Source: Chrysophaeum taylorii
Lineage: Eukaryota; Sar; Pelagophyceae; Pelagomonadales; Pelagomonadaceae
Length of the DNA: 64,000 nt
Direction: 5' to 3'
NCBI GenBank assembly: GCA_029834535.1
Contig: JAQMWT010000315.1
Location: 62,001-126,000 of the forward strand
Translations under genes and position numbers: made by a program
Part shown: positions 1 through 64,000 of the stretch, piece after piece
How positions within the stretch are numbered: the stretch's first letter is position 1
Layout of the letters: each line of letters starts with the position of its first letter
Notes under the pieces: model-generated
What the model was told of the DNA's origin: nothing
What the model saw: the letters and a program-made list of their open reading frames with translations, nothing else
Databases searched by the model: none

Positions 1-432
1 AGTGACGCAAGGAGCTCAAAAAGAGGGCAAGTAGAAAGAAAAGAAGAAGGGGGAGTAGCGGCAGGCGTGGTGATGAAGAAAGACGCGAGGAGACGACGCT
101 AAACGACGGTTGCAGCATGGTGCCAGACCTCCCCAAACGGGCCTCCATAATTTGGTCCGGGCGAGGCGGCCAAATGACAGTCGCGAGAACACAAGGTAAC
201 CACACGTCATCATCATCGACGTCACGAGCAACAAGGATGTCAACAAGCGGCGCGGCAAACGACTGCGCACGAAGTCACAAGCAGCGTCGGTGCCATATGC
301 GACGGGAAGGACAGACGAACGTCGTGGTCGTACATCAAGCGTAAGGGCAGTGTGGGAAGCAGAAAGACGGGAACATCAACCAGTCCTCTAAAGTCAAGCT
401 GGCGAGTACAAGCGGATGGAGAAGCCGAGTGG

Positions 433-2600
433 TCACATAACTCTGTCTCGCCGTCGAGTCAAAGTGGGATGTGGGCTGGCAGTCAGAAGATGGTGAAGCG
501 ACTCGGAAGAATCAGGGCGGCGACAACAGCGACACGCGAGATCAGGGACAACAACTTCCCAGGCAGCAGAGCGCTGTCGGGTGGCTAGTTGCGCCACGAG
601 GAACTTAACCTGCATGGCACGCGTCATGAATGACGACTTGCACGGGCCGACAAAAGATGTCCGGAAGAGCAAAATGAGAGGGTGGACATCTGCAGGCTCA
701 TAAGCACGAAGGCGCAAGCTGCGTCAATAAATTGGAGCAAAACCCCATCGTTCGAAACAGACGGTTCCGCTGCAAGGTGACAAACCAACGTCGGCCGTGG
801 CAGAAATGCGTGCAAGAAGGATTATCCACACGCGCTCCACACCGGCCACGCGCCGCAAGCCCATCAGCAAGATGTTGGAGAGACTCGACAAAGGTGAACT
901 GGGACGAAGATTTGCGACGTTCCGGGTGGCCTTGCACCCATTCGAGGTCAAATGAACCAAAATGTGTCGTTAAGCGTGGAGTGAAGCGCGCAATCTCATC
1001 CCAAATCTCGTTGGATGTGACTAGCACGCGCTGCGAGAGGCCAGAATGTGCGAGCACAGCGCTTTTATTGTCAAGAACAGCTTTCACACGTAACCGAGGG
1101 AGTACATCACGAAGGGACCAAAATGCAGCTAGTGCGGTATAGGTGCCTATGACCTCAGCACGATACGCAGATAGAGTTCCAGGACCGGGAACGACCCGTA
1201 AAGCGAAAGTGTAGAGGCGTGGGGCGACAGGATCGAAAATGGCTACAGCAGGTCCGCCCTCACCTTTGGACACGGGTCTGTCGCTGGCTACGTAGAGATG
1301 ATCGATGGGCTGTCTACATTAGGTGCAGAACGAGGCGAGGCCCAAGTAGGAAACAGGGCGGCGACAGTGGCATCGGAGGTGCCCGAACCAAGGTCTGTGG
1401 AAGAGTGGAGAACGTTGGATGCAGGGTTGGACGTGCGGCGGCGGGTATTGAAACAAGTAATTTCGTTACGCATTGCTGCGGGACTTAACTGCAAAGAGAC
1501 ATTTTCCCGATGAAACTCGCCAGCGGCGTTTTGAACACGGGAAGGCGACGCATACCGACGCAAGAGACCGTAACGGCCGTGGCTTTCGGGACAAACCATG
1601 TTGCAGGATCCCAGTCAATAGACAAATCATAGGGAAGAACACGAAACAGTCGCACAGCCATCGGGGTCAAAGGGTACTGGTCGCCGCCAGCGCAAAAAAA
1701 GGATGCGGGTGTGTCTGCCGCGGCCCGTGACGCCGTGGATACGACCCTCGTACAAAACCCCTTCGAGTTTGCCGTCAGATGTGCCTACATGCAGCTCGCG
1801 GTGGTATGTCCGGCCGGGATTCCAATTCACAGACGAGCGCGTTATCACCATCCGTGTCTTGCACCTCAACTGTGCGCAGGTGGCCGTCGCACATGCTCAA
1901 GGCAACGTCACCACGGAGGATACGTGCCATGGAGCGATCGGCCCTTAATTCGGGCCCAACAAGGCCGGCAGCATCCACATGGAGTAATGTCTTCAAGCGC
2001 GCGACGAACCGAGCGAGGTCCACCGCTGATGGAGGAATACATGCGTCATAAAAGGTATATATCCTTCCGCCGCGAGGAAGGAGGTGGACCACCAGGCCTC
2101 GCTGTCGTGGTACGCCCGCTGCAGCTTATGATAATATCAGGTGTCGGCCAACCAACAGCGAACGCAAGATCGACAAGAGTGCGATCAGATGGAGCAGCGG
2201 AGCCAGGGAGCGGACCACCCCCAGTAAGTTGCACGTCATTTGCACTGGCCCATACGATGGTGCCCTCGACTCACCCGAAACATGTGCAGTCCGTGGCAAA
2301 AGAGGTGATCCATTTGGCATACGCAGCATAGCTGGATTCGAAGACGGGGGATCTGGCGCCAAAACGCATTTGAGCCTGACGAATGAGCGCCTCAATGAGC
2401 CGTGTCGCCAAATTTATCATCATCCAAGAAAGCAACATGAAGAAAACAGTACCGTCGGTTAAGCTACCGAAGCCGCACACGAAGCCTCGCGGAGGTGCTG
2501 AGAGCGACGGAGGGAGGGGGGACGGGGCAACGACGTCGTGCGTCACGGTGGAGAGGCCCAAGAGAGGGGCTCAATCAATCATGGCTCGCGTCGAAGTCAG
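433..2600 (-). mobile_element. Non-LTR retrotransposon (LINE) relic, 3' half of ORF2
   Basis: Read on the minus strand, open stretches follow one another in changing frames from about 2560 down to 433. The best piece (1273-698) has the RNase H pattern described separately. Below it, at about 560-440, a C-x-C-C-x9-H-H-x9-H stretch followed by TLTRRR resembles the zinc-knuckle tail that often ends such ORF2 proteins. The stretches at 2561-2271, 2092-1775 and 1869-1288 are also open, but I cannot match them to a reverse-transcriptase motif. Frame changes and stops show that the copy is dead. The 5' part and any endonuclease are not recognisable. The assignment to the LINE class rests on the RNase H plus zinc-knuckle order. 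Confidence 0.5.
698..1273 (-). pseudogene. RNase H domain of a LINE ORF2 protein
   Basis: 191-aa open frame with the RNase H fold order. An initial strand (GGPAVAIFD) is followed by SAYRAEVIGTYTAL, which supplies the catalytic Glu. VKAVLDNKSAV supplies the catalytic Asp, and FDLEWVQGHPE and HLADGLAARG supply the His region and the last Asp. This spacing is usual for RNase H domains fused to retrotransposon ORF2 proteins and unlike free cellular RNase H1, which has a hybrid-binding domain. The domain would degrade the RNA of the RNA/DNA hybrid during target-primed reverse transcription. It is cut off from an upstream reverse transcriptase by frameshifts, so it is a relic. The first Met is probably internal to the original ORF. 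Confidence 0.6.
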
Positions 2601-3794
2601 TGCGTAGCGTGCGGAGAGAGTCATACGGACAGGGTGCTCGAGGAGCGCCAGGTGATGGAAGCCTGCGTGGGGGGATCGCGGAACGAAGGGCGAAGAGCAA
2701 GGAGCTAGGATAATAAGCAACATCAGAGGCGGACACGGCCGCTACGACGCGTTCGCCCACAAACACTCAAGAGAATGCCCTCGGAACTGTACGCCTCCCA
2801 CTCCGCTCCTGTATTACGTGCAAACAACCTCTGCGCACCTCTCGCTCCTTTGACTTCCCTTGTGGCTCTTTGCGTAGATGTTCTTTTCTCTTCCTCTGCG
2901 AGCATCCAACATTATTTATTTCTGGTTCTTTAAGCCTGGGAGTTGCAAGCGATTATAGAAATATTAATAGTACTTGCCTTCGCCCGTCTGTTTTGCCTTT
3001 TTTGCTTTCTCCATCGCCGTCCTCTGTGATCTTGTCACCCTTTTCGTTTTTGTCTTCCTTCGTGCGATCAACAGCAATTCCCGTCGTCGTGGCAGTCATA
3101 TCTAGCCGGCCGTTTGCGGTTTGGGCTTCGCTTGACCCGTCCGCCCGTTGGTACCTAGGCTTTCGTGTTTTATTCTAGGTCTGTGTGCACATTACGTGCT
3201 GAGCGGGATTACACGTTCGCCTTCTTGCAAAAGGGACGGCGGCCTTGGATTGTCCCATCTCCACGTTATAGTGCTTTAGGTTCGTTTTTCCTCTTTCCAC
3301 AACATTCGTCCAACCTGCGTTGAGCGGGATCCCTCTCCCACCTGATTACGATAGGCAGACTTGGATTGACGTGGGTGGTAATGGCGACGACGGCGGTCGC
3401 GGCGGCCCTGCCTCCTCCGAGCTAAGTCCCATCATCTCTCTCCCCCTAACACTCGTTCTGCCCCTGCCTCTCTTGCCTACGTGCTCTGCTTGCACTGCCC
3501 TTCTATTTCTTCTTCTCCGGTCGCAGTTTCCTGCACCACCGCTGTCGTCTGCGGTCTTTTCTTCGTTCTTTCTCTCTCTCTCTCTCTCCCCCTCTGCGAC
3601 CATCCATTCTTTCTCGTCGAGCCTGGGAGTTGCAAACCATCTGAGCGAGCGAGCGAGCGAGCGAGCGAGCTTCTGTCTGGCTTTTTATGCCATAAATTCA
3701 AAGTAATGCCGCCGAAAACATAGACTCATAATCCTTTGGTTGAAAAACTAGCCCTCTCGATCACTGCGGATGACGTCATCCATCTGCGTCGTCG
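2601..3794. repeat. Intergenic, low-complexity DNA with microsatellites
   Basis: No gene could be supported here. The + strand is pyrimidine-rich from about 2820 to 3640. There is a (TC)n run at 3571-3588 and a (GAGC)n run at 3643-3670. A degenerate direct repeat is present: the block around 2890-2950 (CTCTGCGAGCATCCA ... GCCTGGGAGTTGCAA) recurs at 3590-3636 (CTCTGCGACCATCCA ... GCCTGGGAGTTGCAA). Open frames here are Ser/Phe/Leu-rich translations of the pyrimidine tract and are not believable proteins. Confidence 0.6.
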
Positions 3795-4354
3795 GAACTC
3801 GAGTTCGTGAAGATTGATGTCGGTGACGCGGCGAGCGTGGCGGCTGCGTTTTCGGGCATCGAGAAGCTGGATATCGTCGTCGTGAACAACGCGGGGGTAA
3901 TCTCCGACTTTGGCGACGTGCTGACGGCGGACCTCGACGCGTGATCCTCCAAAGTGCGAAGGATCTGCTGCTCAAGTCGCGAGCTCCGCGCGTCGTGAAC
4001 GTGTCGGGGGAGTCTCGCCCTCAACGGCGACCAAAACTCGGAGTTCGCTGCCTCGGCCCAGCCGTTGGGCTACAACGCTTCTCCAAATTGCCGCGCTCAA
4101 CGCGGTCGCCACCGCGCTCGCGAGTCGCGCCCTCGGATCCGACCGCAAGGTCGATGCGGCGGCGTACGTATCCAGGGTTTACGGAGACCGACCTCAACGC
4201 GCACAGTGGCGGCGGCTACCGCACGGTGGCGGCTCAGGGTGCGGACATTATCGTCAAGCTCGCGACCACCCTTCCCGACGACGACGACGACGACGACGAC
4301 GACGGACCCGCGGGCAAGTTCTTCCTTCAACGACGACGGGGATCTCCCCGTGGT
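3795..4354 (+). pseudogene. Short-chain dehydrogenase/reductase (SDR), broken
   Basis: Three pieces in different frames line up with the order of an SDR. First is ELEFVKIDVGD followed by KLDIVVVNNAGV (3795-3943), the strand-4 NNAG motif that contacts NAD(P). Then VILQSAKDLLLKSRAPRVVNVSGE (about 3940-4010), the strand-5 region with the catalytic-Ser area. Then PLGYNAS (the Tyr of YxxxK, about 4060-4085), VDAAYVSPGFTETDLN read across shifts (about 4150-4205), and a tail ending near 4354. The N-terminal glycine-rich Rossmann turn is absent: an in-frame stop lies at 3771-3773 just upstream. About 25 residues are also missing between the first and second pieces, and an Asp run (GAC repeats, 4275-4305) interrupts the tail. 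Truncation plus several frameshifts make it a pseudogene, not a spliced gene. It ends 7 bases from the convergent dioxygenase-like gene. Confidence 0.75.
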
Positions 4355-4360
4355 GAGCGA

Positions 4361-5512
4361 TCACTCCTCTCTTGGTCGGCGGAAGTGGGGTTGCCCCGCG
4401 GCCGTGGCAATCTCCCAGTGGAGGCGGCGCAGGCGGCTCGGGCAGGGGAAGCTGGAGGTCTTGTTGGCCAGCGCGGGGTCCCCGAGGGCGCGACGGTAGA
4501 CGCGCTTGAGGTCGCGGGCCTTGTGCTTCGGATTAATCTCGAAAAAAAGGACGGTGCGGTTCGCCGGGGGGCCGTCGAGGGCGCCGCGGTGGATGGTGTT
4601 CGTGTCGAAGACGAACCCCCCCCCCGCGGGACCGACCATTTTCGCTCTCTCGTAGTTCTGTGCGACCCACGCTCCGTCGTAGCGCGACTCGTTTATGTTG
4701 TGGTAGCTCCAGTAAAAGGTCCGCTGGGACCCCACGGCGATTTCCGTCGGTCTCTCGCTGACGTCGTGGATAAACACGAAGACCTTGAGCCTCGAGCCGC
4801 AGCGGTCGTGGTGCCACAAGCCCGACACGTAGTCGGGAACGCCGAGGGCGTCGCCGAGGCGGAGGAGCGCGTAGCCACTGAGGACGGCGTCCGAGCCCAA
4901 GTAGCCCCAGGCGATCGCCGCGAGGTGCCGGTAAAATAGGGTACCGGGCGTTTCGAGGAGCGGGATAGGGTCGATCAGCGAGACGACGTTTTCGGTTAAA
5001 TTTCCGGAAAGCTTCTCCCGGGAATCGTCGACGATGCGCCTGAAGGTCGTCCGCGAGAAAGGCCACGCTCCGACCTTTGAAAAACCTTTCTCGACGAGGT
5101 CCGCGACGATCTCGCGAACGCGCCGCTTCCCGACTTTTTTTGGGTTTTCCTCTCTAGTAACTTCGTGGTCGAGAATCACATTCGTCGCCTCGCGTTGCGT
5201 GCTCACGTTCGAGCTCCCCAGCAGTCGACGCTCGTAGGTGGTCAGGTTCGCGAACGACGAGAACTTGGGCCCGAACGCGCACCCAACAGCGTTCCACTCG
5301 AGCTCACCGCGGGCTACGAGGTCGCGAGCCTCAGCAAGGAAAGCACCGTCGCCGTCGATCATCCTCGCGCGCCGCAACGCCCACTCCCGCGAGATATGCG
5401 TAGCGTACGCTGCCTCAAAGGCGGCCGAGTTATTTTCGCGGAACGGGTCCGGCACGCCGGCTTCGAGGGCACTACTCGCAACAAGTACAAAGAATAGCAA
5501 TAAAGCTTTCAT
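4361..5512 (-). CDS. Phytanoyl-CoA dioxygenase (PhyH)-like Fe(II)/2-oxoglutarate oxygenase, signal peptide
   Basis: 383 aa. The first 18 residues (MKALLLFFVLVASSALEA) form a clear signal peptide, so the enzyme should enter the secretory route or an organelle. The oxygenase core lies in the C-terminal half: W-H234-H-D236 fits the HxD iron triad, H308 in TIHRGAL is the distal His, and R319 in NRTVLFFEI is the 2-oxoglutarate-binding Arg. Strand spacing (GSRLKVFVFIHDV ... TEIAVGSQR) is that of PhyH proteins. Family members hydroxylate lipids or small molecules; the substrate here cannot be told. The N-terminal 180 residues are charged and helical, without a known domain. An N-terminal signal rather than a peroxisomal one argues against true phytanoyl-CoA oxidation. 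Start chosen at the Met that opens the signal peptide. Single exon. Confidence 0.8.
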   Translation of the reverse strand: MKALLLFFVLVASSALEAGVPDPFRENNSAAFEAAYATHISREWALRRARMIDGDGAFLAEARDLVARGELEWNAVGCAFGPKFSSFANLTTYERRLLGSSNVSTQREATNVILDHEVTREENPKKVGKRRVREIVADLVEKGFSKVGAWPFSRTTFRRIVDDSREKLSGNLTENVVSLIDPIPLLETPGTLFYRHLAAIAWGYLGSDAVLSGYALLRLGDALGVPDYVSGLWHHDRCGSRLKVFVFIHDVSERPTEIAVGSQRTFYWSYHNINESRYDGAWVAQNYERAKMVGPAGGGFVFDTNTIHRGALDGPPANRTVLFFEINPKHKARDLKRVYRRALGDPALANKTSSFPCPSRLRRLHWEIATAAGQPHFRRPREE

Positions 5513-5617
5513 CGTTCCTCTTTTCTGGAGTCGAGTCGATCTCTAATCTGAAGCTAACCCTTCATTTTTAAAAGGCGGGGGTATTTTACCAGGAAGGAGG
5601 AATCTCGACGATCATCG

Positions 5618-5817
5618 TAGAGACAGGAAAAATAAAATCACTGTGCTCCTGGTAGAGAATGATGGCAGTGGTAGTGACGCCCTGTCTCTAACGACGACGA
5701 CGACACAAAGAGCAGCAAGGTGTTCGACACAGCGATTTTATTGGTGATTGGGTGTGTGTGTGTGTGTGTGATAGGGAGAGGGGGGGTACAAACCCTAAAT
5801 CAAATTTTCTCTCTCTA
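5618..5817 (-). repeat. Terminal repeat, low-coordinate copy (3' LTR in minus orientation)
   Basis: Matches 13881-14065 over its whole length with small indels: an extra GAC repeat and a longer GT microsatellite at 5754-5769. Shared landmarks on the + strand are CTGTGCTCCTGGTAGAGAAT, CAGCGATTTTATTG (AATAAA on the minus strand) and AACCCTAAATCAA. The two copies have clearly diverged, so the insertion is not recent. Confidence 0.7.
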
Positions 5818-6360
5818 CGCCCTCGCAGATTGAATGAACTCGGTGATGAGCGAAAATCTGGAACAAACAAAACAAATATCTGGCCAAAGACGATGAGAAG
5901 TTGAGTTATGAGGAGGCGTGTGATGAGAAGTGTGGAAAGTGCACGAGAGAGATAGAAAGAGCAGAGTAACAGGGGAGTGCGGAGTAGCAGGAAGGAGAAA
6001 GAGCGCAAAGTAGAACGCAGATCAGATTGAAAGGGGAAACAAAGTGAAAAGGAGAATGCAAGAGGAGGAGGCGAATAAGCTGAAAGGGGGAAAAGCATCG
6101 ACCGGAAAGAAGAGGGGACGTGAAAGAAGATGCTAAATGTACTAGAGATCAGGCCATCATCTTGTTCAGTGACTGATGAAAGAAGGGAGTAATGGCAACA
6201 TCGTGAGGAGGATATTAGATGCAATGTAAACAGAAGAATGGTGTCGTGTCTAGAAACAAGCGAGTGTACTAGTGTCATCGTTGAATACGAGAAGTGCATG
6301 CATTAAGTCGTGGGTGTTCCATGATATAGGACGACGGTGCGTGCGGGTGGATAAATCATC

Positions 6361-9300
6361 CTAAGTGGCGGAGGGATGCTCGTCGTAGAACGGGTGGTCT
6401 AATGGGTAGCGATGGCATGGATCATAATGTGGGCAATGACCAAATGGTATGTCGGCAAATGAACTGCGATTTTGATCATGAGAAAAATATTCTATGGTGA
6501 CTAGAGACGTGCTGATAAGCATGTGACGATGCGACTGAGCGGCAGCGTTATCCCATGAAGAGATATGTCCATTTAACCGAGTCGGTATCGACATAGTAAG
6601 GTAATCGTCGTTGCGATAGCGAGTAGCGCGGAGCTGTTGTTCCTGGAAGATGTAAGAACCAGGATTGTCTGTCACATACGTGTCGAAGCTGTCGTCCTGC
6701 GTATAGCGTGGTACAGCTGAAGCTAAACTATGAGCGTCAAAAATAACGTGCGAATAATCATCGTGTGACGTTGATATCGGGATAAAGTCGTCTGGGGGTG
6801 GCCAATAAAGATGAAACAATTCTAAAGATAATTTTGCGATGCTAGAGTTTTGTCGGTAGTCCTGAGTTTTGGCTGTAGACCTGGAATTGTGGTCTGGTGG
6901 AGGTTGCCATTTGCTATCATCAAAAGATGATTGGACTGGGACTGAAGTTTGCGAGTGTGTCGCGTATGATGGTGGATGCAGGCGTGTGTCCTGTGCAGAA
7001 GAGTCGGTGCCCTGTGCAAAAGAGTCGGGCAACAGGAGTAAATGCCAGAAGGCGATGGACTGTTCGAAGACATTGTCCTTGCCTGGGGGACAGCTGACTT
7101 CGAAGGTATGGTCGGAGTCGCATCTTTCGTATTCGACTGGAGGGTCGTTTCCTTTTCGGCAAAGTAATCCTGAGTCGTGACAATCAATCAACTGATCCAG
7201 AACTCATTTCATGTCCGGAGTCGTTTTCACCAGAATCAAACTTCCCTTGACGTACAAGCGCGAGGGAGCGTGGTGCATCCCTGCTGAATTGTGCAGTGAC
7301 CGAAAGTTGAGACATTCGACAGAAGGGTGGTGTCGATATGCGGGAGCTGTACAGTATACAACGCGGAGGGAGCGTATGTTTCAAGAGAGGATGAATCTGT
7401 GGACGGGAGATGTCCGAAGAGTGAATCTGATGTGAGACAATGGCCATAGTGCGAGGACTGTCCGATAAGAATGAGTCATGCGAGACTGTGGCTGGCAGCG
7501 AGTGTGCGGGTATAAAGGAAGAGATAGGCATGGCAATTGACTTCCCTTGATTCGTAACACAACTGGGTGGGACATGCGGTGTGCGGCAGTGACATTCGGT
7601 AGAATGCTCGTTTCCAACCTGCGGAGATTGGGGGTTATCCTCGCGGGTGCTACGGAAAATGTCGACTGGGTGCGAATCGCAATGGCAGCTGTAGGGCTCA
7701 GAGTTCTGCAAGATGGACCTGCAGTGTGAACGGAGGGGAGCGAGCCGGGTGCGTCATTAGAACATAATATGCGAGCGCAGTCTGAGCTGTGTCCGAACCA
7801 GAATTCTGACAGTAATGTCGATAGATGTGAATCGTGGACAGAACTGGGCGAGGATGTCGCGTGAAGTTGTGTTGGAACCGAACCATAGAGGTGCTGATCT
7901 TCAACGTCAAGCATAGTGCTGGGAGGGACGTTAAAAGAGGCGAGCAAAGGACTCTGCGTGCGGCTATCATTTAGTGGCGGGCATATTTTGTGCGAGTTTG
8001 GCGATAACTGCGACATGTGGCGTTGGCATGACAGAACTTCATTTGCATACGGCAGCATACTGGGTGAAATCGAGTGAGCTGAAACTTGAGAGGTGTGACC
8101 TGCAAGATACTGACGGAAGAGCGTGGGAGGCTCGGAATTGCATTGATGACGAAGCTTAGTGTCATCACAAATCGTCGGGAATTGAATCGTCGGGAGGCGC
8201 GTCGAAGCGGGGAGGAACGACTAGTGCTCATCAGTTCTCGTCGTGTGACAGAGGTCCTTAGGAAGAGGGACTTCAGTACGTGCGTTGAAGTGAGTTCCGA
8301 TGTAGCCAGAGTACCCATAGATAGCGTGGCTGACACGAGTCGTAACGGGCCTTGTCGGTGGCGGAAAAAGAATGCGCCCTCTTAATTTGAACTTGGTGAA
8401 ATCTTCGAATTGCCGGTGAAGCTGAGAGACCGTGGTTGGGAACGAGCGCAGAACCGGGCGGCGGTCGGAGGGGGCGCGTTAACGGTGACTGAAACGACAG
8501 TGTTGTGCTTATCCGGAACCAAGAGGTTAGCGGGCGTCGTACTGTGCAACAAGCGAGCATGCATCTCAGTCGACTGTGAGTGTACCATGAGAATGGCGCA
8601 ATGTTGGTAGTCTAAACCGAGAGGGGCGGCGAGCATGCCGTCGTGAGTGCGTAGGAGCCTGTGCGGTGTCTGGGCTGTGGCCGAAATATGAAGTATGACG
8701 TCATACAAGGCAATGGGAGCTGAATCAGGCGTGATGGGACTGGCAAACAGTGCCGGGAGCAGCATGTCGGGGGTAACGCTCAGAGATGAGGATGGAACGC
8801 AGTCCACGTTGATCTTGGCTGCCGTATATGGCGGTACCACGAGCGTAAACATCTGACATTAAGGAAATGCTTGTGTCCCAAACGAGAATGCGGGTATGGT
8901 CGCATGGGATGGTTGCATCTTGTCTCTGCTGCAGTCAAGAACCATGGAGGAAACCAATGGAGAAACCATGAGCACATGGGTGGCGTCTGGTGGCCAAGGT
9001 TCCTGTGGGATAGACTGAGTTGGATCCAAGATAGGGTTCCTGCTCGGAGATGACTCAATCGGTGCGATGAGTTCGTGCTTGAGATCATAGTCGTCCAATA
9101 GATGACGTGAAGTGGTCGCGAAGGGGCGATGCATCGACCTGGTGTCAGGGGAGACCGAGGTGGTGCAGTGACCTGCCTGGCTGAGGTAGCCGTGCTGGTA
9201 AGATTCCAGCGGGTGCGCATAACTCTGGCGAGTGCTGACGTTGGCTAGTGCCTGATCTGCAGTCATGCAGGGAGGCGAGATCGTCTGTGCTGCCGCGGAT

Positions 9301-12300
9301 GGCAGCGGCAGGGGCGAGTCAGGTGCCTGGAAGGCGGCCTTTGTCTTCCAGAGGCGAAGGGAACAAGCGAAGCTGTAGCTTCATCTCATCGTGATCAGAT
9401 AGGCGCAATGAGCTAGTGCGCGTAATCGTGGTGCGTCTACCTGTATCTTCATGATGTACCTGTGCGTCCTGCGGTGGTGCTTCTGCGAGCGGGACATGTC
9501 TGAAAGACTGATCAATCGGGTGGGGTGCATCAGCTATGAGTGAGACAGGAGCCTGTAGCAGTGCAAGGTCGAGTGACTGGACGTGCGCTTGGTTGAGCGA
9601 TTGAACGTTGGACCTGGGCATTGTTTGCTTAGTCTGGAACCGTGCTGTGCAGCTGGTTTGCATTGTCTCGTCTGCTACATCAATGGGCTGACTGGTGTAG
9701 CTAGCCGTTGTAGTCTTATCTTTCGTCTTGTCGTCCAAGAGGGACTGCGAGATAGTAGTCGTTGCTATGTGCGAGAGTAGAAGTAGCTGTTGAGTACCTG
9801 TGGGGAGCTGAGTGCTTTCTTGTCTCGCAGTTTCTGTGGCTGGGGAGTTCCAGAGACATGGTTGTGCAGCGTCAGACGTCTTGGCATTGGGGATTGCCGT
9901 AAAGTGACTCGTAAGTTCAAAGTCGGGCGTCGGAGAATGCGTCGAAAGACCTCTGAGGTCACCAATCGAAATACGCCCCCGTAAGGCGTACGCGACTTGG
10001 TGCGGGCGCGAGCGACTTATGTTGGTGATCGGAAGGTCGTGAGACACGTGGCCGCGCGGAGCGTCGGTGGAAATGACGAGTGTCTTGGTGTTAAAGGGGG
10101 TGACGCGGAGAGCATGGAGAAGCGGGTCTTGCTCCAAGAGCAAAATCGCGTGATGCGAGTGTTCAGAAATCAGTGCCAAAATGGGTGTGGCGCGCGGCTG
10201 ACCTGTCTGCGAGGTAGTGCAGATGGGTGCGCGAACTGAGATCTCGTGGGGGAGAATATTCGGCCTGGAATGCGTGGGTCCAGTGCGGGAAATCGAAAAG
10301 GGGGATCGCCGAAGGAGAGTGCGAGTTCGCTGGGGTCATAGTGCGTGAGTGCGGTAGAGCCAAGGGCGATGGAAGGGTCAGTCATGCTGGTTGCATCCTC
10401 AATGGCGGAGATGCGGGGACCAGAGCAGCGAGTGCCGTAGTGAACAGGGTTGCCCATAGGCGTATAGTGCATTCTAAGGTGCGGGCATATAACTTGTGTC
10501 CTCGAATGAAGAGTGACGTGCCGAGCGATAAGACGCCGCTGAGGGAGCCATCGTGCGTGGCGATTGTGCATGTCTTCGGTGGAGCCGGCAGCTGGCATGG
10601 AATATATTCGTCGTGCATTTCTGTTATGCGAAAAAGCTGACAGAAGCGGTTCAGGTGGAGGGAGTCTGCGCAGTGCGCGCGGAGAATGTCTCCTGAGAGC
10701 GCAACATCGATTTTCAAGAGGCAGCGTAGGCGTGAGGCGTCCAGAAGAGAGCCATGCAAGCGGACATAAAGGACCGAAGTGGTCGCAATAGAAGCGTGCA
10801 CAGTTTGCGGCTGATCGGAGCGTTCATAACTCTCGAAATCTGTGTCTGTGACTGCGGCCATGATGGAGGCTTGCCAAAAGCTTGGTCGCGGTGAGATGTA
10901 AGGGTCGGCATCCGAAAGGAATGCGTCCTCTGACTGAGAGTTGAAGAGCGGGTGATCATGTGCTGCGACTGATGCTCGTGCGATGACATCCATCGAATCG
11001 TAACATGGTGATCGCAGATGGGCCCATGAAACCTGCTGAGCAGTGTCATCCAGTGCATCCGGCCGGGAAGGTGGATGATGGGTGCAGCAGTGAGTGCCAG
11101 TGAGCGGCAGTGCGTAATGTCTTCGGAGAGAGAAGGCAGCGAGGTGGAAAACCAGCTTTGAAGTGATCGGGAGCGGCTGATCGAGAGATATCGAATAAGG
11201 CGGGAGTGTCTGGCGAATCTGAGCTGATACCTGCAGGTGCGGCGAGTTCCTGCGAGTATGGTGACCGTGGGATCATTGACAGCGTGTCTTGTCCTTGTGG
11301 ATGCGGCATAGCGGGGGCATTGGTGATGGCGCTTGGATCAGGTGGCTGATCGGGAATGGTCGGGGAGACTATCTTCGAGATAAGTGAAGTTTGACTTGCT
11401 TCTTCGCTGTACGCATCAGACCAGAGGGCGGAATCCGAGAGGATGTCGCCAGTAGCCTGCGGCTCTGTTGCCTGGGGCATTGAAGACGCTGGGGCCATGG
11501 ATCCTTGAGTGTGGTTGCCATAGTCGAGGTAGGCGTCATATTCGGGAACATCTCCAAGTGTCTTGTGCATTGACTCGTCGGTCGTGAGAACGAGGTGGCT
11601 TGGCGTTCCGTCGGCAAGGCTACTTCCTGGGCCGTTGCGCCCGAAGAGAGAAGAAGCCCTTGTGCATGTCTTGGCAGCATGATGGTGATCATGACCATCA
11701 GGGAGAGAGCTGTTGGTCGATAATTCGAATATTGTCGACTTTTGATCTACGTTGTTTTGCTTCTTGGTTTCGCTTTGCACGTCAGCAGGGCTGCTGTCTG
11801 GGCCGTTGCGCCAAAATAGAGAGAAAGCCTTCATGCATGCCGTGGCAGCGTGATGGTGTTCGTTACCATCGTAGATAGAGCAGCTGTCTGTTGCTGATTC
11901 CGAAGTTGTCGACTCTTGATGTTGGTGGTCTTGTTTCTTGGTGTGACTTTGCACGTGGAGAACGTCGCCGGTGGTAGAGGTACGGTCGCCGGTGTTGGAT
12001 GTACGCCCTCGCAACTCGAACGCGGGGATGTGGTCGACTTGGATTTGAACCAGGTGGCCAAGGAGGCGAGCGGGTGCAAAGTGGGACTGTGGGTGCCAGA
12101 GAGGCGAAGAGTGACATGTCATAGGAGGAGGGGCCAGAGATGGCGGGGGGTTGAGGACAGGAAGGCGGAGCGGGCGGTGAACCAGGAGAACCGGGTCCGG
12201 GGCATCCGTGGAGGTGGTGATGGTACTCGGGTAGAATCGGGACAGAGGCATCGGAGGTTTGTTCGGAAGGGGATGAAGGTAGGTGATAAATGGGGAAAGG

Positions 12301-13666
12301 AGGTGAAAGATGCAATGCAGCATCTTGGGTGGGGTTGGTGGCATCCAAGGAGGCAAGAATGGTGTGGAGGACGGCGTGGGTTTCATAGTGGGAGTTGCGG
12401 ATGTCAGCGTGGGCAGTTTCGAGTACCTTGAGCTGGGTGTCCTTGAGATGGAGTTCAGCGTGGGTGGAGACCAGTTCGTCGGCTTGGGTGGCGAGCTTGG
12501 CGGTGGCGAAGGCTAAGGCAGCGTCGGATATGGCGAGTTTGGCGGCTGTGGAGGACAAAGCGTCGTCCTTGAGAGTGAGCGTGGCCTTGGTTGCGGCCAA
12601 GTCGGCGGTTTGGGAGTCGAGCGCAGCCTGGGTGGTGGTCAACTCGCTTTGGAGCGCAGACGAAGGTGCATTGGAATTTGGAGAAGGAAGGTGGAGTGAT
12701 ACTTGAGTGGTGACGGGGGAAGGGTCGTAGCCGTGGAGTGCGTAATCACGCGGGTGGAGGTGGAAATCGGGGGGACAGCGACTTTCGAAAGGTGATGAAG
12801 ATCGGGCAGGAGGGTCCGATGGTGGGGCGGGAGGAGCTTTAGCCGCGGTGGGGGCTTGGTCATGAATGGCGGTGCCGGGGCCGTCATGGCCGTAGGTGGC
12901 ATGATCGTCGGGAAGGGAGTGAGTGTTGCAGCGAGTGGGTGGACGAGGATGTTGGGGAACTTGAAGAGATGGTGAAGGGGGAGTCGCCGAAAGTGGGGAG
13001 TTAGGCTCCAGTGAAGGAGGTGGAGGCTCCGGTGGAGTTGGTGGAGTGAAGGGAGTAATGAAGAGTGGTGGTGGTGGTGGAGTGTCCAACATCGCTGGTG
13101 CGATATTCGAACAAGATGGAGTGTCCTCGTGAATGAGGGGTGTGCCAGGTTGTGGAGTAACCTTGGCTATGCCAGGGTCCGGAGGGAAGTCAGTGGGGGC
13201 CGAGACTGTGACGTGGGGTGTTTGACATCCGGCGGGGTGGACGGCAGAATGTGGGTGTTGTCCATGTTCGAGAACGTGTTGAACAGCAGGAGGGGGGGGG
13301 TGACCATCGGGATGATAGCGTCTTTGGTCGCGACTTCGTGAGAAGTTTGCTTGAGCGGGGTTTCCGTAAGAACAGCTGGTGGGGAAGCCTGTTCAAGTTG
13401 CTCGTCCTGGTCGAGTTGCTCGTTCATAGCTTCGATTCTTGCGGCGAGCTTATCATAGTCGGCAGCGTGTTTTTTGCGGCGAGCGCAGTATATGCTGCAG
13501 CATTTGCGTCAAGGTGTTTTGCGAATAGCGCATCAAGTTCGGCATCGAAATCAGCTTTCATATCGTTTTGCTGTTGCAAAAGCCGGCGAGATTGTTCTTT
13601 TGATGGAATGAATTGCATCAAATAATCCAGACTCAGACTTGTGACGTTGGGGTCTTGAATCGCCAT
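6361..13666 (-). pseudogene. Decayed long reading region inside the LTR-bounded element
   Basis: Minus-strand open frames follow one another with frame changes almost end to end: 13666-13424, 13427-13167, 13092-about 12100, about 12100-11046, 10993-10382, 10598-10170, 10179-9319, 9266-8859, 8852-8382, 8336-7971, 8058-7381, 7711-7184 and 7191-6361. The first part is acidic and Gln-rich (SKEQSRRLLQQQNDM), then Pro-rich. Next comes a Leu/Ala heptad-like stretch (residues ~130-230 of the 13092 frame: TTTQAALDSQTADLAATKAT) that should form a coiled coil. The remainder is Ser/Thr/His/Pro-rich. The order Pro-rich then coiled coil recalls a gag-like structural protein, but no CCHC knuckle or enzyme motif is visible. 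Alternatively the region is non-coding with strand-skewed composition. Confidence 0.35.
11605..11955 (-). repeat. In-frame tandem duplication of a ~58-aa unit
   Basis: Within the frame running 12386-11046, a unit starting VQSHTKKQDHQHQES and ending WRNGPDSSPAD is followed directly by a diverged copy, VQSETKKQNNVDQKS to GRNGPGSSLAD. The spacing is about 174 bases, so the reading frame is kept, and residues such as HHHAA, RNGP and SLF/S are shared. A duplication that keeps frame and amino-acid character is the best sign that this part of the element once encoded protein. Confidence 0.65.
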
Positions 13667-13880
13667 GTTGTTATGGGTTGCGTTTTGCGCTGTTGCTTGG
13701 TTGCTTTCACACTTTTTGCACCAGTAGCAAGCGATTAGGCTTGACTACGGTCTTAGAAACTTCAGGAACTTCGGGAGATTGCTCTTGCCTGGAATTCCTG
13801 GGTCTTTATCCGAGACGTCGATCGAGATCGATGTCTTTCGGAGGGACGTTTCTCTACCAGTTCCGGACTGGGTCCAAACC

Positions 13881-14065
13881 TAGATACAGGAAAAAAATTA
13901 CTGTGCTCCTGGTAGAGAATGATGGCAGTGGTAGTGCTCCGCTGACGCCATGTCTCTAACGACACAAAGAGCAGCACGGTGTTCGACACAGCGATTTTAT
14001 TGTTGACTGTGTGTGTGTGTGATAGAGGGGGGGGTACTAACCCTAAATCAAGTTTTCTATCTCTA
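13881..14065 (-). repeat. Terminal repeat, high-coordinate copy (5' LTR in minus orientation)
   Basis: Partner of 5618-5817. It starts TAGATACAGG and ends CTATCTCTA on the + strand. It contains the same CTGTGCTCCTGGTAGAGAAT block, the AATAAA on the minus strand, a GT run at 14007-14020 and a poly-G tract. GATC repeats begin immediately outside it. Confidence 0.7.
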
Positions 14066-14339
14066 GATCGATCGATCGATCCACAGGTCCTAGGAAGCCA
14101 CTCTTCACTACTGCCCTTCTTGTTTGTTTTTGCAGTCGGTCGACTTTAATTTGTGAAATAAAACCCCGCGCCATCATCGATCGATCGACGACGGGATATC
14201 CAAGGAAGGAAGGAAGGAAGGAAGGAAGGGTTGTGTTGCTGATGATGATGGCCAGAGCGAGGAGGAGGACCCCTCGCTCCTTGATTCGAGGCCCTCGCAG
14301 AATATCAAAAATGAAGAAAGCCATCGTCATCATCATCAT
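14066..14339. repeat. Microsatellite-rich spacer
   Basis: Contains GATC repeats next to the terminal repeat (14064-14081), a second GATC run at 14177-14188, an (AAGG)n run at 14202-14229 and a (CAT)n run at 14326-14340. No gene seen. Confidence 0.6.
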
Positions 14340-14519
14340 CTAGTCGACAAGGCCCTTCAACTTGTAGTGTTGCCGCATGATCGCGTTGAGGGCGTAGATC
14401 TCTGCCCGACGCCGCTCCTTGGTCTTGTCCTCCGGCTTGCGCGGCTTGAGCTTCTCCACCCGCAGCAGGTCGGGGAAGGCCTTGGTGTTGTTGTTGATGA
14501 TTTTGGCGTCTGAATCCAT
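14340..14519 (-). CDS. Small basic protein of 59 aa, unknown function
   Basis: A 59-codon ORF starts MDSDAKIINNNTKAFPDLL and ends MRQHYKLKGLVD. The middle is Lys/Arg/Glu-rich (VEKLKPRKPEDKTKERRR) and then turns into an amphipathic helix (AEIYALNAIMRQHY). It begins with the same TGACGTCATGG start context as the divergent gene at 14543. It looks coding: codon use is GC-rich at third positions, it has a full start and stop, and it sits in a tight divergent pair. I do not recognise the family. A small ribosomal or assembly-factor type protein is possible, but that is a guess. The longer minus-strand frame across 14357-14821 is a shadow of the neighbouring gene. Confidence 0.6.
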   Translation of the reverse strand: MDSDAKIINNNTKAFPDLLRVEKLKPRKPEDKTKERRRAEIYALNAIMRQHYKLKGLVD

Positions 14520-14543
14520 GACGTCATGAAGGTAATGACGTCA
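14519..14543. promoter_or_regulatory. Two CRE-type palindromes overlapping the start codons of a divergent gene pair
   Basis: TGACGTCA occurs at 14519-14526 and again at 14536-14543. On each strand the palindrome runs straight into the start codon as TGACGTCATGG, so the A of both ATGs is the last base of a site. The two start codons are only 23 bases apart. TGACGTCA is the classic bZIP (CREB/ATF-type) site. Use as a shared bidirectional promoter element is inference. Confidence 0.6.
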
Positions 14544-15010
14544 TGGAGGTCGAGTTCCTCGGGTCGACCGAGACTCGTCTGCCGCATTTGTGGTGGGATT
14601 GCCCCGACGGCGGGAGGTGCGACCTGTGCTATTGCTTCGCCTGCGACGCCCTTTTGCGGGAATGTCGGTTTCCGGAGCACGTTGCGTGGCGCAACAAGCC
14701 CATCGCGGTCGAGTGGCGCGAGAGAGTAATCGCGGCGCGGAAGCGGCCGCGAGTGAGGGAGTTTAGGAAAAATGAGAGTTGCGAGTGCGAGGTCTGCGCG
14801 CGGCTCAAGGACGGCCAGCAAAAGTTAGTTGTCGAGGGGTGGCGGCGGAGGGCCCACCTCATGGACAAGCTGGATCGGGCCGGGAGGCCCTACGCGATCC
14901 ACGGCACGACGCAGGGGATCGTGTTGGCGGTGAGAACGCCGCCGCCGCCACCAGTCGTGGTGGCGCGACGACGCGCGAACGCCCGACCCCGCGCTCGTCG
15001 CGTCCCATAA
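14543..15010 (+). CDS. Cys-rich putative zinc-binding protein, 155 aa
   Basis: MEVEFLGSTETRL leads into a Cys cluster: C20, C26, C29, C31, C34 and C41 (CPDGGRCDLCYCFACD), then a second group C80, C82, C85. C-x2-C-x-C-x2-C knots of this LCYCFVCD kind occur, from memory, in poorly characterised plant and algal nuclear proteins; no function follows from that. The C-terminal third is basic with a Pro run (TPPPPPVVV) and an Arg-rich end (RRRANARPRARRVP) that could act as a nuclear signal. Start chosen at the ATG inside the TGACGTCATGG site, mirroring the divergent gene. A (TTC)n and (TTG)n run follows the stop (15011-15051). Confidence 0.65.
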   Translation: MEVEFLGSTETRLPHLWWDCPDGGRCDLCYCFACDALLRECRFPEHVAWRNKPIAVEWRERVIAARKRPRVREFRKNESCECEVCARLKDGQQKLVVEGWRRRAHLMDKLDRAGRPYAIHGTTQGIVLAVRTPPPPPVVVARRRANARPRARRVP

Positions 15011-15077
15011 TTCTTCTTCTTCTTCTTCTACTCGTTGTTGTTGTTGTTGTTCAAACAGTCACACGTACAATATAAAG

Positions 15078-16535
15078 TCAGAAAGCGTCATTGGTTTGGT
15101 GGATTTCGCGGATGATCGCGTCGACGATCTGCTGGGTCGCGAGCTGGGTCCAGGCCGGGATTTCCGGGAGCTCGAGGCAGTTTGGGGTGGAGAGGCAGGC
15201 CTCGACGGCCGTCTGGACGTAGCCGAAGCCCATCCCGCGCGGGTACCTCTCCGGCTTGAGGGACTCCGGGTAGGAGGGGATGGGGGAGGCGAAGCGGAGG
15301 TCGGCGAGGCGCGGCTGGCCGCAGCAGGGGGTGGGGGCCGTGTTGTTGTTTCTCGCGTCGTTCGCGTCGCGGTACACGGCCGCCGAGGCCGAGGTGGGAC
15401 AGTTGGCGGGGCTGTCGAGGGAGAGGGTGCCGTGGGCCGCAAGGACGTCGAAGGTAAAGGGCGAGGCGCGCTGTAGCGAGGTTCCCAAAAGGAGCCTGGT
15501 GCCAGCCAGTTCGACGGCGGCCGAGGCTTCGACGTCGACCGGGTCGTCGTTCCGTCTGTCGAGATGGCCCGTTGCTCTCACGCGTGCGAGACCGTCCAAG
15601 GAGGCGAGGGGCCGCGACGCGTTCCGGAGGGGGGCTTCGAAATGGTCGCGGAGCTTGGCGCGCGAAAATTCGTAGGCCTCCCGGGGCCTCGTCGGCAGCC
15701 TCGCGACGTCGCCTTTCCGCTCGAAATTGATCGCCGCCAGCTGGACGAAGAGGTGGACGATGTAGCAGCCCATATCCAGCATCGCGCCACCGCCCAGCTC
15801 GGGAGACAGGAACCTGTCGTGGAGGTTGTCGACGGCCTCGAATCCCATGTCACCGCGCGCGGCGAGCACCTCGCCGAGCTTGTTCGATTTGACGACGTCG
15901 ATGGCCCACCGCGTCACCGGAAACAACATGTTCCAGAAATTGGTTGCCAGCAACACCCCGTGGGCCCTAGCCTCGCGGAGCATCGCGAGGGCCTGGGGGG
16001 CGTCGAGGCCGGTCGGCTTTTCCACCAACACGGCCTTGCCCGCGCGAACGAAGACGAGCGCGACGTCCATGTGGAGCTGATTTGTCGTTGCCACGTAGAC
16101 CACGTCCACCTTGGGGTCGGCGGCGAGGGCTTCGTATGTCCCGTAATGCCGCGCCCCGAACCGACATCCAAAATCGGACGCGCGCGAGCCTGGATTGGGG
16201 AGACTCCCGGCGGCAACCGCCTCGAGGTGTCCGCCGTTCGCCTTGAGGGACACGGCGAAGTCGTAGGCGATGCGCCCCAGTCCCGCGATGCCCCACCGCT
16301 TGCGCCCAAGATTTATCCCGGGCGTCTTCACAACAACGGTCCCCTTGCGCGTCGGGGAGGTGCACACCAGGGCCCACGACAGCAAGGCCCCTAGCACGCC
16401 CGCCGCGAGGGCCGCGCGGCCGATCTTCGCCCACCGCCGCAGATCGTTCCGCTCCTCAGCCACGATCCACACCTTCTCCCCAGCCTCCTCCTCCTCCTCC
16501 TTGACTTCCGAAACCATCTTTCGGATCTGGAGCAT
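15078..16535 (-). CDS. Gfo/Idh/MocA-family NAD(P)-dependent oxidoreductase with an N-terminal membrane anchor
   Basis: 485 aa. An acidic N-terminus (KEEEEEAGE) is followed by one hydrophobic helix at residues 41-58 (AALAAGVLGALLSWALV). Then comes the Rossmann domain: RKRWGIAGLGRIA (GxGxxA-type turn, residues 79-90) and the family hallmark VLVEKPTGLD with E172-K173-P174, where Lys is catalytic. The C-terminal domain holds GGGAMLDMGCYIVHL (D254 to H261), which shapes the active site in this family. The pattern is closest to the dihydrodiol/sugar dehydrogenase branch, but the substrate cannot be read from the sequence. The anchor suggests a membrane-tethered, probably lumenal enzyme, which is less common for the family. 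Start at 16535; Met7 is an alternative. It is followed after about 250 bases by the 3' end of the coiled-coil gene on the same strand. Confidence 0.82.
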   Translation of the reverse strand: MLQIRKMVSEVKEEEEEAGEKVWIVAEERNDLRRWAKIGRAALAAGVLGALLSWALVCTSPTRKGTVVVKTPGINLGRKRWGIAGLGRIAYDFAVSLKANGGHLEAVAAGSLPNPGSRASDFGCRFGARHYGTYEALAADPKVDVVYVATTNQLHMDVALVFVRAGKAVLVEKPTGLDAPQALAMLREARAHGVLLATNFWNMLFPVTRWAIDVVKSNKLGEVLAARGDMGFEAVDNLHDRFLSPELGGGAMLDMGCYIVHLFVQLAAINFERKGDVARLPTRPREAYEFSRAKLRDHFEAPLRNASRPLASLDGLARVRATGHLDRRNDDPVDVEASAAVELAGTRLLLGTSLQRASPFTFDVLAAHGTLSLDSPANCPTSASAAVYRDANDARNNNTAPTPCCGQPRLADLRFASPIPSYPESLKPERYPRGMGFGYVQTAVEACLSTPNCLELPEIPAWTQLATQQIVDAIIREIHQTNDAF

Positions 16536-16788
16536 TCAACTACCCTCCAACTGCAACAATTGTGTGACGTGGATATGTTTGTCCTCCTTCTTCTTCGAAG
16601 AATAGAATCAATATTCCGCCGGCGCTAACGAATAATAACAACACACTATGGGGCCTGTGCTTGTGGAATCATATCCTGTGATCATCATCAGGGGCAGGCG
16701 GAGAAAAACGCGACGACGAGACGACCCAACAACTCGTCGCTACGTTTACCACCGGCCATACCCCAACCTACACCGCGGATGCCACGGT
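16536..16788. other. Short intergenic stretch, nothing recognised
   Basis: 253 bases between two minus-strand genes. It contains no supported ORF and must hold the 3' end of the coiled-coil gene and the promoter of the oxidoreductase. A short frame here (MAGGKRSDELLG) is only 23 codons and was not called. Confidence 0.4.
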
Positions 16789-17925
16789 TCAGAAGGCACC
16801 TTCGGTTAGCGCGTTGCTCTTCGAATGAGGAAGGAGGCGCGACATTTCGGGGGTGCTCTTGATCTTCTCGAGGAGGGCCTTGTTGAGGCTGCGCTCGCGG
16901 GGATCCATGTCGAGCGTGGCCGCCGCCGCGTCGCGGCGCTCCTTGATTTGGGCCTCGAGGCACTTCTGGTGCCGGAGCATGGCCTGGCGATTCGCGACGA
17001 GCCGGTCCGCCTCGCTCCGGAGGTAGTCCTGGCTCTCGCGGACGTACCGTTTCGCAAATCTCCGTTCCTCCTCGATTTCCTTCCGCTCCTTGTTCTTCTT
17101 TTCCTCGACGAGCCTCCTATTCTCCATCGTGATGGCCCGGTGCTTTTCCCTTATGGCCTCCATATCCCGTCGCTCGCGCTCCAGGTCCGCCGCCTCCTTC
17201 TTCTTCTGCTCGACCAGAATCCGCGCTTCCTCGCGACGAACGTTCTGTCGCTCCTCGTACCCCGCGCCGTTCTCGCCCGAGCTCGCCGTAAAGTGTTCGA
17301 GCCGCTTCATGCGCACAGCGAACGCCTTCTGTCGCGCCTCCTCTTCGCGGTCCAGCTTGGCCTTGAACTCGGCCATCATCCGCTGGTCCTCGAGGCTCTC
17401 TCGTCTCTCGCGTCGAGCCGAAGCGGCGCGTTCCTCGGCTGTTTCTCGCTGGATATCGCGCAACCGCTCGCGCGCTTCCATTTTACGCCGGGCCGCCGCC
17501 TCTCGCTCCTTCTCCATGTCGCGCCGGCACGCCGCTAGCTCCCGAGCCTCGAACGCCAGGCGCACCTCCCGCTCTCGAGCCTCGACCGCCCTCCGCCCTT
17601 CGAGCTGCGCGTCCCGCGCCGCCTTCTCCTCGAGGTGCTTGCGGCTCGCCGCGTGCCGCCGCGCTTCCACGTCTTCCCGCCACTCCGCCAGCAGCTTGGC
17701 CTGCGTCCTCGCGTACGCGGCCTCCTCCTCCTTGAGATTGGGGCTCGATTTTGATTTTTTCAACCCGACCTGCTCGTCGAGCATGCGCTTCAAGTCGCGC
17801 TGCTTCTGCTTGGCCGCCTCGGCGGCCCGCCGCATGTGGGCCTCGTTCTCGACCGCTTGGTACCAGTCGATCACCTTCCATTCGCCCCTCATGATGATGG
17901 TCGTCGTCGTTGGCGTATCTTTCAA
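16789..17925 (-). CDS. Long coiled-coil protein, possibly flagellar (TPH-like)
   Basis: 378 aa, almost wholly alpha-helical and rich in Glu, Arg, Ala and Lys. After a short N-terminal segment (RGEWKVIDWYQAVENEAHMRR), charged heptads run without a break to about residue 345 (EEARQKAFAVRMKRLEHF, ERRDMEAIREKHRAITMENR, EEKKNKERKEIEEERRFA), ending in a short tail (STPEMSRLLPHSKSN). The composition and the ERR/KEK pattern resemble trichohyalin-plectin-homology proteins such as the CFAP45/CFAP53/MNS1 group of flagellar microtubule inner proteins, but no family-specific motif is decisive. Starts are possible at 17925 or at the in-frame Met at 17892 (MRGEWKV), which opens the better-structured part. 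It diverges from the EF-hand gene at 18035. Confidence 0.6.
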   Translation of the reverse strand: MKDTPTTTTIIMRGEWKVIDWYQAVENEAHMRRAAEAAKQKQRDLKRMLDEQVGLKKSKSSPNLKEEEAAYARTQAKLLAEWREDVEARRHAASRKHLEEKAARDAQLEGRRAVEAREREVRLAFEARELAACRRDMEKEREAAARRKMEARERLRDIQRETAEERAASARRERRESLEDQRMMAEFKAKLDREEEARQKAFAVRMKRLEHFTASSGENGAGYEERQNVRREEARILVEQKKKEAADLERERRDMEAIREKHRAITMENRRLVEEKKNKERKEIEEERRFAKRYVRESQDYLRSEADRLVANRQAMLRHQKCLEAQIKERRDAAAATLDMDPRERSLNKALLEKIKSTPEMSRLLPHSKSNALTEGAF

Positions 17926-18034
17926 GAATATCCCATATATCAGGTTTAGGAGGAGTCACAGTCAACAACAACTCAGGAAAAAAGGGTTAGAGTTTTTACC
18001 CACCCATACTTTGAAGGAGGGGAGGAAGGAAATC

Positions 18035-19174
18035 ATGGACGAGGAGCTCAAGGAAAAGGTGAAGAATCTGCTCGATGCGGACAAGGACGGGAAGCTGTCG
18101 TTCGAGGAGGCCAAGGCCATGGCCCTCGCCGTCACCAAGGACGTCTCGTCCGCGGCCAGGGAGCGGTTGCTGGCGTGGCTCGACACCGACGGCGACGGCA
18201 CCATCTCCGGCGCAGAAGCCCAGGCCCCCATTGTCGGGCTCTGGCGGCGGCTCGCGCCATACAAGCACTCGCTCCTCGCGTCGGCGGGCTTCATTTGCAC
18301 TTTCTATGGCCGCAACTTCAAGTACACGATCTTATTCGGACGCACCTTCGCGACGACCGGCTGGCCGTCCCTTAAACCCGCCCTCCGAGAGCTCGCCGCG
18401 TCCTACGAGCGCGGCAAGAAGGCCGTCAAGACCCACGCTCCCGAGATCGAAAAGGCCAAGGCTGCGCTCAAAAAAATCAAGGACGACCTCTCGAGCGGCG
18501 ACGAGAAGAAGAAGGTCGCCGTCGACGCCGCGAGGTTTTTCTCCGCGTGGAAGTCCCTCGACGGCGTTTTCGCGGCGATCGACCCCAAGAAACTCCTCGC
18601 GGTCCTCAAGAGCGCCTACGTCGGGCTCTCGGCGAGCTTCGCGAGCGTGCTCTCCGAGTCGGCGGCAAAACTCGGCGTCGGCGTCGGCCTCGGAGATGCC
18701 ATCGGAAACGCTATCAACGCCGTCGTCGCGCCCGTCGTCGCGCGCTGGTTGACGCGTCTCAAGGACCGGGCACTGGAAAACGAGGAGATCCAGGACGTCC
18801 TCCGCGACGTCGACGACACGACTCTCGCCTCGTGGGTCGACACCCTCATATCCGCGCTCTCCACCGCCCTCGGCGTCTACGTAGCCCACCGCGTCGACGA
18901 CGTTATCTACCTCTACTCGGCCTGCGTCGCGGGCGCCACCCTCGCGGTCGACAAACTCGCCATCCTTCTCCCGCCCAACCTTCTCCACGACAACGCCCGC
19001 CTCAAGCAGCTTGCCATTGCCACTCTCGCGACCGCCGGCTTCGTTTACCAGCGCATCCTCCAGCGGGGACATCTCCCCTTCTTCCTCCACCTTCCCCTCG
19101 CCCCTTTTGCCATCTCCGAGTCCATCCTCGACAAAATGGCCATGTCCATCCGCGCCGCTTCCCTCCAGAATTAA
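18035..19174 (+). CDS. Two-EF-hand calcium-binding protein with C-terminal hydrophobic segments
   Basis: 379 aa. Two canonical EF-hand loops lie near the N-terminus: DADKDGKLSFEE (residues 14-25) and DTDGDGTISGAE (50-61), both with all calcium-coordinating positions filled. The rest is a helical region with Ala/Leu-rich stretches that could lie in or on a membrane: around 82-92, about 190-240 (GLSASFASVLSESAAKLGVGVGL, ALNAV-type helices), 285-300 (YLYSACVAGATLAVDKLAILL) and 325-340. A Lys-rich amphipathic segment separates them (about residues 128-165). I do not recognise a named family; a calcium-sensing organelle membrane protein is a reasonable description. Start chosen at the first Met that gives the EF-hand pair its normal short lead. 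Upstream codons in the same frame belong to the antisense of the neighbouring coiled-coil gene and are not coding. Confidence 0.75.
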   Translation: MDEELKEKVKNLLDADKDGKLSFEEAKAMALAVTKDVSSAARERLLAWLDTDGDGTISGAEAQAPIVGLWRRLAPYKHSLLASAGFICTFYGRNFKYTILFGRTFATTGWPSLKPALRELAASYERGKKAVKTHAPEIEKAKAALKKIKDDLSSGDEKKKVAVDAARFFSAWKSLDGVFAAIDPKKLLAVLKSAYVGLSASFASVLSESAAKLGVGVGLGDAIGNAINAVVAPVVARWLTRLKDRALENEEIQDVLRDVDDTTLASWVDTLISALSTALGVYVAHRVDDVIYLYSACVAGATLAVDKLAILLPPNLLHDNARLKQLAIATLATAGFVYQRILQRGHLPFFLHLPLAPFAISESILDKMAMSIRAASLQN

Positions 19175-20157
19175 TGAATGCTTGCGGTGTCGTTTTGATT
19201 TTTTTTTTTAATCGAGATCTCGACTCGACTCGACTCGACTCGACTCGACTCGGCTCGACAGGGGCTGGTGCTACAGGAGGGAGACGAAGGGCGGCGGATG
19301 GCTGGAACGGGTGCAGACAACATGTTCCGGGGCGCCCCTCAGCCCATGTTTCTTCTACGAGCGCGCAGCAGCATAACGGTTGGCTGCGTGATCTCTCTCG
19401 CCGAGGTCATCGCTCGAGCGGCGGCGGCGGCACGGGTCGCCTCGTTGCGCGAACATCGGCAAAACTCGGGATCTTCTTTCCCGAGATTCGCGCGTTCAAG
19501 TCGCCGGCTTGGTGTCTGCTTCTAGGGATGGCGTCATCACTCGGGCGCTTTGTAATGCTCGAGAAGAGAGCGCGCTTCTGTCGGTAGTGAACGCAGCGGT
19601 TTTCGAGACGGTTGTGGCGGGCGGGCGCTCGTCGTCGTTTTTTGCTACTCTCCGAGGCCGGGGCGACGCAGGAGCTGACGACGGAGGCGGCGGACGCGCG
19701 TCCTTAGGATGTCGAAGTACCGTCTCGGTCGTCGAACTTGATTGGCGGCGGTGGCCGGAGGCGAATCCGGTTCGCCGAGCGAACTGGCCTTCCGAGGTGG
19801 CTCAAGCCCCTCGCAAACAGCAGAAATGAGTCTAGGCTTTCAAACAAACACAATGATGGTAATGACAGGTTCGACCTTGAGGAAACAACAGCCTCGATCC
19901 GGGCACCGGCTTGTCGAGCCACGCGAGCGATAGAGAGGCGAAAAAACGCCAGTTTTTCATCGAGGGGGGGGTTTTGATCAATCACGTTTCTGACCCGGTC
20001 GTGTTCTTTTTCAGAAGCTTCAGCGAACAGTGTGTGCTGTCGTTGTTTAGGGGCTGACGTGGTTGGTGGCACCCACGTTGATTGAATCTTAGGGCTTTGC
20101 AAGCAAAGCATTCATCCAGAAATCCGAAAAAAAAGCTATAGCTTTGTGAGAGACAAG
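19175..20157. repeat. Intergenic region with a (CTCGA)n tract
   Basis: A pentanucleotide run, CTCGA repeated about nine times with one variant, occupies 19217-19259. The remaining 900 bases have short open frames in all directions but no motif or start context I trust. The promoter of the gene at 20158 must lie in the last few hundred bases. Confidence 0.6.
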
Positions 20158-21860
20158 ATGCCACTCCTAAACATCGTCGGGCCCGACATCGATGAATACC
20201 TCCAGAAAACCCACGAACTGCTGAAAGATGATGGTGCGTCGTCGACGTGCGATTAATAATGAGTGTCCCTCCCGCAGATAACTTTAAGGGAAAACACGTG
20301 GGCATGCCAAAGTACTACCACGAAGACCCGGACCGCGACCCGGATTCGGTGCGCGGATGTTTCCTCGACGCGTTGTATGCGGACGAGAATTTTTTCCAAA
20401 AGCTCGCCGACTTTTTCTTCGACGGCGACGTGCCGTACGCGCGCGAGAACTGCCACGAGCTGAACGACGCGGCGATGAGCGAGTTTCTCGGACAATACGA
20501 GGTCGACCCGGGCCCGCGTGCTGACAGACCTTACCACGTCTGCTTTTATGGCATGTCGGGCTACACGGCCTCGATGGTGATGGAGTACCTCAAGCGCGAC
20601 GTCAAGGATTCCGTCGAGATCGCTTTTTTCGGACGATCGGCGGCAAAAGTGACCGCGCTGCGCGATCAGATTTTGGGCGGAACCAAGTGGGAGACCGTCG
20701 AATGCATGGAGGCCGACTTGATGAATCCCAACGACGTCGAACGTCTCGTGAGCTCGTGCCGCTGCGTCGTCAACCTCGCCGGGCCGTTCGTGCTCTCGGG
20801 CGGCGAAAGACTCGTCGAGGCATGCGTCCACTACGACACCGACTATTGCGACGTGAGCGGGGAAATTCCGTGGAACGTCAAGCTGATGGAGTTCCACGAC
20901 GTCGCCTGGGAGACGGGAGTTTACCTCGTCCCGAGTGCTGCGTTCGCCGGCGGAATGCCCGACTTGTTGTCCTACGTCGCGGTGCAAAAGCTCCAAGACG
21001 AACGCGCCGAAGCGACGGGCAAATGCCATGTCTACGTCCAGATGGGCGGGACGGCGACGGCACCCTCCGGTGGGACCTTGATGACGCGCGCGGCGATGAT
21101 GGCGGCCCGAGCGTCCTCCGACGAGAAAACGAAGAAAATGATGAGCGACCCGTTCGTCCTCGGCGGACATATCGAGAACGGCTTTCGCGACGAAGACCAG
21201 GACGAATACCTCGCCAGAGTCTTCCACGACAAGACGATCAACAAATGGGTCTCGCCCCACCTCTACGCTCTCTACGAGAGCCGGATCGTCCGCCGGTCGA
21301 ATTTCCTCCACCATCGCCTAGTCGGCGGACCAAACAAGGGCAAATGGTACGGCCTGCGCTTCAATTTCACGGCCTACGTCGTCCAAAAGAACGAAATCGA
21401 GGCCAGAAAGGCCAACGGAGGAGGAGGAAGAGGAGGAGGAGAAGGGGGCGATCTCCGCAAGAACAAATTTTACGCTCCCGGCGACGGACCCCTTCTCGAC
21501 GACTTGATCGAATCGGAAGCCTACACGTGCATGCACTGCGTCGTCGAATCCGACGATTCGGACAAGCGGATCAAGCTCTCGATCAAAGGCTACGACGCCT
21601 ACTACGAAACGGCGCGCATGGTCGTCGAAACGAGTCTCACCCTCGCGCTCCGCTCGCCCGAGCTCCGCACCGGAAAAAACCACGTCCGCGGCGGTCTCTT
21701 GACCCCAGCCATCGCTGGACGCAAGCCGCTCTTCGAACGCCTCCTCAACTCGGGGTTGGGCTTCCTCGACTGGTCGGACTCGGGCTTTCTCCCGGATGCC
21801 GCCTCCTGGGACGCCTTCAACATCAAGCCTATGGACTTCTTCCAGGAACCAAACGAGTAA
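20158..21860 (+). CDS. Saccharopine dehydrogenase-like oxidoreductase, two exons
   Basis: Exons 20158-20233 and 20278-21860 join to 552 aa. Exon 1 encodes MPLLNIVGPDIDEYLQKTHE and continues across the splice as LLKDDDNFKGKHVG with frame intact. The Rossmann fingerprint VCFYGMSGYTASMV (about residues 113-126) and the following DLMNP...VNLAGPFVLSGG...Y.DVSGE (NAD/flavin-type loop, DxSGE) are those of the SCCPDH / trans-acting enoyl reductase group. In that group the domain acts on lipids or has an unknown role rather than lysine breakdown. The C-terminal part (LYALYESRIVRRSNFL, SLTLALRSPELRTG, GGLLTPAIAGR) also matches family order. A Gly/Arg low-complexity insertion (GGGGRGGGEGG) lies around residue 410. 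hAT copy A begins only 10 bases after the stop. Confidence 0.85.
20234..20277 (+). other. 44-base spliceosomal intron
   Basis: Starts GTGCGT and ends CCCGCAG. Removing it joins GATGATG to ATAACTTTAAG and extends the saccharopine-dehydrogenase-like frame back to a good ATG at 20158. The intron itself carries in-frame stops in the exon 1 frame. This is the only intron I could support in the window. Confidence 0.75.
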
Positions 21861-21870
21861 TAATAAGAAC

Positions 21871-24711
21871 CAGCGTTGGGAATTCACTGGCCTCACTTCA
21901 CTAGGTTCACTGAATTTAGTTCACTCCACTTCACTCCACTTCACTTCACTTCACCGAATATTTTCGTCCGAAGTCCAATGTTCACTTCACGTTCATTCAC
22001 TTTGGCTGACGGCCTGACCGGGACCCCGTCTGATGAGCGAAGTCGAGCCGCGCTACCTGGAGGTGGAGGATAATGCTGATGATGAGGAGGAATTTATTAA
22101 ACGCGGGACAGAAGGGGGAAGTTCACAAGAACGAGCCGATTGCGATGTCGATGTTGTGACGTGGAACACACCCGGCAAAAGCGGACGGACATCCTGGTTT
22201 TTCCAAGATGTGGGACTGCGTGCGTCGACTGAAGGAAATCATGCTGACCGCGTCAGTGGGAAGGCGACGCATGTGTGTATCCGGTGCTGGGAGCGCCTGA
22301 AGGTGACGAGAGACTTCAAGAAAGGCACGTGGCAGACGACCAAGCCCTCTTGGGGCCCACTTCAAGGCTGCGCATCCGGAGGAGGATTCGACGAGCTGGG
22401 ACGTCAACAGCTCACCAAGAAACAGAAGACAGACCAAGAAAAGGAGGGCGTTATGACGGCCGTGGGCGTTGTGGCAGCCTCGAAGGGTAAATCGGATATT
22501 AAGAGATGCTTCATGGCCATGCCCAGCCAGGCAAAGAACTCTTCCCAGATGGCGTTCTCGGCTCGGCACTACGTGTACCCGTCGCAGCGGATTTCCATGC
22601 GCACCTTCGACGACGAAGATCATCGCAACCTAATTGAGGCGTATTACCGCGGCGGTGGCGGGAAAGGCAAGTGCCCGTTCATGACTCGAAAGGCGCCGTT
22701 TGAATGGGTGGACGCTGAATATCGTTGCTTTGTTCGAATCTTGATACACGTCGTTACGGAGTGTTATGAAGCGGCGGCTTTCGGCAATCCATTCGCCGAG
22801 GTGCTGCATGACGGCGGGACACTCAAGGATAAGTTCAAGCGACAGGCCATTGGCCTATCCTTCATCTGGCCCGATTGGAGTGGCGTTGAGACGGTGTGCG
22901 TGGGCCTCGTTCCAGCTGTTCCAGCTGACGACGGAACGGATTCAGGTCGAAGCGTGTGTGACATGCATGATATCTCAAAAGTCTCGGCAGCGGCATGTGA
23001 CACGATCCAGAGGCAAGCAGGTGATCAATCTATTCGCAGCTCGCCAGGAGCTGCTGAACAGTGCCCACGATGGAGCCAAGTGCTTTTCTTACGGCACACG
23101 TTTGAAGGATCTGCATGCGCTTTTGCCATTATAGCCGGGGAAATAAATCGCCGAAGCTCAAGCTCGACCTCAATAAGACGAGGTTCCGGGCGCGATACCA
23201 ACTTGTTCGTTCCTTGCTGCGTATGCACCACGTGCTTTAACTGTACACGGCTACCAACATTGGACTCCCCTGGACAATCAGTGATGAGCAATGGGTGGCG
23301 TTGGCTGAATTCGTGGCGATTTTTGCTATAACGGATGACCCCGTTGTTTTCGTGCAACATGAACACTTATACCTGGGGGCGTGCGCCGCGTTGATCAAGG
23401 ACAACATGATCGAGTCTCTGCGAGCTGGGACGCTAGAAGTCATTGATCTCCCGAACATAACTGCGAAATCCATGCCACGTAAGACTGTCTCGATGTTGAC
23501 GATCTCAGCGAGACCGGCAAAAACCTGTCTTGAGCGGGCTATACTCGAATGTGAGCGTCGGTTTTGCGGGAATAATGAAAACTACGTGCGTCACTTCGAC
23601 TACGAATTCAACGATCGCGAGCTGATTACCTTCCTTCTTGACTTTCGGACTATCAACTGCTGCAGGTACCTGTCGTCCAATCAGAAAGCTCGGGCCAGGA
23701 AGTTGCTCAAGGAATTAATTATGATTTACGCACGGACTGCATTCCACCACGAAAACGCAAAGATTTCCTCCGAGTCTGCGCCGCCCTCCGAACCTGCGCC
23801 TGTCCGCAGCCTCTTGGCGGCACTCGACGCACCCAACGCTTTGGAGGATGACACTAGTGGCGACGTGCCTTCTTTTGCTATGCCTGAGAACCAGATGCCT
23901 GATTTCAATGTGGAGTTTGAACAGATCTTCACTCAATGGATCAGGCTCTCGAGATCGCTCAACTGGAAAGAGCATTATCCTGAACTTGAGAAGAAGGATG
24001 AAGTCGGCTTCACAGATCTGGCTGTGCTCGACGTTGGAAAGCTGTATCGACCGCTCACCAAGTAGCAGTATGGGTTCCTTCCGGACATGGCGAGAGCCTC
24101 TAAGGGTTCAATTGGTACACATGGCGCGCAGAGCTACTGCGAGCGCTGCCTGGGCATTGGAAATCTTGTCCTGACCGAGGGAAAGAAACACGTTTTTGCT
24201 CGGCGCGGACGAGACGGACAAAGTTGCCAGTAGTATACTGCGCACGAACAAGAATTTCTTCATTGCGGCGGCACTGGTTAAGTACAGGGACCTCGGACAC
24301 GAGACCGAGTTTTTCAAAAACGCCGGGATCTCCATCCGCGAAGACTCTTTGGAGATGGAGGAGGTTGATGAGGAAGAACCAGACGAAGATACCGAGGTCG
24401 TCGTTCACATCGCCTAAAGTAAGAAACACGGAACCCCATCCACGGCAACTCCTCCTTCGCCCCAATACGCGAATGAATCTAAGAGCACCAGACCTAGGAG
24501 GCAATAGCGCGCGGGTGGCACGGAACTGTGACGGGGCGCGGCAGGGACCGACGGTGGCGATAAAAAAAAAACAAGTGGCGTTCACTTCACAAAGGTTCAC
24601 GATGGCCACGCGTAGGGTGACGTGTTCACTTCAAATCACTTCACCAATATTGGGTGTGTGGGTGGTGAAGTGGTTCACGTTCACTTGCTGAAGTGAATAT
24701 TCCCAACGCGG
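21871..24711 (+). mobile_element. hAT-type DNA transposon, copy A (decayed)
   Basis: Starts CAGCGTTGGGAATTCACT and ends AAGTGAATATTCCCAACGCGG, an inverted pair. The subterminal regions are packed with GTTCACTTCAC-like repeats (21890-21990 and 24580-24690). The interior matches copy B at 33423-36720 nearly base for base for long stretches. The 8-base flanks (ATAAGAAC left, ATGATAAT right) agree at 5 of 8 positions, so a target duplication is not clear here; copy B gives the better one. The element sits between the stop of the saccharopine-dehydrogenase-like gene and the Tim44-like gene, leaving both intact. Confidence 0.75.
22033..24417 (+). pseudogene. hAT transposase with BED-type finger, broken
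   Basis: The first frame (22033 onward) has an acidic start and then a BED-finger-like VCIRCWERL...GTWQTTK...CASGGG. This is followed by the region before the RNase-H-like core (KRQAIGLSFIWPDWS ... VCVGLVPA). A shift leads to CDMHDISK and GKQVINLFAARQELLNSAHD...YGTRLKDLHALLPL in another frame. The frame 23295-24065 carries WTISDEQWVALAEFVAIF to LYRPLTK. The frame 24196-24417 (LGADETDKVASSILRTNKNFF) resembles the conserved C-terminal hAT dimerisation region. Relative to copy B, about 100 bases are missing after GTDSG. Stops after LLPL and within MHHVL occur in both copies, so these lesions predate the split or mark unspliced introns. Confidence 0.65.
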
Positions 24712-24813
24712 ATGATAATAATAACTCCTGTGTTGTGGGGGTCCATTTTGGCGTGAATATATGGTCGTCGTAGGAGGGTAAGCGAGGTGGTCGAAGAGAC
24801 TTCCGCCAGAAGC
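24712..24813. promoter_or_regulatory. Presumed promoter of the Tim44-like gene
   Basis: About 100 bases between the end of hAT copy A and the start codon, AT-richer (GATGATAATAATAACTCC) than the genes around it. No defined motif seen. The transposon insertion has brought its GTTCACTTC subterminal repeats to within 130 bases of the start. Confidence 0.3.
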
Positions 24814-25833
24814 ATGATCCGAGCGATGTTGCGTCATCATCGCCCGATGGGTGTCCGGGCGGCGTCGAGCAACGATCGGTTTAAGAACGTTGCCGCGGCT
24901 GCCACCGCGTGGGCTCGACGGGCTCGAGAGGCCGTGCGCGAAGTAGACCGCGAGGCTCTAATGGAAAGGTTGAAGCGCGAGGCACGCGAAGCGTTCGACG
25001 AACTGGTCCAGGGCCGGAAGCGCGAGGTGCTGCGGCAATCGTTGAAGGGCGAGGCGGGGCCCGAAGCGTCCGGCGAAGCAGCCGCGGGGGACGCGGCGCA
25101 CAAGGCGTTGCTCGTGGTCGAGCAGGAGGAGCCGTGGGAGAAGTTGCGACAGCGGTTGCGGGAGGCGCCCATCATCCAGGAGATATTGCGCGGGGCGAAG
25201 AAGCTGCGCGAGACCAAGGTCGGCCAGGCCGCCGACAAGGTCGGAACATCGATCCGCGACCGCGTCGAAGATGCGCGAGAGTTCTGGGAAACATCTCAGA
25301 ACCCGCTCGTCTACCAGGCGTCGTCGATCGTCGACGCCGTCACGGCCGAGAACGAATACGCCGCGGCGACGCGCGAGCTGCGGCGGCTCGACCCCGCCTT
25401 TTCCCTCGAGGAGTGGCGGAACGCGGTGTCCCACGACCTGGTCCCGAACGTCGTGAACGCGTTCGTCGACGGCAACACGACGGCTCTCAAGCCGTGGTTG
25501 AGCGAGGGCCTCTTTTCTCGCATCGCCCACGAGATCCGCCTCCGCAAGCAGGAGGGCCTCCGCTACGACGACGCCCGCGTCCTCGACTGCGAGTCGGCCG
25601 AGATCCTCGCCGTCCAGCTCGACGACAACCACGCCTCTCCGACCTTCGTCGTTCAGTTCATGACCCAGCAGATCAACTGCATCCGGAACCGCGAGGGCGA
25701 CGTCATCGAGGGCGCCCCCGACGACATCCGGGCCTACTTTTATGTCATGGCCTTCCAGCGCCACCTCGTCCAGGACCACCTCACCTGGAAGATCATCGAC
25801 TTCCAAATCGGGGGGGGCGACAAGTACTATTAG
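24814..25833 (+). CDS. Tim44-like mitochondrial import motor subunit
   Basis: 339 aa from MIRAMLRHHRPMGVRAASS, an Arg-rich, acid-free presequence typical of mitochondrial matrix targeting. A charged helical stretch (about 25-110) follows, then the Tim44 C-terminal domain (about 150-338). It includes VYQASSIVDAV, LRRLDPAFSLEEW, LVPNVVNAFVDGNTTALKPWLSE and VVQFMTQQINCIRNREGDVIEG, ending YVMAFQRHLVQDHLTWKIIDFQ. Tim44 tethers mtHsp70 to the TIM23 channel to pull preproteins into the matrix. Upstream in-frame codons reach a GTG at 24787, but the ATG at 24814 is the first usable start and opens the presequence. Length is a little shorter than usual (about 400-450). Single exon. Confidence 0.85.
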   Translation: MIRAMLRHHRPMGVRAASSNDRFKNVAAAATAWARRAREAVREVDREALMERLKREAREAFDELVQGRKREVLRQSLKGEAGPEASGEAAAGDAAHKALLVVEQEEPWEKLRQRLREAPIIQEILRGAKKLRETKVGQAADKVGTSIRDRVEDAREFWETSQNPLVYQASSIVDAVTAENEYAAATRELRRLDPAFSLEEWRNAVSHDLVPNVVNAFVDGNTTALKPWLSEGLFSRIAHEIRLRKQEGLRYDDARVLDCESAEILAVQLDDNHASPTFVVQFMTQQINCIRNREGDVIEGAPDDIRAYFYVMAFQRHLVQDHLTWKIIDFQIGGGDKYY

Positions 25834-25900
25834 AGAGAGCAGAGCAGCATATCGTGTATGCCACCCGAGACAGACAACAAGCATATCCGCGCCGGGGGGT

Positions 25901-27091
25901 ATGTTGTTGTTTTGGTTGGGCGTTTTTCTTCGGTTCGTCGCTTCGAGCGCCGAGGAGTGCATGCAGCTCGAGGTCTCGGCGCACAACGTCTCGGTCGCGA
26001 TGCGATTCGTGGCCTCCGACAACGCCTCGAGGGTCGCGGAAGTTTTTGTCGAAACGCTGCAGCTGGACAGCGGGTCGGGGTGCGAGACGATGGCGTGCAG
26101 TCGCGACCTCCTCGCCGCCGCCGTCGCCGCGCAGCAAGGGAACCGGCCCCGGCGCCCTGGCGGACATCTCGTCGTGACGGCGATCCCAAAGACGGGCAGT
26201 CGGATGTTGCGGCAGCTGATCGCGACGGTGTCGGCGTCGCGCGGCTTTCCAAAGTTTGTCAACGGCCTCGACGGCGGCGGCCTCTCCGCGTGTCCCTCTT
26301 ACACGGTCTGGTGCTGGCTGGGCGCCGGCATGAGCTTCGAGCTGCGGTCCGGCGGAACCTCGATGCAGGTGGAGGGGGGGAACTTCTCGGAGGTCATGAG
26401 CTTTTGCGCGCGAGGACTAAGAAGCGACCTCGAAGTAATGCTCGGGACCTCCGAGAGCACCGTCTACGTCGACCACGCCCATTTTCTGGGGGCGGGTTTT
26501 ACGTACGTGGCCGTCCTCCGCGCCCCGCTCGACTGGGTCGCTTCCCACTACTACTTCCATCGTAATTCCGAACACCCCTACGGCCTTCAAAAAAATCTTT
26601 CCCTCGTCGAGGCCGTCAGGGAAAGTACTCGACTGCGCTACATGTCCTGGTTCAAAGATATTGGTGGCGCCCAGACCCGCATTCTCTGCGGCTACGCGCC
26701 CGAGTGCTTCGATACTACGACGACGACGACGTCTCGTAGTCGTTCGAGCGCCCTGAAATTTGCCCTGGCAAATCTCGTCGACCACTACGCGGTTGTCGGT
26801 CTCCTCGAAGACTGGGCCCTCACGGTCCAGGTCTTCGAGGCCGCGCTCCCCCACATTTTTTGCGGCGCGACCGCATACGACCCGCGCTCCCTCGAGTACC
26901 GAAGGGAGAAGGGGGACGCTGCCCGCCCCGCCGCGCGAGACCCGCTCCCCGACGACGTCCAACGCACGCTCCGCTCCTGGCTCGCGGACGATCTCGTTCT
27001 CTACGCCGCCGCAAAGGCCAAGCTCGAGGCCCAGGCCCTCGACCTCGGCATCATCACCACCACCAAACCCCCCTTATTTTTTTTTTCTTAA
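25901..27091 (+). CDS. Secreted or Golgi-type sulfotransferase family protein
   Basis: 396 aa. MLLFWLGVFLRFVASSA is a signal peptide or anchor, so the ATG at 25901 is preferred over upstream in-frame codons that overlap the Tim44-like gene's last exon. The PAPS-binding loop is VVTAIPKTGSRMLRQLI (P96-K97-T98-G99-S100, 5'-phosphosulfate site). YVAVLRAPLDWVASHYYF supplies the R207...S215 3'-phosphate site. Y-V-D-H-A-H (189-194) precedes it, and LANLVDHYAVVGLLEDWALTVQVFE matches the C-terminal helix of the heparan/uronyl 2-O-sulfotransferase-like branch. It should transfer sulfate from PAPS to a glycan or secondary metabolite in the secretory pathway; the acceptor is unknown. A Thr run (TTTTTT, about 276-281) is lineage-specific. 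It starts 67 bases after the Tim44 stop on the same strand. Confidence 0.8.
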   Translation: MLLFWLGVFLRFVASSAEECMQLEVSAHNVSVAMRFVASDNASRVAEVFVETLQLDSGSGCETMACSRDLLAAAVAAQQGNRPRRPGGHLVVTAIPKTGSRMLRQLIATVSASRGFPKFVNGLDGGGLSACPSYTVWCWLGAGMSFELRSGGTSMQVEGGNFSEVMSFCARGLRSDLEVMLGTSESTVYVDHAHFLGAGFTYVAVLRAPLDWVASHYYFHRNSEHPYGLQKNLSLVEAVRESTRLRYMSWFKDIGGAQTRILCGYAPECFDTTTTTTSRSRSSALKFALANLVDHYAVVGLLEDWALTVQVFEAALPHIFCGATAYDPRSLEYRREKGDAARPAARDPLPDDVQRTLRSWLADDLVLYAAAKAKLEAQALDLGIITTTKPPLFFFS

Positions 27092-27147
27092 CCGTGTGTC
27101 TTTCTTCGTGTCGCGACGACGACCGTGGTTGCAAAAAAAAAAAAACG

Positions 27148-29030
27148 CTATTGTTGTTGCTGTTGCTTATTATGGACAACAGAGTTTTTTTTGACAAGTA
27201 CGTGACAGGACAGGCGGCGTGTGTGCAGAATTGACAATGCATGCCCTCGCTCGCCTTGGGTGTTCAAGAACGCGCGGAGGCGGCGGCGGCTCTCCAGCCA
27301 GCTCTCCGGTTCTCGGAGTCTAGTCGGTCGGGAGCGAGGGTCGATACCAACATTGAGGAGTTCGTGCTTGTCCAGGACGCGGCGACGGTCGTCGATCGTG
27401 TCGAGATCTTTCTTGAGGCTGTCCTGGATGCGCTCGACGCGGATAGCCTTCCAGGCTTGGTCGGGCGCGCGATCCGCGGTAAAGCAGCTTTTTTTCGGAC
27501 GGGTTGTACGAGCAGGCCGCGACGTGGGCGTGCGCGTCGACGCCGCAGTCCTCGAGGCACCACGCGCAGAACGCGGCGTTGCAGCCGGCACATCGCAGCG
27601 CGGCGCAGCCGTCCCAGTCGCAGAAGGCCATCTTACGTCGCGGGCAGCGGGTTGCAGTCGTCGACGTCGCACCTCTGGAATGTCTTGACGCCCTGCCGGG
27701 GAATGCGATCGATCGCGAGCTGGATTTGCCGGTTGGCCTCGTTCCGCGCCTGCTTGGCGACGCGCGCCTCTTCGAGCTCGTCCTCGCGACACTTCTGGTA
27801 CCTGGCAAAGACGTCGGGCGGCGCGAGCCGCGAGACCTGGCAGTCGTCCAGAGGCGGCGCGTCGCACTCCCCCGGATACAGCGGACAGTGCACTCGGCCG
27901 CCGCGCTTGGCGCGCCCCGAGAGATCGTCGTCGCCGACAGCGGCAACGACGGCCGCCGCGGCGCACTCGTTGCAGCAAAAGTGACCGCGGTCGCACGTTA
28001 GGCCCAACCCTCGGCAATCGTCTAAGCACGCGCGGCAGCGCCTTTGCTGCTGCTGCTGCTGCTGCTCGCGGTTCGTGTCGTTAGTCACTCTCGCGACATC
28101 CGGAGATTCGCTCGCGCGGCGCTCGATGAGCTCCGCCGCGTGCCGCTCGGCCTCGGAGACGCGCGCCGCGACGGCGGCCTCGGCGGCGCGCGCGGCGTCG
28201 CCGTCGTCGAGCGCCGCCTCGCGCCGACGCATCCACGAGTGCTTAATTTCGGCGTTGGCTGCCACGAGCACGTGAGCGCGCTTCTCCGTTTCGATCACAA
28301 AGGCGCGATCGCGGTCGCGTTCCCGCACGCGCGGCGCCGTCTCGAGCACGACCCGCACGGGCTCCCACTGCTTCGCGGCCACGCGCGCGTCCGGCTTCAC
28401 GACCGCGACGGCGCCCGTCGCGGCGTCGACAACCACGTCGCGGGGAACGTACGATCCCCAGTAGGACCGCGCCCGCATGCGCACGCGGCTCGAGTCGACA
28501 ACCTCGGTGGTCTCTTCCACGACCACCCGCGTCGCCGCCGTGTCGACGTTTACCTGCACAACGCCCGTCTCGCTCGGCGTCGGCCTCCGCCGCGACCTCG
28601 CATTATCGCCAAATCGCACCTCAAACCGCAGCGTCCTGCCACCGTCCTCGACGTCGGGCAGCCTCAGCGAGGCAGCCCCCAGGTCCCTCGCGGCCGCGAT
28701 CGCAGCGCACGTCTCGGCGTCGTAAGGCTCGCGAGTTCCGTCGGGACCCACGTGCGCGAAACGGGGATCTTCTTCAAGTTTCCTAACGATCCGCGTGTTG
28801 TTGGTCGCCAGGTTCACTTGAATCATGCCCGACGAGGGTGGCTGCGGCATGCGCGCCGACACGGCGTTGGCGCCAAACCTCACTTCGAATACGTTGTCTT
28901 TGTGAGGTGGTAGCCGCACAGCCTGCGCGCCGCTCAACAGGGCCTCGGAAATCAGCAAATTCTCCGCTGCGGTGTACTGGTGCCTTCGGCCCGCCGCGTC
29001 GTAGTGTACGAACGCAGCGCCACCGCGCAT
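27148..29030 (-). CDS. WWE-domain and RING/IBR-type putative E3 ubiquitin ligase, frame interrupted twice
   Basis: The first frame (29030-27633, 465 aa) has two WWE-like units: residues 8-83, ending FEVRFG...MIQVNLATNNTRIVR, and 92-172, ending FEVRFG...VVQVNVDTAATRVV. A helical linker, a Gln run (323-329) and a RING-like cluster follow: C332-x2-C335, C346, H350, C352, C353, C356, C382, C389. At about 27637 the frame stops (ACG TAA), but coding sense continues one base on as KMAFCDWDGCAALRCAGC...FCAWC, a second Cys cluster like an IBR/RING2. At an A7 run near 27493 it shifts again, into DQAWKAIRVERIQDSLKKD...ESRRRLRAF, ending at 27148. Both shifts act like one extra base, so either the gene is newly broken or the assembly has two indels. 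WWE domains bind poly-ADP-ribose in other ligases. Convergent with the sulfotransferase (56 bases apart). Confidence 0.65.
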
Positions 29031-29175
29031 CTGCTTAGAATAAGGATTGTTCCCAACTACTTGACTGGTGGTGGCGAATTGTTTCAGTAATTAATTCTGG
29101 ACGACACCACGAAAACACCGTCGTCTTTTTTTTCATTCAACTTTCGGACATAGAGCCGTTGGGACGAGCTTTTCA
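29031..29175. promoter_or_regulatory. Upstream region of the WWE/RING gene
   Basis: 145 bases between the start codon of the minus-strand gene and the TIR element, AT-rich with a T8 run. No defined site seen. Confidence 0.3.
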
Positions 29176-29859
29176 GCGTTGCACTTTTACTCCAAGTTAA
29201 GGGGGCAAAGCCTTTACTCTGCCATCAACACACACACGTTCAAAGTAAAATAAAAAAGTGATGGGAGCTTATCTCAAGTCTCCAGGGTAAAGTAAAATAA
29301 AGCAAAACAGACATCCACTCTTTTTTGTATCCGTCGCCGCCGCCGCCGCCGCCGCAGCTGCCGAATCCATATATATGCATATTCGCAGGCCGCCGCAAGA
29401 GCCGTCTACTCTTCCGGCAAGTCCGTGTCGCCTCTTTGATTTCTTCGGCGCGTGGTCTCATCGGCGATCTCGCAGTGTTTGCCACGGGCCCACTCTATGA
29501 TGAATTCGCGGTTCATGCGGCGCAAGAGGACGACCATGTCGCGTTCTTCGTCGTGTGTCATCAGGACGATGTTGCCGGTCGAGATGATTCGTTCGCAGGA
29601 GCCCTCGGCAGGAAGCGTGCCGATGGGCGAAGATCAGGCGAGCATGGGGAGGAAGCCGTACTTGGTGTCTTTCTCGATCTTTTCTTGAAGAGCTTGCCCA
29701 CGTCGCCAGCTCATCATCACAAGGGTAAAGTAAAACACCCTCGACTCGAGGCACAGCGAGCGAGAGAGGTAAAGTAAAAGGTAAAGTAAACGAAAAATCA
29801 AGTAAAATTACGTTTTTTTACCCTATACTTTTTGCTCTGTAGAGTAAAGGTGCAACCGC
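29176..29859. mobile_element. Small TIR element (MITE-like) with captured coding fragment
   Basis: The left end GCGTTGCACTTTTACTCC (29176-29193) is the inverse of GAGTAAAGGTGCAACCGC (29842-29859), with about two mismatches. Subterminal GTAAAGTAAA repeats occur at both sides (29286-29300, 29703-29720, 29767-29795), a layout like many small non-autonomous DNA transposons. The interior includes a (CCG)n run (29336-29356) and a minus-strand coding-looking fragment. The adjacent LINE relic begins immediately at the right end. The superfamily cannot be assigned, and the flanks were not resolved into a clean target duplication. Confidence 0.55.
29400..29730 (-). pseudogene. Gene fragment inside the TIR element, unknown
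   Basis: On the minus strand, MMSWRRGQALQEKIEKDTKY continues to FLPMLA, meets a TGA, and resumes in the same frame as SSPIGTLPAEGSCERIISTG followed by NIVLMTHDEERDMVVLLRRM and NREFIIEWARGKHCEIADE. The GC-rich codon use and the even residue mix look like real protein, not a shadow. I do not recognise the family. It is either a captured host exon or the remains of the element's own gene. Confidence 0.4.
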
Positions 29860-29860
29860 C

Positions 29861-31900
29861 CGCTGGAGGTTTTTGTCGGCTGCTTTTACTCGAGCCGGGC
29901 GGCATGCCTGTTGCCAGTCGCTTGCCGGCACGTCGCGATGTTGGGAGATTATTGGCCGTCTCAAGAGCGGCTTGTCCAAGGCTAGGTCGTCACGTCATAC
30001 ACTTCTGCGCAACCCGGATGGTGCGCGCTGTCGTTCAACACCTCAGGAAAATGCGGAATTGCTGCTCCGTGCACACTCTGCGAACCTATATCACCGCCAG
30101 CCTTGTTTTGACGCAGGAGTCATTCAGCTCAATCATTCAGCTGCCGGAGCATCGGGCGTTCGTGCGGAGATATTAGCGGATGCTCGCTGGTCGTCAGGGC
30201 ACATATAGGAGGATCCTCAGAACAGTAGTGCATGATTTCTGGTCGTCCGAGAAACAACCGGGAGCATGGGATATCGGCCTTCTTGGTATTTTGCCAAAGA
30301 AACGGGTCTTTTTCGCTGCCAGGTTGGCGTGATGATGCTCGACGTCGCGCAAAGGATTGTCTCCAACATCATACACGAGCGTCTCCCTTTCACGTGCGCT
30401 GAGGAGCTCGAACACAAATCGCAGAGCGGCTTTCTGCCGGAACGGGGGACTGCCGACGCAACCTTGAGTCTGAAGATGGTATTGAAGACGCGTCGCGAGC
30501 ACGGCATCAAAACATGGGTCCTAATCATTTATTTTATCAAGGCCTTCGACAGGAACCAATCTGGCATTGCTATCGAAATTCGGCGTTCCAGTGAAACTCG
30601 TACGCATCATTGTAGCTCTCCACCGCATACAAGTGCGATTCTCCGTCTCCGGCGCTACCGCCGCGATCGACTCCATCACCGGCGTTAAGCTAAGGGTGAT
30701 GTCCTAGGTCCTGTTCTTTTGACTCCATCACCGGCGTTAAGCTAAGGGTGATGTCCTAGGTCCTGTTCTTTTCGTTCTATACATGGCGGCCTTGACCATT
30801 TCATGGCGAGGTCGTGAAGGTCCGGGAACCTGCATGCGTCTTCAAGACGAAGCACGATGATGTACTCACCAGACGTCGCGACGACGCTAAACGCGGCACT
30901 GATGAAGTCGCACTCGAAGAGTCAGCGTATACGCAGATGATTGACGTTCCCGTTTCCCGATCGTCGTGCTGTGAATGTGGCGACGCCCCGTCTCATCCGG
31001 GGCATTTTTTTTGCCAGATGTGGTATGGAAGTCCACGCGGGTGACCGCCAAGCAGCGAAAGAGTCAAAATCCGAGATACTGTTTGTCGCCCCAAGTCAGG
31101 CATTCTCTACAATGACCCGACAACCTACGATGATGCCGACCTCTCCGACTTAGACGTAGTTGACGGCCGTCATATTTCCGTGGTGGCGAAATTCACCTAC
31201 CTGGGCTCTTTACTCTTTCGCAGCTGCAGTGACTCTAAGGACGTTGATTCTCGTCTTAAGAAGGCGGCAGCGGCTTTCGGTGCGCTCCATCACGACTTTA
31301 ATGCCTCGAGATACCTCTCTGCCCGAGCCAAACGAACTGTCTACGTCGGTCTCATCCTCGCCATCCTCCTTCACACGGTGCGGAATCATGGTGCCTAACC
31401 GAGGTTGTCTACAATCGTCTATGATGCTTTCACGCACAATGCGCACGCGCGAAATGGTGCGTTGCACGTCGCCAGACCTGGCAACATCAAATCAAAACTT
31501 TGTCCCTCCTCTAGCGCCTTGGAGACGACTATCGATATCTACATGTCTCACCGACAACTCCGCTGGGCGGGCGATGTTTGCCCGCATGCCCTGGAACCGC
31601 CTCTCTCGGAAGATGCTTACCTCCTGGTGCGCCTCCAAACGTCCCCGCGGATCCCCAGAGTTCACTGACCTGGCACTCCCTCGCTCAATACCATAAACAA
31701 CTGGCGACAAAAAAACACCAATTCGTCATCAATCCCCCTATATACCTCCCCCACTCTCATCGCCCAGTGTGTACTCTGAACGCACGCGCCACGGCTCTGC
31801 GATCCGCCTTCGCCCCATGTACTGGGCTGTCTCTGATCCCCCGCGCCTCGGCGCTGGGATTTGCCTACGCCCCATGCATTGGGCTGACTGACCTCTAGTT
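29861..31900 (+). mobile_element. LINE (non-LTR retrotransposon) ORF2 relic with reverse transcriptase
   Basis: Frame-shifting pieces follow LINE order. The pre-RT region LLRNPDGARCRSTPQENAEL with ANLYHRQPCFDAGVI lies at about 29990-30120. The RT core is SQSGFLPERGTADATLSLKM and VLIIYFIKAFD (the F-x-KAFD motif, about 30415-30550). A YADD catalytic motif is readable across a shift at about 30928-30940. The thumb is FTYLGSLLFRS...DVDSRLKKAAAAFGAL...LSARAKRTVYVGLILAILLHT (31189-31380), then HRQLRWAGDV (31550-31580), and a tail WHSLAQYHKQL near 31670-31700. The lesions are many. The endonuclease part is missing and the element starts at the TIR end at 29859. A ~57-base duplicated segment (CGCCCCATG...TGGGCTG) lies at 31790-31890. 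Confidence 0.75.
30669..30772 (+). repeat. 52-bp tandem duplication inside the LINE relic
   Basis: GACTCCATCACCGGCG...CCTGTTCTTTT occurs at 30669-30720 and again, identical, at 30721-30772. Identity of the copies in an otherwise decayed element implies a recent local duplication (or an assembly artefact). Confidence 0.85.
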
Positions 31901-32172
31901 AGTGCGTTCTGGGTGAAAAAGGGGCTTTTGGGGGGGCTGTTTCTACAAAAGACATTAAAAAAAGCCGTGTCGCCGACCGGGACCTCCTCTTATTGCCAGC
32001 CGCGGCTGCTATTATTGCCCAGCCCCGACCTCGTGCATCATACGGCCGATAAATATCTTAACTCCCAGATCGAAAGACCCCACCAATTGTCGCCGCGACG
32101 CATGAGGAGTGGTATCCTGAGTATAAGCCTCACCGCCACGGGCGCCAACCGCAAGATGACCCGCTCGCGTCA
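31901..32172. other. Spacer, nothing recognised
   Basis: Between the LINE tail and the G-patch gene. Contains poly-G and poly-A runs (31919-31965). No ORF or motif supported. Confidence 0.4.
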
Positions 32173-32586
32173 TCATCGAGGTGCGCTTTTGGACTTCTTC
32201 TTCGACTCCTTCTTCTTCTTCTTCTTCTTCTTGTCTTCAGCTGTGCGTTCGGCCCGTCGAAGCTTACCAGCTTGATCGCTTCGCGCGCGCATGCCCAGCC
32301 TGGCACCGCCCGTCGCCTCGAAGAGGTCGTCAAGCGAGGGCGTCGGGGCCTTCCGTTTGTTGACCTTGGTCAGCGCATCGCCAAATGCCGAAGCCCACCA
32401 CTGCCCCTCGTCGAACGACGCCTTCGCCGAGCCCTTGGCGGTAATGGCGGCGCCGAGTCCGGCGTTGTCGGGTTTCTTCTCGACGCCGACGAACTTGGCG
32501 ATACCATCCTCCTTCTTCCCGAGTCCTTTGCCCTCTTGCCACCCCATGGCGGCCATCGCCTTGTGTGCAAAAGGCGAGTAGCTCAT
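32173..32586 (-). CDS. G-patch domain protein (PINX1/GPATCH4-like), 137 aa
   Basis: The N-terminus MSYSPFAHKAMAAMGWQEGKGLGKKEDGIAKFV is a G-patch: the G-W-x-E-G-x-G-L-G core lies at about residues 15-23, followed by GLGAAI. The middle has an aromatic segment (DEGQWWASAFGDAL, 57-70). The C-terminus is a Lys run with KKESKKKSKSAPR, a nucleolar-type basic tail. Proteins with an N-terminal G-patch and a Lys-rich tail (PINX1, GPATCH4) activate DEAH helicases or work in ribosome and snoRNA processing; this role is inferred by layout. It is short for the family. The start is the only Met preceding the G-patch. The (TTC)n run on the + strand at 32196-32231 is simply the Lys codons of this gene. Confidence 0.8.
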   Translation of the reverse strand: MSYSPFAHKAMAAMGWQEGKGLGKKEDGIAKFVGVEKKPDNAGLGAAITAKGSAKASFDEGQWWASAFGDALTKVNKRKAPTPSLDDLFEATGGARLGMRARSDQAGKLRRAERTAEDKKKKKKKKESKKKSKSAPR

Positions 32587-33422
32587 CGCGCTTCTTTGGC
32601 GGTCCGTTTGGCGTGGGACTCCCAGAGACGCGAGGTTAACCGTGCTTCCCGTACCTCACCAGGAGGCGGACATTTAAACACCCCATCACATCCTCCTTCA
32701 AAGCTGCTGCTACATCAATGCTTGCTCCAGCGCCCATCGTTTTGGGCTCGAATAATGATGAAGGTAGCTTCGAGACGACGAAGAGGGTAGCTTCGAGACG
32801 ACGAAGAGGGTATCTTCTCGTTTCTAATAACCTTCTGATGGAGATAGCTGCTGGTCAGTCGAACTTGATCTTTGGTCTCGCGTAGCCGGGACATGGTTTG
32901 GTGTATGTGATGACCGCCACTGGATTGTAACCAGGTGCGTTACTCCTCGATCAACACAGCGCGTCGATGTCCAACTTCCTAGACGGTTGTTTTTAAAATC
33001 TTCTCGTGCACGCGCATCCCCATCGTGGGGCGATGGACGACGCGAATTCGCTTCTCTTCACCAATAGAAGACACGAAACCCCACTGGTTCATGACATGAC
33101 AGCGCCGACTGACTAAAGCACCAAAGAGCGTTTGGTTGTTTCGCGTTCTAGCACGCGTCGATCACCACTTGAATTCTTTAACGCACTTGCTCAAGGAGCT
33201 CGAGTAGAGAGTAACAACGAACGGAACTACCCAAAGTGATGCAATCGTGTTCACCAGAATCGGGTTTTGGTCCCCATGACAAGAATTTGAGAGAGGATAA
33301 ATGAAGAAGATAACTAAGCTCCTGCGGGACGGAGAAGTCCAAAGCTTTTCGGGTTAGTATGAGGGGGGGCAAGAGCTCATGCATATTGGCGCGCGAACGT
33401 CCGAGGAGGCGAGCATTGTTTT
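32587..33422. other. Intergenic, with a 23-bp tandem repeat
   Basis: A perfect pair of GGTAGCTTCGAGACGACGAA units occupies 32763-32808 (23-base period). The remainder up to hAT copy B has no supported gene; a 68-codon minus-strand frame at 33178-33384 has no recognisable features. Confidence 0.55.
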
Positions 33423-33558
33423 CAGCGTTGGGAATTCACTGGGCTCACTTCACTAGGTTCACTGAATTTGGTTCACTTCACTTCACTTCACCGAAAATTT
33501 TCGTCTGAAGTCCAATGTTCACTTCACGTTCATTCAATTTTGCTGACGGCCAAGTCTG

Positions 33559-36060
33559 ATGAGCGAAGTCGAGCCGCGCTACCTGGAGGTGGAGGATAAT
33601 GCTGATGATGAGGAGGAATTCAAACGCGGAACAGAAGGAGGAAGTTCACAAGAACGAGCCGATTGCGACGTCGATGTTGTGACGTGGAACACACCCGGCA
33701 AAAGTGGACGATCAACCAGGTTTTTCCAAGGTGTGGGACTGCGTGCGTCGACTGAAGGAAAATCATCCTGGCAGCGTCAGTGGGAAGGCGACGCATGTGT
33801 GTATCCGGTGCTGGGAGCGCCTGAAGGTGATGAGCGACTTCAAGAAAGGCACGTGGCAGACGACCAAGCCCTCTTTGGGCCCACTTCAAGGCTGCGCATC
33901 CGGAGGAGGATTCGACGAGCTGGGACGTCAACAGCTCACCAAGAAACAGAAGACCGCCAAGAAAAGGAGGGCGTTATGACGGCCGTGGGCGTTGTGGCAG
34001 CCTCGAAGGGTAAATCGGATATTAAGAGATGCTTCATGGCCATGCCCAGCCAGGCAAAGCACTCTTCCCAGATGGCGTTCTCGGCTCGGCACTACGTGTA
34101 CACCTCGCAGCGGATTTCCATGCGCACCTTCGACGACGAAGATCATCGAAACCTAATTGAGGCGTATTACCGCGGCGGTGGCGGGAAAGGCAAGTGCCCG
34201 TTCATGACTCGAAAGGCGCCGTTTGAATGGGTGGACGCTGAATATCGTTGCTTTGTTCGAATCTTGATACACGTCGTTACGGCGTGTTATGAAGCGCCGG
34301 CTTTCGGCAATCCATTCGCCCAGGTGCTGCATGACGGCGGGACACTCAAGGATAAGTTCAAGCGACAGGCCATTGGCCTATCCTTCATCTGGCCCGATTG
34401 GAGTGGCGTTGAGACGGTGTGCGTGGGCCTCGTTCCAGCTGACGACGGAACCGATTCCGGCACGGCTTCTCTGCTCCGTTCTGTGGTCGCGGAGCGTGCG
34501 AGAATCGATATCGATTTGGCGGCCGCAACCATTGTTCAAGACCGGGCTGCAATTGGCGTCGCCGAAGAATTTTTTGTTGAGGTCGAAGCGTGTGTGACAT
34601 GCATGATATCTCAAAAATCTCGGCAGCGGCATGTGGCGACTTGACACAACCCAGAGGCAAGCAGGTGATCAATCTATTCGCAGCTCGCCAGGAGCTGCTG
34701 AACAGTGCCCACGATGGAGCCAAGTGCTTTTCTTACGGCACACGTTTGAAGGATCTGCATGCGCTTTTGCCATTATAGCCGGGGAAATAAATCGCCGAAG
34801 CTCAAGCTCGACCTCAATAAGACGAGGTTCCGGGCGCGATACCAGCTTGTTCGTTCCTTGCTGCGTATGCACCACGTGCTTTAACTGTACACGGCTACCA
34901 ACATTGGACTCCCCTGGACAATCAGTGATGAGCAATGGGTGGCGATGGCTGAATTCGAGGCGATTTTTGCTATAACGGATGACCCCGTTGTTTTCGTGCA
35001 ACATGAACACTTATACCTGGGGGCGTGTGCCGCATTGATCAGGCACAACATGATCGAGTCTCTGCGAGCTGGGACGCTAGAAGTCATTGATCTCCCGAAC
35101 ATAACTGCGAAATCCATGCCACGTAAGACTGTCTCGATGTTGACGATCTCAGCGAGACCGGCAAAAACCTGTCTTGAGCGGGCTATACTCGAATGTGAGC
35201 GTCAGTGTTGCGGGAATAATGAAAACTACGTGCGTCACTTCAACTACGAATTCAACGATCGCGAGTTGATTGCCTTCCTTCTTGACTTTCGGACTATCAA
35301 CTGCTGCAGGCACCTGTCGTCCAATCAGAAAGCTCGGGCCAGGAAGTTGCTCGAGGAATTAATTATGATTTACACACGGACTGCATTCCACCACGAAAAC
35401 GCAAAGACTTCCTCCAAGTCTGCGCCGCCCTCCGAACCTGCGCCTGTCCGCAGCCTCTTGGCGGCACTCGACGCACCCAACGCTTTGGAGGACGACATTA
35501 GTGGCGACGTGCCTTGTTATGCTATGCCTGAGAACCAGATGCCCGATTTCAATGTGGAGTTTGAACAGGGCTCCACTCAATGGATCAGGCTCTCGAGATC
35601 GCTCAACTGGAAAGAGCATTACCCTGAACTTGAGAAGAAGCATGAAGTCGGCTTCACAGATCTGGCTGTGCTCGACGTTGGAAAGCTGTATCGACCGCTC
35701 ACCAAGTAGCAGTATGGGTTCCTTCCGGACATGGCGAGAGCCTCTAAGGGTTCAATTGGTACACATGGCGCGCAGAGCTACTGTGAGCACTGCCTGGACA
35801 TTGGAAATCTTGTCCTGACCGAGGGAAAGAAACACGTTGCTCGGCGCGGACGAGACGGACAAAGTTGCACTACTGCGCACGAACAAGAATTTCTTCATTG
35901 CGGCGGCACTGGTTAAGTACAGGGACCTCGGACACGAGACCGAGTGTTTCAAAAACACCGAGAGCACCATCCCCGAGACTCCTTGGAGATGGAGGTTGAT
36001 GAGGAAGAACCAGACGAAGATACCGAGGTCGTTCACATCGCCTAAAGTAAGAAACACTGA
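33559..36060 (+). pseudogene. hAT transposase, broken (copy B)
   Basis: The 361-codon first frame (33559-34644) includes the BED-like VCIRCWERLKV/CASGGG region (in a neighbouring frame for part of its length). It then reads KRQAIGLSFIWPDWS and continues through GTASLLRSVVAERARIDID, a block lost from copy A. The 34590-34778 frame carries CDMHDISKISAAACGDLTQ and GKQVINLFAARQELLN...LHALLPL. The 34939-35709 frame holds the middle of the core, and LGADETDKVALLRTNKNFF sits at 35837 onward. Stops match copy A at the LLPL end and after MHHVL, so both descend from one already damaged or intron-containing source. Confidence 0.65.
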
Positions 36061-36277
36061 ACCCCATCCACGGTAACTCCTCCTTCGCCCCAAAACGCGA
36101 ATGAATCTAAGAGCACCAGACCTAGGAGGCAATAGCGCGCGGGGGGGGGCGGAACTGACGGGGCGCGGCAGGGATCGGCGCTGGCCTTAAAAAAAAAAAA
36201 AGTGGCGTTCACTTCACAAAGGTTCACGATGGCCACGTAGGGTGACGTGTTCACTTCAAATCGCTTCACCAATATTG

Positions 36278-36678
36278 CGTGGCTGGCGATCGCTAACCGT
36301 TGGTTGCGATGGAGGACGGCGCCTAACACGCTTGCTCCCTGCGGCGGCCCCGGCCGTCCCGGAGTGAGACGGTGCCTGCTCGCCTCCCGGGCTGGCCGGT
36401 TAGCACCCGGAAAGTCCGCGCTGGGCTGGGGTTCGCTCGGTTGGGCAGAACGCGACGGACAGGTCGATTGTTCGTGGACCAACACGTTTGCGGCCTGCGA
36501 CGCTCTTGCACGACTTCGCACAAGACCGCGCGCGGTGGCGGTCCGTCATCAACGAGTCCTCGTCCCTCGCCTCTGCCCCAACTGCGTGATTGTCCTCTGT
36601 GATTCCGGATCGGCTCCTGCCTGTCCGGCCTGGCTCCCATGCTCGGGAGAGGTCTGGAGTTAGAGTTAGTTAGTGGTG
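36278..36678 (+). mobile_element. LINE 3' end inserted into hAT copy B
   Basis: Aligning the two hAT copies shows ~390 extra bases here. The insert ends with FAQDRARWRSVINESS-type coding (A-x-DR-x-x-WRS is a common last motif of LINE ORF2 proteins), then CCGGCCTGGCTCCCATGCTCGGGAGAGGTCTGGAG and a GTTA tail (36659-36674). The same 3' end appears at 54474-54655 (+), 48956-49060 (-) and in short form at 58568-58617 (+). GTGG at both junctions may be the target duplication. Severe 5' truncation is normal for LINE insertions. Confidence 0.7.
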
Positions 36679-36728
36679 AAGTGGTTCACGTTCACTTGCT
36701 GAAGTGAATTCCCAACGCTGATTATTTT

Positions 36729-38084
36729 ATCAGTTGCTTCGGACACATCCGCCCTCAACGAACGAATTTGCGATACTCGCTGCTGTGTGGTGCTTGCTCT
36801 GTCCCCTCCCTCTTCATTAACAGTCGCCATTTTATACCTGCGATACCCAGGACAGCGTTGCGTTCGATGAGCTTTCAAGGCCCCAGTAGTTCATTTGCCT
36901 TCTTCATTTCACTTGCTCGCAGATAACTGCGATTACGCGATACCTCCGACGAACAGAGTCGCGCTGAAGAGCCATAAACAAAATGAAAGCCATTTGATTA
37001 TGGCGCATGGAATCTTTCTTATCTATCTGTGCAATTGCGGTCGGCAGAGTGATTCTTTTAAGGGCACTCCAGTCAAGTTCAAGTGCGGTCTCGCACTCCA
37101 GACGGACTGCGTACCACGCGAGAGACATCCAAGCGAGCTTCGTCCAGAGGGCTTGCCAGCACCGACGAAATTACAGCCTGACTGTCTGAATGTCCCTTTT
37201 TTGTGAGTGTGATTGTCCAAAGGTCCAAAGGTCCAAAAACAGAACAAGCAACGCCATTGTGAACCACCACTGGGATCATCAAGCGTTGATGAAAACGACG
37301 ACAAACTCAAGGCCGCCGAAGCAGCTGTTGTTCGTCTGGTACGAGCACAATACGAAGGGCGCGGCGAAACGAAAATCAGCAGCAAAACGAAACAATGGCG
37401 GCCACAGCAACTATTTCACTTCCCCCCTGTCGAAGCAAGCGACATGGTGCGTACCTCCCTTTTTACAGTTTCTTCTTCTTCTTCTTCTTCTTCTTCTTCT
37501 TCTTCTTCTTCCTTGTCTGACATTCGGTCGCGACGCGTTTCCCCGCGTTTGCGCGGGCGCCATCGACGGGTATTTTTTTCGTCTGCCTGCTGCCGCCTCT
37601 CATCTGCGCGCGACGGAAAATAAAACTCCAACAAACAGGAAATCTAATCTTCAGTCTGTCAATCCGAGAGAGTGTACCACTTGGAGTACGCTCCGCGTTT
37701 AAGACCACCGCGGTGAGCAGTCCAATGCAGAGCACGCCACGAAAGACCGCCGCAACTGGGAACTTGAGAGGTACGTCGCCTGAATCATTGCCATTCTCAA
37801 AAAAAGCTCTGTAAAATCAATTTCGTGTGAATCCACAAGGCTGTAGGTGGAATTCATCATCAATTCAACTCGTAACCACCCAATGATGCCCGGGATGGCG
37901 GCGAGAAACGACACTGGTGCGCGCGTTCATTCAGGCGGCAGCAACAGCCATCAACGCGGAATGACGAGAAAAGAGCAGAGAGATAAGACAAAGACTCCCC
38001 ACACAACCCCCCCCCTCTTAGCAGTCGACATCCTAACTACTAATCAACAGATGTTTGTCTGTCTGTTTGTCTGTTTGTTTGTCC
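36729..38084. repeat. Intergenic, with (TTC)n microsatellite
   Basis: No gene could be supported. A (TTC)14 run lies at about 37470-37512. GGTCCAAA is tandemly repeated at 37217-37237. At 38000-38080 there is CCCCTCTTAGCAGTCGACAT and a (TGTTTGTC)n tract, members of the short-repeat family arrayed at 54656-55015. Confidence 0.55.
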
Positions 38085-39085
38085 CTCGATTTAGGGTAAG
38101 GATCAGGTAGGCCAGCGAGCCAGGCATTGATCCTCCAAGTCGTGTACGGCGACCTTGCAGACTGTTTCCAAGACCCGCGGCGGCTCTTTCAGCGCGCCAT
38201 TCTCACGCCCCGTCGAAACGATGTTGTCGATGCTGACAACGCGCGCATGACCTCGGCCTTTTTTTCCTGGAGACGAGGCGTTGGAGTTCTTTTCGGCCGA
38301 CTAGGTTGGGTCGGAAGACGACGCCTCGCTCTTGACAGTCGAGTTTTCAACTCCCTGACAACCAACGGCATGCTGACTTTGATCGCGAGCTTAAAGTCTT
38401 CGCAACCTCGACCCCGTCGCACGGCCACTGTAACGGTACCAGATACATGATCGATCGTGTCGTGTCACCGAGGCTCCTCCAACCTGGATCCCTTAAGGCC
38501 CGCCGACGCCAAACGATCACCAAGAGCCAGGGCCAGACGCCCCGCGAGGTCGGCGTCCTCTTGGCGAAGCCCGTCTTCTGCCACGTCCAGCTCTACGTGG
38601 CTCTCTGTCGATCGGCAACCCCGAGGATATCCTCTTCTTGGTCGACGACTCCACCCTACTCCACACGTGTTGCGCAATACCGACAAGCCCCCTCCCAGCG
38701 TCTACACGCGCACTATAGGTTAACTTACTGGGACCAGGTGAACTTACTTTTTTGGAACCAGGTGAACTTACGGAGGTTAGAGATTGGGACTAGGTGAACT
38801 TAGTGACCAGGTGAACTTACTGAGACCAAGTGTGAACTTACTGGGTTTTTTAGAGTAAACTCAAAGGTTAGCGGCGTGTGCGGATCAAAGCAGCTTAGAT
38901 TGGCGAGGGTGAGAGGGACGAGTTCAAAGGAGAGGGGTGAGTGGATGTGAGCAGGAGTGGGCTTACGCCGAACTTACTGGGGTTAGAGATTGGGACTAGG
39001 TGAACTTACTGGGACCAGGTGAACTTACTGGGGTTAGAGATTGGGAGTATGTGAACTTACTGGCGAACTTACTGGCCTGCACTTG
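38085..39085 (+). mobile_element. PIF1-helicase remnant unit 1 (Helitron-like)
   Basis: The unit begins at CGATTTAGGGTAAGGAT and ends at about GGCCTGCACTTGT. Its first 600 bases encode a broken helicase C-terminus (separate entry). The last 370 bases (38715-39085) repeat AGGTGAACTTACTGGGACC and GGGGTTAGAGATTGGGACTA many times. The same unit occurs inverted at 55016-55937 and direct at 56064-57036. PIF1-type helicases carried by repeats are typical of Helitrons, but the canonical Helitron CTRR end with hairpin was not found here, so the class is uncertain. Confidence 0.6.
38127..38710 (+). pseudogene. C-terminal PIF1-family helicase fragment
   Basis: Read across frames: VYGDLADCFQDP...LFQRAILTPRRNDVVDADNARM, the L-T-P-x-N-D-x-V motif; then HGHCNGTRYMIDRVV; then TITKSQGQTPREVGVLLAKPVFCH, where the family has INKSQGQT; then LYVALCR, where the family has LYVALSR (motif VI). 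Between SLKARRRQ and TITKSQGQT about 20-30 residues usually present (FPFTRRQFPVRLAFAM type) are missing, a deletion shared by the other two copies. No N-terminal ATPase motifs are present. A dead fragment. Confidence 0.75.
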
Positions 39086-39236
39086 TTTAAAGACAAAGAG
39101 AGACGTTGGTGCTGTGATGGCTTGCCTGCCCTAGTGTAACTAGGCGAGGGCGTCAGGGCTTCTTCGGTGTCGTCCCAGAGCCTCCTCGCTGTCTGTCCCA
39201 TGAGTGAAGCAGCGTCAAAAATAAGAAAGGTAGACG
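39086..39236. promoter_or_regulatory. Upstream region of the thioesterase-like gene
   Basis: 150 bases between the end of the helicase unit and the ATG at 39237. No clear motif. Confidence 0.25.
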
Positions 39237-39854
39237 ATGACGCGGCTGATAATATTCTGTCATGGGTCGGGGGACACGGGTGCCGGTGCAGAGGCTTGGG
39301 TGAGCGCCGTCGCCGACCCCTTGTTGCGCGAAAGGTTCGAGTGGGCGTTTCCGACGGCAAAGCGCATCCGATACTCCCTCGGCGGCAGCGAAGCGTCGGT
39401 GTGGTTTGACCGAAAGGGTGGGTTCGAGCCGACGTTTCCGGAACAAACGGCATCGGTAATCGCGTCCGTCGGGCGGCTCGAGCTGATCATCAACGAGTAC
39501 GAGCGGCGGGGGGTGACGCGCGACCGCATCGCCTTGGCGGGTTTTTCGATGGGCGGGGGCATCGCTCTGCAGGCGGCCGCGCGGCTCGAGATCGCAGCGG
39601 TCGCGGCGATCTCTTCGTATCTTTGCGACGATTCCCCCGCGTACGATCTCGAGTTCCCGCCCGTGTTCATGGCCCACGGCGCGGCCGACGAGTTCATTTC
39701 GGCGCGGTGGGGCGAGATGACGGCGAGGCGGATCGAAGCGACCGGAGGTCGCGTCCGGTTCCGGCTCTACGAAACGGTCGCCCACGAACTCGCCCCCGCG
39801 CCCCTCAACGACGCCCTCGCCTTTCTCGACGACATCATACCGAGAGTATCATGA
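39237..39854 (+). CDS. Acyl-protein thioesterase / lysophospholipase-like serine hydrolase
   Basis: 205 aa alpha/beta-hydrolase. MTRLIIFCHGSGDTGAGAEAW carries the oxyanion-hole HGSGDTG typical of APT1/LYPLAL1 proteins. The nucleophile elbow is AGFSMGGGIAL with S104, the acid is D151 in MAHGAADEF, and the base is H183 in TVAHELAP. The fold is complete and of normal length (about 220). These enzymes remove palmitate from proteins or hydrolyse lysophospholipids in the cytosol. The G-F-S-M-G-G elbow and short length fit the depalmitoylase branch, though some members are plain carboxylesterases. The stop TGA lies in TCATGA, whose other strand is the stop of the ORC2 gene, so the two convergent genes overlap by 6 bases. 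Confidence 0.85.
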   Translation: MTRLIIFCHGSGDTGAGAEAWVSAVADPLLRERFEWAFPTAKRIRYSLGGSEASVWFDRKGGFEPTFPEQTASVIASVGRLELIINEYERRGVTRDRIALAGFSMGGGIALQAAARLEIAAVAAISSYLCDDSPAYDLEFPPVFMAHGAADEFISARWGEMTARRIEATGGRVRFRLYETVAHELAPAPLNDALAFLDDIIPRVS

Positions 39855-42800
39855 TAATAATAATAAGGAAGTTGAGGTGGCGCGGGCGAGGATGGGGCCG
39901 ACGTAGGCGTCCGGCACGCGGTAGAGGTCGGCGCCGCGGTGGTGCTTGAGGCGGATGAGGTTGTGGTCGAGGAACTCTTGGAGGAAGGCGCGGGTCTGGT
40001 CCTCGGTGTGGGCGATCATGCGGCGGCGGGCCTTTTCGAAGATCTCGCGGAACGTGATACCCCCTTTCCCGAGGCTGTTGTTGTTCTTGTGGGCGGCGGC
40101 GATGAGGTGGAGGAGCTCGAGGTGGCGCGAGGTTAAAGAGGTGAGGACGTAGGAGAGGCCCTCTTCGGTGGTGGCGTCGAGGGTTGTCGGGGCGGGCCCG
40201 GACGCGAGGAGGGCGGCGGCGGGAGCCTCGTCGTCGTACCAGGCGAACGTCGTCGCGTCCGCGATCACCAAGTTGAAGGCGTTGGCGAGGCGCGCGTCCC
40301 ACATCAAGGGTGCGTTGACCGTGTCGACCGAGCACGCGAGGTGGACGCGCGGAGAAGATACGAGGGCCGCGAGCGCTCGTTGCGCGGACTCCGAGCGGAG
40401 GCGCGGTCCGTCGATGCTGTGGACGACGACGTGGACGCGGCTTTTGGCGGCCGCGGCGAGGCGCCGCGCGACAGCCCCCAAGGCCATCCCGCGAACATCA
40501 TCGATAGGAAGCCGCAGTTCTTTCGCGGCCGCGACGAGCTCGGCGCGCAGATCGAGGTCTCGTTTGAAGCCGTCGATCACGACGACCGTCCCAGACTTTG
40601 CGAGGTGCGACGCAGCAAACTTCTCCAAGACGCGTCTCTTCGACCCGAACCCCTGAAGCAGCAAGTTCGATCCGGCGAGGAGGATGGCGCCCCACCAAGG
40701 GAAACGAGCTTCGAGGTGCTCGGCGAACTCGGGCTCGAGCGGGGGTGGATCGCGGGCCGCGACGTAGGCTTCGACCTCGGCTGCAGTCGGCGCCTCGAGC
40801 GCTTCGTTGAGGCTGGCCTTGTCGCGGCGGCCGCCCGATCCCGATCCAGATCCCGATCCCGCGGCGGACGCGGCGGCGAGAAAGTACGCGCTCGCGCGCG
40901 GACACACGTCGCCGAACGCGCGGTCCCCCTCCGCCGAGGACTCGCCCGGACCGTCGTCGTCGACAGCCCGCGACACGAGCCAGTCCCCGAGCGCCGAGGG
41001 CAGCACCGCCGCCTCCACCTCCTCCTCCTCGCCCCCCATCCGCATCACGACCTCGGGATCTTTCCGAACGTGATCGACGACATCGTTCGCGCACAAAAAC
41101 ACCCTCGAGTCCGGGGCGACGTACACCAGCCCCCCGCGGGCCTCGAGGTCTGACGAGCTCTTGTGCGTCCACCCCATCTCCTGCAGGATCCTGTAGAGGG
41201 ACCCAAAGCCCTCGAACCGCCGATCGAAGCTCCGCTCGGTCGTTGTTGGTTCTGACGAATCCTCGCGGCTGTTCAAACCTGAGTTTCTCTGCAACTCTGG
41301 TAGACCGAGACCCGACAGCCACGCGTCAAACATATCCTCGGGCATCGACACGCTGCTCGCGACACTCTCGTCGCAGGTGCTGTCGGGTACCTGCGCGCGC
41401 GACTCCGCATCGACAACAACCGAAAAAAGCGAATCCTCGTCCCGCGTCGGAGCGTCCGCCGCGCTGCGAGCTGCCGACGGTTCGTCGTCCTCCTCCTCCG
41501 ACTCAAACGACGACACCACCGCCACCACCGGACCCCCTTCCTCCGACTCGCAGTAGTCATCTCGTACCGCCTCCGAGGAGGAGTCGTCGTCGTCGTCATC
41601 GTCCTCCTCCTCCTCCTCCTCCAAACGTGCGACTTCTTCGTCCTCTTGTACCGACGTGTCGACTATCCGCACCGTTGTTGTCGGGTCAACAACGTTTATC
41701 CACTCCTCGTGGATGCTTCCGGTGCGACTCTTCGCGTCGATGCGATGCTCCTCGAGCCACTGGAGGACGCGCTCGGGATTCACAAAGTAGTGGACGTCCT
41801 CCATACCGCCAACCATGCAGCTGGCGCCAGGTCGATAGTACAGGTAGTCCTGGAGTTCGTTCTTTCCCTTGCGCCACGTCCACCCGCAACTTTGGAGCGT
41901 CTTCCATGCTTGAGACCACGGCAACTCCCACAACTCCTCGGTCCCGGGCGTATGGACGGGCTTGCTCCTCTTGGCGCGCTTTGGGGCGCGCGTGGTCGTC
42001 ACTTGCGCTGGCGCCGGCGCAGGTTCGGCGGTCGTCGAGCACCTGGCGGTGGTCGCGCGCAAGCGCGGTTCCAACCTGCCGACCGTAGAGGATGGGTCGT
42101 CTTGTGACGTGCTGTGCTGCGTGTGGTACTCCTCGCGGATGCTCCCGGTGCGACTATCAGCATCGATACGATGCTCCTCGAGCCACTGTAGAACACGCTC
42201 GGGATTCGCAAAGTAGTGGACATCCTCCATCGCGCCAACCATGCAGCTGGCGCCAGGCCGATAGTACAGGTAGTCCTGGAGTTCGTTCTTTCCCCTGCGC
42301 CACGTCCAGCCGCAACCTTGGAGCGCCTTCCAGACTTGAGACCAAGGTAATTCCCACAACTCCTCGGTCCCGGGCGTGTAGACAGGCATGCTTCTCTTGT
42401 TGCGCTTTGGGGCGCGCGTAGTCATCACTTGCGCTGGCGCAGGTTCGGCGGTCGTCGAGCCCCTGGCGGTGGTCGCGCGCAAGCGCGGTTGCAACCTGCC
42501 GACCGTAGAGGATGGGTCGTCTTGTGACGTGCTGTGCTGCGTGTGGTACTCTTCGTGGATGCTCCCGGTGCGACTGTCAGCATCGATGCGATTCTCCTCG
42601 AGCCACTGCAGAACACGCTCGGGATTCGCAAAGTAGTGGACATCCTCCATCGCGCCAACCATGCAGCTGGCGCCAGGCCGATAGTATAAGAAGTCCTGGA
42701 GTTCGTTCTTTCCCCTGTGCCACGTCCAGCCGCAAGCTTGGAGCATCTTCCAAACATGGGTCCAAGGCAACTCCCACACCTCCTCGGTCCCGGGCGTGTA

Positions 42801-45800
42801 GACAGGCTTGCTTCTCTTGTTGCGCTTTGGGGCGCGCGTAGTCGTCACTTGCGCTGGCGCAGGTTCGGCGGTCGTCGAGCCCCTGGCAGCCGTCGCACGC
42901 AAGCGCGGTTCCAACCTGCCGACTGTAAAAGATGGGTCGTCTTGTGACGTGCTGTGCTGCGTGTGGTACTCCTCGTGGATGCTCCCGGTGCGGCTATCAG
43001 CATCGATACGATGCTCCTCGAGCCACTGTAGAACACGCTCGGGATTCGCAAAGTAGTGGACATCCTCCATCGCGCCAACCATGCAGCTGGCGCCAGGCCG
43101 ATAGTACAGGTAGTCCTGGAGTTCGTTCTTTCCCCTGCGCCACGTCCAGCCGCAACCTTGGAGCGCCTTCCAGACTTGAGACCAAGGTAATTCCCACAAC
43201 TCCTCGGTCCCGGGCGTGTAAACAGGCATGCTTCTCTTGTTGCGCTTTGGGGCGCGCGTAGTCATCACTTGCGCTGGCGCAGGTTCGGCGGTCGTCGAGC
43301 CCCTGGCGGTGGTCGCGCGCAAGCGCGGTTGCAACCTGCCGACCGTAGAGGATGGGTCGTCTTGTGACGTGCTGTGCTGCGTGTGGTACTCTTCGTGGAT
43401 GCTCCCGGTGCGACTGTCAGCATCGATGCGATTCTCCTCGAGCCACTGGAGGACACGCTCGGGATTCGCAAAGTAGTGGACATCCTCCATCGCGCCAACC
43501 ATGCAGCTGGCACCAGGCCGATAGTATAGGAAGTCCTGGAGTTCGTTCTTTCCCCTGTGCCACGTCCAGCCGCAAGCTTGGAGCATCTTCCAAACATGGG
43601 TCCAAGGCAACTCCCACACCTCCTCGGTCCCGGGCGTGTAGACAGGCTTGCTTCTCTTGTTGCGCTTTGGGGCGCGCGTAGTCGTCACTTGCGCGGTGGT
43701 CGAGCCTCTGGCAGCCGTCGCACGCAAGCGCGGTTCCAACCTGCCGACTGTGGAGGATGGGTCGTCTTGTGACGTGGTGTGCGTGTGGTACTCCTCGTGG
43801 ATGCTGCCTGTGCGACTATCAGCATCGATGCTATTCTCCTCGAGCCACTGGAGGACACGCTCGGGATTCGCAAAGTAGTGGACATCCTCCATCGCGCCAA
43901 CCATGCAGCTGGCGCCAGGCCGATAGTACAGGTAGTCCTGGAGTTCGTTCTTTCCCCTGTGCCACGTCCAGCCGCAAGCTTGGAGCATCTTCCAGACTTG
44001 AGACCAAGGTAATTCCCACAACTCCTCATTCACGGGCGTCTCGACGGGCTTTCTTCTCTTGTTGCGCTTTGGGGCGCGCGTAGTCGTCACTTGCGCTGGC
44101 GCAGGTTCGGTGGTCGAGCCCCTGGCAGCCGTCGCACGCAAGCGCGGTTCCAACCTGCCGACTGTAGAGGATGGGTCGTCTTGTGACGTGGTGTGCGTGT
44201 GGTACTCCTCGTGGATGCTGCCTGTGCAACTATCAGCATCGATGCTATTCTCCTCGAGCCACTGGAGGACACGCTCGGGATTCGCAAAGTAGTGGACATC
44301 CTCCATCGCGCCAACCATGCAGCTGGCGCCAGGCCGATAGTACAGGTAGTCCTGGAGTTCGTTCTTTCCCCTGTGCCACGTCCAGCCGCAAGCTTGGAGC
44401 ATCTTCCAAACATGGGACCATGGCAACTCCCACAACTCCTCGGTCCCGGGCGTGTAGACAGGCTTGCTTCTCTTGTTGCGCTTTGGGGCGCGCGTAGTCG
44501 TCACTTGCGCTGGCGCAGGTTCGGTGGTCGAGCCCCTGGCAGCCGTCGCACGCAAGCGCGGTTCCAACCTGCCGACTGTGGAGGATGGGTCGTCTTGTGA
44601 CGTGGTGTGCGTGTGGTACTCCTCGTGGATGCTGCCTGTGCGACTATCAGCATCGATGCTATTCTCCTCGAGCCACTGGAGGACACGCTCGGGATTCGCA
44701 AAGTAGTGGACATCCTCCATCGCGCCAACCATGCAGCTGGCGCCAGGCCGATAGTACAGGTAGTCCTGGAGTTCGTTCTTTCCCCTGTGCCACGTCCAGC
44801 CGCAAGCTTGGAGCATCTTCCAGACTTGAGACCAAGGTAATTCCCACAACTCCTCATTCACGGGCGTCTCGACGGGCTTTCTTCTCTTGTTGCGCTTTGG
44901 AGCGCGCGTTGTCGTCGCTAACGCCGGCGCAGGTTCGGTGGTCGAGCCCCTGGCGGTGGTCGCACGCAAGCGCGGTTGCAACCTGCCGACCGTAGAGGAC
45001 TTGTCTTGAGTAGGAACGGGCGCGCGGTACTCTTCATGAATGCTCCCGGTGCGACTATCAGCATCGATGCGATTCTCCTCGAGCCACTGTAGAACACGCT
45101 CGGGATTCGCAAAGTAGTGGACGTCCTCCATACCGCCGACCATGCAGTTGGCGCCAGGCCGATAGTATAGGAAGTCCTGGAGTTCGTTCTTTCCCCTGCG
45201 CCACGTCCAGCCGCAACCTTGGAGCGCCTTCCAGACTTGAGACCAAGGTAATTCCCACAACGCCTCATTCCCGGGCGTCTCGACGGGCTTTCTTCTCTTG
45301 TTGCGCTTTGGAGCGCGCGTTGTCGTCGCTGGCGCCGGCGCAGGTTCGGTGGTCGAGCCCCTGGCGGTGGTCGCACGCAAGCGCGGTTGCAACCTGCCGA
45401 CTGTAGAGGACTTGTCTTGAGTAGGAACGGGCGCGCGGTACTCTTCGTGGATGCTGCCTGTGCGACTATCAGCATCGATGCTATTCTCCTCGAGCCACTG
45501 GAGGACACGCTCGGGATTCGCAAAGTAGTGGACGTCCTCCATACCGCCGACCATGCAGTTGGCGCCAGGCCGATAGTATAGGAAGTCCTGGAGTTCGTTC
45601 TTTCCCCTGCGCCACGTCCAGCCGCAACCTTGGAGCGCCTTCCAGACTTGAGACCAAGGTAATTCCCACAACTCTCCGGGCGTATGGAGAGCCATCGTTG
45701 TTGTTGTTGTTGTTATTGTTGTTGTCTTGGTGCGCTTGGGGGGACTTGTCGTAGGTGCCGGCGCTGGTTCAGAAGAAGACAGAGGGAAGGTGGTCGCTCC

Positions 45801-47618
45801 CCTCGTGGATTGGAGACTTGCATCATCGTTGTCGACGTCATCGTCACGTAGGTATTCATCATCGACGTGACCGATTCTGTCGACACCGTCGAGTCGATGC
45901 TTCTTGACAAACCGCTGCACAGCAGTCGGGCTCTCGAAGTAATCAGTACCCTTAACCGCAGCCCCGACGCTCCCAACGCCGGGACGTAGGTACAAGCGCG
46001 AGCCGTTCGCGCCCTCGACGCATCGCCAGCCGCTGCCGAGCAGCGCTGCCCACTGGGGCCCGAATCCTCGGTGCCACAACGGACGGCTGTCCGCTGGCTT
46101 GTCGTTGGCGAGGACAAATTCGCCTTGGAGCATTCGATTGGGCACCCGAGCGCGGCGAGTCCGGCGCGGCAGATCCGACGTCAGTTTGGCGAGGCGGCCA
46201 ATCGGCGAATCGGCGAGCTCCGCTTCGTCGACGTGGCCCATTCTCGTCTCGCCGTCGATTTTCCAGTACTTTGCGAAGGTTGGCAGCTCGGAGATGCCGA
46301 AGTAGTGCGTCCCTCGACGCGCGCCAGCCTTGATCGACGGCGCGCCCGGTCGAAAGTACAACCACGAATCGAGTCCAAATCCATTCTTATACACCCACCC
46401 GCACCGAGACCGGAGAAATTCCCACAGCTCGTGCGATGGCAGCTCCCACGGCCGCTCCTCCTCCTCTTGGTCGTCGTCGTCGTCGTCCTCTTCCACCTGC
46501 GTCCGTCGATACGGCGGCGTCGGCGGCGGCGGCGCGTCTTCGTCGACGTGGCCGGTGCGACGCTCGCCGTCGAGGCGCCAGTCGCGAGCGAAAGTTCTGA
46601 CGTCGTCCGGCGTCGCAAAGAACTCCCGGCCGAGCTGACCTCCTTGCCGCGCGGGCTTGGCGCCTGGGCGGAAGTACAAGTAGTAGTCGAGGCCCGAGCC
46701 CGGCTTGTACGACCAACCTAAGGTTTTGAGAGTCTCGAGGAGGATCGTCCAGTCGCGGCACCAGAGAGGCTCCTCCTCGTCGACGTGGCCAATCCTGCTT
46801 TGGCCGTCGATCTCGTTTCGCTCGATGAAGGCGGCGACGTCGAGCTCCGACGCGAAGTAGTGGTGTCCCAGTCGCGGCGCTGGCAGTTCTCGCGCTCCTG
46901 GTCGGAAGTAGCGAGTCGGACCGCGTAAAGACGTCTCGATCCTCCACCCGAGCTGCTGCAGTCTGGACAGCATGCTCTGGCCGGCTAGGGCGCTCAGCAA
47001 CGGGACCGGATCGGACGGAGACACCTCGAGCGGACTGGAGACGTCGTCGCGAGCCGTCGAGGCTCGCTCGGTTCGCTCGCCCCGGTCTCGATCGGTTTCC
47101 GCCAAAGTCGTCGAGCTCGGCGCCGGTACAACTTTTTCTTGGGTCTCAGGCGGCGGTGGCGGCGCGAGAACGGGCGGCAAAGCGGGCGGCGAGCTACGCG
47201 CGACGAGAGGTGGGACGACGACGGGTTGTCGCCGGTCTACCACCTGCTGGGGCGTCGGTAGAGCGGGGGGCGAGCATTTAGCGACGAGAGGCGGGACCTC
47301 GTCGAACGTCGCTGGCCTGAGTTCGTCGGGGATGCGCTGCGGCGAGAGGTCGCCTCGCGAGGGCCGTCGGAGCGGGGCGTCGAGGAGGCCGAGGGCCGCG
47401 TTCGGACAGGCGATATTATTATTATTATTATTATTAGACGCCCTCAAGAACGCCTCGGCGGCGGCGCTGTCGGCGAACCAATCGACGCCCTCGACGCCGC
47501 CGTCGGCTCGCACGATGCGGTTGTTCGCGAATCGCCACCCGCGCGACACGAGAACCCTGTGGAAGAGCTCGAAGAAGTTCCAACTGAGCTCGTCGGGGGC
47601 GAGGAGGCAATCGTCCAT
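39849..47618 (-). CDS. ORC2: Giant ORC2 fused to an N-terminal array of Trp/Tyr-rich repeats (2589 aa)
   Basis: The C-terminal ~300 residues (about 2290-2589) are ORC2: NLLLQGFGSKRRVLEKFA, VVVIDGF, VHVVVHSIDGPRLRSESAQRAL, VHLACSVDTVNAPLMWD, then the winged-helix part ending HNLIRLKHHRGADLYRVP. This order matches human ORC2 (YGLGSKR, INGF, IHNLD..LR.EKSQ, IDHLNAPLMWD). Upstream lie four divergent modules (about 211-590) and ten nearly identical ones (about 640-1980): ELWELPWSQVWKALQGCGW, then YYRPGA, then VHYFANPERVLQWLEE, then R-T-G-S-I-H-E-E-Y, joined by Thr/Pro/Lys linkers. An acidic run (EEEEEDDDDDDD) and a degenerate module (LYRILQEMGWTHK) precede ORC2. Normal ORC2 is about 500-600 aa. 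One uninterrupted frame of 7.8 kb through near-identical repeats argues that the protein is made. The start is 73 bases from the divergent STPG gene. Confidence 0.88.
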   Translation of the reverse strand: MDDCLLAPDELSWNFFELFHRVLVSRGWRFANNRIVRADGGVEGVDWFADSAAAEAFLRASNNNNNNNIACPNAALGLLDAPLRRPSRGDLSPQRIPDELRPATFDEVPPLVAKCSPPALPTPQQVVDRRQPVVVPPLVARSSPPALPPVLAPPPPPETQEKVVPAPSSTTLAETDRDRGERTERASTARDDVSSPLEVSPSDPVPLLSALAGQSMLSRLQQLGWRIETSLRGPTRYFRPGARELPAPRLGHHYFASELDVAAFIERNEIDGQSRIGHVDEEEPLWCRDWTILLETLKTLGWSYKPGSGLDYYLYFRPGAKPARQGGQLGREFFATPDDVRTFARDWRLDGERRTGHVDEDAPPPPTPPYRRTQVEEDDDDDDQEEEERPWELPSHELWEFLRSRCGWVYKNGFGLDSWLYFRPGAPSIKAGARRGTHYFGISELPTFAKYWKIDGETRMGHVDEAELADSPIGRLAKLTSDLPRRTRRARVPNRMLQGEFVLANDKPADSRPLWHRGFGPQWAALLGSGWRCVEGANGSRLYLRPGVGSVGAAVKGTDYFESPTAVQRFVKKHRLDGVDRIGHVDDEYLRDDDVDNDDASLQSTRGATTFPLSSSEPAPAPTTSPPKRTKTTTITTTTTTMALHTPGELWELPWSQVWKALQGCGWTWRRGKNELQDFLYYRPGANCMVGGMEDVHYFANPERVLQWLEENSIDADSRTGSIHEEYRAPVPTQDKSSTVGRLQPRLRATTARGSTTEPAPAPATTTRAPKRNKRRKPVETPGNEALWELPWSQVWKALQGCGWTWRRGKNELQDFLYYRPGANCMVGGMEDVHYFANPERVLQWLEENRIDADSRTGSIHEEYRAPVPTQDKSSTVGRLQPRLRATTARGSTTEPAPALATTTRAPKRNKRRKPVETPVNEELWELPWSQVWKMLQACGWTWHRGKNELQDYLYYRPGASCMVGAMEDVHYFANPERVLQWLEENSIDADSRTGSIHEEYHTHTTSQDDPSSTVGRLEPRLRATAARGSTTEPAPAQVTTTRAPKRNKRSKPVYTPGTEELWELPWSHVWKMLQACGWTWHRGKNELQDYLYYRPGASCMVGAMEDVHYFANPERVLQWLEENSIDADSCTGSIHEEYHTHTTSQDDPSSTVGRLEPRLRATAARGSTTEPAPAQVTTTRAPKRNKRRKPVETPVNEELWELPWSQVWKMLQACGWTWHRGKNELQDYLYYRPGASCMVGAMEDVHYFANPERVLQWLEENSIDADSRTGSIHEEYHTHTTSQDDPSSTVGRLEPRLRATAARGSTTAQVTTTRAPKRNKRSKPVYTPGTEEVWELPWTHVWKMLQACGWTWHRGKNELQDFLYYRPGASCMVGAMEDVHYFANPERVLQWLEENRIDADSRTGSIHEEYHTQHSTSQDDPSSTVGRLQPRLRATTARGSTTAEPAPAQVMTTRAPKRNKRSMPVYTPGTEELWELPWSQVWKALQGCGWTWRRGKNELQDYLYYRPGASCMVGAMEDVHYFANPERVLQWLEEHRIDADSRTGSIHEEYHTQHSTSQDDPSFTVGRLEPRLRATAARGSTTAEPAPAQVTTTRAPKRNKRSKPVYTPGTEEVWELPWTHVWKMLQACGWTWHRGKNELQDFLYYRPGASCMVGAMEDVHYFANPERVLQWLEENRIDADSRTGSIHEEYHTQHSTSQDDPSSTVGRLQPRLRATTARGSTTAEPAPAQVMTTRAPKRNKRSMPVYTPGTEELWELPWSQVWKALQGCGWTWRRGKNELQDYLYYRPGASCMVGAMEDVHYFANPERVLQWLEEHRIDADSRTGSIREEYHTQHSTSQDDPSSTVGRLEPRLRATTARCSTTAEPAPAPAQVTTTRAPKRAKRSKPVHTPGTEELWELPWSQAWKTLQSCGWTWRKGKNELQDYLYYRPGASCMVGGMEDVHYFVNPERVLQWLEEHRIDAKSRTGSIHEEWINVVDPTTTVRIVDTSVQEDEEVARLEEEEEEDDDDDDDSSSEAVRDDYCESEEGGPVVAVVSSFESEEEDDEPSAARSAADAPTRDEDSLFSVVVDAESRAQVPDSTCDESVASSVSMPEDMFDAWLSGLGLPELQRNSGLNSREDSSEPTTTERSFDRRFEGFGSLYRILQEMGWTHKSSSDLEARGGLVYVAPDSRVFLCANDVVDHVRKDPEVVMRMGGEEEEVEAAVLPSALGDWLVSRAVDDDGPGESSAEGDRAFGDVCPRASAYFLAAASAAGSGSGSGSGGRRDKASLNEALEAPTAAEVEAYVAARDPPPLEPEFAEHLEARFPWWGAILLAGSNLLLQGFGSKRRVLEKFAASHLAKSGTVVVIDGFKRDLDLRAELVAAAKELRLPIDDVRGMALGAVARRLAAAAKSRVHVVVHSIDGPRLRSESAQRALAALVSSPRVHLACSVDTVNAPLMWDARLANAFNLVIADATTFAWYDDEAPAAALLASGPAPTTLDATTEEGLSYVLTSLTSRHLELLHLIAAAHKNNNSLGKGGITFREIFEKARRRMIAHTEDQTRAFLQEFLDHNLIRLKHHRGADLYRVPDAYVGPILARATSTSLLLLS
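41690..45690 (-). repeat. Tandem array of ten ~420-bp coding repeats in ORC2
   Basis: Unit length is mostly 420 bases (140 codons); three units lack small in-frame blocks (for example AEPA or Q/H codons), giving 405-414. Block CATCCTCCATCGCGCCAACC recurs at 42220, 42640, 43060, 43480, 43890, 44300 and 44715. The five units at the high-coordinate (N-terminal) end differ most in their linkers (VNEELW versus GTEELW). A higher-order pair (units starting near 42360 and 42780 in + coordinates, then 43200 and 43620) repeats with 840-base period. Confidence 0.9.
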
Positions 47619-47691
47619 TTCTATTCAAACGACACGAGGGTAATAAATACCTAAGGGGGGTAAGGGTTTTCTAAGATACCTAAAGGATACG
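47619..47691. promoter_or_regulatory. 73-bp divergent promoter region (ORC2 / STPG gene)
   Basis: The whole space between two outward-reading start codons is 73 bases: AT-rich in the centre (GGTAATAAATACCTAA), then TAAGGGTTTTCTAAGATACC. It must hold both promoters. No TGACGTCA site is present here. Confidence 0.45.
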
Positions 47692-48774
47692 ATGGCGCGG
47701 CGGCGTCGACGACCACTCGCAGACCGGCCGACGCCATCGATTCCCTCCAAGTTCGATACCATCCTGACGCCGACCGTGGGAGAAGCCAACGCCTTTGGCG
47801 CGCGGACGTCTCGCTTTGCTGCCGCTGCTGCTGCGCGGGGTGAGGTGTGGCCGGGCCCTGGGGCATACCACGCGAGGAGGCCGGGGTCCTACGGTTTTTC
47901 GCGCAAGGGGACATTCTCGGCGTCGTCGGCGCGGTTTTCGGGGCTTCCGGCCATGGCGACCCCCGGGCCCGGGGCGTACCACGCGACGCCGGCGCGGAAG
48001 AGGCGCGGACCGTCGAGCTCCTTCGCCGCGCCTACCCCCTCGCTCCCCCGACGGTCCTCGAGCAGTCCGGGGCCCGGGGCCTACAACCCCAAGCTCGTCG
48101 CGCCGAGCCCGCGGGCCGCCTCCTTCAAGGAGAAGCGGGACGTCTCGCGGCCGGTCCGCGCGTACCCAGCCCCCGGCGAGTACGACGTCCAACGCGCAGA
48201 CTACTACGTCCGGAAGCGTGGTGCGACCCCTCTCCTTCGTTCCAAGGTCCCGCGGGGCTCGGGCTTCGTCCCACCCCCCCTCGTCGACAAGAGAGCGGGA
48301 CCAGGGAAACTCCCCCCGACTGCCGGGCCTACGGACGTGAGCGCGTTTGTTAGAGAATTTTCGACGGGCCGACTTCCCACCCCCTCCGCCATGGCGACGC
48401 CGACCCGCGCTGCGCTCCCAGGCCCGGGGGCCTACGACGACCATCCTCCTCTCCCGGCGGGGGAACTCAAAATCTCATCCATGTTCTCCAACCTCGATCT
48501 AGACAGGTGGGGACGTCCCGTCAACCCTCGGACGCCCACCGCGTCCACGCCCGGCCCGGGCTGGTACGATTTCGACACCTCATCATTCTCCTCCGCGACC
48601 TCCTCCAAGCTCTCGCATCACCCAACGGTCATGGCCTCGAGGACCCGCCGCTTTCGCCGAGATCATCAAAATAAACATCGCCTCGCATACCACGTCCCAG
48701 GCCCAGCCTTCTACAAGCCCGAGTACCAGACGCGCAAGTCCTTCCTCCTCAACACCCGCCGGAAGTGGATCTAA
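47692..48774 (+). CDS. STPG/SHIPPO-repeat protein (sperm-tail PG-rich repeat), 360 aa
   Basis: Seven Pro-Gly-rich motifs of the STPG type: WPGPGAYHARR (about 55), TPGPGAYHATP (90), SPGPGAYNPKL (124), APGEYDV (160), LPGPGAYDD (242), TPGPGWYDF (285) and VPGPAFYKPE (338), spaced by Arg/Ser-rich segments, as in ODF3 and STPG1/STPG2. In other eukaryotes such proteins sit in or on flagellar axonemal microtubules. Starts MARRRRRPLADRP, strongly basic. The STPG family implies that the organism builds a flagellum at some stage. Divergent from ORC2 with 73 bases between. Confidence 0.85.
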   Translation: MARRRRRPLADRPTPSIPSKFDTILTPTVGEANAFGARTSRFAAAAAARGEVWPGPGAYHARRPGSYGFSRKGTFSASSARFSGLPAMATPGPGAYHATPARKRRGPSSSFAAPTPSLPRRSSSSPGPGAYNPKLVAPSPRAASFKEKRDVSRPVRAYPAPGEYDVQRADYYVRKRGATPLLRSKVPRGSGFVPPPLVDKRAGPGKLPPTAGPTDVSAFVREFSTGRLPTPSAMATPTRAALPGPGAYDDHPPLPAGELKISSMFSNLDLDRWGRPVNPRTPTASTPGPGWYDFDTSSFSSATSSKLSHHPTVMASRTRRFRRDHQNKHRLAYHVPGPAFYKPEYQTRKSFLLNTRRKWI

Positions 48775-48955
48775 TAATTTTATTTCGGAATGGGGCTTTT
48801 TTGTGCTTGTATTGTGGAAGAATCACGGCTCTCTTTCTTCGCGGTTGCCTCACCGACACTAGCAGTCGACTTATCTGCGCCCGTCAGGCACATCCCTCCT
48901 ACCCCACAAACCCACGCACATCCCTCATGCCCCCACACACACCCCCCTCTTAGCA

Positions 48956-49060
48956 ACTAACCAACTAAATTAACTAACTTCAGACCTCTCAATGAGCATG
49001 GGAGCCAGGCCGGACCGACAGGAGCCAGTCCGGAATCACGGGCCTGTAGACGAGGAGTGA
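48956..49060 (-). mobile_element. LINE 3' end remnant
   Basis: The minus strand reads CTCCTGTCGGTCCGGCCTGG, CTCCCATGCTCATTGAGAGG, then TCTGAAGTTAGTTAATTTAG, the 3' end and GTTA tail of the same LINE family found at 54474-54655. Only the last ~100 bases are present. Confidence 0.65.
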
Positions 49061-50643
49061 CGAAAGGTCGGTCCGCGGAGAGTGACCATCAAGCATGTCG
49101 CCATGCCCCTCTTAGCAGTCGACATTTAAAGACACCAGCAGTCGACCTTTATAAAGGCACTAGTGCAGGGGGGGTGGGCGCACGAGTTCACGCGCGCATC
49201 TGTAGAAACGACGCGAGGGGACTCGGGCGCTTAGTTGAGCAGAGAGGGGCTCGAAAAAAAAAATTTCTTCTTCTTCTTCTTTGCCGCGCTCTCGGAGCCG
49301 AGAGGCAGCGGCATATTATACTGCGGGCTGCGACGCCATATGGTTGAAGTATACTCTGCGGGCTGGGCTCCGGGGGAACCGTTGTTTTTCGTAAGTGCGG
49401 GCTGGGAGGCCATGGTCGTGGAGCACACTCGCGGAGCCAGGAATAATAATGGCAACGCACGTCAGCAGCACAAACACGTCCGCTCGTTTGAAGGTTTAGA
49501 GCCTCGATCGACCAGCCTCAAGAAATGCCGTGCCAGGCGACAAAGATGTGCATCAAACTACCTATCTCGGCCAGCCTCGCTTTTGTGCGACCCGGATAAG
49601 CTGCGCTGCCGAGCGGCAAACCGAGATCGAGCGGTAGCTCCACGTCGCGAAGCTATGCTTCGCCAAGCAGCACCGTCCAACAAGCCACGGCCAAAAGAGG
49701 CCGAGTCGATATCAATTGTGCGTCCCTAATCAACAGACTACTCACGAATTCACGCGATTTCGAACGCTCCGTGCTCAACAGCCATTTTATCAGACTCTCA
49801 CCGCGTGAACTCAAGACTCATTCATTCACGAGGCGGCAGCAGCAACCCAACAAGATTTTCGCCGTTTCTGACTTCTTTTCTCGCTTCTGCTGTCGCCGCC
49901 GTTGAGTGCGGGTCAATTCACCACTTCCACATTTAAGATCATGCGGTAGGCGATCAAACCCGTGCCGTAGCTCACCGCGACCGCCATCCGTAAAAACTAC
50001 GTCAAAACAGAATTGTGCTCCGCACGTACCGTCCAAATACCGCTGACCACTCGGCGCTAGAGCATTCGAACAAAAATTCGTATTAATACCCACGGTAGCA
50101 CCCTTCCTCGTTCTCTCGGAGAAGCAACCGCCGTTTCACGGTTGCGATTTCCGACCAACTCCGTAATAGCCTCGATCTACTGCGCCAGTTCAGCCGTTTG
50201 AATGATGAAGCTTCGAACTATGAATAAAAATCCAGTCGTTGGGTGTTAGGTCGCAGCCCCCATCGTATAGGCAAAGTACATGACTCAGGGCCGAAGGGTA
50301 AAGGTTCACACCAGAGACTTGGTGCTGGGTGTCCGGAATAAACGTCGCCGTCGCGCAAGTGCCAGTACCCCCTCCAGTTTTTTCGAACTTCTCATGCTCT
50401 CTCGCGCGTTTCCCGACCTTCCCTCCTACCATGCCATTGCCTCTTCGTATGTGAGTGGCCCTTGGGCCTCTCGCTTTCGACGCCACCAGGCGCATAGAAG
50501 AACTAGTGCGTCCGCGAACGGAGAGCACACGCGTATCGAGCTCCTCGGTCGTGCACCCTTCTGATTAGGGTGGGCTCTTTTCACAACGATAATTCTATTT
50601 TAATAATGCGGAGATTAAAAAAATAAAAAGGAAGTACGAAATA
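49061..50643. other. Intergenic region, no gene recognised
   Basis: Includes CTCTTAGCAGTCGACATTTAAAGACA and a second GCAGTCGACCTTTA (49108-49155), members of the short-repeat family arrayed at 54656-55015, and a (TTC)n run at 49264-49282. Open frames up to 164 codons (49235-49729, +) have Arg/Ser/Ala-rich content without motif and start within the microsatellite. I see no convincing gene. Confidence 0.45.
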
Positions 50644-51200
50644 TTAAGGCCGGCTCGGCGGCAGGGCTTTGGTTGAAAAAAAAAAAAAAGTTAGAAAGGG
50701 GGGAGGGGTGGGAGTGCTGCTGGTGAGTACGACGAGCTCGTTGCATAAGATGTGGCGCAGACGATCACTCTCGCGTTCGCCCTCGAGCGTCGCGTCCTCG
50801 TCGCCGGCGCGCGCTTCTTCTAAACGTTTGTTGCGCCTTGCGACATGGCGCAGACGATCAGCCTCGCGTTCGTCCTTGAGCGCGCGCATCGCGTCCTCGT
50901 CGCCGGCGTGCGCTTCTTCTAAACGATCATCCCGCCGCTCTGCAATTGCAATACGCTTGGCCTCGCGTTGACGCTCAAGGAGCATCGCCGCATCCTCGTC
51001 GCCGGCGGCAAGAGCTTGACGACGAGCGGACCGCAATCGCCCCATCTTTCGTCGCGACGGACCGCACGTTCTTCGCGCTCGAGAAAGCGATCGTCTCGAA
51101 CACGCCACAAGCGCTTCCACGCATCAACAGCGCGCTTGTACACTTTCTCTTCGCCATTCCACTCCTGGGCGAGGACACTCGAGTACCAGTTCCTTTTCAA
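50644..51200 (-). pseudogene. Charged repeat protein, frame-shifted
   Basis: The frame from 51200 (MKRNWYSSVLAQEWNGEEKV to WKRLWRVRDDRFLEREERAV) is continued by another frame after about 51040. That frame carries three ~30-aa repeats: RQALAAGDEDAAMLLERQRE, RLEEAHAGDEDAMRALKDER and RLEEARAGDEDATLEGERES, each with a following ADRLRH/AKRIAI block. The A-G-D-E-D-A core is strictly kept, which suggests real coding history. The family is unknown to me. The C-terminal end dissolves into a poly-Phe translation of a T-rich tract, so the natural 3' end is probably lost. Confidence 0.4.
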
Positions 51201-51238
51201 AGGAATTTACTTGCGCCTCTTTCGTTTTCCCGCACAAT

Positions 51239-51651
51239 CTCCCGCCTCGCCGAGCGCTGGACGGTTTGTCTCGTCATCCCGGGCCGCGCGGCGGTCCGCC
51301 GTCGCTCTCCACAAAGGGGCGACGCGGCTAACCGCGAGAAAAACCGGAAGACGTCCGTCCTAAGCAGTCTTGCGTCCTATAGGTAATTTCTCTTTCTAGC
51401 AAATAACTTACGGCTTATCTTTTTTCCTAATCTTCTTTCTTCCTGGTGGTTTGGAAGCAGTCTTGCGTCCTATAGGTAATTTCTCTTTCTAGCACACGCA
51501 AAAAGAAAATACGGATGACAGGACAGGACGCCTATTGAACTTCCCGTTTTTCGCGATCCGTTTAGTATGCAATGTACTGATATACTGATCTGGCGACGAC
51601 GATTTCGCGCACGTATTAATCACCCGAAGAGCTCTTGCTTTTCAACCAAAG
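51239..51651 (+). repeat. ~410-bp dispersed repeat, copy 1
   Basis: From CTCCCGCCTCGCCGAGC to CTCTTGCTTTTCAACCAAAG, closely matching 58322-58775. It contains two internal copies of AGCAGTCTTGCGTCCTATAG (51363 and 51458) with GTAATTTCTCTTTCTAGCA after each. The ends are not TG...CA and carry no terminal inverted repeat, so the element class is unclear. It ends just before the 3' end of the kinase gene. Confidence 0.75.
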
Positions 51652-51745
51652 CATAACGAACCGTTTCATGGGCTCTTAGTTCCAAGAACGGGAGCCCCCG
51701 TGGGCAGCCACCCCGGGGGGTTAGTTTCTTGGCCGTCGTTGACAC

Positions 51746-54304
51746 TCACATCGAGGCGGGAGGCAGGGTGGGCGAAGCGGTACGCGTAGTCGTCGGAGAA
51801 GCCTCCTGCACCCCGTCGGGCCTCGGCACCCCCGGCGCGACACAGCCCCAGCGGGCAAGGCAAGTGCGGATCTGCGAGATGGTGGCGGGCTTGTTGAGGA
51901 CATCGTTCGCTCCGCACTCCATGAGACTTCGGCGGTCATCTTCGAACGCGTTGCCGGTGAGGGCGATGATGATCAGGACGTCCGGACCGTGGCCCGAGTC
52001 ACGGATCTCGCGAATGGCGACGTCGCCGCTTTTTATCGGCATGACGACGTCGGTCACGATGACGTCGTAGGGCTTGCGTCGCGCGGCCGCCTGTTGGACC
52101 TTGTCCACCGCCTCCTGGCCGTTCTCGGCGAGGTCCACGCTGAAGTTGAGCTTTTTGAGGATGTAAGCGCATAGCCTGCGATTGGATTCGACGTCGTCGG
52201 TAACGAGCGATCGCACGCTCCGGTCCTCGGAGACGCATTGTCGGTAGAGCGGCATCGCCAGCGCGAGGCTGTCTGGTGCAGTGCTGCTCGAGGAATCGGC
52301 GAAGAGGCTGGTGGTGTTCGCGTCGGGTCTTGGCTGAAGAGCGGCACCGACACGGACCTTGAACCAAAACGTCGAGCCCGTGCCCTCGCCCGCGGAGAAG
52401 GCGCCGATCGTACCGGCATGACGCTCGATTATTTGTCGCGAGATCGCGAGCCCGAGGCCCGTGCCGCGGCCGGCTCGGACGTCACCTGGGCGGATCTGAA
52501 AAAATGGCTGGAAAAGCCGGGCTTGATGCGATTGCGATATGCCAACACCCTCGTCGGCAACGCTGACGAAGAGCTCGAGCTCTTCGGCCGCGAAGACGCG
52601 ACGCAGTCCGTCGGGCGCGTCGTCCAAGTCTCGCGAGCCGCGTATCGAGAGCCCCACCGGTCTCGCGGTGTATTCTATGGGCCACGTGACGCTCGTCGCC
52701 TCGGGGAGCTGTGGTTCATCTTTGACCTGCCGAAGACCAGCCGAGACTGTGATCGTCTGTCCGGAAGCCGAGAACTTGATCGCGTTTGATACGAAGCTGG
52801 CAATAACTTGGCGCAGCCGGACGCTATCGCCAACGAGTCTTGTGGTGGATTTGAGAGGGGAGTAGGGTGGCTCGACTACGTCGGCCGTCAAGATCGTGAC
52901 GGCCTTATTTTTGGCCGCGTTCTCGAGCGTCTTGACGACGCTACGGGTCATATCTACGGGCGAGAACTCGAGCGCCACGAGCTCGAAGGCGCCCTCCTCA
53001 ATTTTCTGGAAAGACAGGACGTCGTCGAGCGTTTCGCTCATATGTCTGACCGACTCCGTGATGTTACTCGCGACCTCCTTGCCTAACGACGTCAGCGTCT
53101 CGTGCTCGATCATCGCTTCGATACCGATGCTAACCGAGTTCAACGGGACTCGCACCTCGTGGCACACGTATCTCAAAAACTGCTTGAAGCTTGAGTTGGC
53201 GCGTTCCTCAGCCTGAAGTAAGAGATGCAACAGTTTTTCTTGACTCTGAGTCTGCGTGTGCAACCGCGTCAACATTGTCGACAACATCAGCTTGCTCGCG
53301 GCGTCGACGATGACGGTCATCGTCTCTTCGGCCGCTACGGAGTAAAGCTGCAGAATGCCGGCGAGCGTGGCCACCACGAAGACGGTCCACGTGATAGAGC
53401 ACATATTCGCCATGGCGGCGCTCATGCACAGCGTCGTGATATCCTGGTCCAAAAGTAGCTGGATGGCCGACGTCGATGCGTTCTGGGGGTAAATACTTGA
53501 CATGCCCGGGAGCAGCGTTTTAGTTCCGGCGTCCTTACCCCGCTCAATGTTGGACGCGTGCTTAGAGTATGCATTTTTTAGCTCGTAAATCCGCGCTACC
53601 TTCCGCGTCCTGTCCGCGCTTATCTTGAAAGTCCGGCAATACATGACGGTCGCGACGCAGTTGCACGCGAGATACACAGGCTTGTCAAAAGGCAACGAGA
53701 CGAACGCAAACACGAGCGATCCTTCGAGAACCGCGACACTCATCAACGTCTCGTTGCGGGAACGGGGCGTGTATTGCTGCCCCAGCGTCAGCATGAGGAC
53801 GACGATGATGGGGAGAGTCGCGAGCCACTCGCCCATTCTCTCCCAACGCACCGGTCGCCCGTACGGCGACTCTGCCGGCTTGAATGCGCCCACCGCCGTC
53901 AGTATGTGCCCGACGCACGCGATGAAGGTACACACGGTTGCGCACATGATCGGCAAATGTCGATGCGGTGCGTGGATCGTGTCGATGAACGATGCGAAGT
54001 TCATCATTGTCGCCACACAAAACATCGACGACGTCATCGAGGCGATCCACGATGGGTTCTCGCTGCGCTTGAGCTTGAGAACTTGCCAGCACCATACCAA
54101 CCACAACGCCATGAAAACTACGCCGTAGCCGCAAGCTGCGGGCGCATAGTACCGCAGAGAGCTCGATAGCGATGCGTGGTTCAACACCTGCGCGTGCTTA
54201 TCCTGGTGTTCGACCGGTGGCCTCTCCCCAACGTTGGGCACACTCCGCCCGAACGGCACGACCCGCATCGGCAACTTACGGAAGCGTCTTGGGGCTGGTC
54301 GCAT
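51746..54304 (-). CDS. Hybrid histidine kinase with microbial-rhodopsin-like membrane domain (histidine-kinase rhodopsin)
   Basis: 852 aa. About eight hydrophobic helices fill residues 58-348. Helix C reads R156-M-G-E159-W160-L-A-T163-L-P165, aligning to R82...D85-W86...T89...P91 of bacteriorhodopsin. Helix F has W306-T-V-F-V-V-A-T-L-A-G. The last helix has V-D334-A-A-S-K338, matching D212/K216, where Lys forms the retinal Schiff base. One extra N-terminal helix, as in other enzymerhodopsins, gives eight. Then come the phospho-accepting H382 (RYVCHEVRVPLNS), N box (SNAIKFSASG), G1 (DEGVGIS), F box (FQPFFQ) and G2 (GTGLGLAISRQ), and a receiver with acid pair DD, phospho-acceptor D of VIVTDVVMP (about 751), T of ALTG and K of NKPA. 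Predicted role: retinal-based light sensor driving a phosphorelay. The long helix E-F loop (about 60 residues) is unusual. Identification of the rhodopsin part is by motif only. Confidence 0.8.
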   Translation of the reverse strand: MRPAPRRFRKLPMRVVPFGRSVPNVGERPPVEHQDKHAQVLNHASLSSSLRYYAPAACGYGVVFMALWLVWCWQVLKLKRSENPSWIASMTSSMFCVATMMNFASFIDTIHAPHRHLPIMCATVCTFIACVGHILTAVGAFKPAESPYGRPVRWERMGEWLATLPIIVVLMLTLGQQYTPRSRNETLMSVAVLEGSLVFAFVSLPFDKPVYLACNCVATVMYCRTFKISADRTRKVARIYELKNAYSKHASNIERGKDAGTKTLLPGMSSIYPQNASTSAIQLLLDQDITTLCMSAAMANMCSITWTVFVVATLAGILQLYSVAAEETMTVIVDAASKLMLSTMLTRLHTQTQSQEKLLHLLLQAEERANSSFKQFLRYVCHEVRVPLNSVSIGIEAMIEHETLTSLGKEVASNITESVRHMSETLDDVLSFQKIEEGAFELVALEFSPVDMTRSVVKTLENAAKNKAVTILTADVVEPPYSPLKSTTRLVGDSVRLRQVIASFVSNAIKFSASGQTITVSAGLRQVKDEPQLPEATSVTWPIEYTARPVGLSIRGSRDLDDAPDGLRRVFAAEELELFVSVADEGVGISQSHQARLFQPFFQIRPGDVRAGRGTGLGLAISRQIIERHAGTIGAFSAGEGTGSTFWFKVRVGAALQPRPDANTTSLFADSSSSTAPDSLALAMPLYRQCVSEDRSVRSLVTDDVESNRRLCAYILKKLNFSVDLAENGQEAVDKVQQAAARRKPYDVIVTDVVMPIKSGDVAIREIRDSGHGPDVLIIIALTGNAFEDDRRSLMECGANDVLNKPATISQIRTCLARWGCVAPGVPRPDGVQEASPTTTRTASPTLPPASM

Positions 54305-54351
54305 CTACCCAACTTTTCTTTTGGGTGCACCAAAAACCGTTTCAACGCATG

Positions 54352-54451
54352 TGTTGCACTTTCACGTCAGAATAAACGTTGCCGATAAGCACTTACTATG
54401 AAACTTATTAGGCACGTATTGCACTTTCACGTCAGAATAAACTTTGCCGAT
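54352..54451 (+). repeat. Duplicated 35-bp block upstream of the kinase gene
   Basis: TTGCACTTTCACGTCAGAATAAAC(G/T)TTGCCGAT occurs at 54355-54386 and 54419-54451, separated by AAGCACTTACTATGAAACTTATTAGGC. That separator recurs at 57037-57063 beyond the palindromic region. Confidence 0.7.
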
Positions 54452-54473
54452 CCTTACTACTAATCGACAGATG

Positions 54474-54655
54474 TTTGTCGGTTTGCACGACCTCGCACAA
54501 GACCGCGCGCAGTGGCGGTCCACCATCAACAAGCCCGTCCTCGTCCCTCGCCTCTGCCCCAACTGCGTGATTTTCCTCTGTGATTCCGTACCGGCTCCTG
54601 CCGGTCCGGCCTGGCTCCCATGCTCGGGAGAGGTCTGAAGTTAGTTAGTTAGTTA
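54474..54655 (+). mobile_element. LINE 3' end remnant
   Basis: Encodes LHDLAQDRAQWRSTINKPVL and VPRLCPNCVIFLCDS, the last residues of a LINE ORF2 (L-A-x-DR-x-x-WRS), then the family's 3' sequence CTGGCTCCCATGCTCGGGAG and a TTAG tail (54640-54655). Over ~170 bases it matches the insert at 36500-36670 very closely. Confidence 0.75.
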
Positions 54656-55015
54656 GTTTGTCGGTTTGTCTGTCTTTAAATTTCGACTGCTAAGAGGGGG
54701 GTGTGTGTGGGGAGTGTGTCCTAACTACTAATCGACAGATGTTTCTGTCTTTAAATGTCGACTGCTAAGAGGGGGGTGTTTGACTGTCTGTTTGTCTGTC
54801 TTTAAATGTCGACTGCTAAGAGGGGGGTCTGTTTGTCTGTCTTTAAATGTCGACTGCTAAGAGGGGGGGGTGTGTGGGGAGCATGATGGTTCTGTTTGTC
54901 TGTCTTTAAATGTCGACTGCTAAGAGGGGGGTGTGTGTGGGGAGCATGAAGGATGTGGGTGGGTTTGTGGGGTATGTTTGTCTGTCTGTCTGTCTTTAAA
55001 TGTCGACAAGTGCAG
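54656..55015. repeat. Irregular array of a ~35-bp repeat
   Basis: Consensus TGTCTGTCTTTAAATGTCGA followed by CTGCTAAGAGGGGGGT. Copies start near 54667, 54745, 54797, 54836 and 54898, and a partial one near 54989 merges into the palindrome boundary. The spacers of 5-55 bases contain GTGTGTGGGGAG or TGTTTGTC tracts, not unique sequence. Isolated copies occur at about 38010, 48860, 49108 and 56030. Confidence 0.75.
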
Positions 55016-55275
55016 GCCAGTAAGTTCGCCAGTAAGTTCACCTAGTCCCAATCTCTAACCCCAGTAAGTTCGGCGTAAGCCCACTCGTGCTCACATCCAC
55101 TCACCCCACTCTCCTTCGAGCTCGTCGCTGTCGCCTCCGCCAATCTAAGCTGCTTCGATCCGCACACGCCGCTAACCTTTGAGTTTACTCTAAAACCCCC
55201 AGTAAGCTCACCTGGTCCCAGTAAGTTCACCTGGTCACTATATTCACCTAGTCCCAATCTCAAACCCCAGTAAGT

Positions 55276-55893
55276 TCACCTGGTCCCAGTAAGTTCACCT
55301 ACAGTGCGCGTGTAGACGCCGGGAGGGGGCTTATCGGTATTGCGCAGCACGTGTGGGGTAGGGTGGAGTCGTCGACTCAGAAGAGGATATCCTCGGGGTT
55401 GCCGATCGACAGAGAGCCACGTAGAGCTGGACGTGGCAGAAGACGGGCTTCGCCAAGAGGACGCCGACCTCGCGGGGCGTCTGGCCCTGGCTCTTGGTGA
55501 TCGTTTGGCGTCGGCGGGCCTTACGGGATACAGGTTGGAGGAGCCTCGGTGACAACGACACGATCGATCATGTATCTGGTACCGATGCAGTGGCCGTGCG
55601 ACGGGTCGAGGTTGCGAAGACTTTAAGCTCGCGATCAAAGTCAGCATGCCGTTGGTTGTCAGGGAGTTCAAAACTCGACTCTTGAGAGCGAGGCGTCGTC
55701 TTCCGACCCAACCTAGTCGGCCGAAAAGAACTCCGACGCCTCGTCTCCGGGAAAAAAAGGCCGCGGTCATGCGCGCGTTGTCAGCATCGACAACATCGTT
55801 TCGACGGGGCGTGAGATGAATGGCGCGCTGAAAGAGCCGCCGCGGGTCGTGGAAACAGTCTGCGAGGTCGCCATAGACGGCTTGGAGGATCAC
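55276..55893 (-). pseudogene. PIF1-family helicase C-terminal fragment, left arm
   Basis: Same motifs and same internal deletion as 38127-38710: LFQRAIHLTPRRNDVVDADN, TITKSQGQTPREVGVLLAKP and LYVALCR, in changing frames on the minus strand. Confidence 0.7.
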
Positions 55894-56105
55894 TGCCTGC
55901 CTGGCTCGCGGGCCTACCTAATCCTTACCCTAAATCTAAGGACAGTACCTACTCCTTACCCTAAATCGAGAGGGACAGACAAACAAACAAAAAAACAAAA
56001 ACAAACAAACATCTGTCGATTAGTAGTTAGGACTGCTAAGAGGGGGGTGTGTGTGGGGAGTCCTTCGATTTAGGGTAAGGATGAGGTAGGCGCGCGAGCC
56101 AGGCA

Positions 56106-56709
56106 GTGATCCTCCAAGTCGTCTACGGCGACCTCGCAGACTGTTTCCACGACCCGCGGCGGCTCTTTCAGCGCGCCATTCTCACGCCCCGTCGAAACGA
56201 TGTTGTCGATGCTGACAACGCGCGCATGACCGCGGCCTTTTTTTCCCGAAGACGAGGCGTCGGAGTTCTTTTCGGCCGACTAGGTTCTGGGTCGGAAGAC
56301 GACGCCTCGCTCTTTACAGTCGAGTTTTCGACTCCCTGACAACCAACGGCATGCTGACTTTGATCGCGAGCTTAAAGTCTTCGCAACCTCGACCCGTCGC
56401 ACGGCCACTGCAACGGTACCAGATACATGATCGATCGTGTCGTGTCACCGAGGCTCCTCCAACCTGTATCCCTTAAGCCCCACCGACGCCAAACGATCAA
56501 CAAGAGCCAGGGCCAGACGCCCCGCGAGATCGGCGTCCTCTTGCCCAAGCCCGTCTTCTGTCACGTCCAGCTCTACGTGGCTCTCTGTCGATCGGCAACC
56601 CCGAGGATATCCTCTTCTGGGTCGACGACTCCACCCTACCCCACACGTGCTGCGCAATACCGATAAGCCCCCTCCCGGCGTCTACACGCGCACTATAGGT
56701 GAACTATAA
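56106..56709 (+). pseudogene. PIF1-family helicase C-terminal fragment, right arm
   Basis: LFQRAILTPRRNDVVDADNA, then across a shift DEASLFTVEF, HGHCNGTRYMIDRVV, TINKSQGQTPREIGVLLPKP (the intact NKSQGQT motif) and LYVALCR. Of the three fragments it is closest to a functional helicase sequence (INKSQGQT rather than ITKSQGQT), but it is still truncated and frame-shifted. Confidence 0.7.
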
Positions 56710-57123
56710 CTGGGACCAGGTGAACTTACTGGGGTTTGAGATTGGGCCTAAGTGAATATAGTGACCAGGTGAACTTACTGGGACCAGGTGAGCTTACTGG
56801 GGGTTTTAGAGTAAACTCGAAGGTTAGCGGCGTGTGCGGATCGAAGCAGCTTGGATTGGCGGAGGCGAGAGCGACGAGCTCGAAGGAGTGGGTGTGAGCA
56901 CGAGTGGGTTTACGCCGAACATACTGGGGTTAGAGATTTGGACTAGGTGAACTTACTGACCAGGTGAACTTACTGGGACTAGGTGAACTTACTGGGGTTA
57001 GAGATTGGGACTAGGTGAACTTACTGCCCTACACTTGTAAGCACTTATTATGAAACTGATTAGGCTGGTCGTTACGACAAGATCCGAACTTGTAAAAAGT
57101 AGATGTGGCTGGGTCGTTTAGAA

Positions 57124-57571
57124 ATCTGACCTTATCAAAAATCGTCGTTTCAAACGACGCCGGCGGCGGTCTCGAGACGCTTCGCGGGCTGCACTGCCAG
57201 AGCCGCGTGGGGCAGCTTTTGCCGGGCACGCGTCGGACCGAGAGCAGGACGCAGTGGTACTAGCTCGAGGACAGGGACGCAGTCGCAAGCGGAGCACCAG
57301 CAGCAGGAGCGAAGAACTGGTCTCGACTGTGTCCTCGTTGACAGACAGTGACGCTGCCTACAACGACTGCGAGCACTGCCGCGCACGCCTCGAGGTGCTG
57401 TCGAATCAATGCAAGCCGGCCCTCGAGGCTCTCTTCCTCTCCAAACCTCCGACCCACCTCCCGGGCGGCTACCTCGTCGACCCCGCCCACATCGCCACCT
57501 CGCTCCGCGCCTACCGCGCCTACCGCGCCCGCGTCGCATACCACGCCGAGTCCACCCTCTCCGCCTTTTAA
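57124..57571 (+). CDS. Partial gene or last exon, unknown function
   Basis: The frame is open from at least 57124 to the TAA at 57571 but contains no Met, so the 5' part must come from an upstream exon or has been lost. The sequence is basic first (KNRRFKRRRRRSRD), then SLTDSDAAYNDCEHCRARLE with a C-E-H-C pair, CKPALEAL, and an aromatic/Ala tail ending AYRAYRARVAYHAESTLSAF. The even composition of the last 75 residues looks coding. Family not recognised. The palindromic element lies immediately upstream and may have removed the 5' end. Confidence 0.4.
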
Positions 57572-58321
57572 TCCGAACTCCTCGCCGCCCCTCTTCATTG
57601 AGGAAGGGACCTTTCTTTCGTTTCGTAGGGAAAGGAGAGGCCACCACAACCATCGTCATAATTTTTTTTTGTTACGTTGTTCTTGGTGGTGGTGGTGTTG
57701 TTTAGTCAGAGCCAGCCCGCCGAAGCAATACTGCGACTTGTTCGTCCCCGAGCAGTTGTCCATGAACTGATGCACCACTCGCACGATAGGGTGCGGCAAC
57801 ATGCTGAATTTTTCCTTCTCCTGGCGCTCACGCTCCGAATCCGCATCGATTGGTTCCGGCTGAACCGCCGTCGTACGATCTGCAACGGACCTGGCTTCCT
57901 CGCAACGTCAGCGGAGTCAGCGAACTTTTTTCGTTCCGGCTAAGCGACCCACCTGGACGATGGGACCTTCGACGGCTCGTAACTCAGCGCCATCGTCACG
58001 GATCGAGGTCGCGCTTGGACGGATAGAAAGCTAACGCTGAGATCTAAACGACCATATCAATAACCCCGATCTGCCCAGGGGGGCAAAATGTCCGGATTCT
58101 AAACGACCACACATGTTTGCAGCGTTGCCCCTTTACACTACAGAGTCAACGAATAAAGTCAAACAACCTCATTTGATTTGATTTTATTTTACCTTCTGCT
58201 TTACACTGTCACTCGCGGAGCCTAGAGTCAAGGGTTTTATTAGGGTCGGACGCCTTCGTCGTGTCGGAGCGCAAGCGGGACGGCGAGGAGCGGGTTCGGG
58301 TGGGCGATGGGCGGCGAGTGG
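57572..58321. other. Intergenic, nothing recognised
   Basis: Poly-T run (57662-57670) after the partial gene. Short frames only, no motif. Confidence 0.4.
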
Positions 58322-58775
58322 TCTCCCGCCTCGCCGAGCACCGGACGGTTTGTCTCGTCATCCCGTGCCGCGCGGCGGTCAGCCGTCGCTCTCCACGAAG
58401 GGGCGACGCGGTTAACCGCGAGGAAAACCGGAAGACGTCCGTCCTAAGCAGTCTTGCGTCCTATAGGTAATTTCTCTTTCTAGCAAATTACTTACGGCTT
58501 ATCTTTTTTCTTTATCTTCTTTTTTTTCCTGGTTTGGAAGCAGTCTTGCGTCCTATAGGTAATTTCTCTGGCTCCCATGCTCGGGAGAGGAGGTCTGAAG
58601 TTAGTTAAGTTAGCTAGCACGGGAAAAGAAAATACGGAAGACAGGACAGGACGCACATTGAACTTCCCGTTTTTTGCGATCCGTTTAGTATGCAATGTGG
58701 TGACATACTGATCTGGCGACGAAGGTTTCGCGCACGCATTAATCACCCGAAGAGCTCTTGCTTTTCAACCAAAGG
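58322..58775 (+). repeat. Dispersed repeat, copy 2, with a LINE 3' tail inserted
   Basis: Matches 51239-51651 from CTCCCGCCTCGCCGAGC to TTTTCAACCAAAG. Inside the second GTAATTTCTCT block it carries ~45 extra bases, CTGGCTCCCATGCTCGGGAG plus AGGTCTGAAGTTAGTTAAG (58568-58617), the 3' terminus of the LINE family seen at 54474-54655. Confidence 0.75.
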
Positions 58776-59098
58776 ATTCTAAACACGCTGGCACCACCGT
58801 TTGTGCGGTGCTGCTGATCGTGAGACACCACCACCACCACCACCACCTCCGCCAGATTCTGAAGTTCTGAACTTTTCTCGCTTGAACATTCTTTTATTGA
58901 GCGTATCGTGACACGTGGGCTTGTTTTTGTCCAGACAAGTTCCACCTGTTTGTATTTAGCAGCTGCATGTATGCCCGGGCGTCCTTCTACAGTAGTGTAC
59001 CAAAACGAGGAGAGGCGAAGCTCTCTAAACCAAAAAAATTAGCAAGTTCAAATTCAAAGAATATCCGCATAGTATTACCACGTGTAGTGAAAAAAAGC

Positions 59099-60739
59099 AT
59101 GGGGGTGTGTTCTTCGAAAAAAGCTCAGACGACGCAGCAGGCTGCGCCGTCGACGGATGTGTTTGTGAAGCCCAAGGCCCGGCTCGCGCTGACGGGGTTC
59201 GACCCGATGTCGTACCGCGAGGGGGCGCCTGGACCTGGCGATCCGGCAAATTCGTTGGAATTCGACGGCGCGACGTACTATTTCATGACACCAGATACCA
59301 AGGAAGCCTTCGAGAAGGACCCTGCCAAGTACGCGCCGGCGTACGGGGGGTGGTGCGCGTTTGCGATGAGCGAGGGCAAAAAATTCGGCATCGATCCGTT
59401 TCGGTACAAGATTGGCGAGGACGACGACAAGCTTTACGTGTTCTACAACGGAACCGGGGGCGACACGCTGCCGAAATGGGAGGCCGACGAAGCCACCCTC
59501 AAGGCAAAGGCCGACGAGAACTGGGCCGCGATGACGTCCCCGGAACCAGAGGGCACAGCAGTGCATCTCGGGCTCCGAGGTTTTGATCCGGTGTCCTACC
59601 GCGAAAAGCCCGCACCCGGAGACCCTGCGTTCGCCTCCAAGCACGAGGGCGCGACCTACTACTTTGCGTCCGAGGCCAACAAGACCACCTTCGACGCCGA
59701 TCCTGCAAAGTACGCACCGGCATACGGCGGTTGGTGTGCGTACGCGATGAGCGAGGGCAAGCTCTTCGACGTCGACCCCTACCGCTTCAAAATTGCCGAC
59801 GACAGGCTGTACGCCTTTTACAACGGTGCCGGCGGCGACACCTTGCCCAAGTGGGAAGCCGACGAGGCTGCCTTCAAGGCCAAGGCGGACGAGGTGTGGA
59901 ACGCCACGGCGACCGCCGCGACGACCGCGCCCGACCCGTCTCCGGCTCATCTCGCGCTTCGCGGCTACGATCCTCTCTCGTACCGCGACGGCACGCCCGC
60001 CCTCGGCGATCCCGCCTTTTCCTCCGAATACGAAAAGGCGACCTACTACTTTGCGTCCGAGGCCAACAAGATCACCTTCGACGGCGATCCCGCCGAGTAC
60101 GCGGCCGCGTACGGCGGTTGGTGTGCCTTCGCGATGAGCGAGGGCAAGACCTTCGACGTGGACCCCTACCGCTTCAAGATTCTGCACGACAAGCTCTACG
60201 TGTTCTACAACGGCGTTGGGGGCGACACGCTGCCCAAGTGGGAGGCCGACGAAGCCGCGTCGGAGGCCAAGGCCGACGACGCGTGGCGGGGCAAAGTCAC
60301 CACCTCCGCCTCCGAGGCAGCACTCGAGGAAACCAAGGCAGCACCTCTGGAAGAAGTCGAACCACCACCCAAAGTCGTCACACACCTCGCTCTCCGCGGC
60401 TTCGATCCCCTCTCGTACCGCGACGGCTCGCCCACGCCCGGCGATCCCGCGTTCTCCTCGCGCTACCTCGAGGCTACCTACTACTTTGCGTCCGAGGCCA
60501 ACAAGACCACCTTCGACGCTGATCCTGCCAAGTACGCACCGGCATATGGCGGCTGGTGCGCGTACGCGATGAGCGAAGGCCAGCTCTTCGACGTCGACCC
60601 CTACCGCTTCAAGCTTGCCGACGACAGGCTTTACGCCTTTTACAACGGTGCCGGCGGCGACACCTTACCCAAGTGGGAAGCCGACGAAGCCAAACTCAAA
60701 CTCAAGGCCGACCAAGTCTGGTCGGCGATCGCCTACTGA
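59099..60739 (+). CDS. Four-YHS-domain protein with predicted myristoylation site, 546 aa
   Basis: Starts MGVCSSKKAQTTQQ: Gly2 and Ser6 fit N-myristoylation and Cys4 palmitoylation, so this ATG is preferred over an in-frame one at 58967. Four repeats of about 125-135 aa follow. Each runs LALRGYDPLSYRDG..GDP, then EATYYFASEANKTTFDADPA, KYAPAYGGWCAYAMSEG, FDVDPYRFKI, LYAFYNGAGGDTLPKWEADE. The G-x-D-P-x-S-Y and Y-G-G-x-C-A motifs are those of YHS domains, which are thought to bind metal, often copper or heavy metals, through the Cys. One Cys per repeat is kept (WCAF/WCAY). Single-YHS proteins are common; four in tandem with a lipid anchor is unusual. Likely a cytosolic-face membrane protein in metal handling (inference). 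Single exon. Confidence 0.82.
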   Translation: MGVCSSKKAQTTQQAAPSTDVFVKPKARLALTGFDPMSYREGAPGPGDPANSLEFDGATYYFMTPDTKEAFEKDPAKYAPAYGGWCAFAMSEGKKFGIDPFRYKIGEDDDKLYVFYNGTGGDTLPKWEADEATLKAKADENWAAMTSPEPEGTAVHLGLRGFDPVSYREKPAPGDPAFASKHEGATYYFASEANKTTFDADPAKYAPAYGGWCAYAMSEGKLFDVDPYRFKIADDRLYAFYNGAGGDTLPKWEADEAAFKAKADEVWNATATAATTAPDPSPAHLALRGYDPLSYRDGTPALGDPAFSSEYEKATYYFASEANKITFDGDPAEYAAAYGGWCAFAMSEGKTFDVDPYRFKILHDKLYVFYNGVGGDTLPKWEADEAASEAKADDAWRGKVTTSASEAALEETKAAPLEEVEPPPKVVTHLALRGFDPLSYRDGSPTPGDPAFSSRYLEATYYFASEANKTTFDADPAKYAPAYGGWCAYAMSEGQLFDVDPYRFKLADDRLYAFYNGAGGDTLPKWEADEAKLKLKADQVWSAIAY

Positions 60740-63447
60740 TTTCACGGATCTGATGCTATTTTGTGTCGAGACGAAGTTTCGACGCCGCGGCCAAGTACGA
60801 CCTCGAAGCAGCAGCAGACGCCCATGTCCACCACGATGTCCCACACCCTCTGTCGAGCTCCTACTTTGCAACCTCCCCTCTTCTTCTCTGTGTGATGTCA
60901 TTTGCTTTGTTGTCATCGCTTTGAACTACTAGCCTGTACCTGCCTCTGCCCGCCGGCTTTTTTGTGGAAAGCCGTGCTGCCTGTCCAGAAGAGAGAGAAC
61001 CGGCGCGATACGTAAATCGTCGTCGATTTTTTTTTTTTTTTGTTCGCGAGGCGCCACGACGCCGATCTCTTGTTGCTGGGGCTGCGGCCTGACCACGCGC
61101 CATCCTTTGAGGAAGGGAGAGGGACCACGTGCCCCTCTCCTCCTATTTTAAAGCTAGTTTAGAAGAGCCAATCGTCAAGTCGAAGCCTTGGCTCTTATTG
61201 ACTTGAATCCACGTCGCTGCGCAAAGTATAGTTCGTGTCCGCCTGTGACTCGCTCTTCAAATGCAGCAACAACATTACCGCCATCGATAGTGCTCTCGGT
61301 CGGTGGCGGCGGATCCTTCATACGTGTAGACCGGAGGACGAAGAGGTACAACAAGAGTAGAATGATGAGCCACATGCATAACTCCCAAAACTATAACAAA
61401 CTAACTGCGCGCGCAAGGGAGAACAGGCGCACTTTTTATTAGTATGCTGCCTCTAGGAGGTACTGCGAGCACCGAGCTCGCGGTGGTGGTGCTAAATCGC
61501 CGGGTTGGTGAATACGGCTCGAGTTGCCTCCAGAAGACATGCCGTAAGTTGGCAGCAATGCGGCAGGGCGAGCGTGAAACCCACAGAAGAAAAAAAAACT
61601 GAGACTAAGTGAGCGAGCGATTCTCAAACGACGAAGGTCCCGAGTGGAAGACGAAGAGCATCGCGCGTATCATAATCGGGATACGATTTGGCCGGAGATT
61701 GAGCACGAGATCGAATGCGTCAACGACATTGGATGCTCGCACTAAAGCTGCACAAAACATAGTGTCGTCGTCGGGATCGAGTCCGGATTCTTAAAACATC
61801 GTCTGCTTTGCGCTGGTGCAAGAACAACCAGATTGATTGCGGAGTCCGTGCGAGCCGCCGAATGACACGCGACGCTGTACTTCATCGATTTGACTTTTTT
61901 CAAGCTCACGCCGTGAGTTCGCTCAACGGGATCGAGGACCTTCCGTTGCCGGCACGTCCTTACCTTCACAAAGCCAAGCAGCTCATCTCATCTCAAACGT
62001 TCGCGGCGACGCCGTCACAGACCATAATTCGATCGAAGTCGACATCTTCCGCTGGCACGCATAAATGACCTACCACTTTCGTCCCACAACGCCAGGCCTC
62101 ACTGTCTGCCACATACGCGAAGAATAATGGTCAGCGACGAACGCTTTAAGCGCAGCGGCGCCTTCGTCTCCTACGAGCTCTACTATGAACACGCGCAAAA
62201 AAACGGCCGGATCCGGAAAAGGCCTCCAAGTCATTCTTCTCCATCACCACCGCCGCTTTTCTCTTCAAATCGGGAGAATGCAGATATCAGCACTAAACAC
62301 CAGTAACGCGCGGGTCGTTGTCTCGCTCGAGCGCGCTGAATTCGGATGGCTTTAGAAGGCGCAACGGCAACTTGATCCATGTCGCCAACTGCTCGACCTC
62401 CAAAACCGCGTAGATTGGCGAACGGCACGAGATCTCGGGCTTAACGAGGGTACATCGTCTTCGAAGCACCGTCTCCATCAGTGGTCAGCCGGAATTTTAT
62501 GTGCTCAAGCAGAGTGCTTTCTTTCCCTCCGCCGCCGCGGAGAAGTCAAGGCTATCCAAAAAACCATGGCCGCGCCGTTGATAGGAGAAATCACAGCAGC
62601 ATAACGATCATCGCTGACACGGAGCGAGTCCAGAGGTACCCGCGCGCCGCGCAAATCAGCCCTCGTGCTGGAGGCAGCTACGAGACGCGTACTTTCGAAG
62701 CACATCGCAAGACTGCAAATGTGAAGGAGTTTTAAACTCAACGATGGCACAAATCGACGGTAGTGTGATCACTCGCCTTTTTTGAGACCGCGGCGGCGGC
62801 GGCGGCCATGCACGCATTCGTGGCAGAGCGGGGTCCACGAGCAGAAGAACAAGTCACTTTGGTGGGCTGGCGTCGCTCTTTCGGGACGACGACGACGAGG
62901 CGATCGGAATGTCCCTGGTGCCGAAGCCGTCTCGTCGGTTGAGGAACCTGGTGTCGTGGACGCGCCCGGACTCCACGAAGAGATGAGGTCAGTCGGGGAC
63001 TTGGCGGACTCGGCGGCGAGGACTGACTTGAAGGTCATCAAGGAGCTGAAATATAGAAGACTGCGACCGAGGGCGAGCTGGCGCCACGCGTCAGCGAGAG
63101 CTGTAAGAAGGAGTGCACGGGGCGATTGCGCTGGTCGAATTACGACGAGCTCATCGCGTACCTATCGCACGCCTTGTACTTGGCGCACGCCGCGGGGAAG
63201 CCAACCGGGCTGGTGCGTTGAGACCCCGAGCGGTGCGTCGAGAGCACTGAGAACGACCGCGGACCGGCGCAAAGCGTACACGCGCCGAGCGGCCACGTTC
63301 ACAGAGAGAAGAGCCGCGGAAGGGGAGCGTTGACCACCGTGGTTTGTCCATGGCGCGCAAGGCGGGCGGCGGCTCCCGAGCCGACGACGGGCAGGAAACG
63401 CCAGCGGCGGCCACGGAGCCAGGTCAGCCTCGCGCGCACAAGCCGTA
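60740..63447. other. Long intergenic region, no gene recognised
   Basis: A (T)15 run lies at 61026-61040. Frames of 60-180 codons occur in several phases without motif, good start context or agreement between strands; the longest (62782-63333, +) is Arg/Ala-rich. Minus-strand stretches at 63041-62769 and 63578-63162 could be degraded continuations of the frame at 63960-63448, but I cannot support them. Confidence 0.4.
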
Positions 63448-63960
63448 TCAACCTCGCGCGCAGCAGGCGTTACGGGCCATCTTGTCGTTTGGCCTCCGAT
63501 GCTCGAAAGCTGTAGAAATCGGCAACCAGAGCCCAGCTTCGTCAACCCGTCGCGGATTTGATCGACGCGGCAAGACAAGCGGGTTGCCGCTTAAGGTCGC
63601 AAAGAACCAAAGGTCGCAAGGCAGGCTCGGCTGTCGGCAGCCAGGATCCAAGATTTCCACTTCCGGGTGATCTGCGGTTCGGTAATCGCCGCCCTTCCAG
63701 ATAAAGCACTTTTTGCCTTTTTCTCCCCGCCATCCAATCACATTTTTTCTTCAGATGGGCCGCCAGAGCTGGGTTGACTTCACTTGCCATGACATTTCCC
63801 CCTGACGTTCGAACCGCGTCGACAATTCTGAGTGCCGGCGGCTTGTGGCGGGCGCTATCTCTCACATCCTTCGGCGCGGGAGCCGGAAACGGCACGTAGT
63901 CGAGCGGGCTGCCACATTGCAGCATCGGCTCGATGAGCTCGGTAATCTCTTTCCTTAGCT
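63448..63960 (-). pseudogene. Frame-shifted ORF at the window edge, unknown
   Basis: The minus strand reads LRKEITELIEPMLQCGSPLD, YVPFPAPAPKDVRDSARHKP, then ALRIVDAVRTSGGNVMASEV and NPALAAHLKKKCDWMAGR. After an A-rich stretch (near 63725) the sense continues in the next frame as GKKCFIWKGGDYRTADHPEV and EILDPGCRQPSLPCDL. Residue mix and continuity across the shift suggest a once-coding sequence. I cannot name the family; a retroelement or a transposase-linked ORF is possible. The 5' end may lie beyond the window. Confidence 0.35.
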
Positions 63961-64000
63961 AGGGGCCTTTCCGATGCAGGCGATCGATTCGCCTGTCGCC

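Follow-up and report, generated by a model that had tools for sequence, protein, structure and literature searches.

A candidate histidine-kinase rhodopsin in the pelagophyte alga Chrysophaeum taylorii

In the available portions of the literature, green algae are reported to have histidine-kinase rhodopsins (HKRs; PMC6284317, PMC11621555, PMC7693036, PMC12558739), and Guillardia theta to have putative HKRs, placed in clade C (PMC7714340). A related enzyme rhodopsin, the rhodopsin phosphodiesterase (Rh-PDE) of Salpingoeca rosetta, has Glu164 and Asp292 at the counterion positions, Trp175 at the position of bacteriorhodopsin (BR) D96 and an extra helix, TM0; Glu164 is held protonated, leaving Asp292 as the sole counterion (PMC7644710). 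Among 47 green-algal modular rhodopsins, position 85 is Asp or Glu in 14 and Gln in 17, Asp96 is kept in 1 and Asp212 in all but 6, and COP6 is without D85, D96 and D212 altogether (PMC7693036). As far as these sources go, a Glu at position 85 and an absent D96 donor are thus ordinary for enzyme rhodopsins. For COP5, knock-outs are reported to fail in ammonium chemotaxis (PMC11621555).

We analyzed a 64,000-nucleotide stretch of the C. taylorii genome (the window; positions 62,001 to 126,000 of contig JAQMWT010000315.1, here C315), in which a single unbroken open reading frame with an ATG start, at 51746..54304 on the minus strand, encodes a rhodopsin-like sensor, a hybrid histidine kinase and a receiver in one frame of 852 amino acids. 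All protein features below are given in window coordinates on that strand. We put the probability that this is an HKR of the eight-helix enzyme-rhodopsin type at about two in three, and it is probably a divergent member, in a new lineage (the pelagophytes), of a known class. A sequence-only reading had proposed this frame, and both the frame and its residue numbering hold: all 23 residues checked, R156, E159, W160, T163, P165, L170, W306, D334 and K338 included, fall where they were placed. Its claim of a full set of kinase and receiver residues was likewise confirmed, as the HisKA dimerization and phospho-acceptor domain with H382 (52991..53182; PF00512, 3.6e-10), the ATP-binding HATPase_c domain with N507, D584 and a GTGLGL motif (52349..52984; PF02518, 3.8e-21) and the Response_reg receiver domain with the phospho-acceptor D752 (51863..52207; PF00072, 5.1e-18) are all complete, with D703, D704, T783 and K805 also in place. 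The frame ends 38 residues past the receiver match and holds no cyclase, so that the protein does not count as a 2c-Cyclop. A stop codon lies immediately 5' of M1, which is absent from the reading frame of a second copy on contig C468, and the earliest Met common to both copies is M13 (54266..54268), an alternative start. Neither Rfam nor a tRNA scan gave a match in the window.

The membrane half was compared with rhodopsins by several routes. The Pfam bacteriorhodopsin family (PF01036, Bac_rhodopsin) matches residues 40-356 with 29.2 bits and an E value of 7.9e-7, above its curated cut-off of 24.6 bits, and the whole protein with an E value of 5.8e-6; this is the family that the sequence-only reading had proposed to look for. 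A better match to MASE or 7TMR domains, which would have spoken against that reading, did not appear: no MASE, 7TMR or CHASE family is listed in Pfam at E values up to 10, a range in which the HMMER filters discard most matches above ~0.1. When the PDB was searched with the membrane part at E values up to 10, all 12 of the structures listed were microbial rhodopsins, with a best E value of 0.0042, and the Rh-PDE structures 7d7q and 7cj3 were among the first four (E 0.017-0.024). Another of the PDB matches, 6k6i, carries the label chloride importer and is in turn matched to channelrhodopsin-2. An hhalign comparison, made with two-row and four-row alignments, recovered helix C only, with a weak probability of 20.5%. 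By sequence comparison the similarity to rhodopsins is therefore best called marginal, and we counted this against the rhodopsin reading.

Scores were then set against shuffled sequences that preserve the composition of every helix and loop segment. A profile of four reference rhodopsins gave 20.1 bits for the intact domain, compared with 12.0 for the best of 1000 shuffles and -3.7 for the reversed domain. Helices A-C alone reached 19.3 bits, with 15.6 for the best of 2000 shuffles. Helices F-G alone, with W306, D334 and K338 in register, reached 7.9 bits against 7.3 for the best of the 1989 shuffles scored (of 2000), so that this half is significant by a narrow margin. A larger profile of 81 sequences, made up of the 4 references and 77 of 80 prokaryotic loci, mostly haloarchaeal (3 were removed by motif and length filters), gave 24.2 bits for the intact domain and 9.6 for the best of 2000 shuffles. 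In the intact-domain alignments the F-G part was misplaced onto helices D-E, out of register; after this had been seen, residues 233-284 of the E-F loop were removed, and with this choice the trimmed domain gave one alignment over helices A-G of 31.7 bits, with 16.2 for the best of the 4998 trimmed shuffles scored (of 5000) and 0.8 for the reversed trimmed domain. This alignment places R156, E159, W160, T163 and P165 on BR R82, D85, W86, T89 and P91, and W306, E326, D334 and K338 on BR W182, E204, D212 and K216, and it bears out the equivalences previously proposed for the helix C motif, W182 and the D212/K216 pair. With the profile used there, the sensor of a second membrane-bound hybrid kinase of C. 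taylorii, on contig C314, scores -0.2 bits. On these comparisons the membrane half is a divergent microbial (type I) rhodopsin homologue.

Rhodopsin helices A-G span residues ~86-349 (53258..54049), with PF01036 covering the first half and the loop-trimmed alignment running end to end. An additional N-terminal helix, TM0, is predicted at residues ~54-76 (54077..54145; hydropathy segment 54-72), ahead of the Pfam match, which starts at residue 86. Kyte-Doolittle analysis with 19-residue windows found nine segments before residue 350 at a mean of at least 1.0 and five at a mean of at least 1.3. The eight helices counted earlier are consistent with this hydropathy, the exact number depending on the alignment to rhodopsins, and for the seven-helix layout hydropathy and the colinear alignment agree. 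Inside loops hold 21 Lys/Arg residues and outside loops 5, but with boundaries set by hand the inside density is not higher (21/144 versus 5/24 residues). The helix C motif R156-x2-E159-W160-x2-T163-x-P165 lies at 53810..53839, and D334-x3-K338 in helix G, with the predicted Schiff-base lysine, at 53291..53305; by homology the lysine and both counterion positions are present.

The predicted retinal pocket is altered elsewhere. Pro186 and Trp189, which are near-invariant but not strictly defining, are replaced by V310 and T313, Y83 by M157 and, in one alignment only, Y57 by H133. At columns conserved in at least 90% of sequences, 13 of 35 residues are identical, those at Y83, T90, G122, P186 and W189 not being among them; the MAFFT alignment does not place D115, G122 and helices D-E with certainty. 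Of the oddities listed by the sequence-only reading, the E-F loop stands, at ~61 residues (229-289, with manually placed boundaries; 53438..53620) where ~60 had been claimed, and is cytoplasmic by rhodopsin topology; the Glu at D85 and the missing D96 donor do not, both being ordinary among enzyme rhodopsins. The joint loss of P186 and W189, on which that reading was silent, is odder than either. From helix G to H382 the protein runs through 32 residues (350-381) whose hydrophobic positions are spaced 3-4 apart (heptad phases 2 and 5), a pattern that fits a continuous signalling helix. The linker proper, residues 350-374 (53183..53257), contains no PAS or HAMP family, and no PAS, HAMP or cyclase family is listed in a Pfam search of the protein at E values up to 10. 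We regard the loss of P186 and W189, the ~60-residue E-F loop and a helix G that appears to run through ~30 residues straight into the kinase as the unusual features of this protein.

Genome scans used the 70.8-Mb, 697-contig C. taylorii assembly; the published one is given as 71 Mb in 702 contigs, and its paper also reports 12 bacterial genomes obtained from the alga's culture (PMC10366177, main text). A six-frame, intron-blind scan of the 70.8 Mb with PF01036 at E values up to 1 returned only the C315 and C468 copies, the two first-look candidates. The C468 copy is 97% identical in DNA over 2,777 aligned bases, and the similarity, which in the window covers 51653..54413, ends just beyond the gene on either side. 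One interspersed repeat stops where the duplicated unit does on the 3' side, and another starts ~70 bases outside the unit on the 5' side; each has at least ~50 matches in the genome. Similarity bounded by the gene and flanked by interspersed repeats points to dispersed paralogues rather than alleles, and the two copies look like such paralogues. Both frames are intact (852 and 874 codons), and R156, E159, W160, T163, P165, W306, D334 and K338 are identical in the two. Against PF01036 the C468 copy gives 25.1 bits in the six-frame scan and 23.1 and 21.4 as protein. The public protein CTAYLR_006994 (788 residues) matches letter for letter within the C468 copy, its gene model starting at M65; its annotation reads hypothetical protein or histidine kinase, and PF01036 is not among its precomputed domains. 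The rhodopsin half was probably missed because this gene model, with its M65 start, lacks TM0 and falls just below the Pfam cut-off.

Substitutions between the copies are distributed unevenly. Kinase residues 350-655 differ by 2 non-synonymous and 11 synonymous substitutions (p 9e-6 versus neutrality; omega ~0.05), whereas for sensor residues 53-349 the counts are 19 and 8 (p 0.50), falling to 8 and 6 once the loop is removed (p 0.11), the E-F loop having taken most of the amino-acid changes (11 non-synonymous, 2 synonymous). Sensor and kinase differ in constraint at a Fisher p of 0.0019, which becomes 0.046 when the loop is removed. Purifying selection on the kinase is strong and shows that it works, whereas on the sensor it cannot be demonstrated. 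A third, decayed piece on contig C526 covers helices F-G with 36% identity and one stop; Trp and Lys are kept and the Asp is gone. A further match on C420 (E 0.016, two stops) was judged to be chance, and tblastn on L122, the smaller of the stretches concerned, did not reproduce it.

We also surveyed the genome for the other parts of a retinal-based phosphorelay. Two carotenoid-oxygenase (RPE65 family) loci are present, and one, L037, matches structures of a carotenoid cleavage dioxygenase, a carotenoid isomerooxygenase and a beta-carotene 15,15'-monooxygenase, which makes retinal synthesis by C. taylorii plausible. The assembly holds 16 receiver matches, both copies included, some of them probably bacterial, and on C249 an HPt-like exon (AHSIKG) scores 23.6, just below the Pfam cut-off of 24.6. 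The HPt on C138, which is above the cut-off, resembles what we take to be a bacterial one, and C301 (38% GC) is presumably bacterial as well. Given this appearance and the 12 bacterial genomes in the culture, according to the main text of PMC10366177, both were set aside as partners. A downstream phosphorelay partner is likely. The idea that other hybrid kinases share the sensor found no support among the 11 of 13 receiver/kinase loci with frames near the reported length (the survey left out L027 on C314 and L035 on C466); only L032 on C314 has a clear membrane-helix run N-terminal to the kinase, and its three strong hydrophobic segments are of a different kind.

Relatives outside the species were sought by protein searches that need shared exact words, which makes an absence weak evidence. 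Residues 40-400 (4200 candidates) and 290-388 (91 candidates) returned only CTAYLR_006994, and a search with residues 94-194, using a shorter parent, found no match among its 58 candidates. Prokaryote genomes scanned with the sensor likewise gave nothing, and in viral contigs neither the sensor nor the four-rhodopsin profile nor the complete protein found a relative. A giant-virus origin is accordingly unsupported, the negative being weak since the rhodopsin profile retrieved no viral rhodopsin whatever. Phage records gave 55 matches, and the 8 listed start at or after residue 305 and involve mainly the kinase part. The open-access literature, which mostly excludes subscription papers, contains in the portions searched no HKR from pelagophytes (PMC11371579 and PMC12993054 included), and the word rhodopsin is absent from the main text of the C. 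taylorii genome paper (PMC10366177).

Could the sensor be something other than a light receptor? The strongest competing account, which we think unlikely but take seriously, is that the protein derives from a rhodopsin but has lost its use of light, having inherited the fold and lysine while a pocket without retinal senses something else. The loss of the near-invariant residues P186, W189 and Y83 and the lower constraint on the sensor than on the kinase speak for this account, as does the C526 piece, in which Lys and Trp outlived the Asp; a role in ammonium responses has been raised for Chlamydomonas COP5/HKR1, whose knock-outs fail in ammonium chemotaxis (PMC11621555, in part). On the other hand, all eight of the key residues from R156 to K338 are kept in both copies, and enzyme rhodopsins with large changes in the pocket work, among them, in the text available, COP6 (PMC7693036) and Rh-PDE, with Glu at the W189 position.

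It is much less probable that the membrane half is another kind of multi-helix sensor, in which Asp-x3-Lys and Arg-x2-Glu-Trp arose by convergence or chance. The scores that leave room for this are marginal (0.0042 for the best PDB match, 20.5% in hhalign, the C468 copy below the Pfam cut-off as protein), and the NCBIfam membrane family MAB_1171c matches at an E value of 2.5e-5; that match, however, has 23.5 bits against its own cut-off of 100, whereas Bac_rhodopsin exceeds its own, the colinear A-G score was reached by 0 of 4998 scored shuffles, and helices F-G beat, narrowly, all 1989. Less probable again is that the window copy is a non-functional recent duplicate heading for decay, as its confinement to 51653-54413 with repeats at or near both edges and the older decayed piece on C526 might suggest; the uninterrupted frames of both copies (852 and 874 codons) and a kinase omega of ~0.05 speak against it.

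If the protein is an HKR, retinal would be bound to K338 as a Schiff base, with D334 as the charged counterion and E159 beside it, probably protonated by analogy with Rh-PDE. Light would isomerize the retinal and move helices F and G, and helix G, prolonged as a coiled-coil-like linker of ~30 residues into the helix of H382, could pass the shift on as altered H382 autophosphorylation because the two helices would be continuous. Phosphate would then pass from H382 to D752, to an HPt partner and on to a response regulator. We infer retinal binding, the light response and its sign, dimerization and the downstream partners from this architecture; the green-algal cyclase-bearing relatives are light-inhibited. 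A more specific proposal, offered tentatively and at somewhat below even odds, is that this is the first retinal-based phosphorelay light receptor in an ochrophyte, free of PAS, HAMP and cyclase domains, with a helix G that passes directly into the kinase helix, the ring-end pocket remodelled without P186 and W189, a large, fast-changing E-F loop that may touch the kinase and set its output, and two recent dispersed copies perhaps diverging in that loop. Should the protein prove photoactive, it would be the one microbial rhodopsin that the intron-blind scan detected in the C. taylorii assembly, and light-driven two-component signalling, known in the literature at hand from green algae and a cryptophyte, would reach the photosynthetic stramenopiles. 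Its short, direct linker would make it a compact test case, for optogenetic design as well as for the coupling of a rhodopsin to a histidine kinase.

Compared by their published descriptions, as far as these are available, the closest systems share the layout of the C. taylorii protein and differ in its details. With the green-algal HKRs COP5/HKR1 and Ot-HKR and the 2c-Cyclop COP6 it has in common a rhodopsin followed by a histidine kinase and receiver in one protein, an extra N-terminal helix (predicted in C. taylorii) and the lack of Asp96, which is nearly always absent there; it differs from them in having no cyclase, a long E-F loop and a pocket that has lost its Pro and Trp. HKR1 is also far longer than the 852-residue C. 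taylorii protein. The HKRs of G. theta, again by description, join a rhodopsin to a histidine kinase in a secondary-plastid alga beyond the green algae, but that host is a cryptophyte rather than a pelagophyte. Rh-PDE matches it in its predicted layout of TM0 plus seven helices, in Glu164/Asp292 at E159/D334, in the lack of D96, in Phe at the Y185 position (Phe267) and, by alignment, in a non-Trp residue (Glu) at the W189 position, and differs in its phosphodiesterase output, its 76-residue linker (PMC7644710, in part) and the helix-F Pro that the alignment shows to be kept. Relative to the bacteriorhodopsin family (PF01036), the C. taylorii protein retains R82, W86, T89, P91, W182, E204, D212 and K216, but it has no proton donor, carries Glu for D85, has lost Y83, P186 and W189, and is fused to a kinase.

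The histidine-kinase rhodopsin gene of the window is flanked by two high-copy interspersed repeats, at 54482-54655 and at 51380-51655, and the end of the latter coincides with the edge of the duplicated unit shared with the second gene copy on contig C468, hinting that the duplication was repeat-mediated. Another interspersed repeat, of about 1 kb, lies at window positions 38030-39064, 55028-56033 and 56072-57038; the last two copies adjoin the rhodopsin gene in mutually opposite orientation, and four tandem copies are found close to one end of C468. In public annotation, the gene on C468 (P0001, CTAYLR_006994) is modelled with its start at M65 and therefore lacks the extra N-terminal helix, TM0. 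Its rhodopsin domain is publicly unannotated, scoring 21.4 against the curated Pfam cut-off of 24.6 bits.

A relic of helices F-G (36% identical) was located on the minus strand of contig C526 (L009 around 3351-3590, G000:C526:372347-372589), in which the Lys and the Trp are retained, the Asp is gone and there is one stop. This piece is a decayed remnant of an older rhodopsin-kinase copy.

Elsewhere in the window, an open frame of 2589 aa on the minus strand (39849-47618) ends in a domain of ORC2, origin recognition complex subunit 2, and encloses a tandem repeat of about 9.6 copies of a 420-bp unit (41702-45674). If this frame is one gene, ORC2 would carry a very long repetitive N-terminal extension. 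A plus-strand frame (47692-48774) matches the SHIPPO (sperm-tail PG-rich) repeat family, which is cilium-linked.

Bacterial contigs may remain within the algal assembly: we take both an HPt on contig C138 (L019) and a LytTR-type regulator on C301 (L024), a stretch of 38% GC, to be bacterial-looking. The same genome also encodes a membrane-bound hybrid kinase on the minus strand of C314 (L032, 1471-3315), with three strong hydrophobic segments at its N-terminus that are, we presume, reminiscent of an ethylene-receptor-type sensor.
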